This document shows, in pieces, positions 1-41,560 of a stretch of DNA of 41,560 bases. Numbering within the stretch: position 1 is the stretch's first letter; every line of letters starts with the position of its first letter. The notes below the pieces were generated by a model that had not been told where the DNA came from, did no database searches, and was given only the letters and a program-made list of their open reading frames with translations. The translations under genes were made by a program, and so were the position numbers. Source of the DNA: Lachnospiraceae bacterium (GTDB lineage: Bacteria; Bacillota; Clostridia; Lachnospirales; Lachnospiraceae); NCBI GenBank assembly GCA_024405115.1, contig JAKSPD010000013.1, positions 1-41,560 of the forward strand, given 5' to 3'.

Positions 1-57
1 TTAAACACATTTAATCACTATTATCAATGTTTATTGAAACTTAAGGTTCCTCCTTAT

Positions 58-1410
58 TTACTTAATCTCGTTCAGTATTTCCACGCCTTTTTCAATGATC
101 ATCTCAGCGGCACCGGCTCCATAACGGGAACTTCTTGCCTCATATCCGCCTTCAGTATATGAATCCATCATCGGGAAATATCCTTCCTTGGCGTTCGTGT
201 TAATGGTGGGCATAATAACTTTCCAGCCTTCTGCCTTCTTAAGTCCACGGCCCACGGCATTAAAAGGTTCTCCAGGTACTCCGAAGAATGCCACCCGTCC
301 AACAGCCAGCGCCGTAAGCGGCATTCTGAATGTCTCAGGCCCGTGCTCAAGTTTGAGCATGCGAAGCGCCTCTGCCACCCTGGTAGTAAGCTCCATTTCC
401 TTATAAGGAAGTTCAGCATCCCTGCCTTCATTATGAAGCTCTGCGATGTGCCTTGCTTCGGGAAGTTCTTCAGGCTTTGGCAAATTTGAAGGGATGGCAA
501 CCTCCCTCTTCAGGTACCTGATGGAGTCAGGGTCCTCATATTCTACCTTGTCGTAGACGGAAAGTACCGCACCTGCAACTACTCTGCCCATATGGCGCGC
601 ATGACCATATCCTCTTGCCACGCCGTCAAAATCGATGAACATGTCATTCATGTATCCGGGACCGGGGTGGACATTGACGTGGTTCACATCGCCCTGGGCG
701 CCGTTTAACATGATGCAGCGTGTGTTATCAATTGTCTTTTCAATTGTGCGCCTTACAAATCCGGGCCAGTCAGCAGAGATGAGCTCGCCTCCAACCGTGT
801 CGGGATGACATCCAAAATTAACTATCACTACACTTTCAGCACCTTCGCGGTCAAAGCGAACCACGCTTACTTCCTCGTCCGTGATTCCAACGGGGTGGTC
901 AATCATGGGGTTGTTGACGCCGGGATTAGTCTTTACTGATCCGTCCTTCATCACATACCGCCTGATGAAGGCGATGCCGGGTGCCTGACTTTTGGCAGTT
1001 CCCATTTTTGCAGGCTTCAGGTCAGAAAGGGCAAACTTTGCGGCATCCGTAATACGACCACACAGAAATGCACGGTATCTTATTATTTTTTCATCCTTCG
1101 TGTCCGGTTCAAAGAACGGCCCGGATGTATGTGTGTGAGTCACATGAATATAGACCGCCTCTCTTTCGAGACCGGTCTCCCTGCAGACGGAATCAATGAA
1201 GTATTCCATCGTATCCCTGTAAATTCCCACATGATCAATACTCATGAGGACAGCTTTTCTGTCCCCGATTGAAAAAGCCACGCAGTTGACCTCAAGGTCG
1301 TCAAGCACTCCTTTTACAAAACGGTCAATGAAATATCCTGAGATCAGGGTTCCTGTTTCGGGATTAATATTCACACGGCTGAAGCCGACAAACAACTGGT
1401 TTCTGTCCAT
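58..1410 (-). CDS. Neutral/alkaline ceramidase-fold hydrolase, cytoplasmic
   Basis: The 450-residue product resembles the N-terminal catalytic domain of neutral/alkaline (non-lysosomal) ceramidases. Three family signatures appear in order: HTHTSGPF, GCHPDTVGG and NGAQGDVN. In characterised ceramidases the first two supply zinc-binding histidines. No signal peptide is visible, so it should act inside the cell. Many bacterial members sit in sugar-uptake operons and are unlikely to act on ceramide; an amide or ester hydrolase acting on an imported glycan derivative is my inference. I chose the ATG at 1410 because the protein homologous to the family starts there; a longer in-frame extension runs into the preceding gene. 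It is the last visible gene of a minus-strand cluster, 14 nt after the 157-residue protein gene. Confidence 0.7.
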   Translation of the reverse strand: MDRNQLFVGFSRVNINPETGTLISGYFIDRFVKGVLDDLEVNCVAFSIGDRKAVLMSIDHVGIYRDTMEYFIDSVCRETGLEREAVYIHVTHTHTSGPFFEPDTKDEKIIRYRAFLCGRITDAAKFALSDLKPAKMGTAKSQAPGIAFIRRYVMKDGSVKTNPGVNNPMIDHPVGITDEEVSVVRFDREGAESVVIVNFGCHPDTVGGELISADWPGFVRRTIEKTIDNTRCIMLNGAQGDVNHVNVHPGPGYMNDMFIDFDGVARGYGHARHMGRVVAGAVLSVYDKVEYEDPDSIRYLKREVAIPSNLPKPEELPEARHIAELHNEGRDAELPYKEMELTTRVAEALRMLKLEHGPETFRMPLTALAVGRVAFFGVPGEPFNAVGRGLKKAEGWKVIMPTINTNAKEGYFPMMDSYTEGGYEARSSRYGAGAAEMIIEKGVEILNEIK

Positions 1411-1424
1411 TTGACCACACTCTT

Positions 1425-1898
1425 TCAGATTTTGTCCCAACCGGGTTTTGGCGCACCATTTTTGGTAAGGTAACGCACGCTCCTGCATTCAGCATGATCA
1501 ACTCCGCTGTCGTCACGCAGGACCTTGATTCCGTTGTCCTCGCAGGTCTTGGTGTAAAGCATTGCGCAGTGACCGCAGTAATCGTAGTAAGGCTCCATCC
1601 AGGTATACTCAAGAAGGTGCCCTTTAGACGGGCAGTGACGCATGTGGCTCATGATCTGCTCGTTGTCGCGGTCATAAACATACTTTACGTCACATGCCTC
1701 CTCTGAAAGTGAACGTGTCCAGTACTCCCAGGCTCCGTCAAGTCCTTTTTCCCTTACCAGGGGTTCAAGATTATTTCTTAAATATGTTTCCCCAAGCCAC
1801 AGCCAGTAACGCTCTACCGCATCATGGCCGCCGCCTTTTTTATCGATGTACTTGAAAAGTTCTGAGTACATGGGGATAAATTCTGTACATGATACCAT
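1425..1898 (-). CDS. 157-residue conserved protein of unknown function, copy B of a tandem pair
   Basis: I do not recognise a firm family. The protein is soluble, without signal peptide or membrane segments, rich in aromatic and acidic residues. It has a central HCPSKGHLLEYTWMEPYYDYC block and a C-terminal HAEC motif, giving several conserved Cys/His residues that could bind a metal or form an active site. It is roughly 85 percent identical over its full length to the neighbour at 1957-2430, with differences concentrated in the last 35 residues, so the pair arose by tandem duplication. The spacing of the late cysteines loosely recalls L-2-amino-thiazoline-4-carboxylic acid hydrolase-like proteins, but I cannot confirm this. 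It lies between the ABC transporter genes and the ceramidase-like gene on the same strand. Confidence 0.75.
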   Translation of the reverse strand: MVSCTEFIPMYSELFKYIDKKGGGHDAVERYWLWLGETYLRNNLEPLVREKGLDGAWEYWTRSLSEEACDVKYVYDRDNEQIMSHMRHCPSKGHLLEYTWMEPYYDYCGHCAMLYTKTCEDNGIKVLRDDSGVDHAECRSVRYLTKNGAPKPGWDKI

Positions 1899-1956
1899 TT
1901 TTATTCTCCCAAATTTTCCAATTATTAATTATATTCAGCCCCGATAATCCTGTGGT

Positions 1957-2430
1957 TCAGATATTGTCCCAGCCGGGCCTGGGGCCTCCGTTTTCCTTTT
2001 TGTACATGACACCCTTGCATTCGGCGTGATCTACTCCGGAATAATCATTCTCCCCATAGATTCCGTTATCCTCGAGCGTCTTCTTATAAAGCACCGCACA
2101 GTGTCCGCAGTAATCGTAGTAAGGCTCCATCCAGGTGTACTCGAGAAGGTGTCCCTTTGAAGGGCAGTGGCGCATATGGGATAAGATCTCCTCATGATCA
2201 CGGTCATACACGTACTTTATGTCACATGCCTCTTCTGAAAGCGAACGTGTCCAGTACTCCCAGGCTCCGTCCATTCCTTTTTCCCTTACCAGAGGCTCAA
2301 GGTTATGCCTTAAATATGTATCCCCAAGCCACAGCCAGTAACGCATGACGGCATCATGACCGCCGCCCTTTTTATCTATGTACTTGAAAAGCTCTGAGTA
2401 CATGGGTATGAATTCTGTACAGGATACCAT
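1957..2430 (-). CDS. 157-residue conserved protein of unknown function, copy A of a tandem pair
   Basis: Full-length paralogue of the 1425-1898 product, sharing the MVSCTEF start, the HCPSKGHLLEYTW block, the DYCGHC motif and the PGWD C-terminus. Compared with its twin it differs mainly after residue 120 (YGEND in place of KVLRD). An AGGAGG site lies 8 nt before the ATG, and the gene starts 14 nt after the stop of the upstream 157-residue gene, so the genes are probably co-transcribed. A gap of 58 nt separates the two copies. Function is unknown; conservation of Cys and His residues in both copies suggests both remain functional. Confidence 0.75.
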   Translation of the reverse strand: MVSCTEFIPMYSELFKYIDKKGGGHDAVMRYWLWLGDTYLRHNLEPLVREKGMDGAWEYWTRSLSEEACDIKYVYDRDHEEILSHMRHCPSKGHLLEYTWMEPYYDYCGHCAVLYKKTLEDNGIYGENDYSGVDHAECKGVMYKKENGGPRPGWDNI

Positions 2431-2444
2431 TTTGATACCTCCTC

Positions 2445-2918
2445 TTAGAATGCGCGCTTGAAATACTTATATTTGCAGGCACCGTCTTCCTCATTGTAGT
2501 ATTCCATTGAGAATCCGAGGTCGAGTTCATCGGCGATAGCCATGCCCACGGTACGGGTAAGCTCGATGTACCATTTTGAAGGAGTGTAGCCGCGGCTCTT
2601 CATGAATGTAACGCCGGGGCACTTGTCAATAGTGATCGTAAGTGAGTCATCGGTAAGTTCCGCATGGAATACCTCCGGCATCTTCTCCGCCTCGTAAAGC
2701 TTCTGCTGGTGGTCCATGAGCGCCTTCAGGCCTTCCTTTTTGTAAACTTCAAACATGGGGACATAGAATGCCTTTGTGAACTGGTAAAGGTATTCCCTTA
2801 CGCCGTTGTCACCGTACTTCTGTCCCACATACAGAAGTCCGTTGTCACCGGAAATGTGAAAATCCTTGTGAAGATATTCATTATCTTCCGCTTTGATGTC
2901 CATTACTAAATTTTCCAT
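2445..2918 (-). CDS. 157-residue protein of unknown function, divergent from the tandem pair
   Basis: Exactly the same length as the two downstream proteins but clearly different in sequence. It has an N-terminal acidic helix-rich half and a C-terminal half with KCPGVTFMKSRGYTPSKWY and a terminal GACKYKYF. The KCP motif in the middle and a late cysteine near the end give the same overall plan as its neighbours, so a distant common origin is possible but not shown. The start is supported by AAAAAGGAG 6 nt upstream. A 163-nt gap with two strong hairpins separates it from the permease gene, so it may be transcribed by read-through or from its own promoter. Confidence 0.7.
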   Translation of the reverse strand: MENLVMDIKAEDNEYLHKDFHISGDNGLLYVGQKYGDNGVREYLYQFTKAFYVPMFEVYKKEGLKALMDHQQKLYEAEKMPEVFHAELTDDSLTITIDKCPGVTFMKSRGYTPSKWYIELTRTVGMAIADELDLGFSMEYYNEEDGACKYKYFKRAF

Positions 2919-3018
2919 ATAATCTCCTTTTTGCTAATCCGTTTCCTACGTTTCCGGCTTAAGCTCCGCCAGTTACATAGTGGCGTTTTCATATTTATTC
3001 ATCCATTTGTTTTTAAAT

Positions 3019-3069
3019 GAGCCAGGGGCCGTTTCCCTGACTCACTTAATAACACTTTCCGAAAGTGTT
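3019..3069 (-). terminator. Twin hairpins after the permease gene
   Basis: Two stem-loops lie directly after the permease stop on the minus strand. The first met is AACACTTTC/GAAAGTGTT (3051-3069, perfect 9-bp stem with a minimal loop). The second is GAGTCAGGG/CCCTGGCTC (3019-3043, 9 bp with one wobble). Neither is followed by a strong U-tract, so they may reduce or punctuate transcription between the transporter and the downstream genes, or protect the mRNA 3' end, rather than stop it fully. Confidence 0.5.
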
Positions 3070-3081
3070 TTCAACCTATGA

Positions 3082-3927
3082 TTAACCCTTTACCGAACCT
3101 GCAGTAAGGCCGCCCATTACCTGCTTATGGAACAGGACGTACAGAAGAAGGATGGGGGCGATGAAAATTACGCAGGCGGCACAGGTAATTCCCCAGTCGA
3201 TCTTGAAACCTGATACGACTCTGAACTGCAGCATACCCATGGAAATCGTATTTTTTGACTTGGAGGAGATGAACATGAGTCCGTACATGTAATCTGACCA
3301 GTAGTCAATGAAAAGGAAGATTCCTGCGGAAACAAATGCGGGGCGTGTCAGCGGGATAATGATCTGACCGAACACTCTCGAATTGGAAGCACCATCAATC
3401 ATGGCGGCTTCCTCGAGTTCAAACGGTATCGACTTCAGGAAGCTGATCATGATGAAACAGCAGAACGGCATGGCTCTGGCCGCAAACAGGATGATGAGCA
3501 CGAACCTTGTGTTGAAAAGTCCCAGGAACCTTGCAAGGATGAACATGGGGGTAAGACCTACCATGCAGCTTGTAAGAAGTCCTATGAGCAGAAGGGTATG
3601 TACTGTTTTCTTTCCTTTAAATTCCTTTCTTGCGATGGCATAAGAAATCATCACTGAAAGAAGAAGTGACAGAAACAGTGCACATCCTACAATTATGATA
3701 GTGTTAAGGAAGTTCGAACCGAAGTTGCCTTTTGCCCATGCAGCCGAAAAGTTGGAGGCTATTGTTGCGCCCGGGTTTTTGGGAAGCGCCCACACGCCTG
3801 CATAGAATTCCTCGTTTGTCTTCGCAGAGGTAAGGAACATCATTGCGAACGGTATGATGATTAAGATGGTCCAGAGGATAAGGAACACTCTGGTGAGCCA
3901 TGTGCCTACACCGGCTTTGGTTTTCAT
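3082..3927 (-). CDS. Carbohydrate ABC transporter permease, MalG/LacG type (CUT1)
   Basis: Inner permease of a CUT1 family sugar importer, 281 residues with about six membrane segments. The ATPase-coupling EAA loop is readable as EEAAMIDGASNSRVFGQIIIP around residues 170-190. It follows the MalF-type permease with a 17-nt gap, and the start has a strong AAGGAAGGGGG ribosome site. Together with the neighbouring permease and lipoprotein it forms a complete importer except for the ATPase. CUT1 systems in Bacillota often share a distant MsmK-type ATPase, so its absence here is not odd. The sugar cannot be told from sequence. Confidence 0.93.
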   Translation of the reverse strand: MKTKAGVGTWLTRVFLILWTILIIIPFAMMFLTSAKTNEEFYAGVWALPKNPGATIASNFSAAWAKGNFGSNFLNTIIIVGCALFLSLLLSVMISYAIARKEFKGKKTVHTLLLIGLLTSCMVGLTPMFILARFLGLFNTRFVLIILFAARAMPFCCFIMISFLKSIPFELEEAAMIDGASNSRVFGQIIIPLTRPAFVSAGIFLFIDYWSDYMYGLMFISSKSKNTISMGMLQFRVVSGFKIDWGITCAACVIFIAPILLLYVLFHKQVMGGLTAGSVKG

Positions 3928-3944
3928 ATGTCTTACCCCCTTCC

Positions 3945-4844
3945 TTAATATTCGTACGACTCACGACGGAATACCTTGAGAATGATGAAGGCCATTCCGA
4001 GTGTGAGAAGAAGCATTATAGCGCCTACCGCCGATGCCTTGCCGTAATCCAGGTTCTCCGTGATCATTGAGAACATATATGATGACAGGATTTCGGAAGC
4101 GTTGTCAGGGCCACCGCGGGTAACGATGTAAACAACGTTGAATCCGAGCGTTACGGAAGACTCGATGAAGAACAGCATTGCCGTCGTGATAACGTCCCAT
4201 GTAAGAGGAACGGTTATGTAGAAGGTCTGCTGCACGTCTGATGCACCATCGATGTATGCCGCCTCGTATATATCCTGCGGGATATTTGAAACCGCCGCCA
4301 TGAAATATACGAGGTAGAATCCGAACTGTCTCCAGATCACGATCAGGAGAACAGACCACATTACTACCTTTGAACTTGCCAACCACTGAACGGGCTGAAG
4401 TCCGATTGCCGTAAGGAATGTGTTGAACACGCCAAATGACGGGTTGTACATTACCATCCAGAGGATGGCTATGATAAGCATGGGGACTGTTGAGGGGAAG
4501 AAGAAAAGGATCTTATAGAAGCTGCTCTCCTTCAATGCCCTGTTCCTTGTAAGTGCGATGGCAGAAATGAATGCCAGCGGGAAACAGAATACCACAGTAC
4601 CCAGGTATAATTTCAGATGATTGACGATTGCCTTTCTGAAGGCATGATCCGCGAAGATCTTTTTGTAATTATAAAGGCCCACCCACTTTACATTAAGCGA
4701 ATATCCCCCAAAGTCCGTGAAACCGAAAAACAGTCCTGCAAAACACGGAATCAGGAAAAAGATAAGATATACGAAAAGCGGAATGGCCACCATTGCCAGT
4801 ATGAAACGTTTATCATGCTGGGCTTTGGTCAGCGTTTTATTCAT
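3945..4844 (-). CDS. Carbohydrate ABC transporter permease, MalF/UgpA type (CUT1)
   Basis: 299-residue membrane protein with about six transmembrane segments. It carries the EAA coupling loop near residues 190-210 (YEAAYIDGASDVQQTFYITVP). It pairs with the MalG-type permease downstream to form the translocation channel. The start is set by GGAGG 7 nt upstream of the ATG. It follows the lipoprotein gene after a 108-nt gap that contains a strong hairpin, a common arrangement that lets the binding protein be made in excess over the permeases. ABC transporter of the CUT1 class; substrate unknown. Confidence 0.93.
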   Translation of the reverse strand: MNKTLTKAQHDKRFILAMVAIPLFVYLIFFLIPCFAGLFFGFTDFGGYSLNVKWVGLYNYKKIFADHAFRKAIVNHLKLYLGTVVFCFPLAFISAIALTRNRALKESSFYKILFFFPSTVPMLIIAILWMVMYNPSFGVFNTFLTAIGLQPVQWLASSKVVMWSVLLIVIWRQFGFYLVYFMAAVSNIPQDIYEAAYIDGASDVQQTFYITVPLTWDVITTAMLFFIESSVTLGFNVVYIVTRGGPDNASEILSSYMFSMITENLDYGKASAVGAIMLLLTLGMAFIILKVFRRESYEY

Positions 4845-4865
4845 ATTTACCTCCGTTTTTACCGC

Positions 4866-4931
4866 CAGTACTCATCGTACTGATAGAGGGTTTTTAATGG
4901 AAACAGGGGATGGCGGATAAACGCCATCCCC
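4866..4931 (-). promoter_or_regulatory. Intercistronic hairpins between lipoprotein and permease genes
   Basis: On the minus strand, right after the lipoprotein stop, a perfect 10-bp stem GGGGATGGCG/CGCCATCCCC (4906-4931, 6-nt loop) is followed by a smaller CAGTAC/GTACTG stem (4866-4882). No U-tract follows the main stem. Such structures at this position usually act as 3' stabilisers or partial terminators that raise binding-protein levels relative to permeases; that role here is inferred. Confidence 0.65.
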
Positions 4932-4952
4932 CTTTTAAAACTAATTTTCAGA

Positions 4953-6350
4953 TCAGCCCTTGAACTCGAATTTCTCGATTGCTGAATCTTCCTTGATGCC
5001 CTTGAAGAGGTCATAACCTCTCTGGATGAATTCATCCTCTGTAAGGTCTCCGCCCATGAATCCAACGATCATGTTGCCGATTTCCGGCGGAATCTCTGTG
5101 TACCATCCGCAGCACGGAGGATTGATTGTTGTGAAGTCTTCTGACTTTGTTGCTACGTCCTTAACTGAAGGAGCAAGGTACTCTGCGCAAAGGTCGCCGT
5201 ATCCGGGGATCTTAAATACGTTGGTATGGATTGCAGCGCCGCCCTTAAGTGAATCAGGATCAGAGAAGAGGAAGCGGTAGAATTCGCATACAAGGTCCAT
5301 GTTCTTTGTGTCAGGATGAACAAGTGAACCAAGTCCGCCAGCCTGCATGTACTTCTTTCCTGCCTCATCGCCGAATGAGTACGGAAGGAATTTAAGGCTC
5401 CAGCCGGGTGTCCATGCATCAGCCATTTCAGCCTCAAGCCATGAACCGCAGGGAAGGATTGCAAACTTATGGTCGATGAACTCGATCTGAGTCTCAGCGT
5501 TTCCAAGTCCGTTAGTGTCTGTGTCATAGTATCCGTTGTCACGGATCCAGGCCATCTTCTCAACTACTCTCTTCATTTCGGGTGACTTCCAAGCCTCGTA
5601 ATCAAGGTTCTGAAGCTTAACATAAAGATCATAGCTTGTTGAAGCTACCATCGGGAACCACCAGTAACGTGTGGGGTACTCATGTGACATAAGTCCGCAT
5701 GCGCCAAGTGCGTCAGCGCCGATAGCGTCACACTGCTTAGCCATCTCCTGGAAGCTTGTCCAGTCTGTGGGAACTGTGATTCCATTAGCCTGGAACCAAG
5801 CCTCATCATACCAGAGACCTTCCATGTAAAGCATATCTACCATTGCGTAGTAGTTGTCGCCCTTCTTGCCAGGGAAGAAAAGTCCGAGATCCATAAGATC
5901 GCCGAGTTTCTGCTTTCCATCAAGTGTGGGAACATCGAAAAGGCTGTTGATGGGATATGCGATTCCCTGATTGATTGCATCCATCCAGGGAAGGTCACCT
6001 GAGTTGCAGTTGTAGATATCGTATGGTTTTCCGTCAAGGATTGCTGTACGAAGAACATCTGCTGCACCAGCCGTGAACTCGTATTCGATCTCAAGGCCGG
6101 GGTAGAATGCCTTCATTCTCTCGATTGCTGGCTCATAATAGTTTCCGCCGCCGCCTACGGTCTGAAGGATACGAAGCTTTCTTCCTTCGTACTTCTTGCT
6201 GCCGGGCTGTGTCTCCCATGTGTAGTCTCCGATCTTAAAGCCTGCAGCTGTTGTGTCGGTCTTTCCACCGGTGCCGCCGCCTGAGTTTCCGCAGGCTGCA
6301 AGTGAAAGTACCATGGCTGCCGCCAAAAGCATTGCTATTAACTTTTTCAT
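4953..6350 (-). CDS. Extracellular sugar-binding lipoprotein of CUT1 ABC importer
   Basis: 465 residues. A lipoprotein signal peptide with lipobox LAAC (Cys20) is followed by a short Gly/Ser/Thr tether and a family 1 solute-binding fold. The mature part carries many Trp/Tyr residues typical of carbohydrate pockets. It is the first gene of the minus-strand transporter operon and delivers the ligand to the two permeases downstream. The start has AAGGAGGAG 7 nt upstream. Expression probably answers to the divergently encoded YesM/YesN-type pair, since direct repeats lie immediately upstream of its promoter. Substrate unknown; oligosaccharide is likely given the family. Confidence 0.93.
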   Translation of the reverse strand: MKKLIAMLLAAAMVLSLAACGNSGGGTGGKTDTTAAGFKIGDYTWETQPGSKKYEGRKLRILQTVGGGGNYYEPAIERMKAFYPGLEIEYEFTAGAADVLRTAILDGKPYDIYNCNSGDLPWMDAINQGIAYPINSLFDVPTLDGKQKLGDLMDLGLFFPGKKGDNYYAMVDMLYMEGLWYDEAWFQANGITVPTDWTSFQEMAKQCDAIGADALGACGLMSHEYPTRYWWFPMVASTSYDLYVKLQNLDYEAWKSPEMKRVVEKMAWIRDNGYYDTDTNGLGNAETQIEFIDHKFAILPCGSWLEAEMADAWTPGWSLKFLPYSFGDEAGKKYMQAGGLGSLVHPDTKNMDLVCEFYRFLFSDPDSLKGGAAIHTNVFKIPGYGDLCAEYLAPSVKDVATKSEDFTTINPPCCGWYTEIPPEIGNMIVGFMGGDLTEDEFIQRGYDLFKGIKEDSAIEKFEFKG

Positions 6351-6397
6351 GATTTCTCCTCCTTTAATAATACAGTTTCACCAAAACTGATACTTAA

Positions 6398-6426
6398 AGA
6401 ATAATTTTTTTGAGCATTTTGAACAA
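6398..6426 (-). promoter_or_regulatory. Predicted promoter of the sugar ABC operon
   Basis: Minus strand: -35 TTGTTC (6421-6426), 17-bp spacer, -10 TATTCT (6398-6403). The start of transcription would fall near 6391, about 40 nt before the ATG at 6350. The -10 is imperfect, consistent with a promoter that needs an activator. A CAGTTT/AAACTG inverted repeat (6373-6389) lies in the 5' UTR. Confidence 0.6.
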
Positions 6427-6460
6427 TCCCTATTTTTGATTTAATATTTCCCTATTTTTG
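6427..6460 (-). promoter_or_regulatory. Probable response-regulator operator: two identical 12-bp direct repeats
   Basis: The 12-mer TCCCTATTTTTG occurs twice on the plus strand, at 6427-6438 and 6449-6460, a 22-bp period equal to two helical turns. The promoter-proximal copy directly abuts the -35 hexamer of the ABC operon. Same-face direct repeats next to a -35 element are how AraC-type DNA-binding domains usually bind, and a YesN-type regulator with such a domain is encoded next door. Confidence 0.65.
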
Positions 6461-6513
6461 TCATATAGCATAAACAGATGGTTAATTTCCTTTCCTTTGT
6501 TTATAATGTTCAT

Positions 6514-8241
6514 ATGATTCAGAAACTTAAGGCCGCATTCAGCCGGCTGTCAATCAAAAAGAAGATGTACCTGGCAATAATTCCCGCTATCCTGCTTTTG
6601 GTGATAGCGTTCTTTGCCGTGTTCAGGGTAATGTTCGGGAAGCTTCGTGACAACGCAGTCCAGACAAACTATCAGCTCCTCTCCCTTATGGAAAAGGACA
6701 TTGAAAAGGAGATGGACATCGTCAGACGTTCCTCCTCTACGCTTGTCACAAACCAGTACGTAAAAAACTATGTTTCTTCCAATGCCACCGATTTTGACAA
6801 GCAGGCCCTAATGGGAAAGGCTAAGGATATCGGGTTATCTTCAGTACTGAACAGCTACATGGTCGTAAAAAGTCCTGTTGATTACGTATATGCAAACTTC
6901 GGACGTTCCATTCCCTCATATGATAAACAGCTCCTTGCAACCTTCGTATGCAGCAACATTGAGGACCTAAGGGGTCCGTTTGTTCTTCACAGGACCGGCT
7001 CCTCCATGCTTTATACCCTGGTGCCTCTCGCCGATGACGCTTATATCCACACCGATATCATAGCCGGTGGTGTCCTGGTCGTGGGAAGTTCGACGACCTT
7101 CCTGTCAAACGTGGTAGTAAACTACAGCTCCGGACAGGAAGTCCTCATATATGACGGTTTCGGAAACTGCATATATGGCGATGTCGCTAAAAGTTCCCTC
7201 CCAAAGATGGATTCCGGCGAATTTTCTTCCTATACCGATGACAAGTCCGGTATCCTTTACATGAGCCATCACCTTTCAGACCTTAACTGGGACATAGTCG
7301 TCCGTGAGCCGCTTTCAGTCATAACGGATGAGCTCCGTAATTATGAACTCCTTTTCTGCCTGGCTGCAGTTGTGGCCGTGGCCCTGGCCTTCATAACCAT
7401 ATCCCTCGTCTCCTCTTTCACAACCAGACGCCTTACTGAAATGACCAATGTCCTAAGCAACATAAAGGACGGTGACATTGACTGCCGTTACCCTGTTGTA
7501 TACCAGGATGAGATAAGCGAGATAGGAAGCGAGTTCAACAAGATGTTCGACGAGATCCAGACCTACCACATCGCGGCGTCAAAGCAGGCGCTCCGTCAGA
7601 GGGAAGCGGAACTCCATGCGCTCCAGAGCCAGATTAACCCGCACTTTTTATACAACTCCCTCGACTGCATACGTTCAGCCGCACTTGTTTCCAATGACAA
7701 CGTGGCTGCAGACCAGATCCAGATTCTGGCGAACATGTTCCGCTACACCGTGGGAAATAAGGGCGGTGTGACACCGGTTCCCGTCAGTGCGGAGATAGGC
7801 CACGTGAACGATTACCTGGCCATGCTCAAATACCGTTTCGGGGAAAGGTTCCTGTTTGACGTTAGTATAGGTGAAGAACTCGGGAAACTTAAAACACCCA
7901 AGCTCATCCTGCAGCCCGTTGTTGAGAACAGCTTCGCGCATGGCATAAGAAATATGAGCGAGGGCGGAAAAATCAGTGTTTCGGGCGAGATTTCAGAAAA
8001 AGAAAATGCCGTCATCTTTACAGTTACTGATAACGGCCAGGGCATGAGCGAGGACAGGCTCTCCTATCTGAAGGAGCAGCTTTCAGCAAACCCGGTTGCC
8101 GGAAAAGACACGCCGTTCATGGGACTTGTAAACACGAATGACAGAATAAGGATTGCCTTTGGAACAGATTATGGTATTTCCATTGAAAGCCGTGAAGGCG
8201 AGGGAACTGTCGTAAAGATAAAGATTCCCATCATTAAATAA
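6514..8241 (+). CDS. YesM-type sensor histidine kinase
   Basis: 575-residue membrane kinase. There is an N-terminal membrane segment (about residues 20-45), an extracytoplasmic sensor domain to about 275, a second membrane segment, a HAMP linker, then a His_kinase domain with the phospho-acceptor motif QINPHFLYN and an ATPase domain with an N-box (VVENSFAHGI) and DNGQGM. It should phosphorylate the YesN-type regulator encoded downstream, sensing extracellular sugar or the loaded binding protein. I prefer the ATG at 6514, just before the basic juxtamembrane segment; an in-frame ATG at 6478 is possible. Neither has a recognisable ribosome site, while TATAAT lies 6 nt before 6514. It is divergent from the ABC operon. 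Confidence 0.9.
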   Translation: MIQKLKAAFSRLSIKKKMYLAIIPAILLLVIAFFAVFRVMFGKLRDNAVQTNYQLLSLMEKDIEKEMDIVRRSSSTLVTNQYVKNYVSSNATDFDKQALMGKAKDIGLSSVLNSYMVVKSPVDYVYANFGRSIPSYDKQLLATFVCSNIEDLRGPFVLHRTGSSMLYTLVPLADDAYIHTDIIAGGVLVVGSSTTFLSNVVVNYSSGQEVLIYDGFGNCIYGDVAKSSLPKMDSGEFSSYTDDKSGILYMSHHLSDLNWDIVVREPLSVITDELRNYELLFCLAAVVAVALAFITISLVSSFTTRRLTEMTNVLSNIKDGDIDCRYPVVYQDEISEIGSEFNKMFDEIQTYHIAASKQALRQREAELHALQSQINPHFLYNSLDCIRSAALVSNDNVAADQIQILANMFRYTVGNKGGVTPVPVSAEIGHVNDYLAMLKYRFGERFLFDVSIGEELGKLKTPKLILQPVVENSFAHGIRNMSEGGKISVSGEISEKENAVIFTVTDNGQGMSEDRLSYLKEQLSANPVAGKDTPFMGLVNTNDRIRIAFGTDYGISIESREGEGTVVKIKIPIIK

Positions 8242-8359
8242 GATAATTCAGGTCTGCACTTCACGCATTCCGTTTTTAAGGGAAAGACCGCTGAAACCGG
8301 CTAAATCCGGCCAGATGAAGTTAACCGTGAATATGGCAGATATCTTGGAGGAACATATA

Positions 8360-9190
8360 ATGCTTAGGGTAATGCTCATCGATGATGAACAGGGAGTAAT
8401 TGAAGGCTTGAAACGCCTTATAGACTGGAATGCCGCAGATGCAGAAATCTGCGGTACGTTTACTGATTCAAAAGAGGCCGTAAAGGCCTGTGCCGCCGCC
8501 TCTCCCGAGCTCATAATTACTGACATTGAAATGCCAGGGCTTTCTGGTCTCAAATTAATTTCCGAATTAAAGAAGCTGGTGCCCGGCGCTGTTTTTGCAA
8601 TCCTTTCCGCTTATGATTACTTCAGTTATGCACAGGAAGCCATAAACCTTTCAGTTTTCCGTTATCTTTTAAAGCCACTGTCACCGGAAGATCTTCTAAA
8701 ACTCATAAATGACGCCAGGGAAGCCATCTCTGACAGGGAAACTGCCCTTTCGGCGGCCTTTGGATCAAAGACGGCTTTTGTACAGTCGGCTCGGGCCGGC
8801 CAAAGGGCCGACGTTAACGCAGCCTCTGATTTTGCTGCAGCCCCGTATGAAATACCACTTACTGAAAGCGAACAGCTAATTAAGCGCGCACAGGAACTGA
8901 TAGAGAAAAATTATGCTGACCCTGAGTTCAAGCTTTCGGGTATAGCGGATACGCTTTTTGTGAACTACAGTTACTTAAGCCACATCTTTAAAGCCAAGAC
9001 CGGAAAGACCCTTTTCAGCTGCCTCCTTGACGAAAGGATGGCACATGCGGCATACCTTCTCAGGAACTCAAACCTCTCGGTGACGGACATCGGTCGCAAG
9101 GTCGGGTATCCCCTTTCAAAGAATTTCCACCAGGCGTTCAAGAAATACTTTAATGAATCGCCAAAAAGCTACAAATCAAAGAACCGTTAA
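8360..9190 (+). CDS. YesN-type response regulator with AraC DNA-binding domain
   Basis: 276 residues. The N-terminal receiver domain has the acidic pair at D8-D9, phospho-acceptor D55 (in ITDIEMPG) and KP lysine (YLLKPL). A linker of about 50 residues leads to a C-terminal AraC-type double helix-turn-helix (about residues 175-276) with the typical NYSYLSHIFKAKTGKT and VGYPLSKNFHQAFKKY segments. It is the partner of the YesM-type kinase and the likely activator of the sugar ABC operon. The start at 8360 is chosen because TTGGAGG lies 8 nt upstream; an upstream in-frame ATG (8315) has no such site and would add residues before the receiver fold. It follows the kinase after 118 nt. Confidence 0.92.
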   Translation: MLRVMLIDDEQGVIEGLKRLIDWNAADAEICGTFTDSKEAVKACAAASPELIITDIEMPGLSGLKLISELKKLVPGAVFAILSAYDYFSYAQEAINLSVFRYLLKPLSPEDLLKLINDAREAISDRETALSAAFGSKTAFVQSARAGQRADVNAASDFAAAPYEIPLTESEQLIKRAQELIEKNYADPEFKLSGIADTLFVNYSYLSHIFKAKTGKTLFSCLLDERMAHAAYLLRNSNLSVTDIGRKVGYPLSKNFHQAFKKYFNESPKSYKSKNR

Positions 9191-9194
9191 AAAA

Positions 9195-9222
9195 GGCCTG
9201 CGGACAAAACCGCAGGCTCTTA
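9195..9222. terminator. Bidirectional rho-independent terminator between yesN-like and araM-like genes
   Basis: Perfect 8-bp stem GCCTGCGG/CCGCAGGC (9196-9203 with 9210-9217) with a 6-nt loop. On the minus strand it is followed by a run of six T residues, so it strongly terminates the dehydrogenase gene. On the plus strand the tail is TCTTAATTT, giving weaker termination of the regulator gene. Confidence 0.85.
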
Positions 9223-9224
9223 AT

Positions 9225-10526
9225 TTAATGACGTGTGTCATCGACATTTCCACGGTGACCTGATACTATGTGCCTGAAATACTTAAAGTTAAGCCAGAGC
9301 ACAGTATAGCGGTCCTTAATGTCCTTTGCAAAGTCTATGGCATCCCTTATTTTTTCAGGACCGTAGGTAGTTAAAAATTCGTTATAGTCAAGCCCTATTT
9401 CGGATACCATCTGAAGCATTTCAGCTTTCGTGGGCGCTTCCTTTAAAAGCTTTACAATCTCATCCCACTTTGAGAATACTGCTTCCGAATCATCCGTCTC
9501 ATACCTTCCGATCTTATCCTGAAGGGCTATCATTCCGTCTGCGGTCTCCTTATAGATCCTTCTCATCTCAGAGATCCTGAAATCCTGGCTCATGTATTTT
9601 TTAACAGGCTTCAGTTCCGCTATTCTTTCCCTTATTCCCGCGGTAACAACTGCCGAATAAAGCACGTCTGTTCCGTGACTGAAATAAGGCTCATTATTAA
9701 GTATTCCCGTCACTTCAAAGAAATGCGAAAGGTGGTGTTCGGAACCTGAGGCTGGGCGCGAATTGCCCACAAAGCTCATCATGATGCCCACGATTACAAG
9801 GGCCTCCATAAGCTTTCCAACCGCCGCTTCGTCACGCGCGGTAAGTTCCTTTGCCAGGGGGCGGAGTTCATCCGTGGTAGCAAAGGTCATGTCCCAGATG
9901 TTCTGGCAGAAATATTCACCGTTAAGTAAAGCCGCAAGCTTCCAGTCATTAAGACAGGAATACTTTCCCATGATGTCCCCGTATCCTGACTGGATCATGT
10001 CAAACGGTGCATCCTTTAATACCGCCGTGTCAGCAATTATGGCTTTTGGGGGACGCGCATTTATAGTAACCTTCATCCCGCCAAGAATAAGTGCGGAACC
10101 GTTAGATGCATAGCCGTCCATTGAAGGGGCCGTGGCCACGATATAATAAGGAAGGCCTTTATTAAAGCTCACTATCTTGCAGAGATCGTTGATTACGCCG
10201 CTTCCCACTCCTATGATAAGGTCCGTGCCGTCCGTAACCTTTTCTGTGATTTCCTCAATCTTTTCCTCGTTTGGAATAACGACCTTCCCGTTATCTGAAA
10301 GCACCAGAAAGTCCTTTTCACACGGAATGAATCCGTAGACGTTTTCGCCGCAGGCTGCCCATGTGTTTTTGTCCGCTACTAAAAGTACCTTCTTATATCC
10401 GCCCAAAACCTCCGGAAGCTTTTTAAGTGCGTCCTTTTCAATTACAACGAAATCTATCGGGCAGGCATGGTCCTTCCCGCAGGTACAGTTTCTTATTCCA
10501 TTTGTAAGTTCAGTTACGTTTATCAT
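9225..10526 (-). CDS. araM: sn-glycerol-1-phosphate dehydrogenase, AraM/EgsA family
   Basis: 433 residues, matching the AraM family of NAD(P)-dependent glycerol-1-phosphate dehydrogenases, which interconvert dihydroxyacetone phosphate and sn-glycerol-1-phosphate. Visible features are the nucleotide-binding segment GVGSGVINDLCK, the metal-ligand histidine regions HHLSHFFE and SHGTDV, and an iron-containing-alcohol-dehydrogenase-like layout. A cysteine-containing N-terminus (CTCGKDHAC) precedes the Rossmann domain. It is a single gene with its own promoter and terminator. B. subtilis AraM lies in the arabinose operon and is about 394 residues long. Here the gene sits alone between a two-component pair and surface-protein genes. 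Start supported by AAGGGG 5 nt upstream. Confidence 0.9.
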   Translation of the reverse strand: MINVTELTNGIRNCTCGKDHACPIDFVVIEKDALKKLPEVLGGYKKVLLVADKNTWAACGENVYGFIPCEKDFLVLSDNGKVVIPNEEKIEEITEKVTDGTDLIIGVGSGVINDLCKIVSFNKGLPYYIVATAPSMDGYASNGSALILGGMKVTINARPPKAIIADTAVLKDAPFDMIQSGYGDIMGKYSCLNDWKLAALLNGEYFCQNIWDMTFATTDELRPLAKELTARDEAAVGKLMEALVIVGIMMSFVGNSRPASGSEHHLSHFFEVTGILNNEPYFSHGTDVLYSAVVTAGIRERIAELKPVKKYMSQDFRISEMRRIYKETADGMIALQDKIGRYETDDSEAVFSKWDEIVKLLKEAPTKAEMLQMVSEIGLDYNEFLTTYGPEKIRDAIDFAKDIKDRYTVLWLNFKYFRHIVSGHRGNVDDTRH

Positions 10527-10597
10527 TTTTACCCCTTAAACAGTCTTTACCAGCCGGTACGGCCAGACACCTTTTTATGTTATAAAACATTACCGCT

Positions 10598-10626
10598 ATT
10601 ATCTGTTTTTTGCCCGCATTTTGCAA
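10598..10626 (-). promoter_or_regulatory. Predicted promoter of the araM-like gene
   Basis: Minus strand: -35 TTGCAA (10621-10626), 17-bp spacer, -10 GATAAT (10598-10603), giving a leader of about 65 nt before the ATG at 10526. Good match to the housekeeping consensus. Confidence 0.6.
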
Positions 10627-10652
10627 TACCTTTAAAAATCCCTGAGAAACCT

Positions 10653-10679
10653 TTGTCTTTCCATTGAAAGTGTTATACT
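10653..10679 (+). promoter_or_regulatory. Possible promoter of the short secreted-protein ORF
   Basis: Plus strand: -10 TATACT (10674-10679) with a weak -35 such as TTGTCT (10653-10658, 15-bp spacer). Transcription would begin near 10686, followed by TTAAGGAGG and the ATG at 10712. Confidence 0.4.
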
Positions 10680-10711
10680 TTCAGTAAGAATGTATTAATT
10701 AAGGAGGCATC

Positions 10712-10810
10712 ATGAAACGTTTATCAGGACTTACTTTAGTCATAGCTATTTTATCCCTTTCATTGGCTTTCACGGCTTACGCCGATGGCTTTTCAGAGGT
10801 TACGGTATAA
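10712..10810 (+). pseudogene. Truncated secreted-protein gene (signal peptide stub, 32 codons)
   Basis: The ORF encodes a near-perfect signal peptide: a basic MKR start, a hydrophobic core and a TAYADG cleavage region. It stops after only about seven mature residues. It has a strong ribosome site (AAGGAGG, 6 nt before the ATG) and a plausible promoter. I see no continuation in any plus-strand frame downstream, so it is best read as the preserved 5' end of a decayed gene whose body was deleted. The alternative, a genuine small secreted peptide, cannot be excluded. Confidence 0.5.
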
Positions 10811-11000
10811 AGAGCCGATGCGGAGGCACCGATCGTCACAATGAGGCTGTCGCCGATGTAATTCTTCATTTTCGGAAGAACTGACGGTCTGCAAATACGT
10901 TTTTGATCCGCATCGTCCGCATATGGTAAGTAATAACACACTACCTGCTGCAATGGAAGAATCATCAATACCGGTTTTCTTCAGCCGGGCGCACATCAAA
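10811..11000. other. Non-coding stretch without recognisable content
   Basis: Between the signal-peptide stub and the terminator of the surface-protein gene I see no convincing ORF, repeat or structure on either strand. ORFs present here lack ribosome sites and family resemblance. It is probably remnant sequence. Confidence 0.4.
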
Positions 11001-11001
11001 G

Positions 11002-11031
11002 GAAAAGAGGTCTTCCTTCCGGAAAACCCCT
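11002..11031 (-). terminator. Rho-independent terminator of the 852-residue surface protein gene
   Basis: Minus strand stem AGGGGTTTTCC/GGAAGACCTCT (11006-11031, two wobbles, 4-nt loop) followed by TTTTCC. It lies about 50 nt after the stop codon of the surface-protein gene. Confidence 0.75.
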
Positions 11032-11081
11032 TTCTTAAATACTTTTTCTCTTTTATTACTTTTTCTTTTTTCAGGTCTGGT

Positions 11082-13640
11082 TTATCTTCCGGTCCGCGCT
11101 CCCGTTGCATCGATCTCATAACCGTCAGGTGTTACTCCCGGTCCGATCAGACATGCTCCCAGTGTGCCGTCCTTTGTCGGATTGAGGTAATACCACTTTC
11201 CGTCGATCAGCTGCCAGCCTGTGAGCATGATCCCGTTTGCATCAAACCGGAACCAGTCCGCTTCATGCTGTCCGCTGTGAGCATACGGGTTACGGATATA
11301 TGCCCAGGTATTGCAGAAAAGCTGTGTCGTTGTATAACGCCATGCTCCCGTATCATCCTGTGACCAGTGTCCGTCCGTTACGGGATTTCCCCATGTGCCG
11401 GTAAAGAGTGTGGAAAGCTTTACGACACCTGTTCCCGATCCGCCTGATGAGGAGCCGCCGCCCGAACTGCTGTTTTTGCTCCACTTTGCATAAACGGTCG
11501 TATCTGCACTGATTCCTGTATTGAAGTCAAATGCTTTTGTACATACCGTATCTGCATACCAGCCTGCAAAGCTGTATCCGCTTCTGTTCGGTGAAGTAGG
11601 CTTTACTGCCTTATCTCCCGATGCAACCGTCTGTGCCGCTACTTCACTTCCGCCCATGGAATCGAATTTCACGGTATACAGGATCTTCTCAAAGTACGCC
11701 TTGACCGTTACATCATTCAACGGCATTTCGAACTTATTATCGACAACGGTCACGTCTTCCGACTCCCAGTGGTCGAAGCGATAGCCCGCAAGCGGCATCG
11801 GTTCCAGAACCACGGTATCTCCTGTGATTACATTTACACTTCCGCCTCCGTTTGTTGTTACGTTGACGGTATAAACGATCTTTTCAAACACCGCTATGGC
11901 CGTAACATTCTTTGACGGCATTGTGAAAGTTCCGTCATCGGCCACGGTTACCTCTGCCGATTTCCAGCCTGCAAACGTATAGCCTTCATCAGGTGAAGCC
12001 GTAAGTGTAACTGTTGTTCCCATAGCAGCACTTTCATGATCTGCGCTTACTGTTCCGCCTCCTGCCGTGATGGCATTCACGGTATATGATTCTTCCTTAA
12101 ATACTGCCTTTACAGAAACATTCTTTGCGGGCATTGCGAACTTATTATTTACCGGGATCACGTCTGACGATTCCCAGTGGTCAAAACGATAACCTTCGTC
12201 CGGAACAGCTGTAAGCGTTACCTCTGTTTCCAGGACTGCTGTAGAAGGATCGGCATTTGCCGTTCCGTTCCCTCCGCTGCTGACATTTACAGCATACTCT
12301 GTTTTGCCAAAAACAGCCTTTACCGCAACATCCTTTGACGGCATCGTGAAGGTTCCGTCATCGGCTACGGTCACGTCATCCGATTCCCATTTAAGGAGAC
12401 GATATCCTGCAGCGGGAACCGCCGTAAGTGTTACGGTCTCATCCTTTGATGCAGATGCAGGGTCGGCACTTGCTGTTCCGTTTCCGTCATCAGTAACCGT
12501 TATTTTATGCGGGAATCTCCATCCTTCCGGTATGTAGTGACAATTCGTAGCTCCTCTTTGGTCGGGAAGTGTTCCGGGTCCGTAGAACGTTCCCTCCGCT
12601 GAAACATTCATAAGCCATTCCTGAGTATATTGTATGCCCCAGCTGCTGAACCCTACTTTAACCTCCTTCAGGCTGCTGCAATCTTTAAACATGTAGAAAT
12701 AGCAGTCGTCAACGAGTGTCTGCGCGGGAAGTTCGGGGGCTTTTTCCAGGCGCGGACAATTATTGAACATCTCTATATAGCATCCTTTTGCCAGCGTTTC
12801 TGCAGGAAGAATGTCAGGAGCCTTTTTCAGATATGTACAATTACCAAACATTGAAGAGTAACAGCCAATTCCAAGACTCTTTGACTGAAGTTTCGCCGGC
12901 GCTGTTTCAAGATAAGTACAGCTGTTAAACATTCCCGCGCAGCAACTCTTTCCAAGCTTTACATCGGGAATAACCAGATTCTCCGCACTTATCAGGTATT
13001 TATTGCCAGCAAACATACCCTCGAAAAAATTATCGGGAATATCTGCATTTCCTTCCCTGGTGATCAGCGTAGTGATATCACCGCCTACACTGAACGGTTT
13101 ATCATTGACTTCTGTCTGGAATGCACCGTGGGAAACGGATATCCGATCATTATAAGTCGATGCTTTGAAGTACACCCTGTCTCCCTTTTTTGGCAGTCCA
13201 ATGCTGTATCCGATGTAATATTCAAACCAGCCGCTTCCATCGTATGAAAACTCAAGTTCCATTCCCGACACGCCGCCTGCATACTTTAAAGCAAACTCAA
13301 GTTCATCCCATTCCGCCTGTACATAAAAATAGTTTATTCCGTCTCCAAGAAGCGCACCGTCCTTCAGTGCTTCCTTTTCCGCGGTCTCCTCTGCGGAAAT
13401 GATCTCTTCGACTGCTTCCACAGCCTCGATCTCTTCCAAAGAACCTATCTCTTCAATAGACCCGGTTTCTTCCACGGAACCTGTTCCTTCCGCAGATCCG
13501 GTCACTTCTGCAGTATCTGCTGTTTCAAATACCTCAGAATTAACTGCCGTTTCCACATTTTCTGCGGCATAGACAGGCATTGCCGCCGTCAATACCATTA
13601 CTGCGGAAAGCAGTACGGCCAATCTTTTTCTGAAATTCAT
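11082..13640 (-). CDS. Secreted repeat-rich surface protein (LRR-like, InlB-type and cell-wall-binding-like modules)
   Basis: 852 residues. Order of parts: signal peptide (1-25, cleavage after PVYA); Glu/Thr/Val-rich spacer (about 26-90); an unfamiliar domain (about 95-190); a leucine-rich-like block of DUF285/BspA style units with the recurring CY..MF..C..L..AP pattern (about 195-330); four divergent InlB B-repeat/beta-grasp modules (about 380-650) each built on WESxDVTV...FxMP.K.V.VKAVF; one Listeria-Bacteroides (Flg_new) repeat ending TTVYAKW; a Ser/Gly linker; and a C-terminal region with TGWQLIDGKWYYLN, like choline/cell-wall-binding repeats. It has no LPXTG, so attachment is probably through the C-terminal module. 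Likely an adhesin or surface scaffold. AGGAGG lies before the ATG. Confidence 0.85.
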   Translation of the reverse strand: MNFRKRLAVLLSAVMVLTAAMPVYAAENVETAVNSEVFETADTAEVTGSAEGTGSVEETGSIEEIGSLEEIEAVEAVEEIISAEETAEKEALKDGALLGDGINYFYVQAEWDELEFALKYAGGVSGMELEFSYDGSGWFEYYIGYSIGLPKKGDRVYFKASTYNDRISVSHGAFQTEVNDKPFSVGGDITTLITREGNADIPDNFFEGMFAGNKYLISAENLVIPDVKLGKSCCAGMFNSCTYLETAPAKLQSKSLGIGCYSSMFGNCTYLKKAPDILPAETLAKGCYIEMFNNCPRLEKAPELPAQTLVDDCYFYMFKDCSSLKEVKVGFSSWGIQYTQEWLMNVSAEGTFYGPGTLPDQRGATNCHYIPEGWRFPHKITVTDDGNGTASADPASASKDETVTLTAVPAAGYRLLKWESDDVTVADDGTFTMPSKDVAVKAVFGKTEYAVNVSSGGNGTANADPSTAVLETEVTLTAVPDEGYRFDHWESSDVIPVNNKFAMPAKNVSVKAVFKEESYTVNAITAGGGTVSADHESAAMGTTVTLTASPDEGYTFAGWKSAEVTVADDGTFTMPSKNVTAIAVFEKIVYTVNVTTNGGGSVNVITGDTVVLEPMPLAGYRFDHWESEDVTVVDNKFEMPLNDVTVKAYFEKILYTVKFDSMGGSEVAAQTVASGDKAVKPTSPNRSGYSFAGWYADTVCTKAFDFNTGISADTTVYAKWSKNSSSGGGSSSGGSGTGVVKLSTLFTGTWGNPVTDGHWSQDDTGAWRYTTTQLFCNTWAYIRNPYAHSGQHEADWFRFDANGIMLTGWQLIDGKWYYLNPTKDGTLGACLIGPGVTPDGYEIDATGARTGR
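11953..12497 (-). repeat. 545-bp identical tract, copy 1
   Basis: By direct reading this stretch is identical base for base to 15204-15748, at a constant offset of 3251 bp and without gaps. The first mismatches flanking it are at 11952/15203 and 12498/15749. It covers most of three and a half InlB-type repeat modules in the two paralogous surface proteins. Confidence 0.9.
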
Positions 13641-13702
13641 TTTACCCTCCTGAATTTTCTGAAATAAACCATTTACTGTCTTAACGTTACGAACCGCCGA
13701 TT

Positions 13703-13731
13703 ATTTTATAGGAATATATAAAAATTAGCAA
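13703..13731 (-). promoter_or_regulatory. Predicted promoter of the 852-residue surface protein gene
   Basis: Minus strand: -35 TTGCTA (13726-13731), 17-bp spacer, -10 TAAAAT (13703-13708), in an AT-rich stretch. The leader to the ATG at 13640 would be about 55 nt. Confidence 0.5.
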
Positions 13732-13818
13732 GTATTTTCAGAAAAATCATATTGCACCATTCTATGTTTTTTGAGTAAACTGATTTGCTTTTATTCTGCA
13801 GCATGTATTTAAATAATA

Positions 13819-13844
13819 AGAGGCCCTCCTTTCGGAAAGCCTCT
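13819..13844 (-). terminator. Rho-independent terminator of the 1062-residue surface protein gene
   Basis: Minus strand stem AGAGGC/GCCTCT (13839-13844 with 13819-13824), extended by an inner TTTCC/GGAAAG pairing, followed by a T-rich TTATTATTT tail. It lies about 85 nt after the stop at 13928. Confidence 0.7.
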
Positions 13845-13927
13845 CTTTGATATATACATTGTTTAAGCTCTTTGAATTCCCTTTGTTCAGGATCCGTCTG
13901 CTCTTGTGTCCATACACACGGCACAGG

Positions 13928-16900
13928 TTACCTTCCGGTCCATGCTCCCGCTGCGTCTATCTCATAACCGTCAGGTGTTACTCCCGGTCCGATCAGGCAT
14001 GCTCCGAGTGTGCCGTCCTTTGTCAGATTCAGATAATACCACTTTCCGTCTATCAGCTGCCATCCTGTGAGCATGATTCCGTTCCCGTCAAACCGGAACC
14101 AGTCGGCTTCGTGCTGCCCGGCATGAGCATACGGATTACGGATGTATGCCCAGGTATTACAGAAAAGCTGTGTCGTTGTATAATGCCATGCTCCCGTATC
14201 ATCCTGTGACCAGTGTCCGTTCGTTACAGGATTTCCCCATGTACCGGTAAAGAGTGCATTCCCCTTTACGGTGCTTGCCGGTCCTCCGCCCGACGATGAT
14301 CCTCCGCCCGAACTGCTGTTTTTGCTCCACTTTGCATAAACTGTTGTATCTGTGCCGATACCTGCATTAAAATCAAATACTTTTGTGCATGCCGTATCTG
14401 CATACCACCCTGCAAAGCTGTATCCGCTTCTGTTCGGTGAGGTGGGCTTTACTGCCTTTTCACCCGATGCCACCGTCTGTGCGGCTACTTCACTTCCGCC
14501 CATGGAATCAAATTTTACGGTATAAAGGTACTTTTTAAAATTTGCCTTTACCGTTACGTTCTTTAACGGCATCTCGAACTTATTATCGACAATGGTCACG
14601 TCATCCGACTCCCAGTAATCAAAGCGGTAACCTTCATATGGCATAGCCGTCAGTTCCACAACAGCCCCCGGATTTACGCTGACTGTTCCTCCCCCGTCTG
14701 TAACTACTATTACAGAATAATCGATCTTTTCGAATACTGCCTTTACCGTGACATTTCCGATGGGCATCTCAAACTTATCGTCTGCTACAGTTACATCCGA
14801 AGACTCCCAGCGGTCAAAGCGATAGCCCGGGTCCGGTGTGGCCGTAAGTGCCACCTTCGTTCCCATGACTGCTCCCGCCGGATCCGCTGATGCGGTTCCC
14901 TTTCCTTCTTTTTCCACTGTCACGGTGTATTCGATCTTCTCAAATACCGCGTTAACCGTTACGTTTTTATAAGGCATCTTAAACGCATTATCAACAACGG
15001 TCACGTCATCCGACTCCCAGCGGTCAAAGCGGTAGCCGGCAAACGGTACAGGCTCAAGGATCACGGTGTCTCCTGTCGTCACATTGACGCTTCCGCCGCC
15101 GTTTGTTGTTACCGTGACGGTATAACTGATCTTTTCAAAAACCGCTATGACCGTAACATTCTTTGCGGGCATCGTAAACGTTCCGTCATCGGCCACGGTT
15201 ACATCTGCCGATTTCCAGCCTGCAAACGTATAGCCTTCATCAGGTGAAGCCGTAAGTGTAACTGTTGTTCCCATAGCAGCACTTTCATGATCTGCGCTTA
15301 CTGTTCCGCCTCCTGCCGTGATGGCATTCACGGTATATGATTCTTCCTTAAATACTGCCTTTACAGAAACATTCTTTGCGGGCATTGCGAACTTATTATT
15401 TACCGGGATCACGTCTGACGATTCCCAGTGGTCAAAACGATAACCTTCGTCCGGAACAGCTGTAAGCGTTACCTCTGTTTCCAGGACTGCTGTAGAAGGA
15501 TCGGCATTTGCCGTTCCGTTCCCTCCGCTGCTGACATTTACAGCATACTCTGTTTTGCCAAAAACAGCCTTTACCGCAACATCCTTTGACGGCATCGTGA
15601 AGGTTCCGTCATCGGCTACGGTCACGTCATCCGATTCCCATTTAAGGAGACGATATCCTGCAGCGGGAACCGCCGTAAGTGTTACGGTCTCATCCTTTGA
15701 TGCAGATGCAGGGTCGGCACTTGCTGTTCCGTTTCCGTCATCAGTAACTGTTATCTTGTGCGGGAATTTCCACCCGTTGGGAATAAAGCTGCAATCAGTC
15801 GATGAATCATCATCTCTTCTGTCAGGAAGCGTAGACGGTCCATAGAAGGTTCCTTCAGATGCAGCGCCGCGAAGCCAGTTGGTTGTCCAAATGCCTTCAT
15901 TCCAGTCACTGAATCCCACTTTTACTTCTTTTAATCTGCTGCATTTATCGAACATCTGTGCGTAGCAGTATTCTGCCAGTGTCTCTGCGGGAAGCTCTGG
16001 CGCTGTTTCCAGGGCACCGCAGTTTGCGAACATCTGCCGGTAGCATTGATATGCCAATGTCATTGCGGGAAGCTCTGGCGCCACTGTCAGACTTGTGCAG
16101 TTAAAAAACATTTGCAAATAGCAGTCTTTTGCCAATGTCTTTGCGGGAAGCTCTGGCGCTGTTTCCAGGGCACCGCAGTTTGCGAACATCTGCCAGTAGC
16201 ATTGATATGCCAATGTCTTTGCGGGAAGTTCAGGGGCTGTTGTAAGGTTGCTGCAGCCTTCAAACATAAACGCATAACAAGACTCTCCGAGAACCGTCGG
16301 CCGAACAACCGGTGCTATCTTAAGGCTGCTGCAGCCATAGAACATAGAAGCGCAGCTGTTTTTTCCAAGCTTTACATCGGGGATCACCAGGTTTTTCGCG
16401 CTTATTAGATTGTCATTCCCCCAAAACATCTGATTAAAGAAACAGGCTGGAATGTCAACGCTTCCTTCCGTTCTGATAAGTGTAGTGATATCCCCACCAA
16501 CGCTGTAGTCTTTATCGTTTTCAGCTATTACCCGGAATGAGGCTTCAAATTTTTCCAATTCAGCTATTTCATCATTATGAACACCGCTCGGTGCCTGGAA
16601 ATATACCCTGTCTCCTTTCTCTGCTAACACTATAGGAGTTAGAGAAGTCTCATCGACTGGATGTTCTGCCGCAAGGAGATAATTATCCCAGTAGATTCCG
16701 TCCATTGAAAACTCAAGCTTCAGCCCTGATGCCGGGTTATCCCCATACCCTCGCGTTCTTATGGATACACACGTTTGATCCTCTTCAGCCTGTATATAAA
16801 AATATTTAGGTTCTCCTTCTCCAAGAAGCGCGCCATCCTTCAGTGCTTCCTTTTCCGCGGTCTCCTCTGCGGAAATGATCTCTTCGACTGCTTCCACTGC

Positions 16901-17116
16901 CTCGATCTCTTCCAAAGAACCTATCTCTTCAATAGACTCGGTTTCTTCCACGGAGCCTGTTCCTTCCGCAGATCCGGTCACTTCTGCGGTATCTGCTGTT
17001 TCAAATACCTCAGAATTAACTGCCGTTTCCACATTTTCAACGGCATAGACAGGCATTGCCGCCGTCAATACCATTACCGCGGAAAGCAGAACCGCTAATT
17101 TCTTTTTTAAATTCAT
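13928..17116 (-). CDS. Secreted repeat-rich surface protein, longer paralogue
   Basis: 1062 residues with the same plan as the product of 11082-13640. It has a signal peptide (to PVYA); an almost identical Glu-rich spacer; an unrelated-looking domain (about 95-205); an expanded LRR-like block of 26-residue units (CY.QMF..C..L..APELPA.TLA, about six units, residues about 230-420); six InlB-type modules instead of four; one Flg_new repeat; a Gly/Ser linker; and the TGWQLIDGKWYYLN C-terminus. I take the ATG at 17116, with GGAGG 5 nt upstream, over a TTG four codons earlier that overlaps the ribosome site. Surface-exposed, probably wall-bound through the C-terminal module. The pair arose by duplication followed by repeat gain or loss and local homogenisation. 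Confidence 0.85.
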   Translation of the reverse strand: MNLKKKLAVLLSAVMVLTAAMPVYAVENVETAVNSEVFETADTAEVTGSAEGTGSVEETESIEEIGSLEEIEAVEAVEEIISAEETAEKEALKDGALLGEGEPKYFYIQAEEDQTCVSIRTRGYGDNPASGLKLEFSMDGIYWDNYLLAAEHPVDETSLTPIVLAEKGDRVYFQAPSGVHNDEIAELEKFEASFRVIAENDKDYSVGGDITTLIRTEGSVDIPACFFNQMFWGNDNLISAKNLVIPDVKLGKNSCASMFYGCSSLKIAPVVRPTVLGESCYAFMFEGCSNLTTAPELPAKTLAYQCYWQMFANCGALETAPELPAKTLAKDCYLQMFFNCTSLTVAPELPAMTLAYQCYRQMFANCGALETAPELPAETLAEYCYAQMFDKCSRLKEVKVGFSDWNEGIWTTNWLRGAASEGTFYGPSTLPDRRDDDSSTDCSFIPNGWKFPHKITVTDDGNGTASADPASASKDETVTLTAVPAAGYRLLKWESDDVTVADDGTFTMPSKDVAVKAVFGKTEYAVNVSSGGNGTANADPSTAVLETEVTLTAVPDEGYRFDHWESSDVIPVNNKFAMPAKNVSVKAVFKEESYTVNAITAGGGTVSADHESAAMGTTVTLTASPDEGYTFAGWKSADVTVADDGTFTMPAKNVTVIAVFEKISYTVTVTTNGGGSVNVTTGDTVILEPVPFAGYRFDRWESDDVTVVDNAFKMPYKNVTVNAVFEKIEYTVTVEKEGKGTASADPAGAVMGTKVALTATPDPGYRFDRWESSDVTVADDKFEMPIGNVTVKAVFEKIDYSVIVVTDGGGTVSVNPGAVVELTAMPYEGYRFDYWESDDVTIVDNKFEMPLKNVTVKANFKKYLYTVKFDSMGGSEVAAQTVASGEKAVKPTSPNRSGYSFAGWYADTACTKVFDFNAGIGTDTTVYAKWSKNSSSGGGSSSGGGPASTVKGNALFTGTWGNPVTNGHWSQDDTGAWHYTTTQLFCNTWAYIRNPYAHAGQHEADWFRFDGNGIMLTGWQLIDGKWYYLNLTKDGTLGACLIGPGVTPDGYEIDAAGAWTGR
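15204..15748 (-). repeat. 545-bp identical tract, copy 2
   Basis: Identical partner of 11953-12497. Sequence on both sides diverges quickly (synonymous and nonsynonymous differences), so identity over this block alone points to recent gene conversion or recombination between the two surface-protein genes. Confidence 0.9.
15950..16260 (-). repeat. Tandem 78-nt coding repeats (26-residue LRR-like units)
   Basis: Within the 1062-residue surface protein. Two units, around 15985-16060 and 16140-16215, are nearly identical at DNA level (shared string GCACCGCAGTTTGCGAACAT). This indicates recent unit duplication and potential for length variation. Confidence 0.75.
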
Positions 17117-17185
17117 ATCCACCTCCAAAAATGATGATCAATATTATTCAACGAGAAATGATTATTGCCTCTGTCCAAAAATACT

Positions 17186-17214
17186 ATTATAGAAGACTCC
17201 GTGAAAATGCACAA
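17186..17214 (-). promoter_or_regulatory. Predicted promoter of the 1062-residue surface protein gene
   Basis: Minus strand: -35 TTGTGC (17209-17214), 17-bp spacer, -10 TATAAT (17186-17191, perfect). The leader to the ATG at 17116 is about 63 nt. Confidence 0.6.
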
Positions 17215-17266
17215 GTTTTTTTTATGATTTTCACTTCAGTAATGAAACAAAACTTGCGTCAAAATA

Positions 17267-17294
17267 TTGCTATCTGACGAAAAAAGTGTATACT
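17267..17294 (+). promoter_or_regulatory. Predicted promoter of the MATE exporter gene
   Basis: Plus strand: -35 TTGCTA (17267-17272), 16-bp spacer, -10 TATACT (17289-17294). It diverges from the surface-protein promoter 53 bp away. Confidence 0.55.
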
Positions 17295-17336
17295 TCTTCC
17301 TTGGTAACGTATTGAAGTATATATTCTGGTTTATAT

Positions 17337-18725
17337 ATGGAAAGTGTAGCCCGGATGGCAGAAAAAACAGCAAACAAACATTATTCAAATATGACCGAGG
17401 GTTCAATTCTCGGTGCCCTTGTAGCCTTTGCCGTACCCATGATGCTTGGAGGTCTTTTCCAGGACCTTTACAGCATGGCGGACATGACTATTGCGGGATA
17501 CACTCTGGGTGACCACGCAATCGCGGCCATCTCAGCCTCTGCAGCAATCGTCAACATGATGAACTATGCGGCCCGTGGCTACAACATGGGTAACTCCATT
17601 CTTATCTCGAATGCCTTCGGAGAAGGAAACATGGAAAAGACGAAGAGGGCCCTCATTGCGATGATCGTGCTCTGCGTGGCTTATTCCGCAGCCTTTACGG
17701 CACTTTTCCTCATCTTTCTTGAGCCGCTCCTTAATTTCGTTAATACTCCGGCTGAACTTTATTCGGATGCAAAGCTTTACGCAGTAATCATCATTTCCGG
17801 ACTTACCTGCACCATGTTCTATAACGTGTTCGCATGCGCGTTCAGGGCACTCGGAAACTCAAAGATACCGCTTTACTTCCTGATTTTCAGCTCTCTTTTA
17901 AATATCGCGCTTGACTTTGTCTGCATCGTCATCTTAAGGCTCGGAGTCATGGGTGCCGCAATTGCGACCATCTTCTCGCAGTTTATTTCCGCGGTCCTTT
18001 CAGGTATCCAGTTCTTTAAGGTGTTCCCGGAAATGAAGTTTAAGTTTTCTGACACTAAGGGTATCGATCCGGTTGTCGCCGATATGTTCCCCGTGGGTAT
18101 ATCCGTTGCCATCACCAACTCGATTTTCTCAATCGGTGCGGTTTCCGTACAGGGTGCAATCAATGCGCTTGGTTCAGATACGATCATCGCCCAGTCCGCA
18201 TGCTCAAAGATCCGTATGTTTGCAACCATTCCTTCTGTCAACATTGCGAATGCCGTTGCAACCTTTGCAGCACAGAACTACGGTGCAAGGAAATATAAGA
18301 GAATCACAGAGGGCGTATGGACCGGCATCGGCTTAAGTGCCGCCATCAACGTACTTACATATCTCATAGTGTTCTTCTTCGGAGGAAGGATTGCTCAGCT
18401 TATCACCAATACGAAAAATGACGACGTCGTATTCATGGCATCCACCATGCTCAGGATTGAAGTGCTCTTCATATGGGCACAGACGGCTGTCATGAGTTTC
18501 CGTATGAGCATCCAGAGCTTAAAGCGTAAGGTCATCCCCATGGTGGGTACCGGTGTCGAGCTTGTAATCCGCTGCGTGTTTGCCTTTGTAATCACGCCGC
18601 TCATCGGCTTCCGTGCCATCTCCTATGCCGAAGTAGCCTCCTGGCTGATCAGCGGTGCGGTAATGGCTGTATGCTATTTTATACTGATCAACGGACTGGT
18701 TTCCGGAAGAAACAGACAGATCTAG
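17337..18725 (+). CDS. MATE family efflux transporter
   Basis: 462 residues with about twelve membrane segments in two related halves, matching the MATE (MatE) family of cation-coupled multidrug exporters. The first half opens with the typical VPMMLGGLFQDLYSMADM segment and the second repeats the pattern near PVGISVAITNSIFSIGAVSVQ. It should export drugs or metabolites from the cytoplasm using Na+ or H+. The ATG at 17337 lacks a clear ribosome site; an in-frame ATG at 17355 has GGAAAG 10 nt upstream and may be the real start. It is a single gene with its own promoter, convergent with dgoD across a 43-bp gap in which I see no clear terminator. Substrate unknown. Confidence 0.92.
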   Translation: MESVARMAEKTANKHYSNMTEGSILGALVAFAVPMMLGGLFQDLYSMADMTIAGYTLGDHAIAAISASAAIVNMMNYAARGYNMGNSILISNAFGEGNMEKTKRALIAMIVLCVAYSAAFTALFLIFLEPLLNFVNTPAELYSDAKLYAVIIISGLTCTMFYNVFACAFRALGNSKIPLYFLIFSSLLNIALDFVCIVILRLGVMGAAIATIFSQFISAVLSGIQFFKVFPEMKFKFSDTKGIDPVVADMFPVGISVAITNSIFSIGAVSVQGAINALGSDTIIAQSACSKIRMFATIPSVNIANAVATFAAQNYGARKYKRITEGVWTGIGLSAAINVLTYLIVFFFGGRIAQLITNTKNDDVVFMASTMLRIEVLFIWAQTAVMSFRMSIQSLKRKVIPMVGTGVELVIRCVFAFVITPLIGFRAISYAEVASWLISGAVMAVCYFILINGLVSGRNRQI

Positions 18726-18768
18726 ATCAATCCTGCTGTTTATGTTGAAATTTTTCACTATATCATAT

Positions 18769-19917
18769 TTACCACTCCGCGATGGAACCGTCTTCGTGAC
18801 GCCAGACGGGATTCTTCCAGTTGTGGGGGGTCTTATTCTCCTCAAGAACAAGCTCCCTGTTAACATCGACTCCGAGACCGGGTTTCACGGGAAGATCCAC
18901 ATACCCATCCGTAAAAGCAAAATCCTCTTTATTGTGTATATAGTCAAGAACACTCTTGCCAACATTGTAATGGATGCCAATGGACTGCTCCTGAATCACA
19001 GCGTTATAACTGATGGCATCCACATTAAGACAGGCCGCCAGGGCAATAGGGCCTAACGGGCAATGCGGAGCCAGGGCAACATCATAGCTCTCAGCCATAG
19101 CGGCTATCTTCTTCACTTCAGTAATGCCGCCTGCGTGGGAAAGATCAGGCTGGATGATATCCACGCCGCCGGCAGTCAGAAGCCGCTTGAAATCATACTT
19201 GCTGAACAGACGCTCACCGGTGGCGATGGGGATGTTGCATGCTGCCGCGATGTCCCGGAAGTTCTCCATGCTCTCGCAGAGAACAGGTTCCTCTATGAAC
19301 ATGGGATCGAATTCCTCAAGCTTTTTGGCCAAGACTTTGGCCATGGGTTTATGCACCCGTCCGTGGAAATCGATGGCGATTCCGAAATATTTGCCGCAGG
19401 AATCACGAATAGCGGCCACCCTCTCCAGCACCGCGTCAAGCTTATCATAGGAGTCCACCATCTGAAGTTCCTCCGTAGCATTCATTTTGATGGCGGTAAA
19501 TCCTTCTTTTTTCTTCTGGAGGGCAGCGGCACCCACATCCGACGGACGGTCGCCTCCGACCCAGGAATACACCTTCATCTTCTCATGACATTTCCCGCCG
19601 AGAAGCATATAGACCGGAGCGCCAAACACCTTTCCCTTGATATCCCAAAGGGCCTGGTCAATGCCGGAGATGGCGCTCATCATCACACCGCCGCCCCGAT
19701 AGAATCCGGCGCGGTACAGGGTGGTCCATATGTCTTCGATGTTGCCGGGATCCTGTCCGATGAGATAATCCTTCATTTCCTCCACGCAGGAAAGTACAGC
19801 TCCGGCATGGCCCTCGAGAACAGCCTCCCCCCAGCCGACCGTTCCGTCATTGGTTATTATTTCCACAAATCCCCAACGGGGACGTACAAAATAGGTATTT
19901 ATCGCGGTGATTTTCAT
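18769..19917 (-). CDS. dgoD: D-galactonate dehydratase
   Basis: 382 residues, the same length as E. coli DgoD and very similar along its whole length (for example YRAGFYRGG, GIDQALWDIKGKV, YSWVGGDRP, AIDFHGRVHKPMAKVL, FIEEPVL, QPDLSHAGGITE, LAPHCPLGPIALAACL, QEQS.GIHYN). An enolase-superfamily enzyme, it removes water from D-galactonate to give 2-dehydro-3-deoxy-D-galactonate. The metal ligands of the barrel domain fall at DFHG, EEP and GER, and the base histidine in APHCPLG. AGGAGG precedes the ATG. The usual partners DgoK and DgoA are not in the window. The gene follows an RpiR-type regulator on the same strand, so control by sugar acid or phosphosugar is likely. Confidence 0.93.
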   Translation of the reverse strand: MKITAINTYFVRPRWGFVEIITNDGTVGWGEAVLEGHAGAVLSCVEEMKDYLIGQDPGNIEDIWTTLYRAGFYRGGGVMMSAISGIDQALWDIKGKVFGAPVYMLLGGKCHEKMKVYSWVGGDRPSDVGAAALQKKKEGFTAIKMNATEELQMVDSYDKLDAVLERVAAIRDSCGKYFGIAIDFHGRVHKPMAKVLAKKLEEFDPMFIEEPVLCESMENFRDIAAACNIPIATGERLFSKYDFKRLLTAGGVDIIQPDLSHAGGITEVKKIAAMAESYDVALAPHCPLGPIALAACLNVDAISYNAVIQEQSIGIHYNVGKSVLDYIHNKEDFAFTDGYVDLPVKPGLGVDVNRELVLEENKTPHNWKNPVWRHEDGSIAEW

Positions 19918-20016
19918 TCAATCCTCCTTTTCGGGTAACTTTAATACAAACAATATCACATCCGACGAATTTTCAGATGTTTTATTGTTTAACGTAATTC
20001 ATTCTTGATTGATGAT

Positions 20017-20943
20017 TTACGGGGTCTGTGGGGGAATATCCGAATCATTCATCTCCCCATGAACATCGTACGGTCCAAGCCATTTCATTAACGCAACACT
20101 TCGTTCAACAATTCCGTACTCGTTGAAATTTGACAGGATCCCATCACGGATTTCCGTATTATACTTTTTGTAATCGCCATTTTTTCGTTTCATTAAAGTT
20201 GCGAAATAATAACTGATGATACTGGCATTAATCACTTTAGGGCCTGAATGCTCAGAAGTCATACGAATGACTACATCTGCATATTCCAGCCTGGGAGAGG
20301 GACCGTTATCTGTGATCAGGATAATCGGAACCTCCTTTTTTTTGAAAATAGAACAGATTTCCGTCAGTGCCACGACATAGTTAGCCAGATCATAAACGAC
20401 TGCAACATCCCCTTTTTGAGAAAGGTTGACTCTATCTATGAAGTCTCCGATTCCGGGTTTGATGACTTCTGTTCTGTATCCGATACAGGTCAGGCGCAAT
20501 GCCGCTTCATCTGCCGCCGGAGAAGCGGCATAAAAACCTACAAAATAGATATGATTCGCCTGCTCAAGGACAGAGATGGCCTGTGCGATAGCATCTGTAT
20601 TTTCTTTATTTGTAAAATTTGTTATCATGTCTGCTGCTATATTTCTTGTTAAGGCAGCGATCGTTGAATCAAATTCATTATTATTGGCTTCCTTGATGAT
20701 TTTCGTGTTCTGATTCTGAACATCATCACGAATTGCCTTTTTCAACCCCCAGAAACCGGAAAAACCGGCATCCATGCTGAAGTTGATGATCGTAGTATCA
20801 CTTACCCCTATTTTTTCGGCCAGTTCCGTAACAGTATTATAGTGAATGGTATTATAATTGTTCAGAATATAGCTTGCCACTTTTTTCTTGGCAGGTGTCA
20901 GTCCGGGATATAAAGCCCTGATCTTATCGATTAATTTCTCCAT
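20017..20943 (-). CDS. MurR/RpiR-type transcriptional regulator
   Basis: 308 residues. The N-terminal RpiR helix-turn-helix (about 1-75) includes LTPAKKKVASYILNN and VTELAEKIGVSDTTIINF. A C-terminal SIS phosphosugar-binding domain (about 120-260) includes ANHIYFVGFYAASPAADEAALRL and VVYDLANYVVALTEICSIFK. Members sense phosphorylated sugars or sugar acids and repress or activate nearby catabolic genes. It lies between the MFS/PHP genes and dgoD, all on the minus strand, and is the obvious candidate regulator of the locus. In most RpiR proteins the SIS domain carries a SxS motif; here the equivalent is ASPAAD. The ATG at 20943 has AAAGG 9 nt upstream. Confidence 0.9.
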   Translation of the reverse strand: MEKLIDKIRALYPGLTPAKKKVASYILNNYNTIHYNTVTELAEKIGVSDTTIINFSMDAGFSGFWGLKKAIRDDVQNQNTKIIKEANNNEFDSTIAALTRNIAADMITNFTNKENTDAIAQAISVLEQANHIYFVGFYAASPAADEAALRLTCIGYRTEVIKPGIGDFIDRVNLSQKGDVAVVYDLANYVVALTEICSIFKKKEVPIILITDNGPSPRLEYADVVIRMTSEHSGPKVINASIISYYFATLMKRKNGDYKKYNTEIRDGILSNFNEYGIVERSVALMKWLGPYDVHGEMNDSDIPPQTP

Positions 20944-20995
20944 GAGTCAAAACCTTTAATAGTAATCATTTCAATAAAAGACTGTTGGCAATTAA

Positions 20996-21004
20996 AGTAT
21001 ATCA
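20996..21004 (-). promoter_or_regulatory. Possible extended -10 promoter of the RpiR gene
   Basis: Minus strand TGATATACT (extended -10, TATACT at 20996-21001) with no good -35. Transcription would start near 20989, 46 nt before the ATG. It would let the regulator and dgoD be transcribed separately from the MFS/PHP genes. Confidence 0.4.
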
Positions 21005-21029
21005 CATGGCATAGAAACTTCCATAAAAA

Positions 21030-22229
21030 TCATTCAGACGTCTTATGATCTGAAAGTTTTATCAGAATCCAGATAGCTGTGAGTGAAACTGCGATCCAGG
21101 ATAAATACATGGAGGAAAACCCCCAATGTGCAATCATTACGCCATAAAGCAGCGCCCCGATGCCGTTTCCGAAATAAGTGCTGAAATCCATGATTCCGCT
21201 GACCGAAGCGGAACATCCTCTGGCGTCAAAACGGATTGGAAAAATTGAAAGCATTGATGAATTTATCAAAGACATAAACGAATATATTACACTTAAGCAT
21301 ACTACGGAAAGTACCGGACTTTCGGAAAATACGATGCAAAGCGAGCAGGCAGTGCAACCGAAAAATGAGAAAATAGAAACTCGATGCTCGTCATTGCGGC
21401 ATTTTTTCAGGAGACACGGATAAATCATGCGTGCCGCAAAGCCAACAATGGGAATAAACAATACATATCCGGCAATTTTAGAAATATCGATTCCGAAAGT
21501 ATCGACAAAATACACCACCATCCAAAGAGTAACATTATCCTTGATGATACCATGCAGAAGAGAAGGAAAAGCTGCTGTGCGAATCTCCTTGTCTGATAAC
21601 AAATTCCGGAGCTGACTGAAGATTTCCCTGATTCCGGTCTGTTTTTCCGGTAACCTGTTTTCTTCCGTGATACGGGGAAATATAAGAAAAACCGTTGCGC
21701 CTAAAACCAGTGTAATGCATCCCGGGATAAGGAATGCCATAACAAGATCCATTTTTTCGATGATCCATGTGCATATGAGAATCCCCAGCACATTACCCGC
21801 GGCAACAGAAGAAACCATCGCGGACAGTCTGGTCAGTTTAGCCTTGTCATTAAGGTAAATGTAATTGATAAACCGCAGCACGCTTGACCAAAGCATAGAC
21901 TGTGCGAAAGCATTGACGCACCAGAACAGCAGCATGCCTGAAAAAGGAGGAAGAATTCCCATTCCCAGATTTGCAAAAAAGCAAAGCACCAGACCAATGC
22001 TTATCATAACTCTGGGCTGAACGAAATCAGCCCTGACGCCGTTCAGCAGACGTCCAAAAGCATACACAACGGAAAATGCAGTCCCCAGATACCCGATCTG
22101 TTCCGTACTCATTATATGAGAATCACGAAGCAGTGGCGTGGCTACGCTTAGATTAAGTCGTGCAATATATATAGACGCATAGGCGAAATAGCACAAAATA
22201 TATATCAGGTTTTTTCTGTTTTTCTGCAT
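21030..22229 (-). CDS. MFS transporter, sugar-acid/organophosphate type
   Basis: 399 residues with about twelve membrane segments and a central cytoplasmic loop, a major facilitator superfamily member. The N-terminal YIARLNLSVATPLL and FGRLLNGVRADFVQPR segments fit the OPA/GlpT-like or anion:cation symporter branches, which carry phosphorylated or acidic sugars. Given dgoD next door, uptake of a hexonate or related acid is a reasonable inference. The coding region begins inside the end of the PHP gene (25-nt overlap) without a strong ribosome site of its own, so translation is probably coupled to it. Confidence 0.85.
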   Translation of the reverse strand: MQKNRKNLIYILCYFAYASIYIARLNLSVATPLLRDSHIMSTEQIGYLGTAFSVVYAFGRLLNGVRADFVQPRVMISIGLVLCFFANLGMGILPPFSGMLLFWCVNAFAQSMLWSSVLRFINYIYLNDKAKLTRLSAMVSSVAAGNVLGILICTWIIEKMDLVMAFLIPGCITLVLGATVFLIFPRITEENRLPEKQTGIREIFSQLRNLLSDKEIRTAAFPSLLHGIIKDNVTLWMVVYFVDTFGIDISKIAGYVLFIPIVGFAARMIYPCLLKKCRNDEHRVSIFSFFGCTACSLCIVFSESPVLSVVCLSVIYSFMSLINSSMLSIFPIRFDARGCSASVSGIMDFSTYFGNGIGALLYGVMIAHWGFSSMYLSWIAVSLTAIWILIKLSDHKTSE

Positions 22230-23203
22230 GACTTTGATTCAAAATAGTAAGGCTGTGAAAACGCTCTTTTCATATCTGTTGTCCAGATCTCCAGTCGAAA
22301 ATATTGATTCGTTTCGCGGATTCCGGCCAAAGGAAACTCGGCAAAAGTAATATCATTTCTGTTGGAGTTCGCATGAGCTGCAAGGCCAATATGGCTGCCT
22401 TTGATACTGATGTTTTTTACGGGGGAACATCTGACAACGATCATGTCACGACTCTCATCAATATAGTAATCATAGATCTTTGGTCCCTGTGTTGCGTAAA
22501 AACTTCCGCTTCTGAAAGCTTCAAAAAAGTGTCTGACGGTCAGTTCAGGCATAGAGATCTCGATCCATCCGCCCAAAGTATCATCATCGTGTGTCAGATC
22601 TATATCTTTTCCGCCAATGCCCGCATGGTTGTCGTCTGCGGCCAGTGCCCATGCCCTGTGACCGGAATTCAGATACATGGCGTACTCAATATTCCCGTTT
22701 CCGCAGTTGTTGTTCCATTCTGCTCCGTGATTGTAGACTTCCACGGCATCCAACCCGTCGATACGTTCAATATCATTTCCCGGCAGCATTGACCAGCCGG
22801 GGTGATTCAAACAGCAATAGAATCCATTCTTTTTCATAGCTTTGATATATGTGTTAATGGTATCGACTTTGTATTCATGTGTTTCCGGAACATATACGGC
22901 CAAAGGAGACTCCGGAAACTCCTGCCAGAAATTGATGTGACAGGAGATCGTCTTTTTCTGCGGAAAGTGCGGATCGTAGGAGCAGAAATCGGTCTCTACT
23001 CCGGCGATGGGAAGAAAACGTTCATCCCTCAGTTCCGGATAGTCGGAATACACGCTGTGATCTGTAAACGCAACGATCTCATATCCATGGTCCTTGTACC
23101 ATTCTTTAACTTCCGAAGCAGTCATGCGTCCGTCAGTCCTGGTGGTATGGCTGTGAAGATTAGCCTTTCTGAAGGGACCGTTCTTTCTAAGCAAGTCAAT
23201 CAT
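22205..23203 (-). CDS. PHP-domain metallohydrolase, CehA/McbA-like
   Basis: 332 residues. The N-terminal PHP phosphoesterase motifs are readable in order: NLHSHTTRTDG, AFTDHSV, PIAGVETDF, CLNHPGW and AADDNHAG, supplying the His/Asp ligands for a metal cluster. The C-terminal 100 residues form a beta-rich tail seen in CehA/McbA-type proteins. It probably hydrolyses a phosphoester or similar ester of the sugar substrate handled by this locus; the exact reaction is not deducible. I use the ATG at 23203 (AAAGGAAG upstream, conserved N-terminus); a longer reading from a TTG at 23263 would start inside the promoter. It is first gene of a minus-strand cluster with the MFS gene. Confidence 0.85.
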   Translation of the reverse strand: MIDLLRKNGPFRKANLHSHTTRTDGRMTASEVKEWYKDHGYEIVAFTDHSVYSDYPELRDERFLPIAGVETDFCSYDPHFPQKKTISCHINFWQEFPESPLAVYVPETHEYKVDTINTYIKAMKKNGFYCCLNHPGWSMLPGNDIERIDGLDAVEVYNHGAEWNNNCGNGNIEYAMYLNSGHRAWALAADDNHAGIGGKDIDLTHDDDTLGGWIEISMPELTVRHFFEAFRSGSFYATQGPKIYDYYIDESRDMIVVRCSPVKNISIKGSHIGLAAHANSNRNDITFAEFPLAGIRETNQYFRLEIWTTDMKRAFSQPYYFESKSCRKTEKT

Positions 23204-23234
23204 TTCAAGTCTTCCTTTTTTCACTTTTTGTGCG

Positions 23235-23263
23235 AATATAACAGACAAAAAAAGAAAGTTCAA
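23235..23263 (-). promoter_or_regulatory. Predicted promoter of the PHP-MFS genes
   Basis: Minus strand: -35 TTGAAC (23258-23263), 17-bp T-rich spacer, -10 TATATT (23235-23240). The leader to the ATG at 23203 is about 25 nt. It is almost the same element as the divergent promoter at 23347-23375. Confidence 0.65.
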
Positions 23264-23304
23264 TATCCCCGAAATTTATATTTTCCCACAAAATTTGGAT
23301 TTTT

Positions 23305-23327
23305 ATTATTATATACAAAATAATAAT
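23305..23327. promoter_or_regulatory. Inverted repeat between divergent promoters (possible operator)
   Basis: ATTATTAT (23305-23312) and ATAATAAT (23320-23327) form a perfect 8-bp inverted repeat with a 7-bp centre, in the 83-bp AT-rich stretch between the two promoters. Placement suggests a binding site for one regulator acting on both directions, plausibly the RpiR protein encoded in the cluster. Low sequence complexity makes this tentative. Confidence 0.4.
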
Positions 23328-23346
23328 TTTATTATTTATTCCGGTA

Positions 23347-23375
23347 TTGAACTGTCATTTTCTTTTTGTTATATT
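23347..23375 (+). promoter_or_regulatory. Predicted promoter of the orphan solute-binding lipoprotein gene
   Basis: Plus strand: -35 TTGAAC (23347-23352), 17-bp T-rich spacer, -10 TATATT (23370-23375). The leader to the ATG at 23423 is about 40 nt and contains AGGAGG. Confidence 0.65.
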
Positions 23376-23422
23376 CTGATCAGTGGCCATGGGCCGCTTA
23401 GATCAAATTAGGAGGAAAAGTT

Positions 23423-24907
23423 ATGAGAAAAATGCTTGCAATGCTTCTTGCAGCTATCATGGTGCTCAGTTTAGCTGCTTGTGCAGCTCCGGCAGAATCA
23501 GCTCCGGCAGCTACTACAGAAGCAGCAACACAGGCAACCAATCAGGCAGCTACTCAGGCAGCGACTCAGGCGGCTACTCAGGCAGCTACTGAAGCTGCGA
23601 AGGAAGAACCGGCAGAGATCATTCAGGTTGATTATTACTGCTCTATTGGTGCATATCTGTTTACACTTCAGGATGAGGTGACTAAATGGAATGAAGGAGA
23701 GGGAAAGGAGAAAGGGGTCTACCTCAATATCATCTCCAATATCAACTCTTATACTCCCGATCTGACAGCACTTCTCGAAGCTGGTACACACTATGATCTT
23801 ATTGATGCCGGTACCGCAAATCCCCAGTGGGTCGAAAAGGGATATATTCAGGATCTCAGTGAGATCGAAGATGCAGAACTTAAGGATTTGATTCAGTCCT
23901 ATTCTCCCTATCTGAAAAAAGGAACAAACTATCAGCAGGGTGTTCTGACAGGTCTTCCGCTTGAAGTAGTTCCGCTCAAGTTTGCTGTCAACGTCGATCT
24001 GTTTGAGAAAAACAACCTTGAATATCCGAAGACATGGGACGACGTGGTTGAATGTGCAAAAGTCATCACCGAAAACGGTAAGGGCGCCGGTCCCGAGGGT
24101 GCTGATGTATTCGGTTTTGGAGGCACCACATGGTCAGGAATGTTCCAGAGGCTCGTTATTCAGTCTTCTCTGAGTTCTGTTGGTAAAACCTGGTGGGATC
24201 CCAACACAGAAACATATGACTGGTCCGCTTTTAAGAAGCCCCTTGAGTGTGTTAAGGAAATGTATGAAAACGGCTGGATTCTCGGCATGGACGATCTTGC
24301 CATCGATCCGATCCGTGCCCGGTTCGCTGATGGTGTTGTGGGCATGTTCCCTGCTCCGTCCTATGACTATGCTGTTTATACCTCTCAGTTCCCTGCCAAG
24401 TGCAACTGGACCGTTATTGATATGCCCACTATTGAGCCGGGTGAGGCTCCCTTCAAGGGCGGTTACATGGATCGTAACGGCTGCTCCATCGACAAGATCG
24501 CATACGAAAAAGCTGACGATGCGAAGAAGGCAGCTATTGTTGATGCTTTTATTTTCCTGAACAGCGATTATCTGAACGGCAAGATTTATGAGTCCGGTGG
24601 AATGATTCCGTATAAGCTTGAAATAATCCAGAATGCTACTCCCAATGCAGATCTTGGACCGCAGTGGACTCTGTTTGGTGACATAACAAACTATACTTCA
24701 CTTCCGCTCGTACCCGACAGCCTTGTTCCGCTTGAGGGTGATAAGCACGAGCCTGTGCTGAGTAACTGGTGTCACACCCCCGGAATGCCTGTTGAAGAGG
24801 CAATCGAAGATCTGAATACCCGCTATAACGCAGCGTATGCAATATTGAAGGAAGATGCCGACGTTGATCTCTCCTCTTTCGCTTACGAGTATAATACAAA
24901 GAGGTAA
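23423..24907 (+). CDS. Extracellular solute-binding lipoprotein, orphan
   Basis: 494 residues. A lipoprotein signal with lipobox LAAC (Cys20) is followed by a low-complexity Ala/Thr/Gln tether (about residues 22-60, repeated ATQA) and a family 1 solute-binding fold with many aromatic residues. It should capture a sugar or sugar acid outside the membrane. No ABC permease or ATPase lies nearby: upstream are divergent PHP and MFS genes, downstream an FAD oxidoreductase. It may therefore serve permeases encoded elsewhere or have lost them. AGGAGG lies 7 nt before the ATG, and a strong terminator follows, so it is probably a single-gene transcript. Confidence 0.9.
   Translation: MRKMLAMLLAAIMVLSLAACAAPAESAPAATTEAATQATNQAATQAATQAATQAATEAAKEEPAEIIQVDYYCSIGAYLFTLQDEVTKWNEGEGKEKGVYLNIISNINSYTPDLTALLEAGTHYDLIDAGTANPQWVEKGYIQDLSEIEDAELKDLIQSYSPYLKKGTNYQQGVLTGLPLEVVPLKFAVNVDLFEKNNLEYPKTWDDVVECAKVITENGKGAGPEGADVFGFGGTTWSGMFQRLVIQSSLSSVGKTWWDPNTETYDWSAFKKPLECVKEMYENGWILGMDDLAIDPIRARFADGVVGMFPAPSYDYAVYTSQFPAKCNWTVIDMPTIEPGEAPFKGGYMDRNGCSIDKIAYEKADDAKKAAIVDAFIFLNSDYLNGKIYESGGMIPYKLEIIQNATPNADLGPQWTLFGDITNYTSLPLVPDSLVPLEGDKHEPVLSNWCHTPGMPVEEAIEDLNTRYNAAYAILKEDADVDLSSFAYEYNTKR
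23520..23605 (+). repeat. Short coding repeat in lipoprotein tether
   Basis: Degenerate 12-nt units of the form GCAGCTACTCAG encode consecutive ATQA tetrapeptides behind the lipidated cysteine. Such arrays can change length by slippage and act as a spacer through the cell wall. Confidence 0.75.
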
Positions 24908-24928
24908 CAGATAATTTTGAATTCCTGA

Positions 24929-24964
24929 AAAAAGACAGTCTGTCGAAAGGCGGGCTGTCTTTTT
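24929..24964 (+). terminator. Rho-independent terminator after the orphan lipoprotein gene
   Basis: Stem AAAAAGACAG/CTGTCTTTTT (24929-24938 with 24955-24964), 16-nt loop, ending in a T run, 21 nt after the stop codon. Confidence 0.85.
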
Positions 24965-25087
24965 CAGAAAATTTGAAGTGGTAAAGTACAAGCAGATACC
25001 ATAGGGGACATTACTATTTTGATGATAGTATCATCTGATTTATACCGTAATCGCACCTGTTTTTATAGAAAGAGAAGCTCTGTAAAC

Positions 25088-26392
25088 ATGGATATGATTT
25101 CTTACAGTAAAAGAATACCTTTGACAGAAGAATATGATGTTGTCATTTGCGGCGGAGGGCCGGCAGGGATCGGTGCTTCGATTGCGGCGGCGGAATGCGG
25201 GGCAAAGGTGGCACTGGTCGAACGTTTTGCCTTTCTTGGGGGAATGGCCACAGCCGGGTATGTGAACCCCATGAGCGAGTTTTCCTATAACGGAAAGCAG
25301 GTAAGCGGCGGCATTCCCTGGCGTTTTGCCACGGAAATGGTTTCTGCGGGCGGTGCCATTGTGGAAGAACCCAGATGCAATATTTCTTTTGATCCGGAAG
25401 TGTATAAACTTGTGGCGCGGAGAATGGCGGAAAGAGCCGGCGTAAAGCTTTTTCTGAACTCCTATCTTACGGATGCCATCTATGACGGGAAAACAGCGAA
25501 GGCTGTAGTGATCGTCAATAAATCCGGAATGTTGGCGGTACGGGGAAAGGTTTTTGTGGATGCCACAGGGGATGCAGATCTTTCCTCGTTTCTTGGCGTT
25601 CCGATGCTCCCGGAGACAGGTGCCAGACAGCCGGCCAGCCTTTGTTTCTGCCTTTCCGGAGTAGATACATCATCCGAAAGGATGCACATCATTCACCAGA
25701 AAAACCACCGTTTCAACCATCAGGCCATGTGTGTGCGAGACCTGCTTTTCAAACTGAGAGAAAAGGGCGTTTTAGTCCCACAATTTGGAGGACCATGGCT
25801 GGCCACGACAATCTCCGAGGGATGTATTACGGTGAATCTTACTAGAACTTCGGTGGATGCTACCGATTATGAAGATCTGCAGAAGGCAGAAGCCGGGCTG
25901 CGTGAGGATATTTTCCGTCTGGTGGGATTCATGAAAAAGTATATTCCTGAATTTAAAGACTGTCATATTACTTCGATTGCCCAGACGGTAGGCATCAGGG
26001 AAAGCCGGAGAGTAGAAGGTATTCATGTACTGACCGGAGAAGAATATGTGCATTCCGTGCATTTTGAGGATGCGGTTGCCAGGGCCTGTCATCCCGTGGA
26101 CATTCATCTGCCGAACGGGGAGGGACAGAAGCTGACATTCCCCGAGGATGCCGGGTATATTCCTTTCCGTTCGCTGATTACCAAAGACTATCCGAACCTT
26201 CTTGTAGCGGGCCGCATTATCTCCGCAGATGAAGAGGCCTTTGCGGCAGTCCGTGTACAGGTGCCCTGTATGGAGACGGGGCAGGCTGCCGGAATTGCTG
26301 CCGCAATGTGTGCAACAGACCAGATTCCTGTGCAGGAGCTGGACGCAAAATTCGTTGTGGCAAAGGCAAAGGAGTTTGGATCTCCGCTATAA
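25088..26392 (+). CDS. FAD-dependent oxidoreductase (FAD_oxidored family)
   Basis: 434 residues. The N-terminal dinucleotide-binding motif is YDVVICGGGPAGIGASIAAA, followed by an acidic end to the second strand (VALVERF). A conserved FVDATGDADL and a C-terminal LLVAGRIISADEEA...TGQAAGIAAAM segment complete the FAD-binding fold. These match the FAD_oxidored family of cytoplasmic flavoenzymes often found in sugar and sugar-acid utilisation loci; the substrate is not known. I prefer the ATG at 25088 because the conserved protein begins there; an in-frame ATG at 25019 would add a non-conserved basic extension and lies just after the terminator. It sits between the orphan lipoprotein and glycerate kinase genes on the same strand. 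Confidence 0.85.
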   Translation: MDMISYSKRIPLTEEYDVVICGGGPAGIGASIAAAECGAKVALVERFAFLGGMATAGYVNPMSEFSYNGKQVSGGIPWRFATEMVSAGGAIVEEPRCNISFDPEVYKLVARRMAERAGVKLFLNSYLTDAIYDGKTAKAVVIVNKSGMLAVRGKVFVDATGDADLSSFLGVPMLPETGARQPASLCFCLSGVDTSSERMHIIHQKNHRFNHQAMCVRDLLFKLREKGVLVPQFGGPWLATTISEGCITVNLTRTSVDATDYEDLQKAEAGLREDIFRLVGFMKKYIPEFKDCHITSIAQTVGIRESRRVEGIHVLTGEEYVHSVHFEDAVARACHPVDIHLPNGEGQKLTFPEDAGYIPFRSLITKDYPNLLVAGRIISADEEAFAAVRVQVPCMETGQAAGIAAAMCATDQIPVQELDAKFVVAKAKEFGSPL

Positions 26393-26507
26393 AGAAGCCG
26401 GTGATCTTTCCGGCGAGCATATGCCGCGAAAGCCCTTGACATAAGGTTCATGGATCACCCTTTCCTGCCTCCCGGTATGCCGCCTTTAAAGTTCCTGCAT
26501 ATCTTTA

Positions 26508-26536
26508 TTGCGTTTTGCCGGATCTTCTTTTATGAT
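26508..26536 (+). promoter_or_regulatory. Predicted promoter of the glycerate kinase gene
   Basis: Plus strand: -35 TTGCGT (26508-26513), 17-bp spacer, -10 TATGAT (26531-26536). The ATG at 26563 is preceded by AAAAGGAG. The leader would be only about 20 nt. Confidence 0.45.
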
Positions 26537-26562
26537 TAGCAGGGAAAAGGAGATAATTTCAT

Positions 26563-27771
26563 ATGGTAAATGACGCAAAGCTTATTATAGATAATGCACT
26601 GAAAAGTGCCATGCCGGGAAATGCGGTAAAGAAGGCACTTTCCGGGATGGATCTTCAATGTAACGAGCTTGTCCTGATTGCGGCGGGAAAAGCAGCCTGG
26701 GAGATGGCAAACGCCGCATATGCGGAACTTGGCACGGCTGTAAAGCGGGGCGTGGTCGTAACAAAGTACGACCATTCAAAGGGTGCCATCGGAAACCTTG
26801 ACATCTACGAGGCCGGACATCCCGTACCGGACGAAAACAGCTATAAGGGAACTGCTGCCGCACTCGAAGCCGTAAAGGGTGCGGATAAGGTTCTTTTCCT
26901 TCTTTCAGGAGGTGGCTCCGCACTTTTTGAAAAGCCGCTCGTTCCCGCAACGGAAATGGAGGCAGTCACCAAGGCCCTTCTTGCCTGTGGTGCTGACATC
27001 GTGGAGATCAACACGATAAGAAAGCGCCTTTCAGCCGTAAAAGGCGGCCGCTTTGCAAACTACTGCGCACCCGCACATGTCTACACTGTGGTTCTTTCCG
27101 ACATCATAGGTGACCCGCTTGACATGATTGCGTCGGGCCCTGCATATCCTGATACGTCAACCTGCGAAGAGGCTCTCGAGATAATTGGGAGATATGGTAT
27201 AGAAGTATCGGCGGAAGCCGGAAAATTACTTGAAACTGAGACCCCGAAGGAACTTACAAACGTTACCACCTTTGTTACCGGAAGTGTAAGGCAGCTTTGT
27301 AAAAGTGCCTCCGAAACCGCAAAAGAGCTGGGCTACGAACCCGTTTTCCTTACAGCCTGCATGTCCTGCGAGGCCCGCGAGGCGGGAAGGTTCCTTGGTG
27401 CAGTTGCAAAGGACCATGCCCATGACGGGAAAAAGCTTGCATACATATGCGGAGGAGAGACCGTGGTTCACCTTACCGGAACCGGAAAGGGCGGCCGCAA
27501 CCAGGAGATTGCTTTAGCCGCCGCTGAGGAAATCCGCGGACTCAAAAACGTATGTGTATTTTCAGTAGGCTCTGACGGAACTGACGGCCCCACTGATGCC
27601 GCCGGCGGAATCGTCACCGGGGCTACCGCCGATGCGCTTAAGATGGACATTAAAAAAGTCCTTCAGGATAACGATGCCTACAACGCACTCAAGTCCGTGG
27701 ACGCGCTTATCATGACCGGGCCCACAGGAACGAACGTCAATGACCTGACGGTACTTCTGATCAACGGCTGA
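26563..27771 (+). CDS. Glycerate 2-kinase, GckA/MOFRL type
   Basis: 402 residues, matching the type II glycerate kinase (DUF4147/MOFRL) family that phosphorylates D-glycerate at C2 using ATP, giving 2-phosphoglycerate for glycolysis. Visible signatures are AAGKAAWEMA, GHPVPDENS, LLSGGGSALFE, IRKRLSAVKGGR, LSDIIGDPLDMIASGP, the GGETVVHLTG.GKGGRNQE segment and GSDGTDGPTDAAGG with C-terminal GPTGTNVND. Cytoplasmic. A glycerate branch fits a neighbouring sugar-acid locus in which aldol cleavage yields glyceraldehyde or tartronate semialdehyde, but its own promoter and terminator mean the link is inferential. Confidence 0.92.
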   Translation: MVNDAKLIIDNALKSAMPGNAVKKALSGMDLQCNELVLIAAGKAAWEMANAAYAELGTAVKRGVVVTKYDHSKGAIGNLDIYEAGHPVPDENSYKGTAAALEAVKGADKVLFLLSGGGSALFEKPLVPATEMEAVTKALLACGADIVEINTIRKRLSAVKGGRFANYCAPAHVYTVVLSDIIGDPLDMIASGPAYPDTSTCEEALEIIGRYGIEVSAEAGKLLETETPKELTNVTTFVTGSVRQLCKSASETAKELGYEPVFLTACMSCEAREAGRFLGAVAKDHAHDGKKLAYICGGETVVHLTGTGKGGRNQEIALAAAEEIRGLKNVCVFSVGSDGTDGPTDAAGGIVTGATADALKMDIKKVLQDNDAYNALKSVDALIMTGPTGTNVNDLTVLLING

Positions 27772-27787
27772 GAGAGTAAAAGTAAGT

Positions 27788-27822
27788 AGAACGCCTCCTG
27801 TTAAGGAGGCGTTCTTCGTTTT
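27788..27822 (+). terminator. Rho-independent terminator after glycerate kinase
   Basis: Perfect 11-bp stem AGAACGCCTCC/GGAGGCGTTCT (27788-27798 with 27805-27815), 6-nt loop, followed by TCGTTTT. Confidence 0.9.
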
Positions 27823-27829
27823 CAGGATT

Positions 27830-27855
27830 AAAAGGCGTGCGGATAACCGCACGCC
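27830..27855 (-). terminator. Rho-independent terminator after rubrerythrin
   Basis: Minus strand perfect 9-bp stem GGCGTGCGG/CCGCACGCC (27834-27842 with 27847-27855), 4-nt loop, then TTTTAA. It is back to back with the glycerate kinase terminator. Confidence 0.85.
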
Positions 27856-27885
27856 AATGGCTTTCTGTATCTTTTTCCGTGGCCC

Positions 27886-28425
27886 TTAATAATTCTCTTC
27901 CCTTACCTCGAAATAAGCCTGGGGATGGCTGCATACGGGGCATACCTCGGGTGCTTCGGTTCCCACTACCACATGTCCGCAGTTACGGCATTCCCATACG
28001 GTCACTCCGCTCTTTTTGAATACTTCCATGGTCTCAATGTTCTTAAGAAGCGCGCGGTACCTTTCCTCGTGAAGCTTCTCGATGGCCGCCACGCCACGGA
28101 ACTGTGCCGCAAGCTCGGTAAATCCCTCTTCCTCCGCTTCTCTCGCCATCCTGTCATACATGTCGGTCCACTCTGCATTTTCGACCTCGGCTGCATGAAG
28201 AAGGTTTGCGGGTGTATCGCCCAGCTCACCAAGTGCCTTGAACCAGAGCTTTGCATGCTCCTTCTCATTTTCAGCGGTCTTGAGGAACAGTGCCGCTATC
28301 TGCTCATATCCCGCCTTTTTTGCAACTGATGCGAAGTATGTGTACTTGTTTCTGGCCTGGGATTCACCTGCAAACGCCTCCCAGAGGTTCTTTTCGGTCT
28401 TTGTTCCTGCAAATTTGTTAGCCAT
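27886..28425 (-). CDS. rbr: Rubrerythrin
   Basis: 179 residues. The N-terminal ferritin-like four-helix domain (about 1-140) carries the di-iron ligand motifs ([46 protein letters not shown]). The C-terminal rubredoxin-like domain holds an Fe(Cys)4 site (CRNCG...CPVCSHP). It reduces hydrogen peroxide to water in the cytoplasm of anaerobes, taking electrons from rubredoxin-type donors. It follows the Hrb-type flavoprotein by 18 nt and is surely co-transcribed with it, so the pair probably works as an NAD(P)H-linked peroxide/oxygen reductase chain. Confidence 0.96.
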
Positions 28426-28443
28426 TTCTTTTTCCTCCGTTTT

Positions 28444-29064
28444 CTATACGACCTTTTCAAAATCTGATGCCGGGTGCTTGCACAGGGGACATATGAAATC
28501 CTCCGGAAGCTCCTCGCCCACATATTCATATCCGCAGATGGTGCAGCGCCAGATGGTCTTCCCGTCATCTGTTTTTCCGGCTTCCTGCGGCTTTGGTTTG
28601 ATATTTTCAAAGTAATACTCGTAGGTAGCCGAACCGGCGGGGCTCAGTACCTCCATATCAGTGATTTCACCCACGAACATTGTATGCGAACCAAGGTCCA
28701 TGGACTTATCAACCCTTACTGAAAAATACGCATTTGTTCCCTCTGTCACATAAAGTATTCCGTTTCTGCCGCGGCCGGCTGCCGTGAAGTCCGCAAATTT
28801 ATCGGCAGTCTTACCTGACTGAAAACCAAAATGCTTAAAAAGTTCAAATGTCGCCTCTTTGCTTATCACGGAAACATTAAATGCGTCCGTGCGCATGATC
28901 ATGTCATGCGTGTAATTTGCCTTGTTAACACAGATGCTTATCTGATTGGGTGCCGATGCAGCCTGAATGGCGGTATTGATAATGCACCCGTTGTCCTTCT
29001 TTCCATCCCTTGCGGTAAGGACGAACAGACCGTAACTTAGCTTAAACATTGCCTTCTGATCCAT
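28444..29064 (-). CDS. Flavin reductase-rubredoxin fusion, high-molecular-weight rubredoxin (Hrb-like)
   Basis: 206 residues. The N-terminal FMN-binding flavin-reductase domain (about 1-155, with LSYGLFVLTARDG, NTAIQAASAPNQISICVNKANYTHDMI and GSHTMFVGEI) is followed by a C-terminal rubredoxin (WRCTICGYEYVG...CPLCKHPASDFE) with two CxxC iron ligands. This is the Moorella Hrb arrangement, an NADH:rubredoxin-type electron carrier feeding flavodiiron proteins or rubrerythrin. Here it directly precedes rubrerythrin. I take the ATG at 29064, with AGGAGGTGA upstream; the codon before it is TTG. Likely part of the oxygen-stress defence. Confidence 0.92.
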   Translation of the reverse strand: MDQKAMFKLSYGLFVLTARDGKKDNGCIINTAIQAASAPNQISICVNKANYTHDMIMRTDAFNVSVISKEATFELFKHFGFQSGKTADKFADFTAAGRGRNGILYVTEGTNAYFSVRVDKSMDLGSHTMFVGEITDMEVLSPAGSATYEYYFENIKPKPQEAGKTDDGKTIWRCTICGYEYVGEELPEDFICPLCKHPASDFEKVV

Positions 29065-29150
29065 CAAATCACCTCCTATGCTTATTACTGACAGACCCTG
29101 CAGATTCTCTTTTATGTGGTTACTGTCGGACCACTTTTCTTCTCTTCATC

Positions 29151-29161
29151 GGGTATTACCC
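29151..29161 (-). promoter_or_regulatory. Palindrome at the predicted start of the hrb-rbr transcript
   Basis: GGGTATTACCC is a perfect 11-bp palindrome (5+1+5) lying at about +3 to +13 of the transcript from the promoter at 29171-29198. It could be a repressor operator or a small 5' hairpin. Confidence 0.35.
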
Positions 29162-29170
29162 TTAATATGA

Positions 29171-29198
29171 AATATATAACATTAACGTTTTATGTCAA
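29171..29198 (-). promoter_or_regulatory. Predicted promoter of the hrb-rbr operon
   Basis: Minus strand: -35 TTGACA (29193-29198, perfect), 16-bp spacer, -10 TATATT (29171-29176). The leader to the ATG at 29064 is about 100 nt. Confidence 0.6.
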
Positions 29199-29217
29199 GA
29201 TGATTTTAAAAAAAGTA

Positions 29218-29246
29218 TTGACAACCACTCTTTCCAATGATACAAT
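29218..29246 (+). promoter_or_regulatory. Predicted promoter of the XRE regulator-aromatic biosynthesis unit
   Basis: Plus strand: -35 TTGACA (29218-29223, perfect), 17-bp spacer, -10 TACAAT (29241-29246). It is the best promoter match in the region; transcription would start near 29253, about 100 nt before the regulator ATG. I see no equally good promoter between here and the DAHP synthase gene. Confidence 0.75.
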
Positions 29247-29255
29247 CGGCCACGT

Positions 29256-29328
29256 TAGGAAATATATTACTTGCTTCTACGCGTATTTATAAGTAATATA
29301 TTTCTCCTAGACAGGAACCTCTCCCTGT
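29256..29328 (+). promoter_or_regulatory. Long 5'-end hairpin plus second hairpin in the XRE leader
   Basis: TAGGAAATATATTACTT (29256-29272) pairs with AAGTAATATATTTCTCCTA (29291-29309) in a 17-bp stem with a 2-nt bulge and an 18-nt loop. A smaller ACAGG/CCTGT stem (29311-29328) follows. The long stem would start within a few nt of the predicted transcript 5' end. No U-tract follows, so it is not a terminator; 5' mRNA protection or a dyad operator for the regulator are the main options. Confidence 0.6.
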
Positions 29329-29354
29329 TTACGGAAACTAAAAGAAGGCGCATC

Positions 29355-29972
29355 ATGAATAAAGAAGAACAGTCAGTTCAGAAAAAACGATTCTCCCAGA
29401 TATGGCTTACCTCCCGTACTGACGCGGGAAAAACGCAGGAATTCATGGCCATGGGCTTAGGTGTTTCAACTAAGACCGTCCAGAACTGGGAAAACGGTAT
29501 AACTTCGCCGGACCTTTTCATGGGAAGTGAATGGTTCAGGGTCCTGGGCGTGAATCCACTACCTTACTACCTCTCCTATCTATTCCCTGATCTGTTCGAA
29601 GGCCTTTCCCCTGAAAATGATGATGACGCCATTGATCAGGCGCTGATGGCACTGATCAGAAACTCGACGGCAGTTGAAAAAAGGGAGCTCCTCTTCCTTA
29701 TGGCCGGCAGACACGGAAGTCCGTGGTATTCGCTTCTTCAGCTGTTTACGGCCCACTGCCACACGAGTATGCAGTCGAGAGTTACCGCTGCACGCTCTGT
29801 ACTGGACAGTTATGAGATGGACGCGGCTGCCGGAAGACTTGTCTGCCCGTCAAACGTAAAGCCCGACATCGCGTTTTTGAAAAACGCGATTGAAGAAGGA
29901 AAAAAAGCCGTTATCGCCGGAAAAGCCGGCTATACGAATGTTATAGAAACAAACGGAGTTAAAAAAACATGA
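29355..29972 (+). CDS. XRE-type helix-turn-helix regulator preceding the aromatic operon
   Basis: 205 residues. The N-terminal XRE/Cro-type helix-turn-helix (about residues 10-60) reads TQEFMAMGLGVSTKTVQNWENG. The rest is a helical, uncharacterised domain containing GRHGSPWYSLLQLFTAHCH, with no known ligand-binding domain that I can name. The start at 29355 is chosen for AAGAAGG 6 nt upstream; the reading frame is open further upstream into the leader hairpin, without a ribosome site. Its stop overlaps the leader-peptide ATG (ATGA), and the only strong promoter before the aromatic genes is upstream of this gene. I infer that it is the first gene of the aromatic biosynthesis transcript and may regulate it or itself. 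Confidence 0.8.
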   Translation: MNKEEQSVQKKRFSQIWLTSRTDAGKTQEFMAMGLGVSTKTVQNWENGITSPDLFMGSEWFRVLGVNPLPYYLSYLFPDLFEGLSPENDDDAIDQALMALIRNSTAVEKRELLFLMAGRHGSPWYSLLQLFTAHCHTSMQSRVTAARSVLDSYEMDAAAGRLVCPSNVKPDIAFLKNAIEEGKKAVIAGKAGYTNVIETNGVKKT

Positions 29973-30061
29973 AAAACATTATCCTCATCGCAAAGATTTA
30001 TTACTGGTTCAGCTTTACCAAGAAATTCGGTAAGGTCGGTTTGCGATGCACGGAACTTTAA
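29969..30061 (+). CDS. Aromatic-rich leader peptide of the aromatic amino acid operon (30 residues)
   Basis: A 30-codon ORF whose ATG overlaps the XRE stop (ATGA) and which has GGAG 10 nt upstream. Residues 11-16 are YYWFSF, and Phe20 follows, so six of 30 residues are aromatic and all three aromatic amino acids are represented. It ends 20 nt before a strong terminator that precedes the DAHP synthase gene. This is the classical form of an attenuator leader peptide, like those of trp and phe operons of enterobacteria. A ribosome slowed at codons 11-16 by lack of charged tRNA would cover stem strand 1 and free strand 2. No family match is expected for such a peptide; the assignment rests on context and RNA pairing. 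Confidence 0.8.
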   Translation: MKNIILIAKIYYWFSFTKKFGKVGLRCTEL

Positions 30062-30119
30062 ACATGTAAAAGACACATGGGGGGTGCGGCTCAGATCGAT
30101 CTGGCCGCACTCCTTTTTT
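29986..30119 (+). promoter_or_regulatory. Ribosome-mediated transcription attenuator (1:2, 2:3, 3:4 stems)
   Basis: Three mutually exclusive pairings are readable. 1:2: CATCGCAAA (29986-29994) with TTTGCGATG (30040-30048), 9 bp perfect, enclosing the aromatic codons, with an inner CTTTACC/GGTAAGG stem (30013-30019 with 30029-30035). 2:3: 30036-30051 with 30084-30099, 14 of 16 positions paired (11 Watson-Crick, 3 G-U). 3:4: the terminator at 30081-30113 plus U-tract. Region 2 also lies within reach of a ribosome sitting at the leader stop codon (30059-30061). Stalling at Tyr/Trp/Phe codons would favour 2:3 and read-through; completing the leader would favour termination. RNA structure is inferred by eye. 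Confidence 0.75.
30081..30119 (+). terminator. Attenuator terminator upstream of aroF
   Basis: Long GC-rich stem: GGGGTGCGGC plus CAGATC pairs with GATCTG plus GCCGCACTCC (30081-30097 with 30098-30113, one bulged T at 30091, minimal loop), then six T residues (30114-30119). The DAHP synthase ATG is only 25 nt further on, leaving no room for a promoter between them. Confidence 0.9.
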
Positions 30120-30143
30120 CTTGCTTTAAACGGAGGAATATAA

Positions 30144-31145
30144 ATGATAGTTGTTCTTAAACCAGATGCGGACTGTGAAAAAAGGGACCAGCTTATTGGC
30201 TGGCTTCGGGGCATGGGGCTCGACGTCCACATTTCAACCGGAAGATTCCAGACGGTGCTTGGGCTTATCGGTGACACGGCCAGCGTTGACATGGACCTTA
30301 TCGGCAGCCTTGAAATGGTGGATTCCGTAAAAAGGGTTTCCGAAACCTTTAAAAGATGCAACCGGAAGTTTCATCCTGAGGATACCGTCGTATCCGTCGG
30401 GAACAAAAAGATAGGCGGCGGCAGTTTCTGTATGATTGCAGGCCCCTGTTCCGTGGAATCAGAGGAGCAGATAGTCTCCATTGCAAAGGCCGTAAAGGCG
30501 GCCGGCGCCGATATCCTCCGGGGCGGCGCATTTAAGCCGCGTACCTCCCCCTATGATTTCCAGGGTCTCAAGGAAGAAGGGCTGAGGCTTCTAAAGACGG
30601 CCCGTGACGAAACGGGGCTTCCCATCGTGACTGAGATTTTAAGTGTATCGGACCTTGAACTCTTTACGGATATCGACGTCCTTCAGGTGGGTGCCAGGAA
30701 CATGCAGAACTTTGACCTCCTTAAGGAGCTGGGGCATCTAAATAAGCCCGTACTTTTAAAACGCGGACTGGCCAATACCTTAAAGGAGCTTCTCATGAGT
30801 GCGGAGTACATCATGGCTAACGGAAACGAGCAGGTAATCTTATGTGAACGCGGCATCCGCACCTACAGCGACTACCTGAGAAACACCCTGGATCTTTCCG
30901 CCGTTCCTATGCTGCATGAGCTCTCGCACCTTCCGGTCATTGTTGACCCGAGCCACGCTACCGGCATGGCACGCATGGTTCCTCCCATGGCGATGGCTGC
31001 TGCCGCATGCGGTTGCGACGGACTCATCATCGAGGTACATAACGACCCTCCGCACGCGCTGTGTGACGGTGCCCAGTCGCTGAAGCCTTCGGATTATGAA
31101 AAGCTGGCCGGAAAGATATCAGCAGTCAGGGAGGCGGCATCATGA
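30144..31145 (+). CDS. aroF: 3-deoxy-7-phosphoheptulonate synthase (DAHP synthase) with N-terminal ferredoxin-like regulatory domain
   Basis: 333 residues; condenses phosphoenolpyruvate and erythrose 4-phosphate, the first step of the shikimate pathway. The N-terminal 65-75 residues form the ferredoxin-like regulatory domain of the Thermotoga-type enzyme. The barrel follows with AGPCSVES, GADILRGGAFKPRTSPYDFQG, VTEILS, QVGARNMQNF, KPVLLKRG and VDPSHATG, including the metal and substrate residues. In that enzyme class the N-terminal domain confers feedback inhibition by Tyr or Phe. The start has GGAGG 9 nt upstream, directly after the attenuator, and the stop overlaps the tyrA start (ATGA). 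First biosynthetic gene of the operon. Confidence 0.96.
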   Translation: MIVVLKPDADCEKRDQLIGWLRGMGLDVHISTGRFQTVLGLIGDTASVDMDLIGSLEMVDSVKRVSETFKRCNRKFHPEDTVVSVGNKKIGGGSFCMIAGPCSVESEEQIVSIAKAVKAAGADILRGGAFKPRTSPYDFQGLKEEGLRLLKTARDETGLPIVTEILSVSDLELFTDIDVLQVGARNMQNFDLLKELGHLNKPVLLKRGLANTLKELLMSAEYIMANGNEQVILCERGIRTYSDYLRNTLDLSAVPMLHELSHLPVIVDPSHATGMARMVPPMAMAAAACGCDGLIIEVHNDPPHALCDGAQSLKPSDYEKLAGKISAVREAAS

Positions 31146-31963
31146 CGGTAGGAATCGTGGGCCTTGGCCTTATCGGCGGGTCATTCGCAAAAGCTTTCCG
31201 CAGAAACGGCTGCATCGTCCTTGCAAGGGACACGGATTCCTCCACGATGTGGTTTGCGAAACTTAACGGAATCATCGACGGGGAACTTCATAAGGAGCAT
31301 CTTAAGGACTGTGACCTTATCCTTATCTGCACCTATCCAAAGGCCGCCATCGAATTCATGGAGGAAAACGCGGCGCATATCGGCGCAAGGCCGCTTGTCA
31401 TGGACTGCTGCGGAACAAAAAGAAAAATGGTGAAAAAGGGAACTGAACTTTCCGAAAAATACGGTTTTACATATGCAGGCGGTCACCCCATGGCGGGGAC
31501 GCAGTATTCCGGAATAAAACACTCCTCTGCTGACATGTTTACAGGCGCGCCCATGGTCATTGTCTCGTGTAATCTTTCCGTGATTACACGGGCAAGAAAA
31601 CTTCTGGAGCCGTGCGGGTTCTCACAGATAACTGCCACGACTGCAGAGGATCACGACAGGCTGATTGCCTATACCTCGCAGCTGGCACATGTGGTTTCCA
31701 GCGCATATGTAAAAAGTCCCACCGTAAGAAAACATAAGGGCATTTCCGCGGGAAGCTACAGGGACATGACTCGCGTTGCCTGCCTGAGTCCGGAGCTTTG
31801 GACTGAGTTATGCATGGATAACAGGGAACATCTTCTTTTCGAACTGGACACACTGATCAGAAACCTGAAGGCCTACAGGACAGCTCTTGTCAAGGAAGAT
31901 TCAAGTCACCTTATGGCACTTTTTGCCAAAGGCAGTGAAATTAAAAAGGAGGTTGACGGATAA
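31142..31963 (+). CDS. tyrA: Prephenate dehydrogenase
   Basis: 273 residues; oxidatively decarboxylates prephenate to 4-hydroxyphenylpyruvate, the tyrosine branch. The Rossmann motif VGIVGLGLIGGSFAKAFRR opens the protein, with the acidic LARD end of the second strand suggesting NAD preference. The GGHPMAGTQYSGIKHS segment holds the catalytic histidine region, and the helical C-terminal dimer domain follows. There is no C-terminal ACT domain, so feedback control by tyrosine may be lacking or lie elsewhere. It overlaps aroF by 4 nt (ATGA), indicating coupled translation, and is followed by aroB after 1 nt. Confidence 0.94.
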   Translation: MTVGIVGLGLIGGSFAKAFRRNGCIVLARDTDSSTMWFAKLNGIIDGELHKEHLKDCDLILICTYPKAAIEFMEENAAHIGARPLVMDCCGTKRKMVKKGTELSEKYGFTYAGGHPMAGTQYSGIKHSSADMFTGAPMVIVSCNLSVITRARKLLEPCGFSQITATTAEDHDRLIAYTSQLAHVVSSAYVKSPTVRKHKGISAGSYRDMTRVACLSPELWTELCMDNREHLLFELDTLIRNLKAYRTALVKEDSSHLMALFAKGSEIKKEVDG

Positions 31964-31964
31964 G

Positions 31965-33017
31965 ATGCAGACAATAAACATCAATACCTCAAAACCCTAC
32001 AGCGTACTTATCGGGTCAGGACTTCTCCACGGTTCTGTCCATTCGGAAAAAATCCGGGACAGAAATGTCATGGTAGTATCCGACGACACGGTTTATGCCT
32101 TATACGGAAAGCCGCTCTGCAGCCTTTTAAAAAGAGGGGGCGCCCATATCTTCACGTTTGTCTTCCCTCACGGAGAGCAGAGCAAGAACCTTTCCACATA
32201 CGGAAAACTCCTTGAGGAAATGTGCCGCGTAAGGATGACAAGAAACGACCTTTTAGTGGCGCTTGGCGGCGGTGTTACGGGTGACATGGCCGGATTTGCG
32301 GCAGGAACATACCAGCGCGGCATCGACTTTGCGCAGATACCGACCACCCTTTTAAGCGCAGTTGACTCTTCCGTGGGCGGAAAGACAGGCGTGGACCTTG
32401 AATCAGGAAAAAACATGGTGGGAGTGTTTCATCAGCCCTCGCATGTCTTATGTGACACTGATACACTTCTGACGCTGCCCGAAGATGAATACAAAAACGG
32501 CTGCGCTGAAATCATTAAATACGCAATGATCGGAAGCCGCCGGCTGTTTCAAAGCATTAAAGAAGTCCCTGTATCAGGTCAGTACGAAAATGTGATAAGT
32601 GAATGCGTGACCATGAAGAGGGATCTTGTTGAAAAGGATGAGTTTGACAATGGACCGCGTATGCTCCTTAACTTCGGCCACACTGTGGGTCATGCGGTGG
32701 AGACCTGCAGCGGCTATAAAGTGCCCCACGGTAAGGCTGTTGCCATAGGAATGGCCGTCATTACCAGGGCGGCTGAAGTTTCAGGGCTCTGCAGTAAGGA
32801 TACATGTGATAAACTCCTTGACCTTCTTGCTTCTTACGGGCTTCCGACAGATACCTCCTGTGACCTAAGCATGCTCAGTGCCGCAATAATGACTGACAAG
32901 AAGAGCCGGGGCGGGAAGCTCACCCTGGTGGTTCCAAGAGAGATCGGAAGCTGCGAACTTATGGAAATTCCAAAAAGTTCCGTCCCGGAATGGCTTAAAG
33001 CAGGAGGAGTCAGATGA
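31965..33017 (+). CDS. aroB: 3-dehydroquinate synthase
   Basis: 350 residues; converts DAHP to 3-dehydroquinate with NAD and a divalent metal. Family motifs read: GGGVTGDMAGFAAGTYQRGI, QIPTTLLSAVDSSVGGKTGV, GKNMVGVFHQP, CAEIIKYAMI, NFGHTVGHAVE and HGKAVAIGM, giving the Glu and two His metal ligands. I start at 31965, one base after the tyrA stop with AAAAAGGAGG upstream; an earlier in-frame ATG at 31887 lies inside tyrA and would add unrelated residues. Its stop overlaps the aroA start by 4 nt. Confidence 0.96.
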   Translation: MQTININTSKPYSVLIGSGLLHGSVHSEKIRDRNVMVVSDDTVYALYGKPLCSLLKRGGAHIFTFVFPHGEQSKNLSTYGKLLEEMCRVRMTRNDLLVALGGGVTGDMAGFAAGTYQRGIDFAQIPTTLLSAVDSSVGGKTGVDLESGKNMVGVFHQPSHVLCDTDTLLTLPEDEYKNGCAEIIKYAMIGSRRLFQSIKEVPVSGQYENVISECVTMKRDLVEKDEFDNGPRMLLNFGHTVGHAVETCSGYKVPHGKAVAIGMAVITRAAEVSGLCSKDTCDKLLDLLASYGLPTDTSCDLSMLSAAIMTDKKSRGGKLTLVVPREIGSCELMEIPKSSVPEWLKAGGVR

Positions 33018-34270
33018 ACACGCACATAAGCTGCGGTCAGAGAAGCGGGGTACTGACCGTCCCGGCATCAAAATCCGAAGCACACAGGCTGCTTATCTGT
33101 TCCGCCCTTTCAGGCGAAGCCTGTTCAATTAAATGCAGCGGTGTCTCAAAAGACATTCTGGCTACGGTAAGCTGCCTTTCCTCGATGGGTGCCGGCATAA
33201 GTATTTCAGATAACGGATTCATCTCTGTCACCCCGGGAAAGCCTTCCAAAGACATGGTCTGCAGACTTTCCTGCAATGAAAGCGGGTCAACGCTTCGGTT
33301 TCTTCTTCCCGTAGCAGGCGCACTGGGACTAAATGCAGAATTTCATATGGCGGAAGGCCTTTCAAAAAGGCCGGTGGGGGAACTTATCGGATGTCTTAAT
33401 GCACATGGTGTAAAGATCACAAAAAACGGAAACCTGCTGACTTTAAAAGGACAGCTTACCGCAGGCGAGTACCGCATCCACGGAAACATCTCCTCACAGT
33501 ATGTTTCAGGACTTCTGTTTGCCCTGCCGCTCTTAAACGGTGACAGCACCCTTACAGTTACGGAAAACACGGAGTCTGCTGACTACATCCTGATGACTGA
33601 ACATGCGCTTAAACGTTCAGGAATCTCTTTTGAAAAAGAGGATAACCTTTACCGGATACCCGGGAATCAGCAGTACCATCTTCAGAAAAACGTGGTAATC
33701 GAGTCCGACTGGTCCAATGCCGCATTCTTTCTTTCAATGGGTGCTCTGTCAGATAAGGGGGTTGCCGTAAACGGCCTTTCGCTTTCTTCTGCACAGGGTG
33801 ACCGGAGGATTCTCGAAATCCTCTGCAGAATGGGAGCCCTGGTCACGACAACGCCCGGCAGTATCCTCGTTAAGCGCGGAATCATTAAGGCAGTAACGAT
33901 CGACGCCTCTTCCATCCCGGACCTGGTTCCGGTAATCAGTGTGCTTTGTGCGTGTGCAGAAGGCACCAGCGTGATCACAAACGCGGGACGCCTCCGCCTT
34001 AAGGAATCAGACCGGCTTGCAACCACCGCCTGCATGCTTTCAGCACTCGGAGCAGACATCAAAGAAACTCCTGATGGTCTTACTATAAAGGGAAAGCCGT
34101 ACCTTTCGGGCGGCACCGTAAATGCCGCCAATGACCACAGGATTGCCATGGCTGCGGCTACGGCGGCGGGTTTCTGCAAAAATGACGTATTTGTGGAAGG
34201 AAGCGAATGTGTTGAAAAATCATATCCCGATTTCTGGAAGCATCTAAAAGTGCTGGAGGTGAACAAATGA
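33014..34270 (+). CDS. aroA: 3-phosphoshikimate 1-carboxyvinyltransferase (EPSP synthase)
   Basis: 418 residues; transfers the enolpyruvyl group from PEP to shikimate 3-phosphate. Motifs: PASKSEAHRLLICSALS at the N-terminus, ESGSTLRFLLPVAG, SSQYVSGLLFALP, SDWSNAAFFL, DLVPVISVLCA, LRLKESDRLATTA and NDHRIAMAAA. The motif after the glycine string reads NESGSTLRF where class I enzymes have GNAGTxxR, a difference seen in class II-like forms. That may affect sensitivity to glyphosate-type inhibitors, which is only an inference. Overlaps of 4 nt occur with aroB upstream and aroC downstream. Confidence 0.95.
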   Translation: MNTHISCGQRSGVLTVPASKSEAHRLLICSALSGEACSIKCSGVSKDILATVSCLSSMGAGISISDNGFISVTPGKPSKDMVCRLSCNESGSTLRFLLPVAGALGLNAEFHMAEGLSKRPVGELIGCLNAHGVKITKNGNLLTLKGQLTAGEYRIHGNISSQYVSGLLFALPLLNGDSTLTVTENTESADYILMTEHALKRSGISFEKEDNLYRIPGNQQYHLQKNVVIESDWSNAAFFLSMGALSDKGVAVNGLSLSSAQGDRRILEILCRMGALVTTTPGSILVKRGIIKAVTIDASSIPDLVPVISVLCACAEGTSVITNAGRLRLKESDRLATTACMLSALGADIKETPDGLTIKGKPYLSGGTVNAANDHRIAMAAATAAGFCKNDVFVEGSECVEKSYPDFWKHLKVLEVNK

Positions 34271-35358
34271 GCAGTTCTTACGGAGAAAATATAAAACTTA
34301 CCATCTTCGGCCAGAGCCATTCACCTGCTATAGGAATGACCCTCGAGGGCATTCCTGCCGGGGAATCCATATGTATGGAAACGCTTAAACGTTTCCTTTC
34401 AAGAAGGGCTCCCGGAAAAAACGACTGGTCAACAAAAAGGAAGGAAGCTGATGAACCCGAGTTCTTATGCGGTTTTATCAATAATACCACCTGCGGGGCG
34501 CCCATCACCGCAATAATCAGAAACACTGACACACGTAAAGGTGATTATGAAAGCTTTTCATACATTCCCCGGCCGGGACACGCGGACTATACGGCCTTTG
34601 TCAAATACGGCGGATTTGAGGACCATTCCGGGGGCGGTCACTTTTCCGGCAGGCTGACTGCACCTTTATGCATCGCCGGAGGCATCTGTAAACAGCTTCT
34701 TATGCGTGAGGGGATAAATATCATTTCGAGGATAAAGTCGATTGGCCCGCTGGAGGATTCCGGAGATTTAGACCGTTCCACTGCGGAAAAGGACTTTCCT
34801 GTAATTGATGACGGGCAGGGCAAGCTGATGCAGGAATACATCCTTTGGGCTAAAAGCCGCGGGGACTCCGTGGGAGGAACCATTGAGTGTGTTGCCACCG
34901 GTCTTCCGGCGGGCCTTGGGGACCCTATGTTTGACGGAATGGAAAACCGCATATCACAGATCGTGTTCGGTATCCCTGCTATTAAGGGAATCGAATTCGG
35001 GGCAGGCTTTGCGGCAGCAAAAATGACCGGAAGCCGGAATAACGACCAGTTTTTTATTGAAAACGGTACGGTACGGACACTTACCAATCATTCCGGAGGA
35101 ATCCTGGGAGGCATCACTAACGGAATGCCGCTTTGTTTCAGGGTAGCCGTGAAACCCACACCTTCCATTGCCGTTTCACAGAAAAGCTTTGATGAAACCA
35201 CCCTGAAGGAAACAGAGCTTCTGATTCCGGGAAGGCATGATCCGTGTATTGTCCCACGCGCCGTGCCGTGCGTGGAGGCAGCCGCGGCGGTTGCCATATA
35301 TGATGCACTTTTAGGGCGCAGAAAGGAACTAAATGGAAATTCAGGATATTCGAAATGA
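34267..35358 (+). CDS. aroC: Chorismate synthase
   Basis: 363 residues; FMNH2-dependent 1,4-elimination of phosphate from EPSP to give chorismate. Family signatures are FGQSHSPAIGMTLEGIPAG, RRAPGKNDWSTKRKE, RPGHADYTAFVKYGG, SGGGHFSGRLTAP, SRGDSVGGTIECVATGLPAGLGDP and the C-terminal RHDPCIVPRAVPCVEAA. It overlaps aroA by 4 nt (ATGA) and runs 26 nt into pheA, which starts within its coding region. This is the last common step before the aromatic branches. Confidence 0.96.
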   Translation: MSSSYGENIKLTIFGQSHSPAIGMTLEGIPAGESICMETLKRFLSRRAPGKNDWSTKRKEADEPEFLCGFINNTTCGAPITAIIRNTDTRKGDYESFSYIPRPGHADYTAFVKYGGFEDHSGGGHFSGRLTAPLCIAGGICKQLLMREGINIISRIKSIGPLEDSGDLDRSTAEKDFPVIDDGQGKLMQEYILWAKSRGDSVGGTIECVATGLPAGLGDPMFDGMENRISQIVFGIPAIKGIEFGAGFAAAKMTGSRNNDQFFIENGTVRTLTNHSGGILGGITNGMPLCFRVAVKPTPSIAVSQKSFDETTLKETELLIPGRHDPCIVPRAVPCVEAAAAVAIYDALLGRRKELNGNSGYSK

Positions 35359-36478
35359 GATAGATGCAATTGACAGAGAACTGGTAAATCTGTTTGCAAG
35401 GCGCATGGACATCTGCTCCGAAATCGCATCATTAAAAAAAGAAAAGCACCTTCCTGTATACGATCCCGAAAGGGAACGCAGGAAACTTAAGGAGATAGCT
35501 GACATGTCCCCTTCCGAACTCAGGGATTATTCCCTCCTGTTATATTCACTCATTTTTGAGCTTAGCCGCAGCTACCAGAACAGGCTTATCGGCGAAGCCG
35601 GAGAAATCGCGGAAAAAATACAGAGGGCTGTTGAAAACACGGATAAGCTGTTTCCCGAATCGGCGACAGTCGCATGTCAGGGAGTGGAAGGATCAAATTC
35701 GCAGGCGGCATGCGACAGGCTGTTTCGCCATGCAAACATCATGTATTTTTCAGACTTTGAGTCAGTTTTTTCCGCAATTGAAAAGGGGCTGTGCCGATAC
35801 GGCGTCGTCCCCGTGGAAAACAGCACCGCAGGCTCAGTAAACTCCGTATATGACCTGATGACGCACCACAATTTTTCAATCGTACGGAGCATAAGGATGA
35901 AGGTGGAGCATAATCTCCTCACAAAACCGGGCGTCTCCCTTTCAGACATACGCGAGGTCTATTCACATGAACAGGCAATAAGCCAGTGCTCTGACTTCCT
36001 CCGTACGCTGAAAAACGTAAAGGTCATTCCCTGTGAAAACACTGCCGTGGCGGCAAAAATGGTGGCTGAATCAGAAAGGAACGACATCGCGGCGCTTGCT
36101 TCAAGGTCCTGCATGAAATACTACGGCCTTAAGTGCATTGAAAGTTCAGTCCAGAACACCCGGAACAACTATACCCGCTTCATCTGTATCTCAAAGGATA
36201 CGGAAATATATCCCGGGGCTGACAGGACAAGCCTCATGCTGACCCTCCCGCATGAGCCCGGGTCCCTCTACAGGGTTCTTGCGAAGCTCAATGCGCTCAA
36301 TATCAACCTGAATAAACTTGAAAGCAGGCCTCTCCCAGGGAGGGAATTTGAGTTCATGTTCTATTTTGACATCGAAACTCCCGTATACTCCAAAAGACTT
36401 CCGGAACTTCTTTCCGAACTTCCTGATGCATGCGAGGAGTTTCATTACTTAGGCAGCTACAGCGAGGTGCCCTCATGA
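35333..36478 (+). CDS. pheA: Bifunctional chorismate mutase/prephenate dehydratase (P-protein)
   Basis: 381 residues with three parts. An AroQ-class chorismate mutase (about 1-90, with IRNEIDAIDRELVNLFARR and VYDPERERRKL); a prephenate dehydratase (about 105-285, with ACQGVEGSNSQAA, GVVPVENSTAGSVNSVYDLM, SHEQAISQC and NNYTRFI); and an ACT domain (about 295-375, with LPHEPGSLYRVLAKLNALNIN and the ESRP effector motif). It turns chorismate into prephenate and then phenylpyruvate; the ACT domain usually mediates phenylalanine inhibition. The mutase half also supplies prephenate to TyrA. The prephenate dehydratase TRD-type catalytic Thr is seen in NYTRF. AAGGA precedes the ATG inside aroC. Confidence 0.95.
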   Translation: MEIQDIRNEIDAIDRELVNLFARRMDICSEIASLKKEKHLPVYDPERERRKLKEIADMSPSELRDYSLLLYSLIFELSRSYQNRLIGEAGEIAEKIQRAVENTDKLFPESATVACQGVEGSNSQAACDRLFRHANIMYFSDFESVFSAIEKGLCRYGVVPVENSTAGSVNSVYDLMTHHNFSIVRSIRMKVEHNLLTKPGVSLSDIREVYSHEQAISQCSDFLRTLKNVKVIPCENTAVAAKMVAESERNDIAALASRSCMKYYGLKCIESSVQNTRNNYTRFICISKDTEIYPGADRTSLMLTLPHEPGSLYRVLAKLNALNINLNKLESRPLPGREFEFMFYFDIETPVYSKRLPELLSELPDACEEFHYLGSYSEVPS

Positions 36479-37725
36479 ACAGATACGGATTACTCGGTGA
36501 AAAACTCACACACAGCTTTTCGCCGCTCATACACAAAATGCTCGGAAATTACGAATACGGGCTTTATGAGAAAACATGCTCAGAGGTTGAGAATTTTCTC
36601 AAAAACGGGGACTTTAAAGGGCTCAACGTGACCATCCCCTATAAAAAGACAGTTATCCCGTACCTTTCATCATTAAGTGACACGGCAAAATATACCGGAA
36701 GCGTCAATACCATAATCCGCACGGATGACGGCAGCCTCTACGGCGATAACACGGATGTATACGGCTTTTTAAGGATGGTTGGGCACTCCGGGATATCCGT
36801 GGATGGGAAAAAGGCGCTTGTGCTTGGAAGCGGCGGGGCTTCCGCTTCCGTGGTCAGTGCCCTCATGGCACTTAATGCAGAACCTCATATCATCTCAAGA
36901 AACGGTGAGAATAACTATGAAAACCTGTATCTTCATTATGATGCGGAAATCATTGTAAATACAACGCCCCTTGGAATGTATCCCGATACGGGAGTCTCCC
37001 CTGTGGATCTTTCACACTTTAAAAAACTAAGTGGTGTTTTTGACCTTATCTATAATCCTGCGCGTACCGCTCTTTTGCTTCAGGCAGAGAAACTCGGGAT
37101 TCCGTATGAAAACGGTCTTTATATGCTCGTGGCACAGGCAAAAAAAAGCGCGGAACTGTTTATGGGACATGAGATTTCTGATATGGAGACAGACAGGATA
37201 TACCGGACCCTTAACCTCTCCCTTCAGAACATCATCCTGATAGGAATGCCGGGAGCCGGAAAAAGCACAGTTGCCAAAGAAATTGAAGAACTTACGGGAA
37301 GAAAAAGCCTGGATTCGGATAATGAGATAACAAAAAGACTCGGGAACACCCCAAAGGAGCTTTTGGAAAAGGTTGGGGAACCGGCTTTCCGCATGATCGA
37401 ATCTGACATCATAAGGGATCTCGGGAAAAAGTCAGGCGTGATCATATCCACGGGCGGAGGCGTGGTAGTAAATGACAGCAACTACGACCTTCTGCATCAG
37501 AACGGAGTCATCGTCTGGCTTCAGAGAAGCCTTGACCGGCTTTCGTACGATGACAGGCCCCTCCTAAAAAAAAGCGGTGCAAAGGAACTGTACCAAAAAA
37601 GGAAGGATCGTTATCAGAGGTTTGCGGACGCAGTAGTTACAAACGGCGACGATGTGAAGGAATCGGCGCTGGACGTATTAAAGGCAGTTTACGGAGGTAT
37701 TTTATATGAAGTTACTGGTTATTAA
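36475..37725 (+). CDS. aroEK: Fused shikimate dehydrogenase-shikimate kinase
   Basis: 416 residues carrying two enzymes. Residues about 1-245 are shikimate dehydrogenase: GLLGEKLTHSFSPLIHKML, GLNVTIPYKKTVIPYL, GDNTDVYGFLRM, a Rossmann LVLGSGGASASVV and NTTPLGMYP. Residues about 250-416 are shikimate kinase: Walker A GMPGAGKSTVAKE, DSDNEIT, STGGGVV and DDRPLL. Together they convert 3-dehydroshikimate to shikimate and then shikimate 3-phosphate. The start is at 36475, overlapping the pheA stop (ATGA); an earlier in-frame ATG at 36430 lies inside pheA and adds an unrelated segment. The gene overlaps aroQ by 20 nt. Confidence 0.94.
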   Translation: MNRYGLLGEKLTHSFSPLIHKMLGNYEYGLYEKTCSEVENFLKNGDFKGLNVTIPYKKTVIPYLSSLSDTAKYTGSVNTIIRTDDGSLYGDNTDVYGFLRMVGHSGISVDGKKALVLGSGGASASVVSALMALNAEPHIISRNGENNYENLYLHYDAEIIVNTTPLGMYPDTGVSPVDLSHFKKLSGVFDLIYNPARTALLLQAEKLGIPYENGLYMLVAQAKKSAELFMGHEISDMETDRIYRTLNLSLQNIILIGMPGAGKSTVAKEIEELTGRKSLDSDNEITKRLGNTPKELLEKVGEPAFRMIESDIIRDLGKKSGVIISTGGGVVVNDSNYDLLHQNGVIVWLQRSLDRLSYDDRPLLKKSGAKELYQKRKDRYQRFADAVVTNGDDVKESALDVLKAVYGGILYEVTGY

Positions 37726-38158
37726 CGGACCAAACATAAATTTTCTGGGTGTCAGGGAGCCTGATATCTACGGAAAGCAGAATTACGAGGCATTGCTTAC
37801 ATTCATCCAGAGAGCCGCGGAGGCTGAAGGCGTGGAGGTCGAATGCTACCAGTCGAACCATGAGGGGGATATCGTGGATAAGATCCAGTCAGCTTACGGA
37901 AAGTTCGACGGCATCGTGATCAATCCTGCCGCATATACCCACACAAGTGTCGCGATTCTTGACGCCCTTAAGGCCGTCGCGATTCCTGCGGTCGAGGTTC
38001 ATATTTCAAAGGTTTCAGAACGCGAGGACTTCAGGCAGATATCATACGCCGGAATGGCCTGCGTGAAAACATACGCGGGGCTTGGTTTTGAAGGTTACCG
38101 GCAGGCCATCCTGTATCTGAAGGCACTTCTTCAGGATACATGTGAAGCCGCAGGGTGA
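37706..38158 (+). CDS. aroQ: Type II 3-dehydroquinate dehydratase
   Basis: 150 residues; dehydrates 3-dehydroquinate to 3-dehydroshikimate. Full set of type II motifs: INGPNINFLGVREPDIYG with the catalytic Tyr lid, YQSNHEGDIVDKI, NPAAYTHTSVAILDAL, EVHISKVSEREDFRQISY. Dodecameric cytosolic enzyme in other species. It begins 20 nt inside the aroEK coding region with GGAGG upstream and completes the pathway in this operon. Confidence 0.96.
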   Translation: MKLLVINGPNINFLGVREPDIYGKQNYEALLTFIQRAAEAEGVEVECYQSNHEGDIVDKIQSAYGKFDGIVINPAAYTHTSVAILDALKAVAIPAVEVHISKVSEREDFRQISYAGMACVKTYAGLGFEGYRQAILYLKALLQDTCEAAG

Positions 38159-38180
38159 GTCATTGAAAGGAGAAAATAAA

Positions 38181-39551
38181 ATGAAAGACATCCCTTACAA
38201 AATCTATCTTAACGAAGACGAGATGCCAAAGGCATGGTACAACCTGAGGGCGGACATGAAGAATAAGCCCGCACCGCTTCTTAACCCGGGCACATTAAAG
38301 CCGATGAAGCCGGAGGAACTCTCGCCCGTTTTCTGTGAAGAGCTTATCAGACAGGAGCTTGATAATGAAACCCCTTATTTCCGGATTCCCGATGAGATCC
38401 TGGACTTCTACAGGATGTACCGTCCGTCACCGCTTGTACGTGCATACTGTCTTGAAAAGGCACTCGATACACCCGCAAAGATCTACTATAAGTTTGAGGG
38501 AAACAATACAAGCGGCTCCCACAAGCTTAATTCCGCCATTGCACAGGCCTACTATGCAAAGAAGCAGGGACTTAAGGGAGTGACTACCGAAACAGGTGCA
38601 GGCCAGTGGGGAACAGCGCTTTCCATGGCATGCTCATATCTGGGACTTGACTGCAGAGTATACATGGTAAAGGTATCCTATGAGCAGAAGCCGTTCCGCC
38701 GCGAAGTTATGAGGACCTACGGCGCATCGGTAACACCCTCCCCCTCTATGACCACAGAAGTGGGAAAGAGGATCCTTGCCGCTCATCCCGGAACCACAGG
38801 AAGCCTTGGATGCGCTATCTCTGAGGCAGTTGAAGCAGCCACCACAACAGAAGGCTACAGATATGTTCTCGGAAGCGTGCTCAACCAGGTGCTCCTTCAC
38901 CAGAGCATAATCGGTCTTGAGACCGAAGCAGCACTTAAAAAGTATGATATTCACCCCGACATCATCATCGGATGCGCCGGAGGCGGATCAAACCTCGGAG
39001 GACTCATTGCACCGTTCATGCGTGATAAGATCAAGGGACTCGAAGATTACAGGATCATCGCAGTAGAGCCGCAGTCCTGCCCCAGCTTCACACGCGGTAA
39101 ATACGCCTACGACTTCTGTGACACGGGAATGGTATGCCCGCTCGCAAAAATGTACACACTCGGAAGCAGCTTCATCCCCGCACCCAACCATGCCGGAGGC
39201 CTGAGATATCACGGAATGAGCTCCACCCTTTCACAGCTTTACGATGACGGGCTCATGGAGGCTGTTGCAGTACCGCAGACAAAGGTATTTGAGGCAGCAG
39301 AATTCTTTGCAAGGACGGAGGGCATCCTTCCTGCTCCTGAAAGCTCCCACGCAATCAGGGTGGCCGTCGACGAGGCAGTTAAATGCCGCGAAACCGGCGA
39401 GGAAAAAACCATCGTATTCGGACTTACCGGTACAGGTTACTTCGACATGGTCGCTTATGAAAAATTCCATGACGGTAAAATGGATGACTACGTTCCTACC
39501 GATGAGGAACTTTCAGTAAGTTTCAGTAAACTTCCGTCAGTCTCTGTTTGA
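38181..39551 (+). CDS. trpB2: TrpB2-type PLP-dependent tryptophan synthase beta-like protein
   Basis: 456 residues, matching the TrpB2 branch of tryptophan synthase beta subunits, which is longer than TrpB1 and works without a dedicated TrpA. The PLP lysine lies in SGSHKLNSA, with ETGAGQWGTALSMA and the phosphate loop CAGGGSNLGG downstream. It likely joins serine and indole to make tryptophan, or salvages indole. No other trp genes are present, so it adds a tryptophan link to an operon otherwise for Phe and Tyr. The ATG at 38181 has AAAGGAG 8 nt upstream; an in-frame ATG at 38142 overlaps aroQ. Only 22 nt separate it from aroQ with no terminator, so it is probably co-transcribed. Confidence 0.88.
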   Translation: MKDIPYKIYLNEDEMPKAWYNLRADMKNKPAPLLNPGTLKPMKPEELSPVFCEELIRQELDNETPYFRIPDEILDFYRMYRPSPLVRAYCLEKALDTPAKIYYKFEGNNTSGSHKLNSAIAQAYYAKKQGLKGVTTETGAGQWGTALSMACSYLGLDCRVYMVKVSYEQKPFRREVMRTYGASVTPSPSMTTEVGKRILAAHPGTTGSLGCAISEAVEAATTTEGYRYVLGSVLNQVLLHQSIIGLETEAALKKYDIHPDIIIGCAGGGSNLGGLIAPFMRDKIKGLEDYRIIAVEPQSCPSFTRGKYAYDFCDTGMVCPLAKMYTLGSSFIPAPNHAGGLRYHGMSSTLSQLYDDGLMEAVAVPQTKVFEAAEFFARTEGILPAPESSHAIRVAVDEAVKCRETGEEKTIVFGLTGTGYFDMVAYEKFHDGKMDDYVPTDEELSVSFSKLPSVSV

Positions 39552-39594
39552 TGAGATGTTTAAGAACAGACGCATGACATAAAGGAGAAGATTG

Positions 39595-40464
39595 ATGAAT
39601 AATTATGTGATCATGACAGATTCAGGCTGTGATTTAAGCACAGCAGACCTTTCAGAGTGGGGAATCAGATGTATTGACCTTACTTTCAAAAAAGATGACG
39701 ACCCCTCAGTGTATACCGTCGGTAGCATACCCGTATCTGCTTTTTATGAAGAAATGAAGAACGGTACCGTTTTCCGGACATCTGCCATCAACCCATCCGC
39801 ATATGAGGAATCTTTTGAGGCAGAATTAAAAAAAGGGCTCGACATCATATATGTGAGCCTCTCATCCGGACTCAGTGCGACCGTAAACATGGCAGAACTT
39901 TCCGCAAAGGAGCTCTCTGAAAAGTATCCTGAACGGAAAATAGAGGTTTTTGACTCTAAATGCGGTTCCGGAGGTCAGGGTCTTCTCCTTTATCATGCGG
40001 CAGTTAAAAAAAATTCAGGGGCGGATTTTTCTGAACTTTCATCATATATCAGAAAAACTGCCCCATCCATCAGCCACTGGTTTACCGTGGATGACCTCAA
40101 ATATTTAAAACGCGGTGGCAGGGTAAGTACTGCCGCCGCCATTACGGCAACCGTTCTCGACATTAAGCCGGTCCTTAATCTTGACGATGACGGCCACATT
40201 ACCGTTACCGCCAAAGTCCGCGGGCGCAAAAAAGCAATCCATGCCCTTGCGGAAAAATACCTGACGTTTTCAGTGGATCCTGATAACTGCGGATATATGA
40301 TTTCACACGGAGCGTGCCCTGAGGACGCGCTGGAACTGGAAAGGCTGATTGAACAGAAAACCGGGCACAGGGCCTTAATGATTACGGACATAGGCCCGGT
40401 GATCGGGTCCCATTCAGGTCCGGGTACACTTGCCTTATTCTTTATCGGAAAACAGAGAGGATGA
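39595..40464 (+). CDS. DegV family fatty-acid-binding protein
   Basis: 289 residues with the DegV/FakB fold: an opening TDSGCDLS, TSAINPSAYEESFE, LSSGLSATVNMA, VFDSKCGSGGQGLLL and DDLKYLKRGGRV in conserved order. FakB members bind a fatty acid for phosphorylation by FakA kinase; others have unknown ligands. The start is the ATG at 39595 (AAAGGAG upstream); the TTG before it is not needed. A 43-nt gap without terminator separates it from trpB2, so it may ride on the aromatic transcript. Its 3' end overlaps the convergent Nudix gene by 30 nt. Confidence 0.92.
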   Translation: MNNYVIMTDSGCDLSTADLSEWGIRCIDLTFKKDDDPSVYTVGSIPVSAFYEEMKNGTVFRTSAINPSAYEESFEAELKKGLDIIYVSLSSGLSATVNMAELSAKELSEKYPERKIEVFDSKCGSGGQGLLLYHAAVKKNSGADFSELSSYIRKTAPSISHWFTVDDLKYLKRGGRVSTAAAITATVLDIKPVLNLDDDGHITVTAKVRGRKKAIHALAEKYLTFSVDPDNCGYMISHGACPEDALELERLIEQKTGHRALMITDIGPVIGSHSGPGTLALFFIGKQRG

Positions 40465-40968
40465 CAGCATCTTTTGGGCCTCATGCAGTATCGGAAGTTC
40501 CCTTCTCGCAATGAGTCTCCCGACTCTTGTATCGGATCTTTTCTCATACTCTTTCACGGCTTCATCATATGTAAGCTTTAACGTGGAAAGATGAAAATCC
40601 CTGATTTCCTCTTTTGTCAGGCTGTTCTTTCCAAAGGAAAGCGCCCTGCAGAGGAAATAATTATTGATGTTATGACGGTGGATCAGGTTATAGTAATCAC
40701 TTACCATCCCTATTTTGTCAATAATCTCGACCTCTGCCCCCAGTTCTTCCAGAAGTTCCCTTCTGATGGCGGTCTCCGGGTCTTCCAAGGGCTCGATGCC
40801 GCCACCGGAGGTTTCAATCAGGGTGGCTTTACCGAAATCATCATCCCTTCTTGCACGGACGAAATAAAGATATCCTTCGCCATCAAAAACGATGGCGCGG
40901 GCAATTTTGCGGTCATGATCAGTAAATGTAAACGGCCATTCCGTATCTGTCAATTCCAGTTCTATCAT
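40435..40968 (-). CDS. Nudix hydrolase
   Basis: 177 residues with an intact Nudix box, G-GIEPL-E-DPETAIR-RELLEELGA (positions about 54-76), that binds divalent metal and cleaves nucleoside diphosphate-linked compounds. The substrate cannot be told. The ATG at 40968 has AAAGGA 6 nt upstream. A longer reading from 40989 or beyond would start in the end of a mobile-element remnant, and I reject it. It is convergent with degV, sharing 30 nt of coding sequence. Its natural upstream region appears to have been replaced by the remnant 21 nt before the start codon, so its promoter is unclear. Confidence 0.85.
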   Translation of the reverse strand: MIELELTDTEWPFTFTDHDRKIARAIVFDGEGYLYFVRARRDDDFGKATLIETSGGGIEPLEDPETAIRRELLEELGAEVEIIDKIGMVSDYYNLIHRHNINNYFLCRALSFGKNSLTKEEIRDFHLSTLKLTYDEAVKEYEKRSDTRVGRLIARRELPILHEAQKMLSSSLFSDKE

Positions 40969-40989
40969 GCTGATTCCTTTCAGTGACAT

Positions 40990-41099
40990 ACTCCCACCAC
41001 TTAATGCTTCGCATTTGAAGTGGGGGCCTCTCACTCGATGGCGCTCATGCGCCAAGCATAAATGAGCTATCCCCGTGTGCCACACGGTTCCGAATGCTT
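40990..41099 (-). mobile_element. IS200/IS605-type right end with omegaRNA-like hairpins (remnant)
   Basis: Downstream of the tnpB fragment on the minus strand are three stem-loops in a row: CCGTGT/ACACGG (41073-41087), TGGCGC/GCGCCA (41039-41054) and a two-part hairpin CCACTT-AATGC/GCATT-AAGTGG (40997-41023). A hairpin-rich tail after tnpB that ends at the element boundary is typical of IS200/IS605 right ends and of the omegaRNA scaffold. The element appears to end at about 40990, so the natural guide would read into the Nudix leader. Confidence 0.6.
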
Positions 41100-41220
41100 T
41101 TACATGGCCAGCATCCTCAGGCCTTCGTTTCTGATAGTTTTGTGAGCCTTTCTGCATTTTCGAGAGCTTCCTCTGCTCCCTTCCGAGCTTTTCTTCCGAC
41201 TCTCTGTAGAAATGGGGCAT
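41100..41220 (-). pseudogene. tnpB: TnpB remnant, internally deleted
   Basis: Two pieces of an IS200/IS605 TnpB-type nuclease are fused out of frame. FYRESEEKLGREQRKLSKMQ with KGSQNYQK comes from the middle of TnpB (one frame), and KTIRNEGLRMLAM with stop at 41100 is a typical TnpB C-terminus (another frame). The join lies near 41125-41145, where both readings overlap. The RuvC catalytic and zinc-finger regions are missing, so it is non-functional. Confidence 0.65.
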
Positions 41221-41281
41221 GGAGGCTTTCTTCCCCTCGCTGGTTGTCTGAAGAGTAGCGCGCGTAGATTACAGCTTTCAT
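41117..41281 (-). pseudogene. Serine recombinase 5' stub fused to TnpB debris
   Basis: A 54-codon ORF with AGGAG 7-8 nt upstream begins MKAVIYARYSSDNQR, the hallmark N-terminus of large serine recombinases/resolvases including the nucleophile serine. After about residue 19 the DNA switches to tnpB-derived sequence read in a different frame, ending at a stop at 41117. It is thus a truncated recombinase joined to another mobile-element remnant. Translation signals are intact, so a short chimeric peptide may be made, without recombinase activity. Confidence 0.6.
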
Positions 41282-41321
41282 TTCCCACACTCCTTTCCCT
41301 GAATATCCGGAATGGCAGTTT

Positions 41322-41560
41322 TCAAGACTTTTTGTCGTCGCTGTTCTCGATCAGCTTTGTTACAACGGCATTCAGCTGCGCTGCATTTTTCGATGTGATG
41401 ACAGGCTTGCCGGTATTCTGCTCAATTTCTTTTCTGGCGTTCCCTGCAATCTTTCCGCCCTGACGGGCAATGCTCTTGTTTTCTTCGAGCCCCTGCGGTT
41501 CATGCGTTTTTGAAAGCTCGGTCGTGGTAGCTTCGGCAAGCATGTTCAGAACAAGCTCCA
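41322..41560 (-). CDS. BRO/DinD-like phage-type protein, C-terminal part (runs off window)
   Basis: The reading frame is open to the window edge and shows a C-terminus of about 79 residues containing LNMLAEATTTEL, ENKSIARQGGKIAGNARKEI and NTGKPVITSKNA. This pattern matches the C-terminal part of BRO-N/DinD-like proteins (phage antirepressor or DNA-damage-inducible type) of Bacillota. The start and the DNA-binding or BRO-N part lie outside the window. It is adjacent to the recombinase stub, fitting a decayed mobile region. Confidence 0.6.
   Translation of the reverse strand, partial: ELVLNMLAEATTTELSKTHEPQGLEENKSIARQGGKIAGNARKEIEQNTGKPVITSKNAAQLNAVVTKLIENSDDKKS

Follow-up and report, generated by a model that had tools for sequence, protein, structure and literature searches.

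The window analysed here, a stretch of 41,560 nucleotides from a Lachnospiraceae assembly, contains a short open reading frame (ORF) rich in aromatic codons between a regulator gene and the gene for DAHP synthase (DAHPS). The question is whether this ORF and the hairpin behind it control the genes downstream and, if so, by what kind of device. The original prediction likened the region to the trp and phe attenuators of enterobacteria and proposed that a single leader peptide senses all three aromatic amino acids on behalf of a complete aromatic operon. Judging from the sequence and its relatives, it is highly likely that a conserved ribosome-mediated transcription attenuator of the trp/phe type controls this aro operon. 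The trp/phe logic was recovered in the form of a conserved in-frame leader, covarying alternative helices, a terminator, and promoters upstream of the leader in many relatives. Because so many relatives have the same arrangement, a classical control device is very probably real.

Leader ORF, RNA helices and operon of the window

The leader ORF encodes MKNIILIAKIYYWFSFTKKFGKVGLRCTEL and ends with TAA. Its ATG (29969-29971) overlaps the TGA (29970-29972) of the preceding HTH_3 gene as ATGA, and GGAG, a candidate ribosome-binding site, lies 10 nt on the 5′ side of the ATG. The overlap and the five aromatic residues in six codons were thus as originally described; in 3000 shuffles of the 400 nt upstream, a short ORF had such a cluster 7 times. 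On re-reading the sequence, the coordinates of the three claimed pairings and of the terminator with its six U residues also agreed, and the gap between the U run and the DAHPS ATG was counted as 24 nt instead of the 25 nt first given.

Segment 1 of the putative switch, CATCGCAAA at 29986-29994, is perfectly complementary to TTTGCGATG at 30040-30048 within segment 2, and the longer 1:2 duplex reaches -23.2 kcal/mol (p = 0.005 against shuffles). For the antiterminator, 14 of 16 positions pair between 30036-30051 and 30084-30099, three of them as G-U; the duplex of the window taken alone was not significant (p = 0.09 against shuffled segment 2). The terminator hairpin spans 30081-30113 and is followed by six T at 30114-30119.

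Folding of 29970-30125 gave -53.2 kcal/mol (z = -5.2), and none of 200 shuffles was as low. Folding under constraints that mimic a stalled ribosome, as suggested with the original prediction, gave the antiterminator when the ribosome stood at codons 12 to 16 and segment 4 was still unmade (-18.8 kcal/mol; -22.1 at codon 11). Without a ribosome, the 1:2 helix formed (-26.7 kcal/mol), and with the ribosome at the stop codon, segment 2 was covered and the terminator formed. On the full-length RNA the terminator won in every case tried, including the minimum fold with a stalled ribosome, and therefore the switch would depend on co-transcriptional timing. The trp attenuator likewise depends on timing during transcription.

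According to the proposed mechanism, the leader peptide would be translated while RNA polymerase makes the leader RNA. When charged tRNA-Tyr or tRNA-Phe (here perhaps also tRNA-Trp) is scarce, the ribosome would stall in YYWFSF and cover segment 1; segment 2 would then pair with segment 3, the terminator would be blocked and the operon would be read. When charged tRNA is plentiful, the ribosome would reach the stop codon (30059-30061) and cover segment 2, the 3:4 hairpin would form and transcription would end at the U run. If the leader is not translated at all, the 1:2 helix would form, and so would the terminator. Translation itself, stalling, read-through, the response to charged tRNA and the counting of Trp are what we infer from the sequence.

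Table 1. Features of the probable attenuator locus and the downstream operon, in window positions
Feature	Position	Strand	Evidence
Sigma-70-like promoter before the XRE gene, TTGACA-17-TACAAT	29218..29246	+	11/12 matches
Perfect inverted repeat of 14 nt (spacing 18 nt), a possible operator or 5′ UTR hairpin	29259..29304	.	read from sequence
XRE/HTH_3 regulator gene, start codon uncertain	29355..29972	+	PF01381, 6e-8
Leader ORF, 30 codons, then TAA	29969..30061	+	read from sequence
Whole attenuator, match of covariance model R1	29978..30118	+	42.3 bits, E 5e-6
Segment 1, partner of 30040-30048 (pre-emptor, 1:2)	29986..29994	+	sequence; duplex energy
Putative regulatory codons Tyr-Tyr-Trp-Phe-Ser-Phe (YYWFSF)	29999..30016	+	sequence; Tyr/Phe-rich runs at the corresponding place in relatives
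Segment 2, pairs with segment 1 or, as antiterminator, with segment 3	30036..30051	+	duplex and fold computation
Segment 3, 5′ arm plus loop of the terminator; pairs with segment 2 in the antiterminator	30081..30099	+	sequence; covariation in relatives
Intrinsic terminator (3:4) with six U	30081..30119	+	-25.9 kcal/mol; covariation in relatives
DAHP synthase, first structural gene	30144..31145	+	domain search
Prephenate dehydrogenase (tyrA)	31142..31963	+	domain search
3-Dehydroquinate synthase (aroB), start codon uncertain	31887..33017	+	domain search
EPSP synthase (aroA)	33014..34270	+	domain search
Chorismate synthase (aroC)	34267..35358	+	domain search
Chorismate mutase-prephenate dehydratase (pheA, CM-PDT)	35333..36478	+	domain search
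Shikimate dehydrogenase-shikimate kinase fusion (aroE-aroK)	36430..37725	+	aroE models matched below curated cut-offs
Type II dehydroquinase (aroQ)	37706..38158	+	domain search
TrpB-like gene (trpB2), last of the overlapping series	38142..39551	+	TIGR01415, 583 bits (cut-off 519)

The operon had been called complete. DAHPS, tyrA, aroB, aroA, aroC, pheA, aroE-aroK and aroQ are indeed all present, and the domain search of the nine operon genes returned no aminotransferase and, apart from the closing TrpB-like gene, no gene of the Trp branch, so that the word needs qualifying. The TrpB-like gene was absent from the original prediction. The assembly that holds the window measures 1.97 Mb and is 78.5% complete.

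Conservation of leader and helices in relatives

Upstream regions of 98 DAHPS genes made up the close set, 20 from the same genus (own genome included) and 78 from named loci. Since the named loci were taken from the best 80 of 577 by similarity to the DAHPS of the window, the leader count in this set is biased to relatives. The 80 are mostly metagenome-assembled genomes whose titles read Clostridia, Lachnospiraceae, Oscillospiraceae or similar, a few being labelled oddly; L021 and L022, and L059 and L087 (no usable upstream sequence), were left out before counting. Four loci titled Thermoguttaceae, Treponemataceae or Lentisphaerae (L032, L066, L083 and L092) encode a DAHPS 64-81% identical to that of the window behind similar leaders, and these records are possibly mislabelled or mixed assemblies. 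In three related loci (L034, L036 and L044) an FMN riboswitch is located about 1 kb upstream of DAHPS.

Of these upstream regions, 89 of the 98 contain a short ORF with five or more aromatic codons in a stretch of eight, as compared with 3.1% of 1960 dinucleotide shuffles and 5/98 on the reverse strand; MKAFAFASNYYYFFTGSLR (L040) and MKNSNCTANKIWYWYYFAMNDSKVSLQCTEL (L023) are examples. Nine regions fell below the threshold, and in six of them (L018, L019, L020, L029, L074 and L082) no leader was seen and the locus was dropped before the terminator search. A hairpin with a T-rich tail was returned for all 92 remaining leader loci, and 90 were kept as terminators after rejection by hand of L026 (-2.2 kcal/mol) and L031 (-13.1 kcal/mol, irregular).

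For the wider distribution, an even draw of 147 genomes of the class gave a longer list of matches from which 110 regions (30 loci and 80 stretches) were taken, and 109 of these DAHPS upstream regions were examined, with L123 left out. Leaders were called in 51, versus 8 on the reverse strand. Three calls (L107, L144 and L177) were withdrawn as T-boxes and three (L110, L130 and L208) for want of a good terminator, leaving leader plus terminator in 45 of the 109 regions, from 45 genomes and 23 family groups.

In 82 of 90 close loci, the start with the best Shine-Dalgarno match upstream of the aromatic run had the reading frame of the run, and the remaining 8 were spread over the other two frames; in the class sample it was in frame in 44 of the 45 leaders. 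An in-frame start is predicted by translation of the leader, not by RNA pairing alone. Leader conservation and reading frame together led us to reject a chance ORF. A leader of this kind also occurs in a cultured relative, Eubacterium pyruvativorans i6 (L099).

The alternative helices were also found to be widespread. Among the 90 close loci, the 1:2 duplex was stronger than in shuffles (p ≤ 0.05) in 62 and the 2:3 duplex in 40, where 4.5 were expected, and the mean 2:3 pairing was -15.1 kcal/mol with the own partner and -12.2 kcal/mol with swapped partners. In the class sample, 2:3 was significant in 22 of the 45 leaders and 1:2 in 20.

Covariation was determined in an alignment of 41 loci without the window (A1), for which 53 candidates had been picked by a segment-2 motif, plus two names by hand, and 12 left out. 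The three highest-ranking helices of a scan blind to the proposed pairings were the terminator, the 1:2 helix and the antiterminator. Cells changed on both sides of the helix numbered 83 for the terminator (24.0 in shuffled alignments), 46 for the pre-emptor (24.8) and 26 for the antiterminator (10.4), and in each case this was reached by 0 of 500 shuffles; sliding the partner by 1 to 3 columns sharply lowered the pairing of all three helices. The number of pairs and the number of pair types went beyond all shuffles for the terminator only, not for the antiterminator or the pre-emptor, and RNAalifold predicted the terminator alone. In A1 a single column is common to the inner 1:2 helix and the 2:3 core; what makes 1:2 and 2:3 exclusive there is the outer 1:2 helix, with 69% of its cells paired. 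Complementarity between segments 2 and 3 is kept despite differing sequence classes, for example GTGTTTTGCTGC with GCAGGAAAACAC in the genus of the window and CGGTTTGGCTG with CAGCCGAACCG in Oscillibacter. All three helices proposed originally thus covary in relatives.

A covariance model, R1, was built from A1 with the window held out. It matched 36 of 57 sources outside A1 at E ≤ 1e-3, the window among them, and 29978-30118 was its sole match in the own assembly at E ≤ 0.001. Among 196 class genomes, R1 matched in at least 18, a lower bound because stricter filters were used, and at least 10 of the 21 places lie directly before a listed DAHPS.

Promoters, the upstream regulator and rival readings

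The consensus scan found no promoter match of 8/12 or better in 29840-29968, and the promoter ahead of the regulator gene was the nearest good match upstream of the leader returned by the scans. From this result and the ATGA overlap, the leader appears to be co-transcribed with the XRE gene and perhaps translationally coupled to it. The relatives have a different layout: a sigma-70 site of at least 10/12 immediately precedes the leader in 53 of 90 (2.2 in shuffles), and one of at least 9/12 in 59 of 90 close loci, with 31 lacking such a site.

It had been argued that the space between terminator and DAHPS leaves no room for a promoter. No match was found there in the window by the consensus scan, and a site of at least 9/12 occurred in 1 of 90 close loci, in agreement with that view, although the latter count is weak, as a promoter needs 28 nt and only 50 of the 90 gaps offer that length.

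The XRE gene had no tblastn match in the 101 other loci compared (0 to 4 kb upstream of each), and in the genus only short HTH matches were seen, in 5 of 24 genomes. Among the loci examined, its position between promoter and leader is confined to the own genome, where the regulator gene in front of the leader seems to be a new one. The regulator as part of a conserved unit was ruled out by the absence of matches in the 101 loci. With its strong promoter and inverted repeat, the gene may be autoregulated, and the ATGA may couple its translation to that of the leader.

The most serious rival reading accepts attenuation as real and makes it secondary, initiation control by the XRE regulator at 29218-29304 being dominant in this genome. 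The strong promoter, the perfect inverted repeat and the direct linkage of the regulator gene fit such control; no counterpart was found in the relatives that bear the attenuator. We regard this dominance as rather unlikely.

A second reading retains the RNA switch and changes the sensor: the nascent leader peptide would sense a free aromatic amino acid and arrest the ribosome, as in the case of TnaC. Seven class-sample leaders (L109, L119, L145, L149, L150, L178 and L205) have a common longer peptide motif, about FYFSAGYxFCxK, which is more than a plain codon run needs. Among close relatives, however, neither the length nor the order of the run is constant, Tyr and Phe replace each other and each is written with both of its synonymous codons. 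Moreover, expression of a biosynthetic operon would be expected to increase on starvation, in line with codon stalling. Peptide-sensing arrest is accordingly improbable as compared with stalling at the codons.

Less probable still is that the hairpin merely terminates the XRE gene and the ORF with its aromatic codons arose by chance. The leader does start inside the XRE stop codon and the terminator does come after the leader, but leader, helices and terminator are conserved where no relative of the XRE gene is found, and the window has no promoter match in the stretch from terminator to DAHPS; on these grounds we rejected the reading.

T-boxes, the Trp codon and known systems

In Firmicutes, amino-acid genes are usually said to be under the control of T-boxes or proteins. 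Such control is stated for their aminoacyl-tRNA synthetase genes (PMC1262725). T-boxes at gathering score precede DAHPS in 15 of the 109 class-sample regions (12 of the 58 leader-negative ones and the three withdrawn calls), and in 49 of the 109 neither leader plus terminator nor T-box was found by the tests used. T-boxes such as those of L137, L142, L143 and L107 are an alternative device at the same gene.

The Rfam scan of the class sample covered all 58 leader-negative regions and 42 of the 51 calls, which is 36 of the 45 final leaders; L128, L132, L133, L166, L175, L192, L203, L204 and L212 stood outside it. Rfam 15 returned nothing at gathering score on these 36 leaders, only tRNAs and one T-box on the other strand, and the scan of 20 further class-sample leader loci added no T-box. 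The T-box core motif, shown by 11 of the 15 T-box loci, was present in 0 of the 45 leader loci.

That the window itself holds a tRNA-binding T-box or another metabolite RNA is the least probable reading, close to negligible: T-boxes do occur before DAHPS in the class and a match below gathering score precedes trpB in this genome, but none of the Rfam 15 families (4227 models, leader-peptide families included) reached gathering score over the leader in the window or in 15 close loci, the T-box matches of the own genome are all on other contigs, and known RNA families were rejected at that score.

The claim that all three aromatic amino acids are sensed is drawn from the single Trp codon in the run of the window, which most relatives lack: W occurs in the run of 8 of 90 close leaders and 8 of 45 class-sample leaders, and the idea that Trp codons are general in these leaders was rejected. 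That the leader responds to charged tRNA, and to all three amino acids, is a prediction, most of all where Trp is concerned. In the window, trpB2 belongs to the operon, and the L024 contig carries it at about equal spacing; both leaders have W. L023 has W as well and its contig, at 6 kb, is too short to place trpB2, and in three further W leaders (L041, L045 and L048) trpB2 is on another contig, as judged from contig numbers. A link between the Trp codon and trpB2 in the operon is only suggestive.

On another contig of the own genome (C17; L103, 1501-1751), a T-box match precedes a separate trpB at 67 bits, against a gathering score of 93, with a specifier that is apparently UGG (Trp), as placed by eye on the alignment. 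Apparently, trp is regulated through a T-box and aro through a leader peptide in one and the same genome.

The kind of attenuator is already known. In E. coli trpL-trp and pheL-pheA, a leader ORF with regulatory codons, alternative 1:2, 2:3 and 3:4 helices and an intrinsic terminator precede the first gene. The locus of the window is like them in all of these elements, and differs in the phylum, in the lack of an Rfam family match at gathering score, in its mixed Tyr/Phe (in some leaders Trp) runs and in controlling a DAHPS-led shikimate operon. trpL and pheL are named as ribosome-mediated attenuators in the available text of PMC11802643, which also describes the aroR-aroF attenuator of Corynebacterium glutamicum (Neshat 2014), where transcription rises when Phe is limiting and does not respond to Tyr. 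That system likewise has a leader peptide (there Phe-Tyr-Phe) before an operon with DAHP synthase; unlike the window, it belongs to Actinobacteria, has a shorter aromatic run and is not Tyr-responsive, a comparison made by description only (PMC11802643).

In Acholeplasma, the uORFC-13-1 motif before aroF consists of a uORF with at least one Phe codon followed by a terminator, and attenuation has been proposed (PMC8632094). The order of uORF, terminator and DAHP synthase is that of the window; the motif differs in having 24 representatives, from Acholeplasma and environmental sequences only, and a U run coding for at least one Phe, according to the text available (PMC8632094). A 2019 survey of five genomes, Clostridium novyi among them, shows two candidate Phe/Tyr uORFs on shikimate genes (PMC6429828, legend of Fig. 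6b). Phe/Tyr codons and shikimate genes are shared with the window, and these uORFs may well be members of its attenuator family; the accessible text names no genome, gene, mechanism or distribution for them. For histidine genes, leader attenuators of the classical leader-peptide type are reported from Firmicutes, including Eubacteriales, where T-boxes act in others (PMC2965389, PMC9413887); these resemble the window in mechanism and differ in the genes controlled.

The novelty first supposed is thus reduced. A leader attenuator at DAHP synthase was known in Corynebacterium and predicted in Acholeplasma, and Phe/Tyr uORFs on shikimate genes were shown in 2019, whereas for the attenuator mechanism and its spread through Clostridia no description was found in the literature searched, with subscription papers mostly outside its scope.

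As a tentative interpretation, which we would put at clearly less than even, the Tyr/Phe attenuator may have controlled the entry into aromatic synthesis throughout the class Clostridia since early times and may have changed places with T-boxes at the same gene during evolution; in the window it would have become a Tyr/Trp/Phe sensor matched to an operon that gained trpB2, on one transcript with a new XRE regulator and translationally coupled to it.

The occurrence of attenuator (45/109) and T-box (15/109) at the same gene offers a natural system for how one control device replaces another. In addition, the attenuator points to many small ORFs that annotation easily overlooks. It could become the basis of an Rfam family, and it allows a prediction of when the Clostridia carrying it make aromatic amino acids.

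Two observations concern other parts of the window. The minus strand at 11082-17128 encodes two large proteins next to each other that have InlB-like B-repeats and choline-binding repeats, and three neighbouring minus-strand ORFs of equal length (157 aa) at 1425-2918 are possibly tandem copies.
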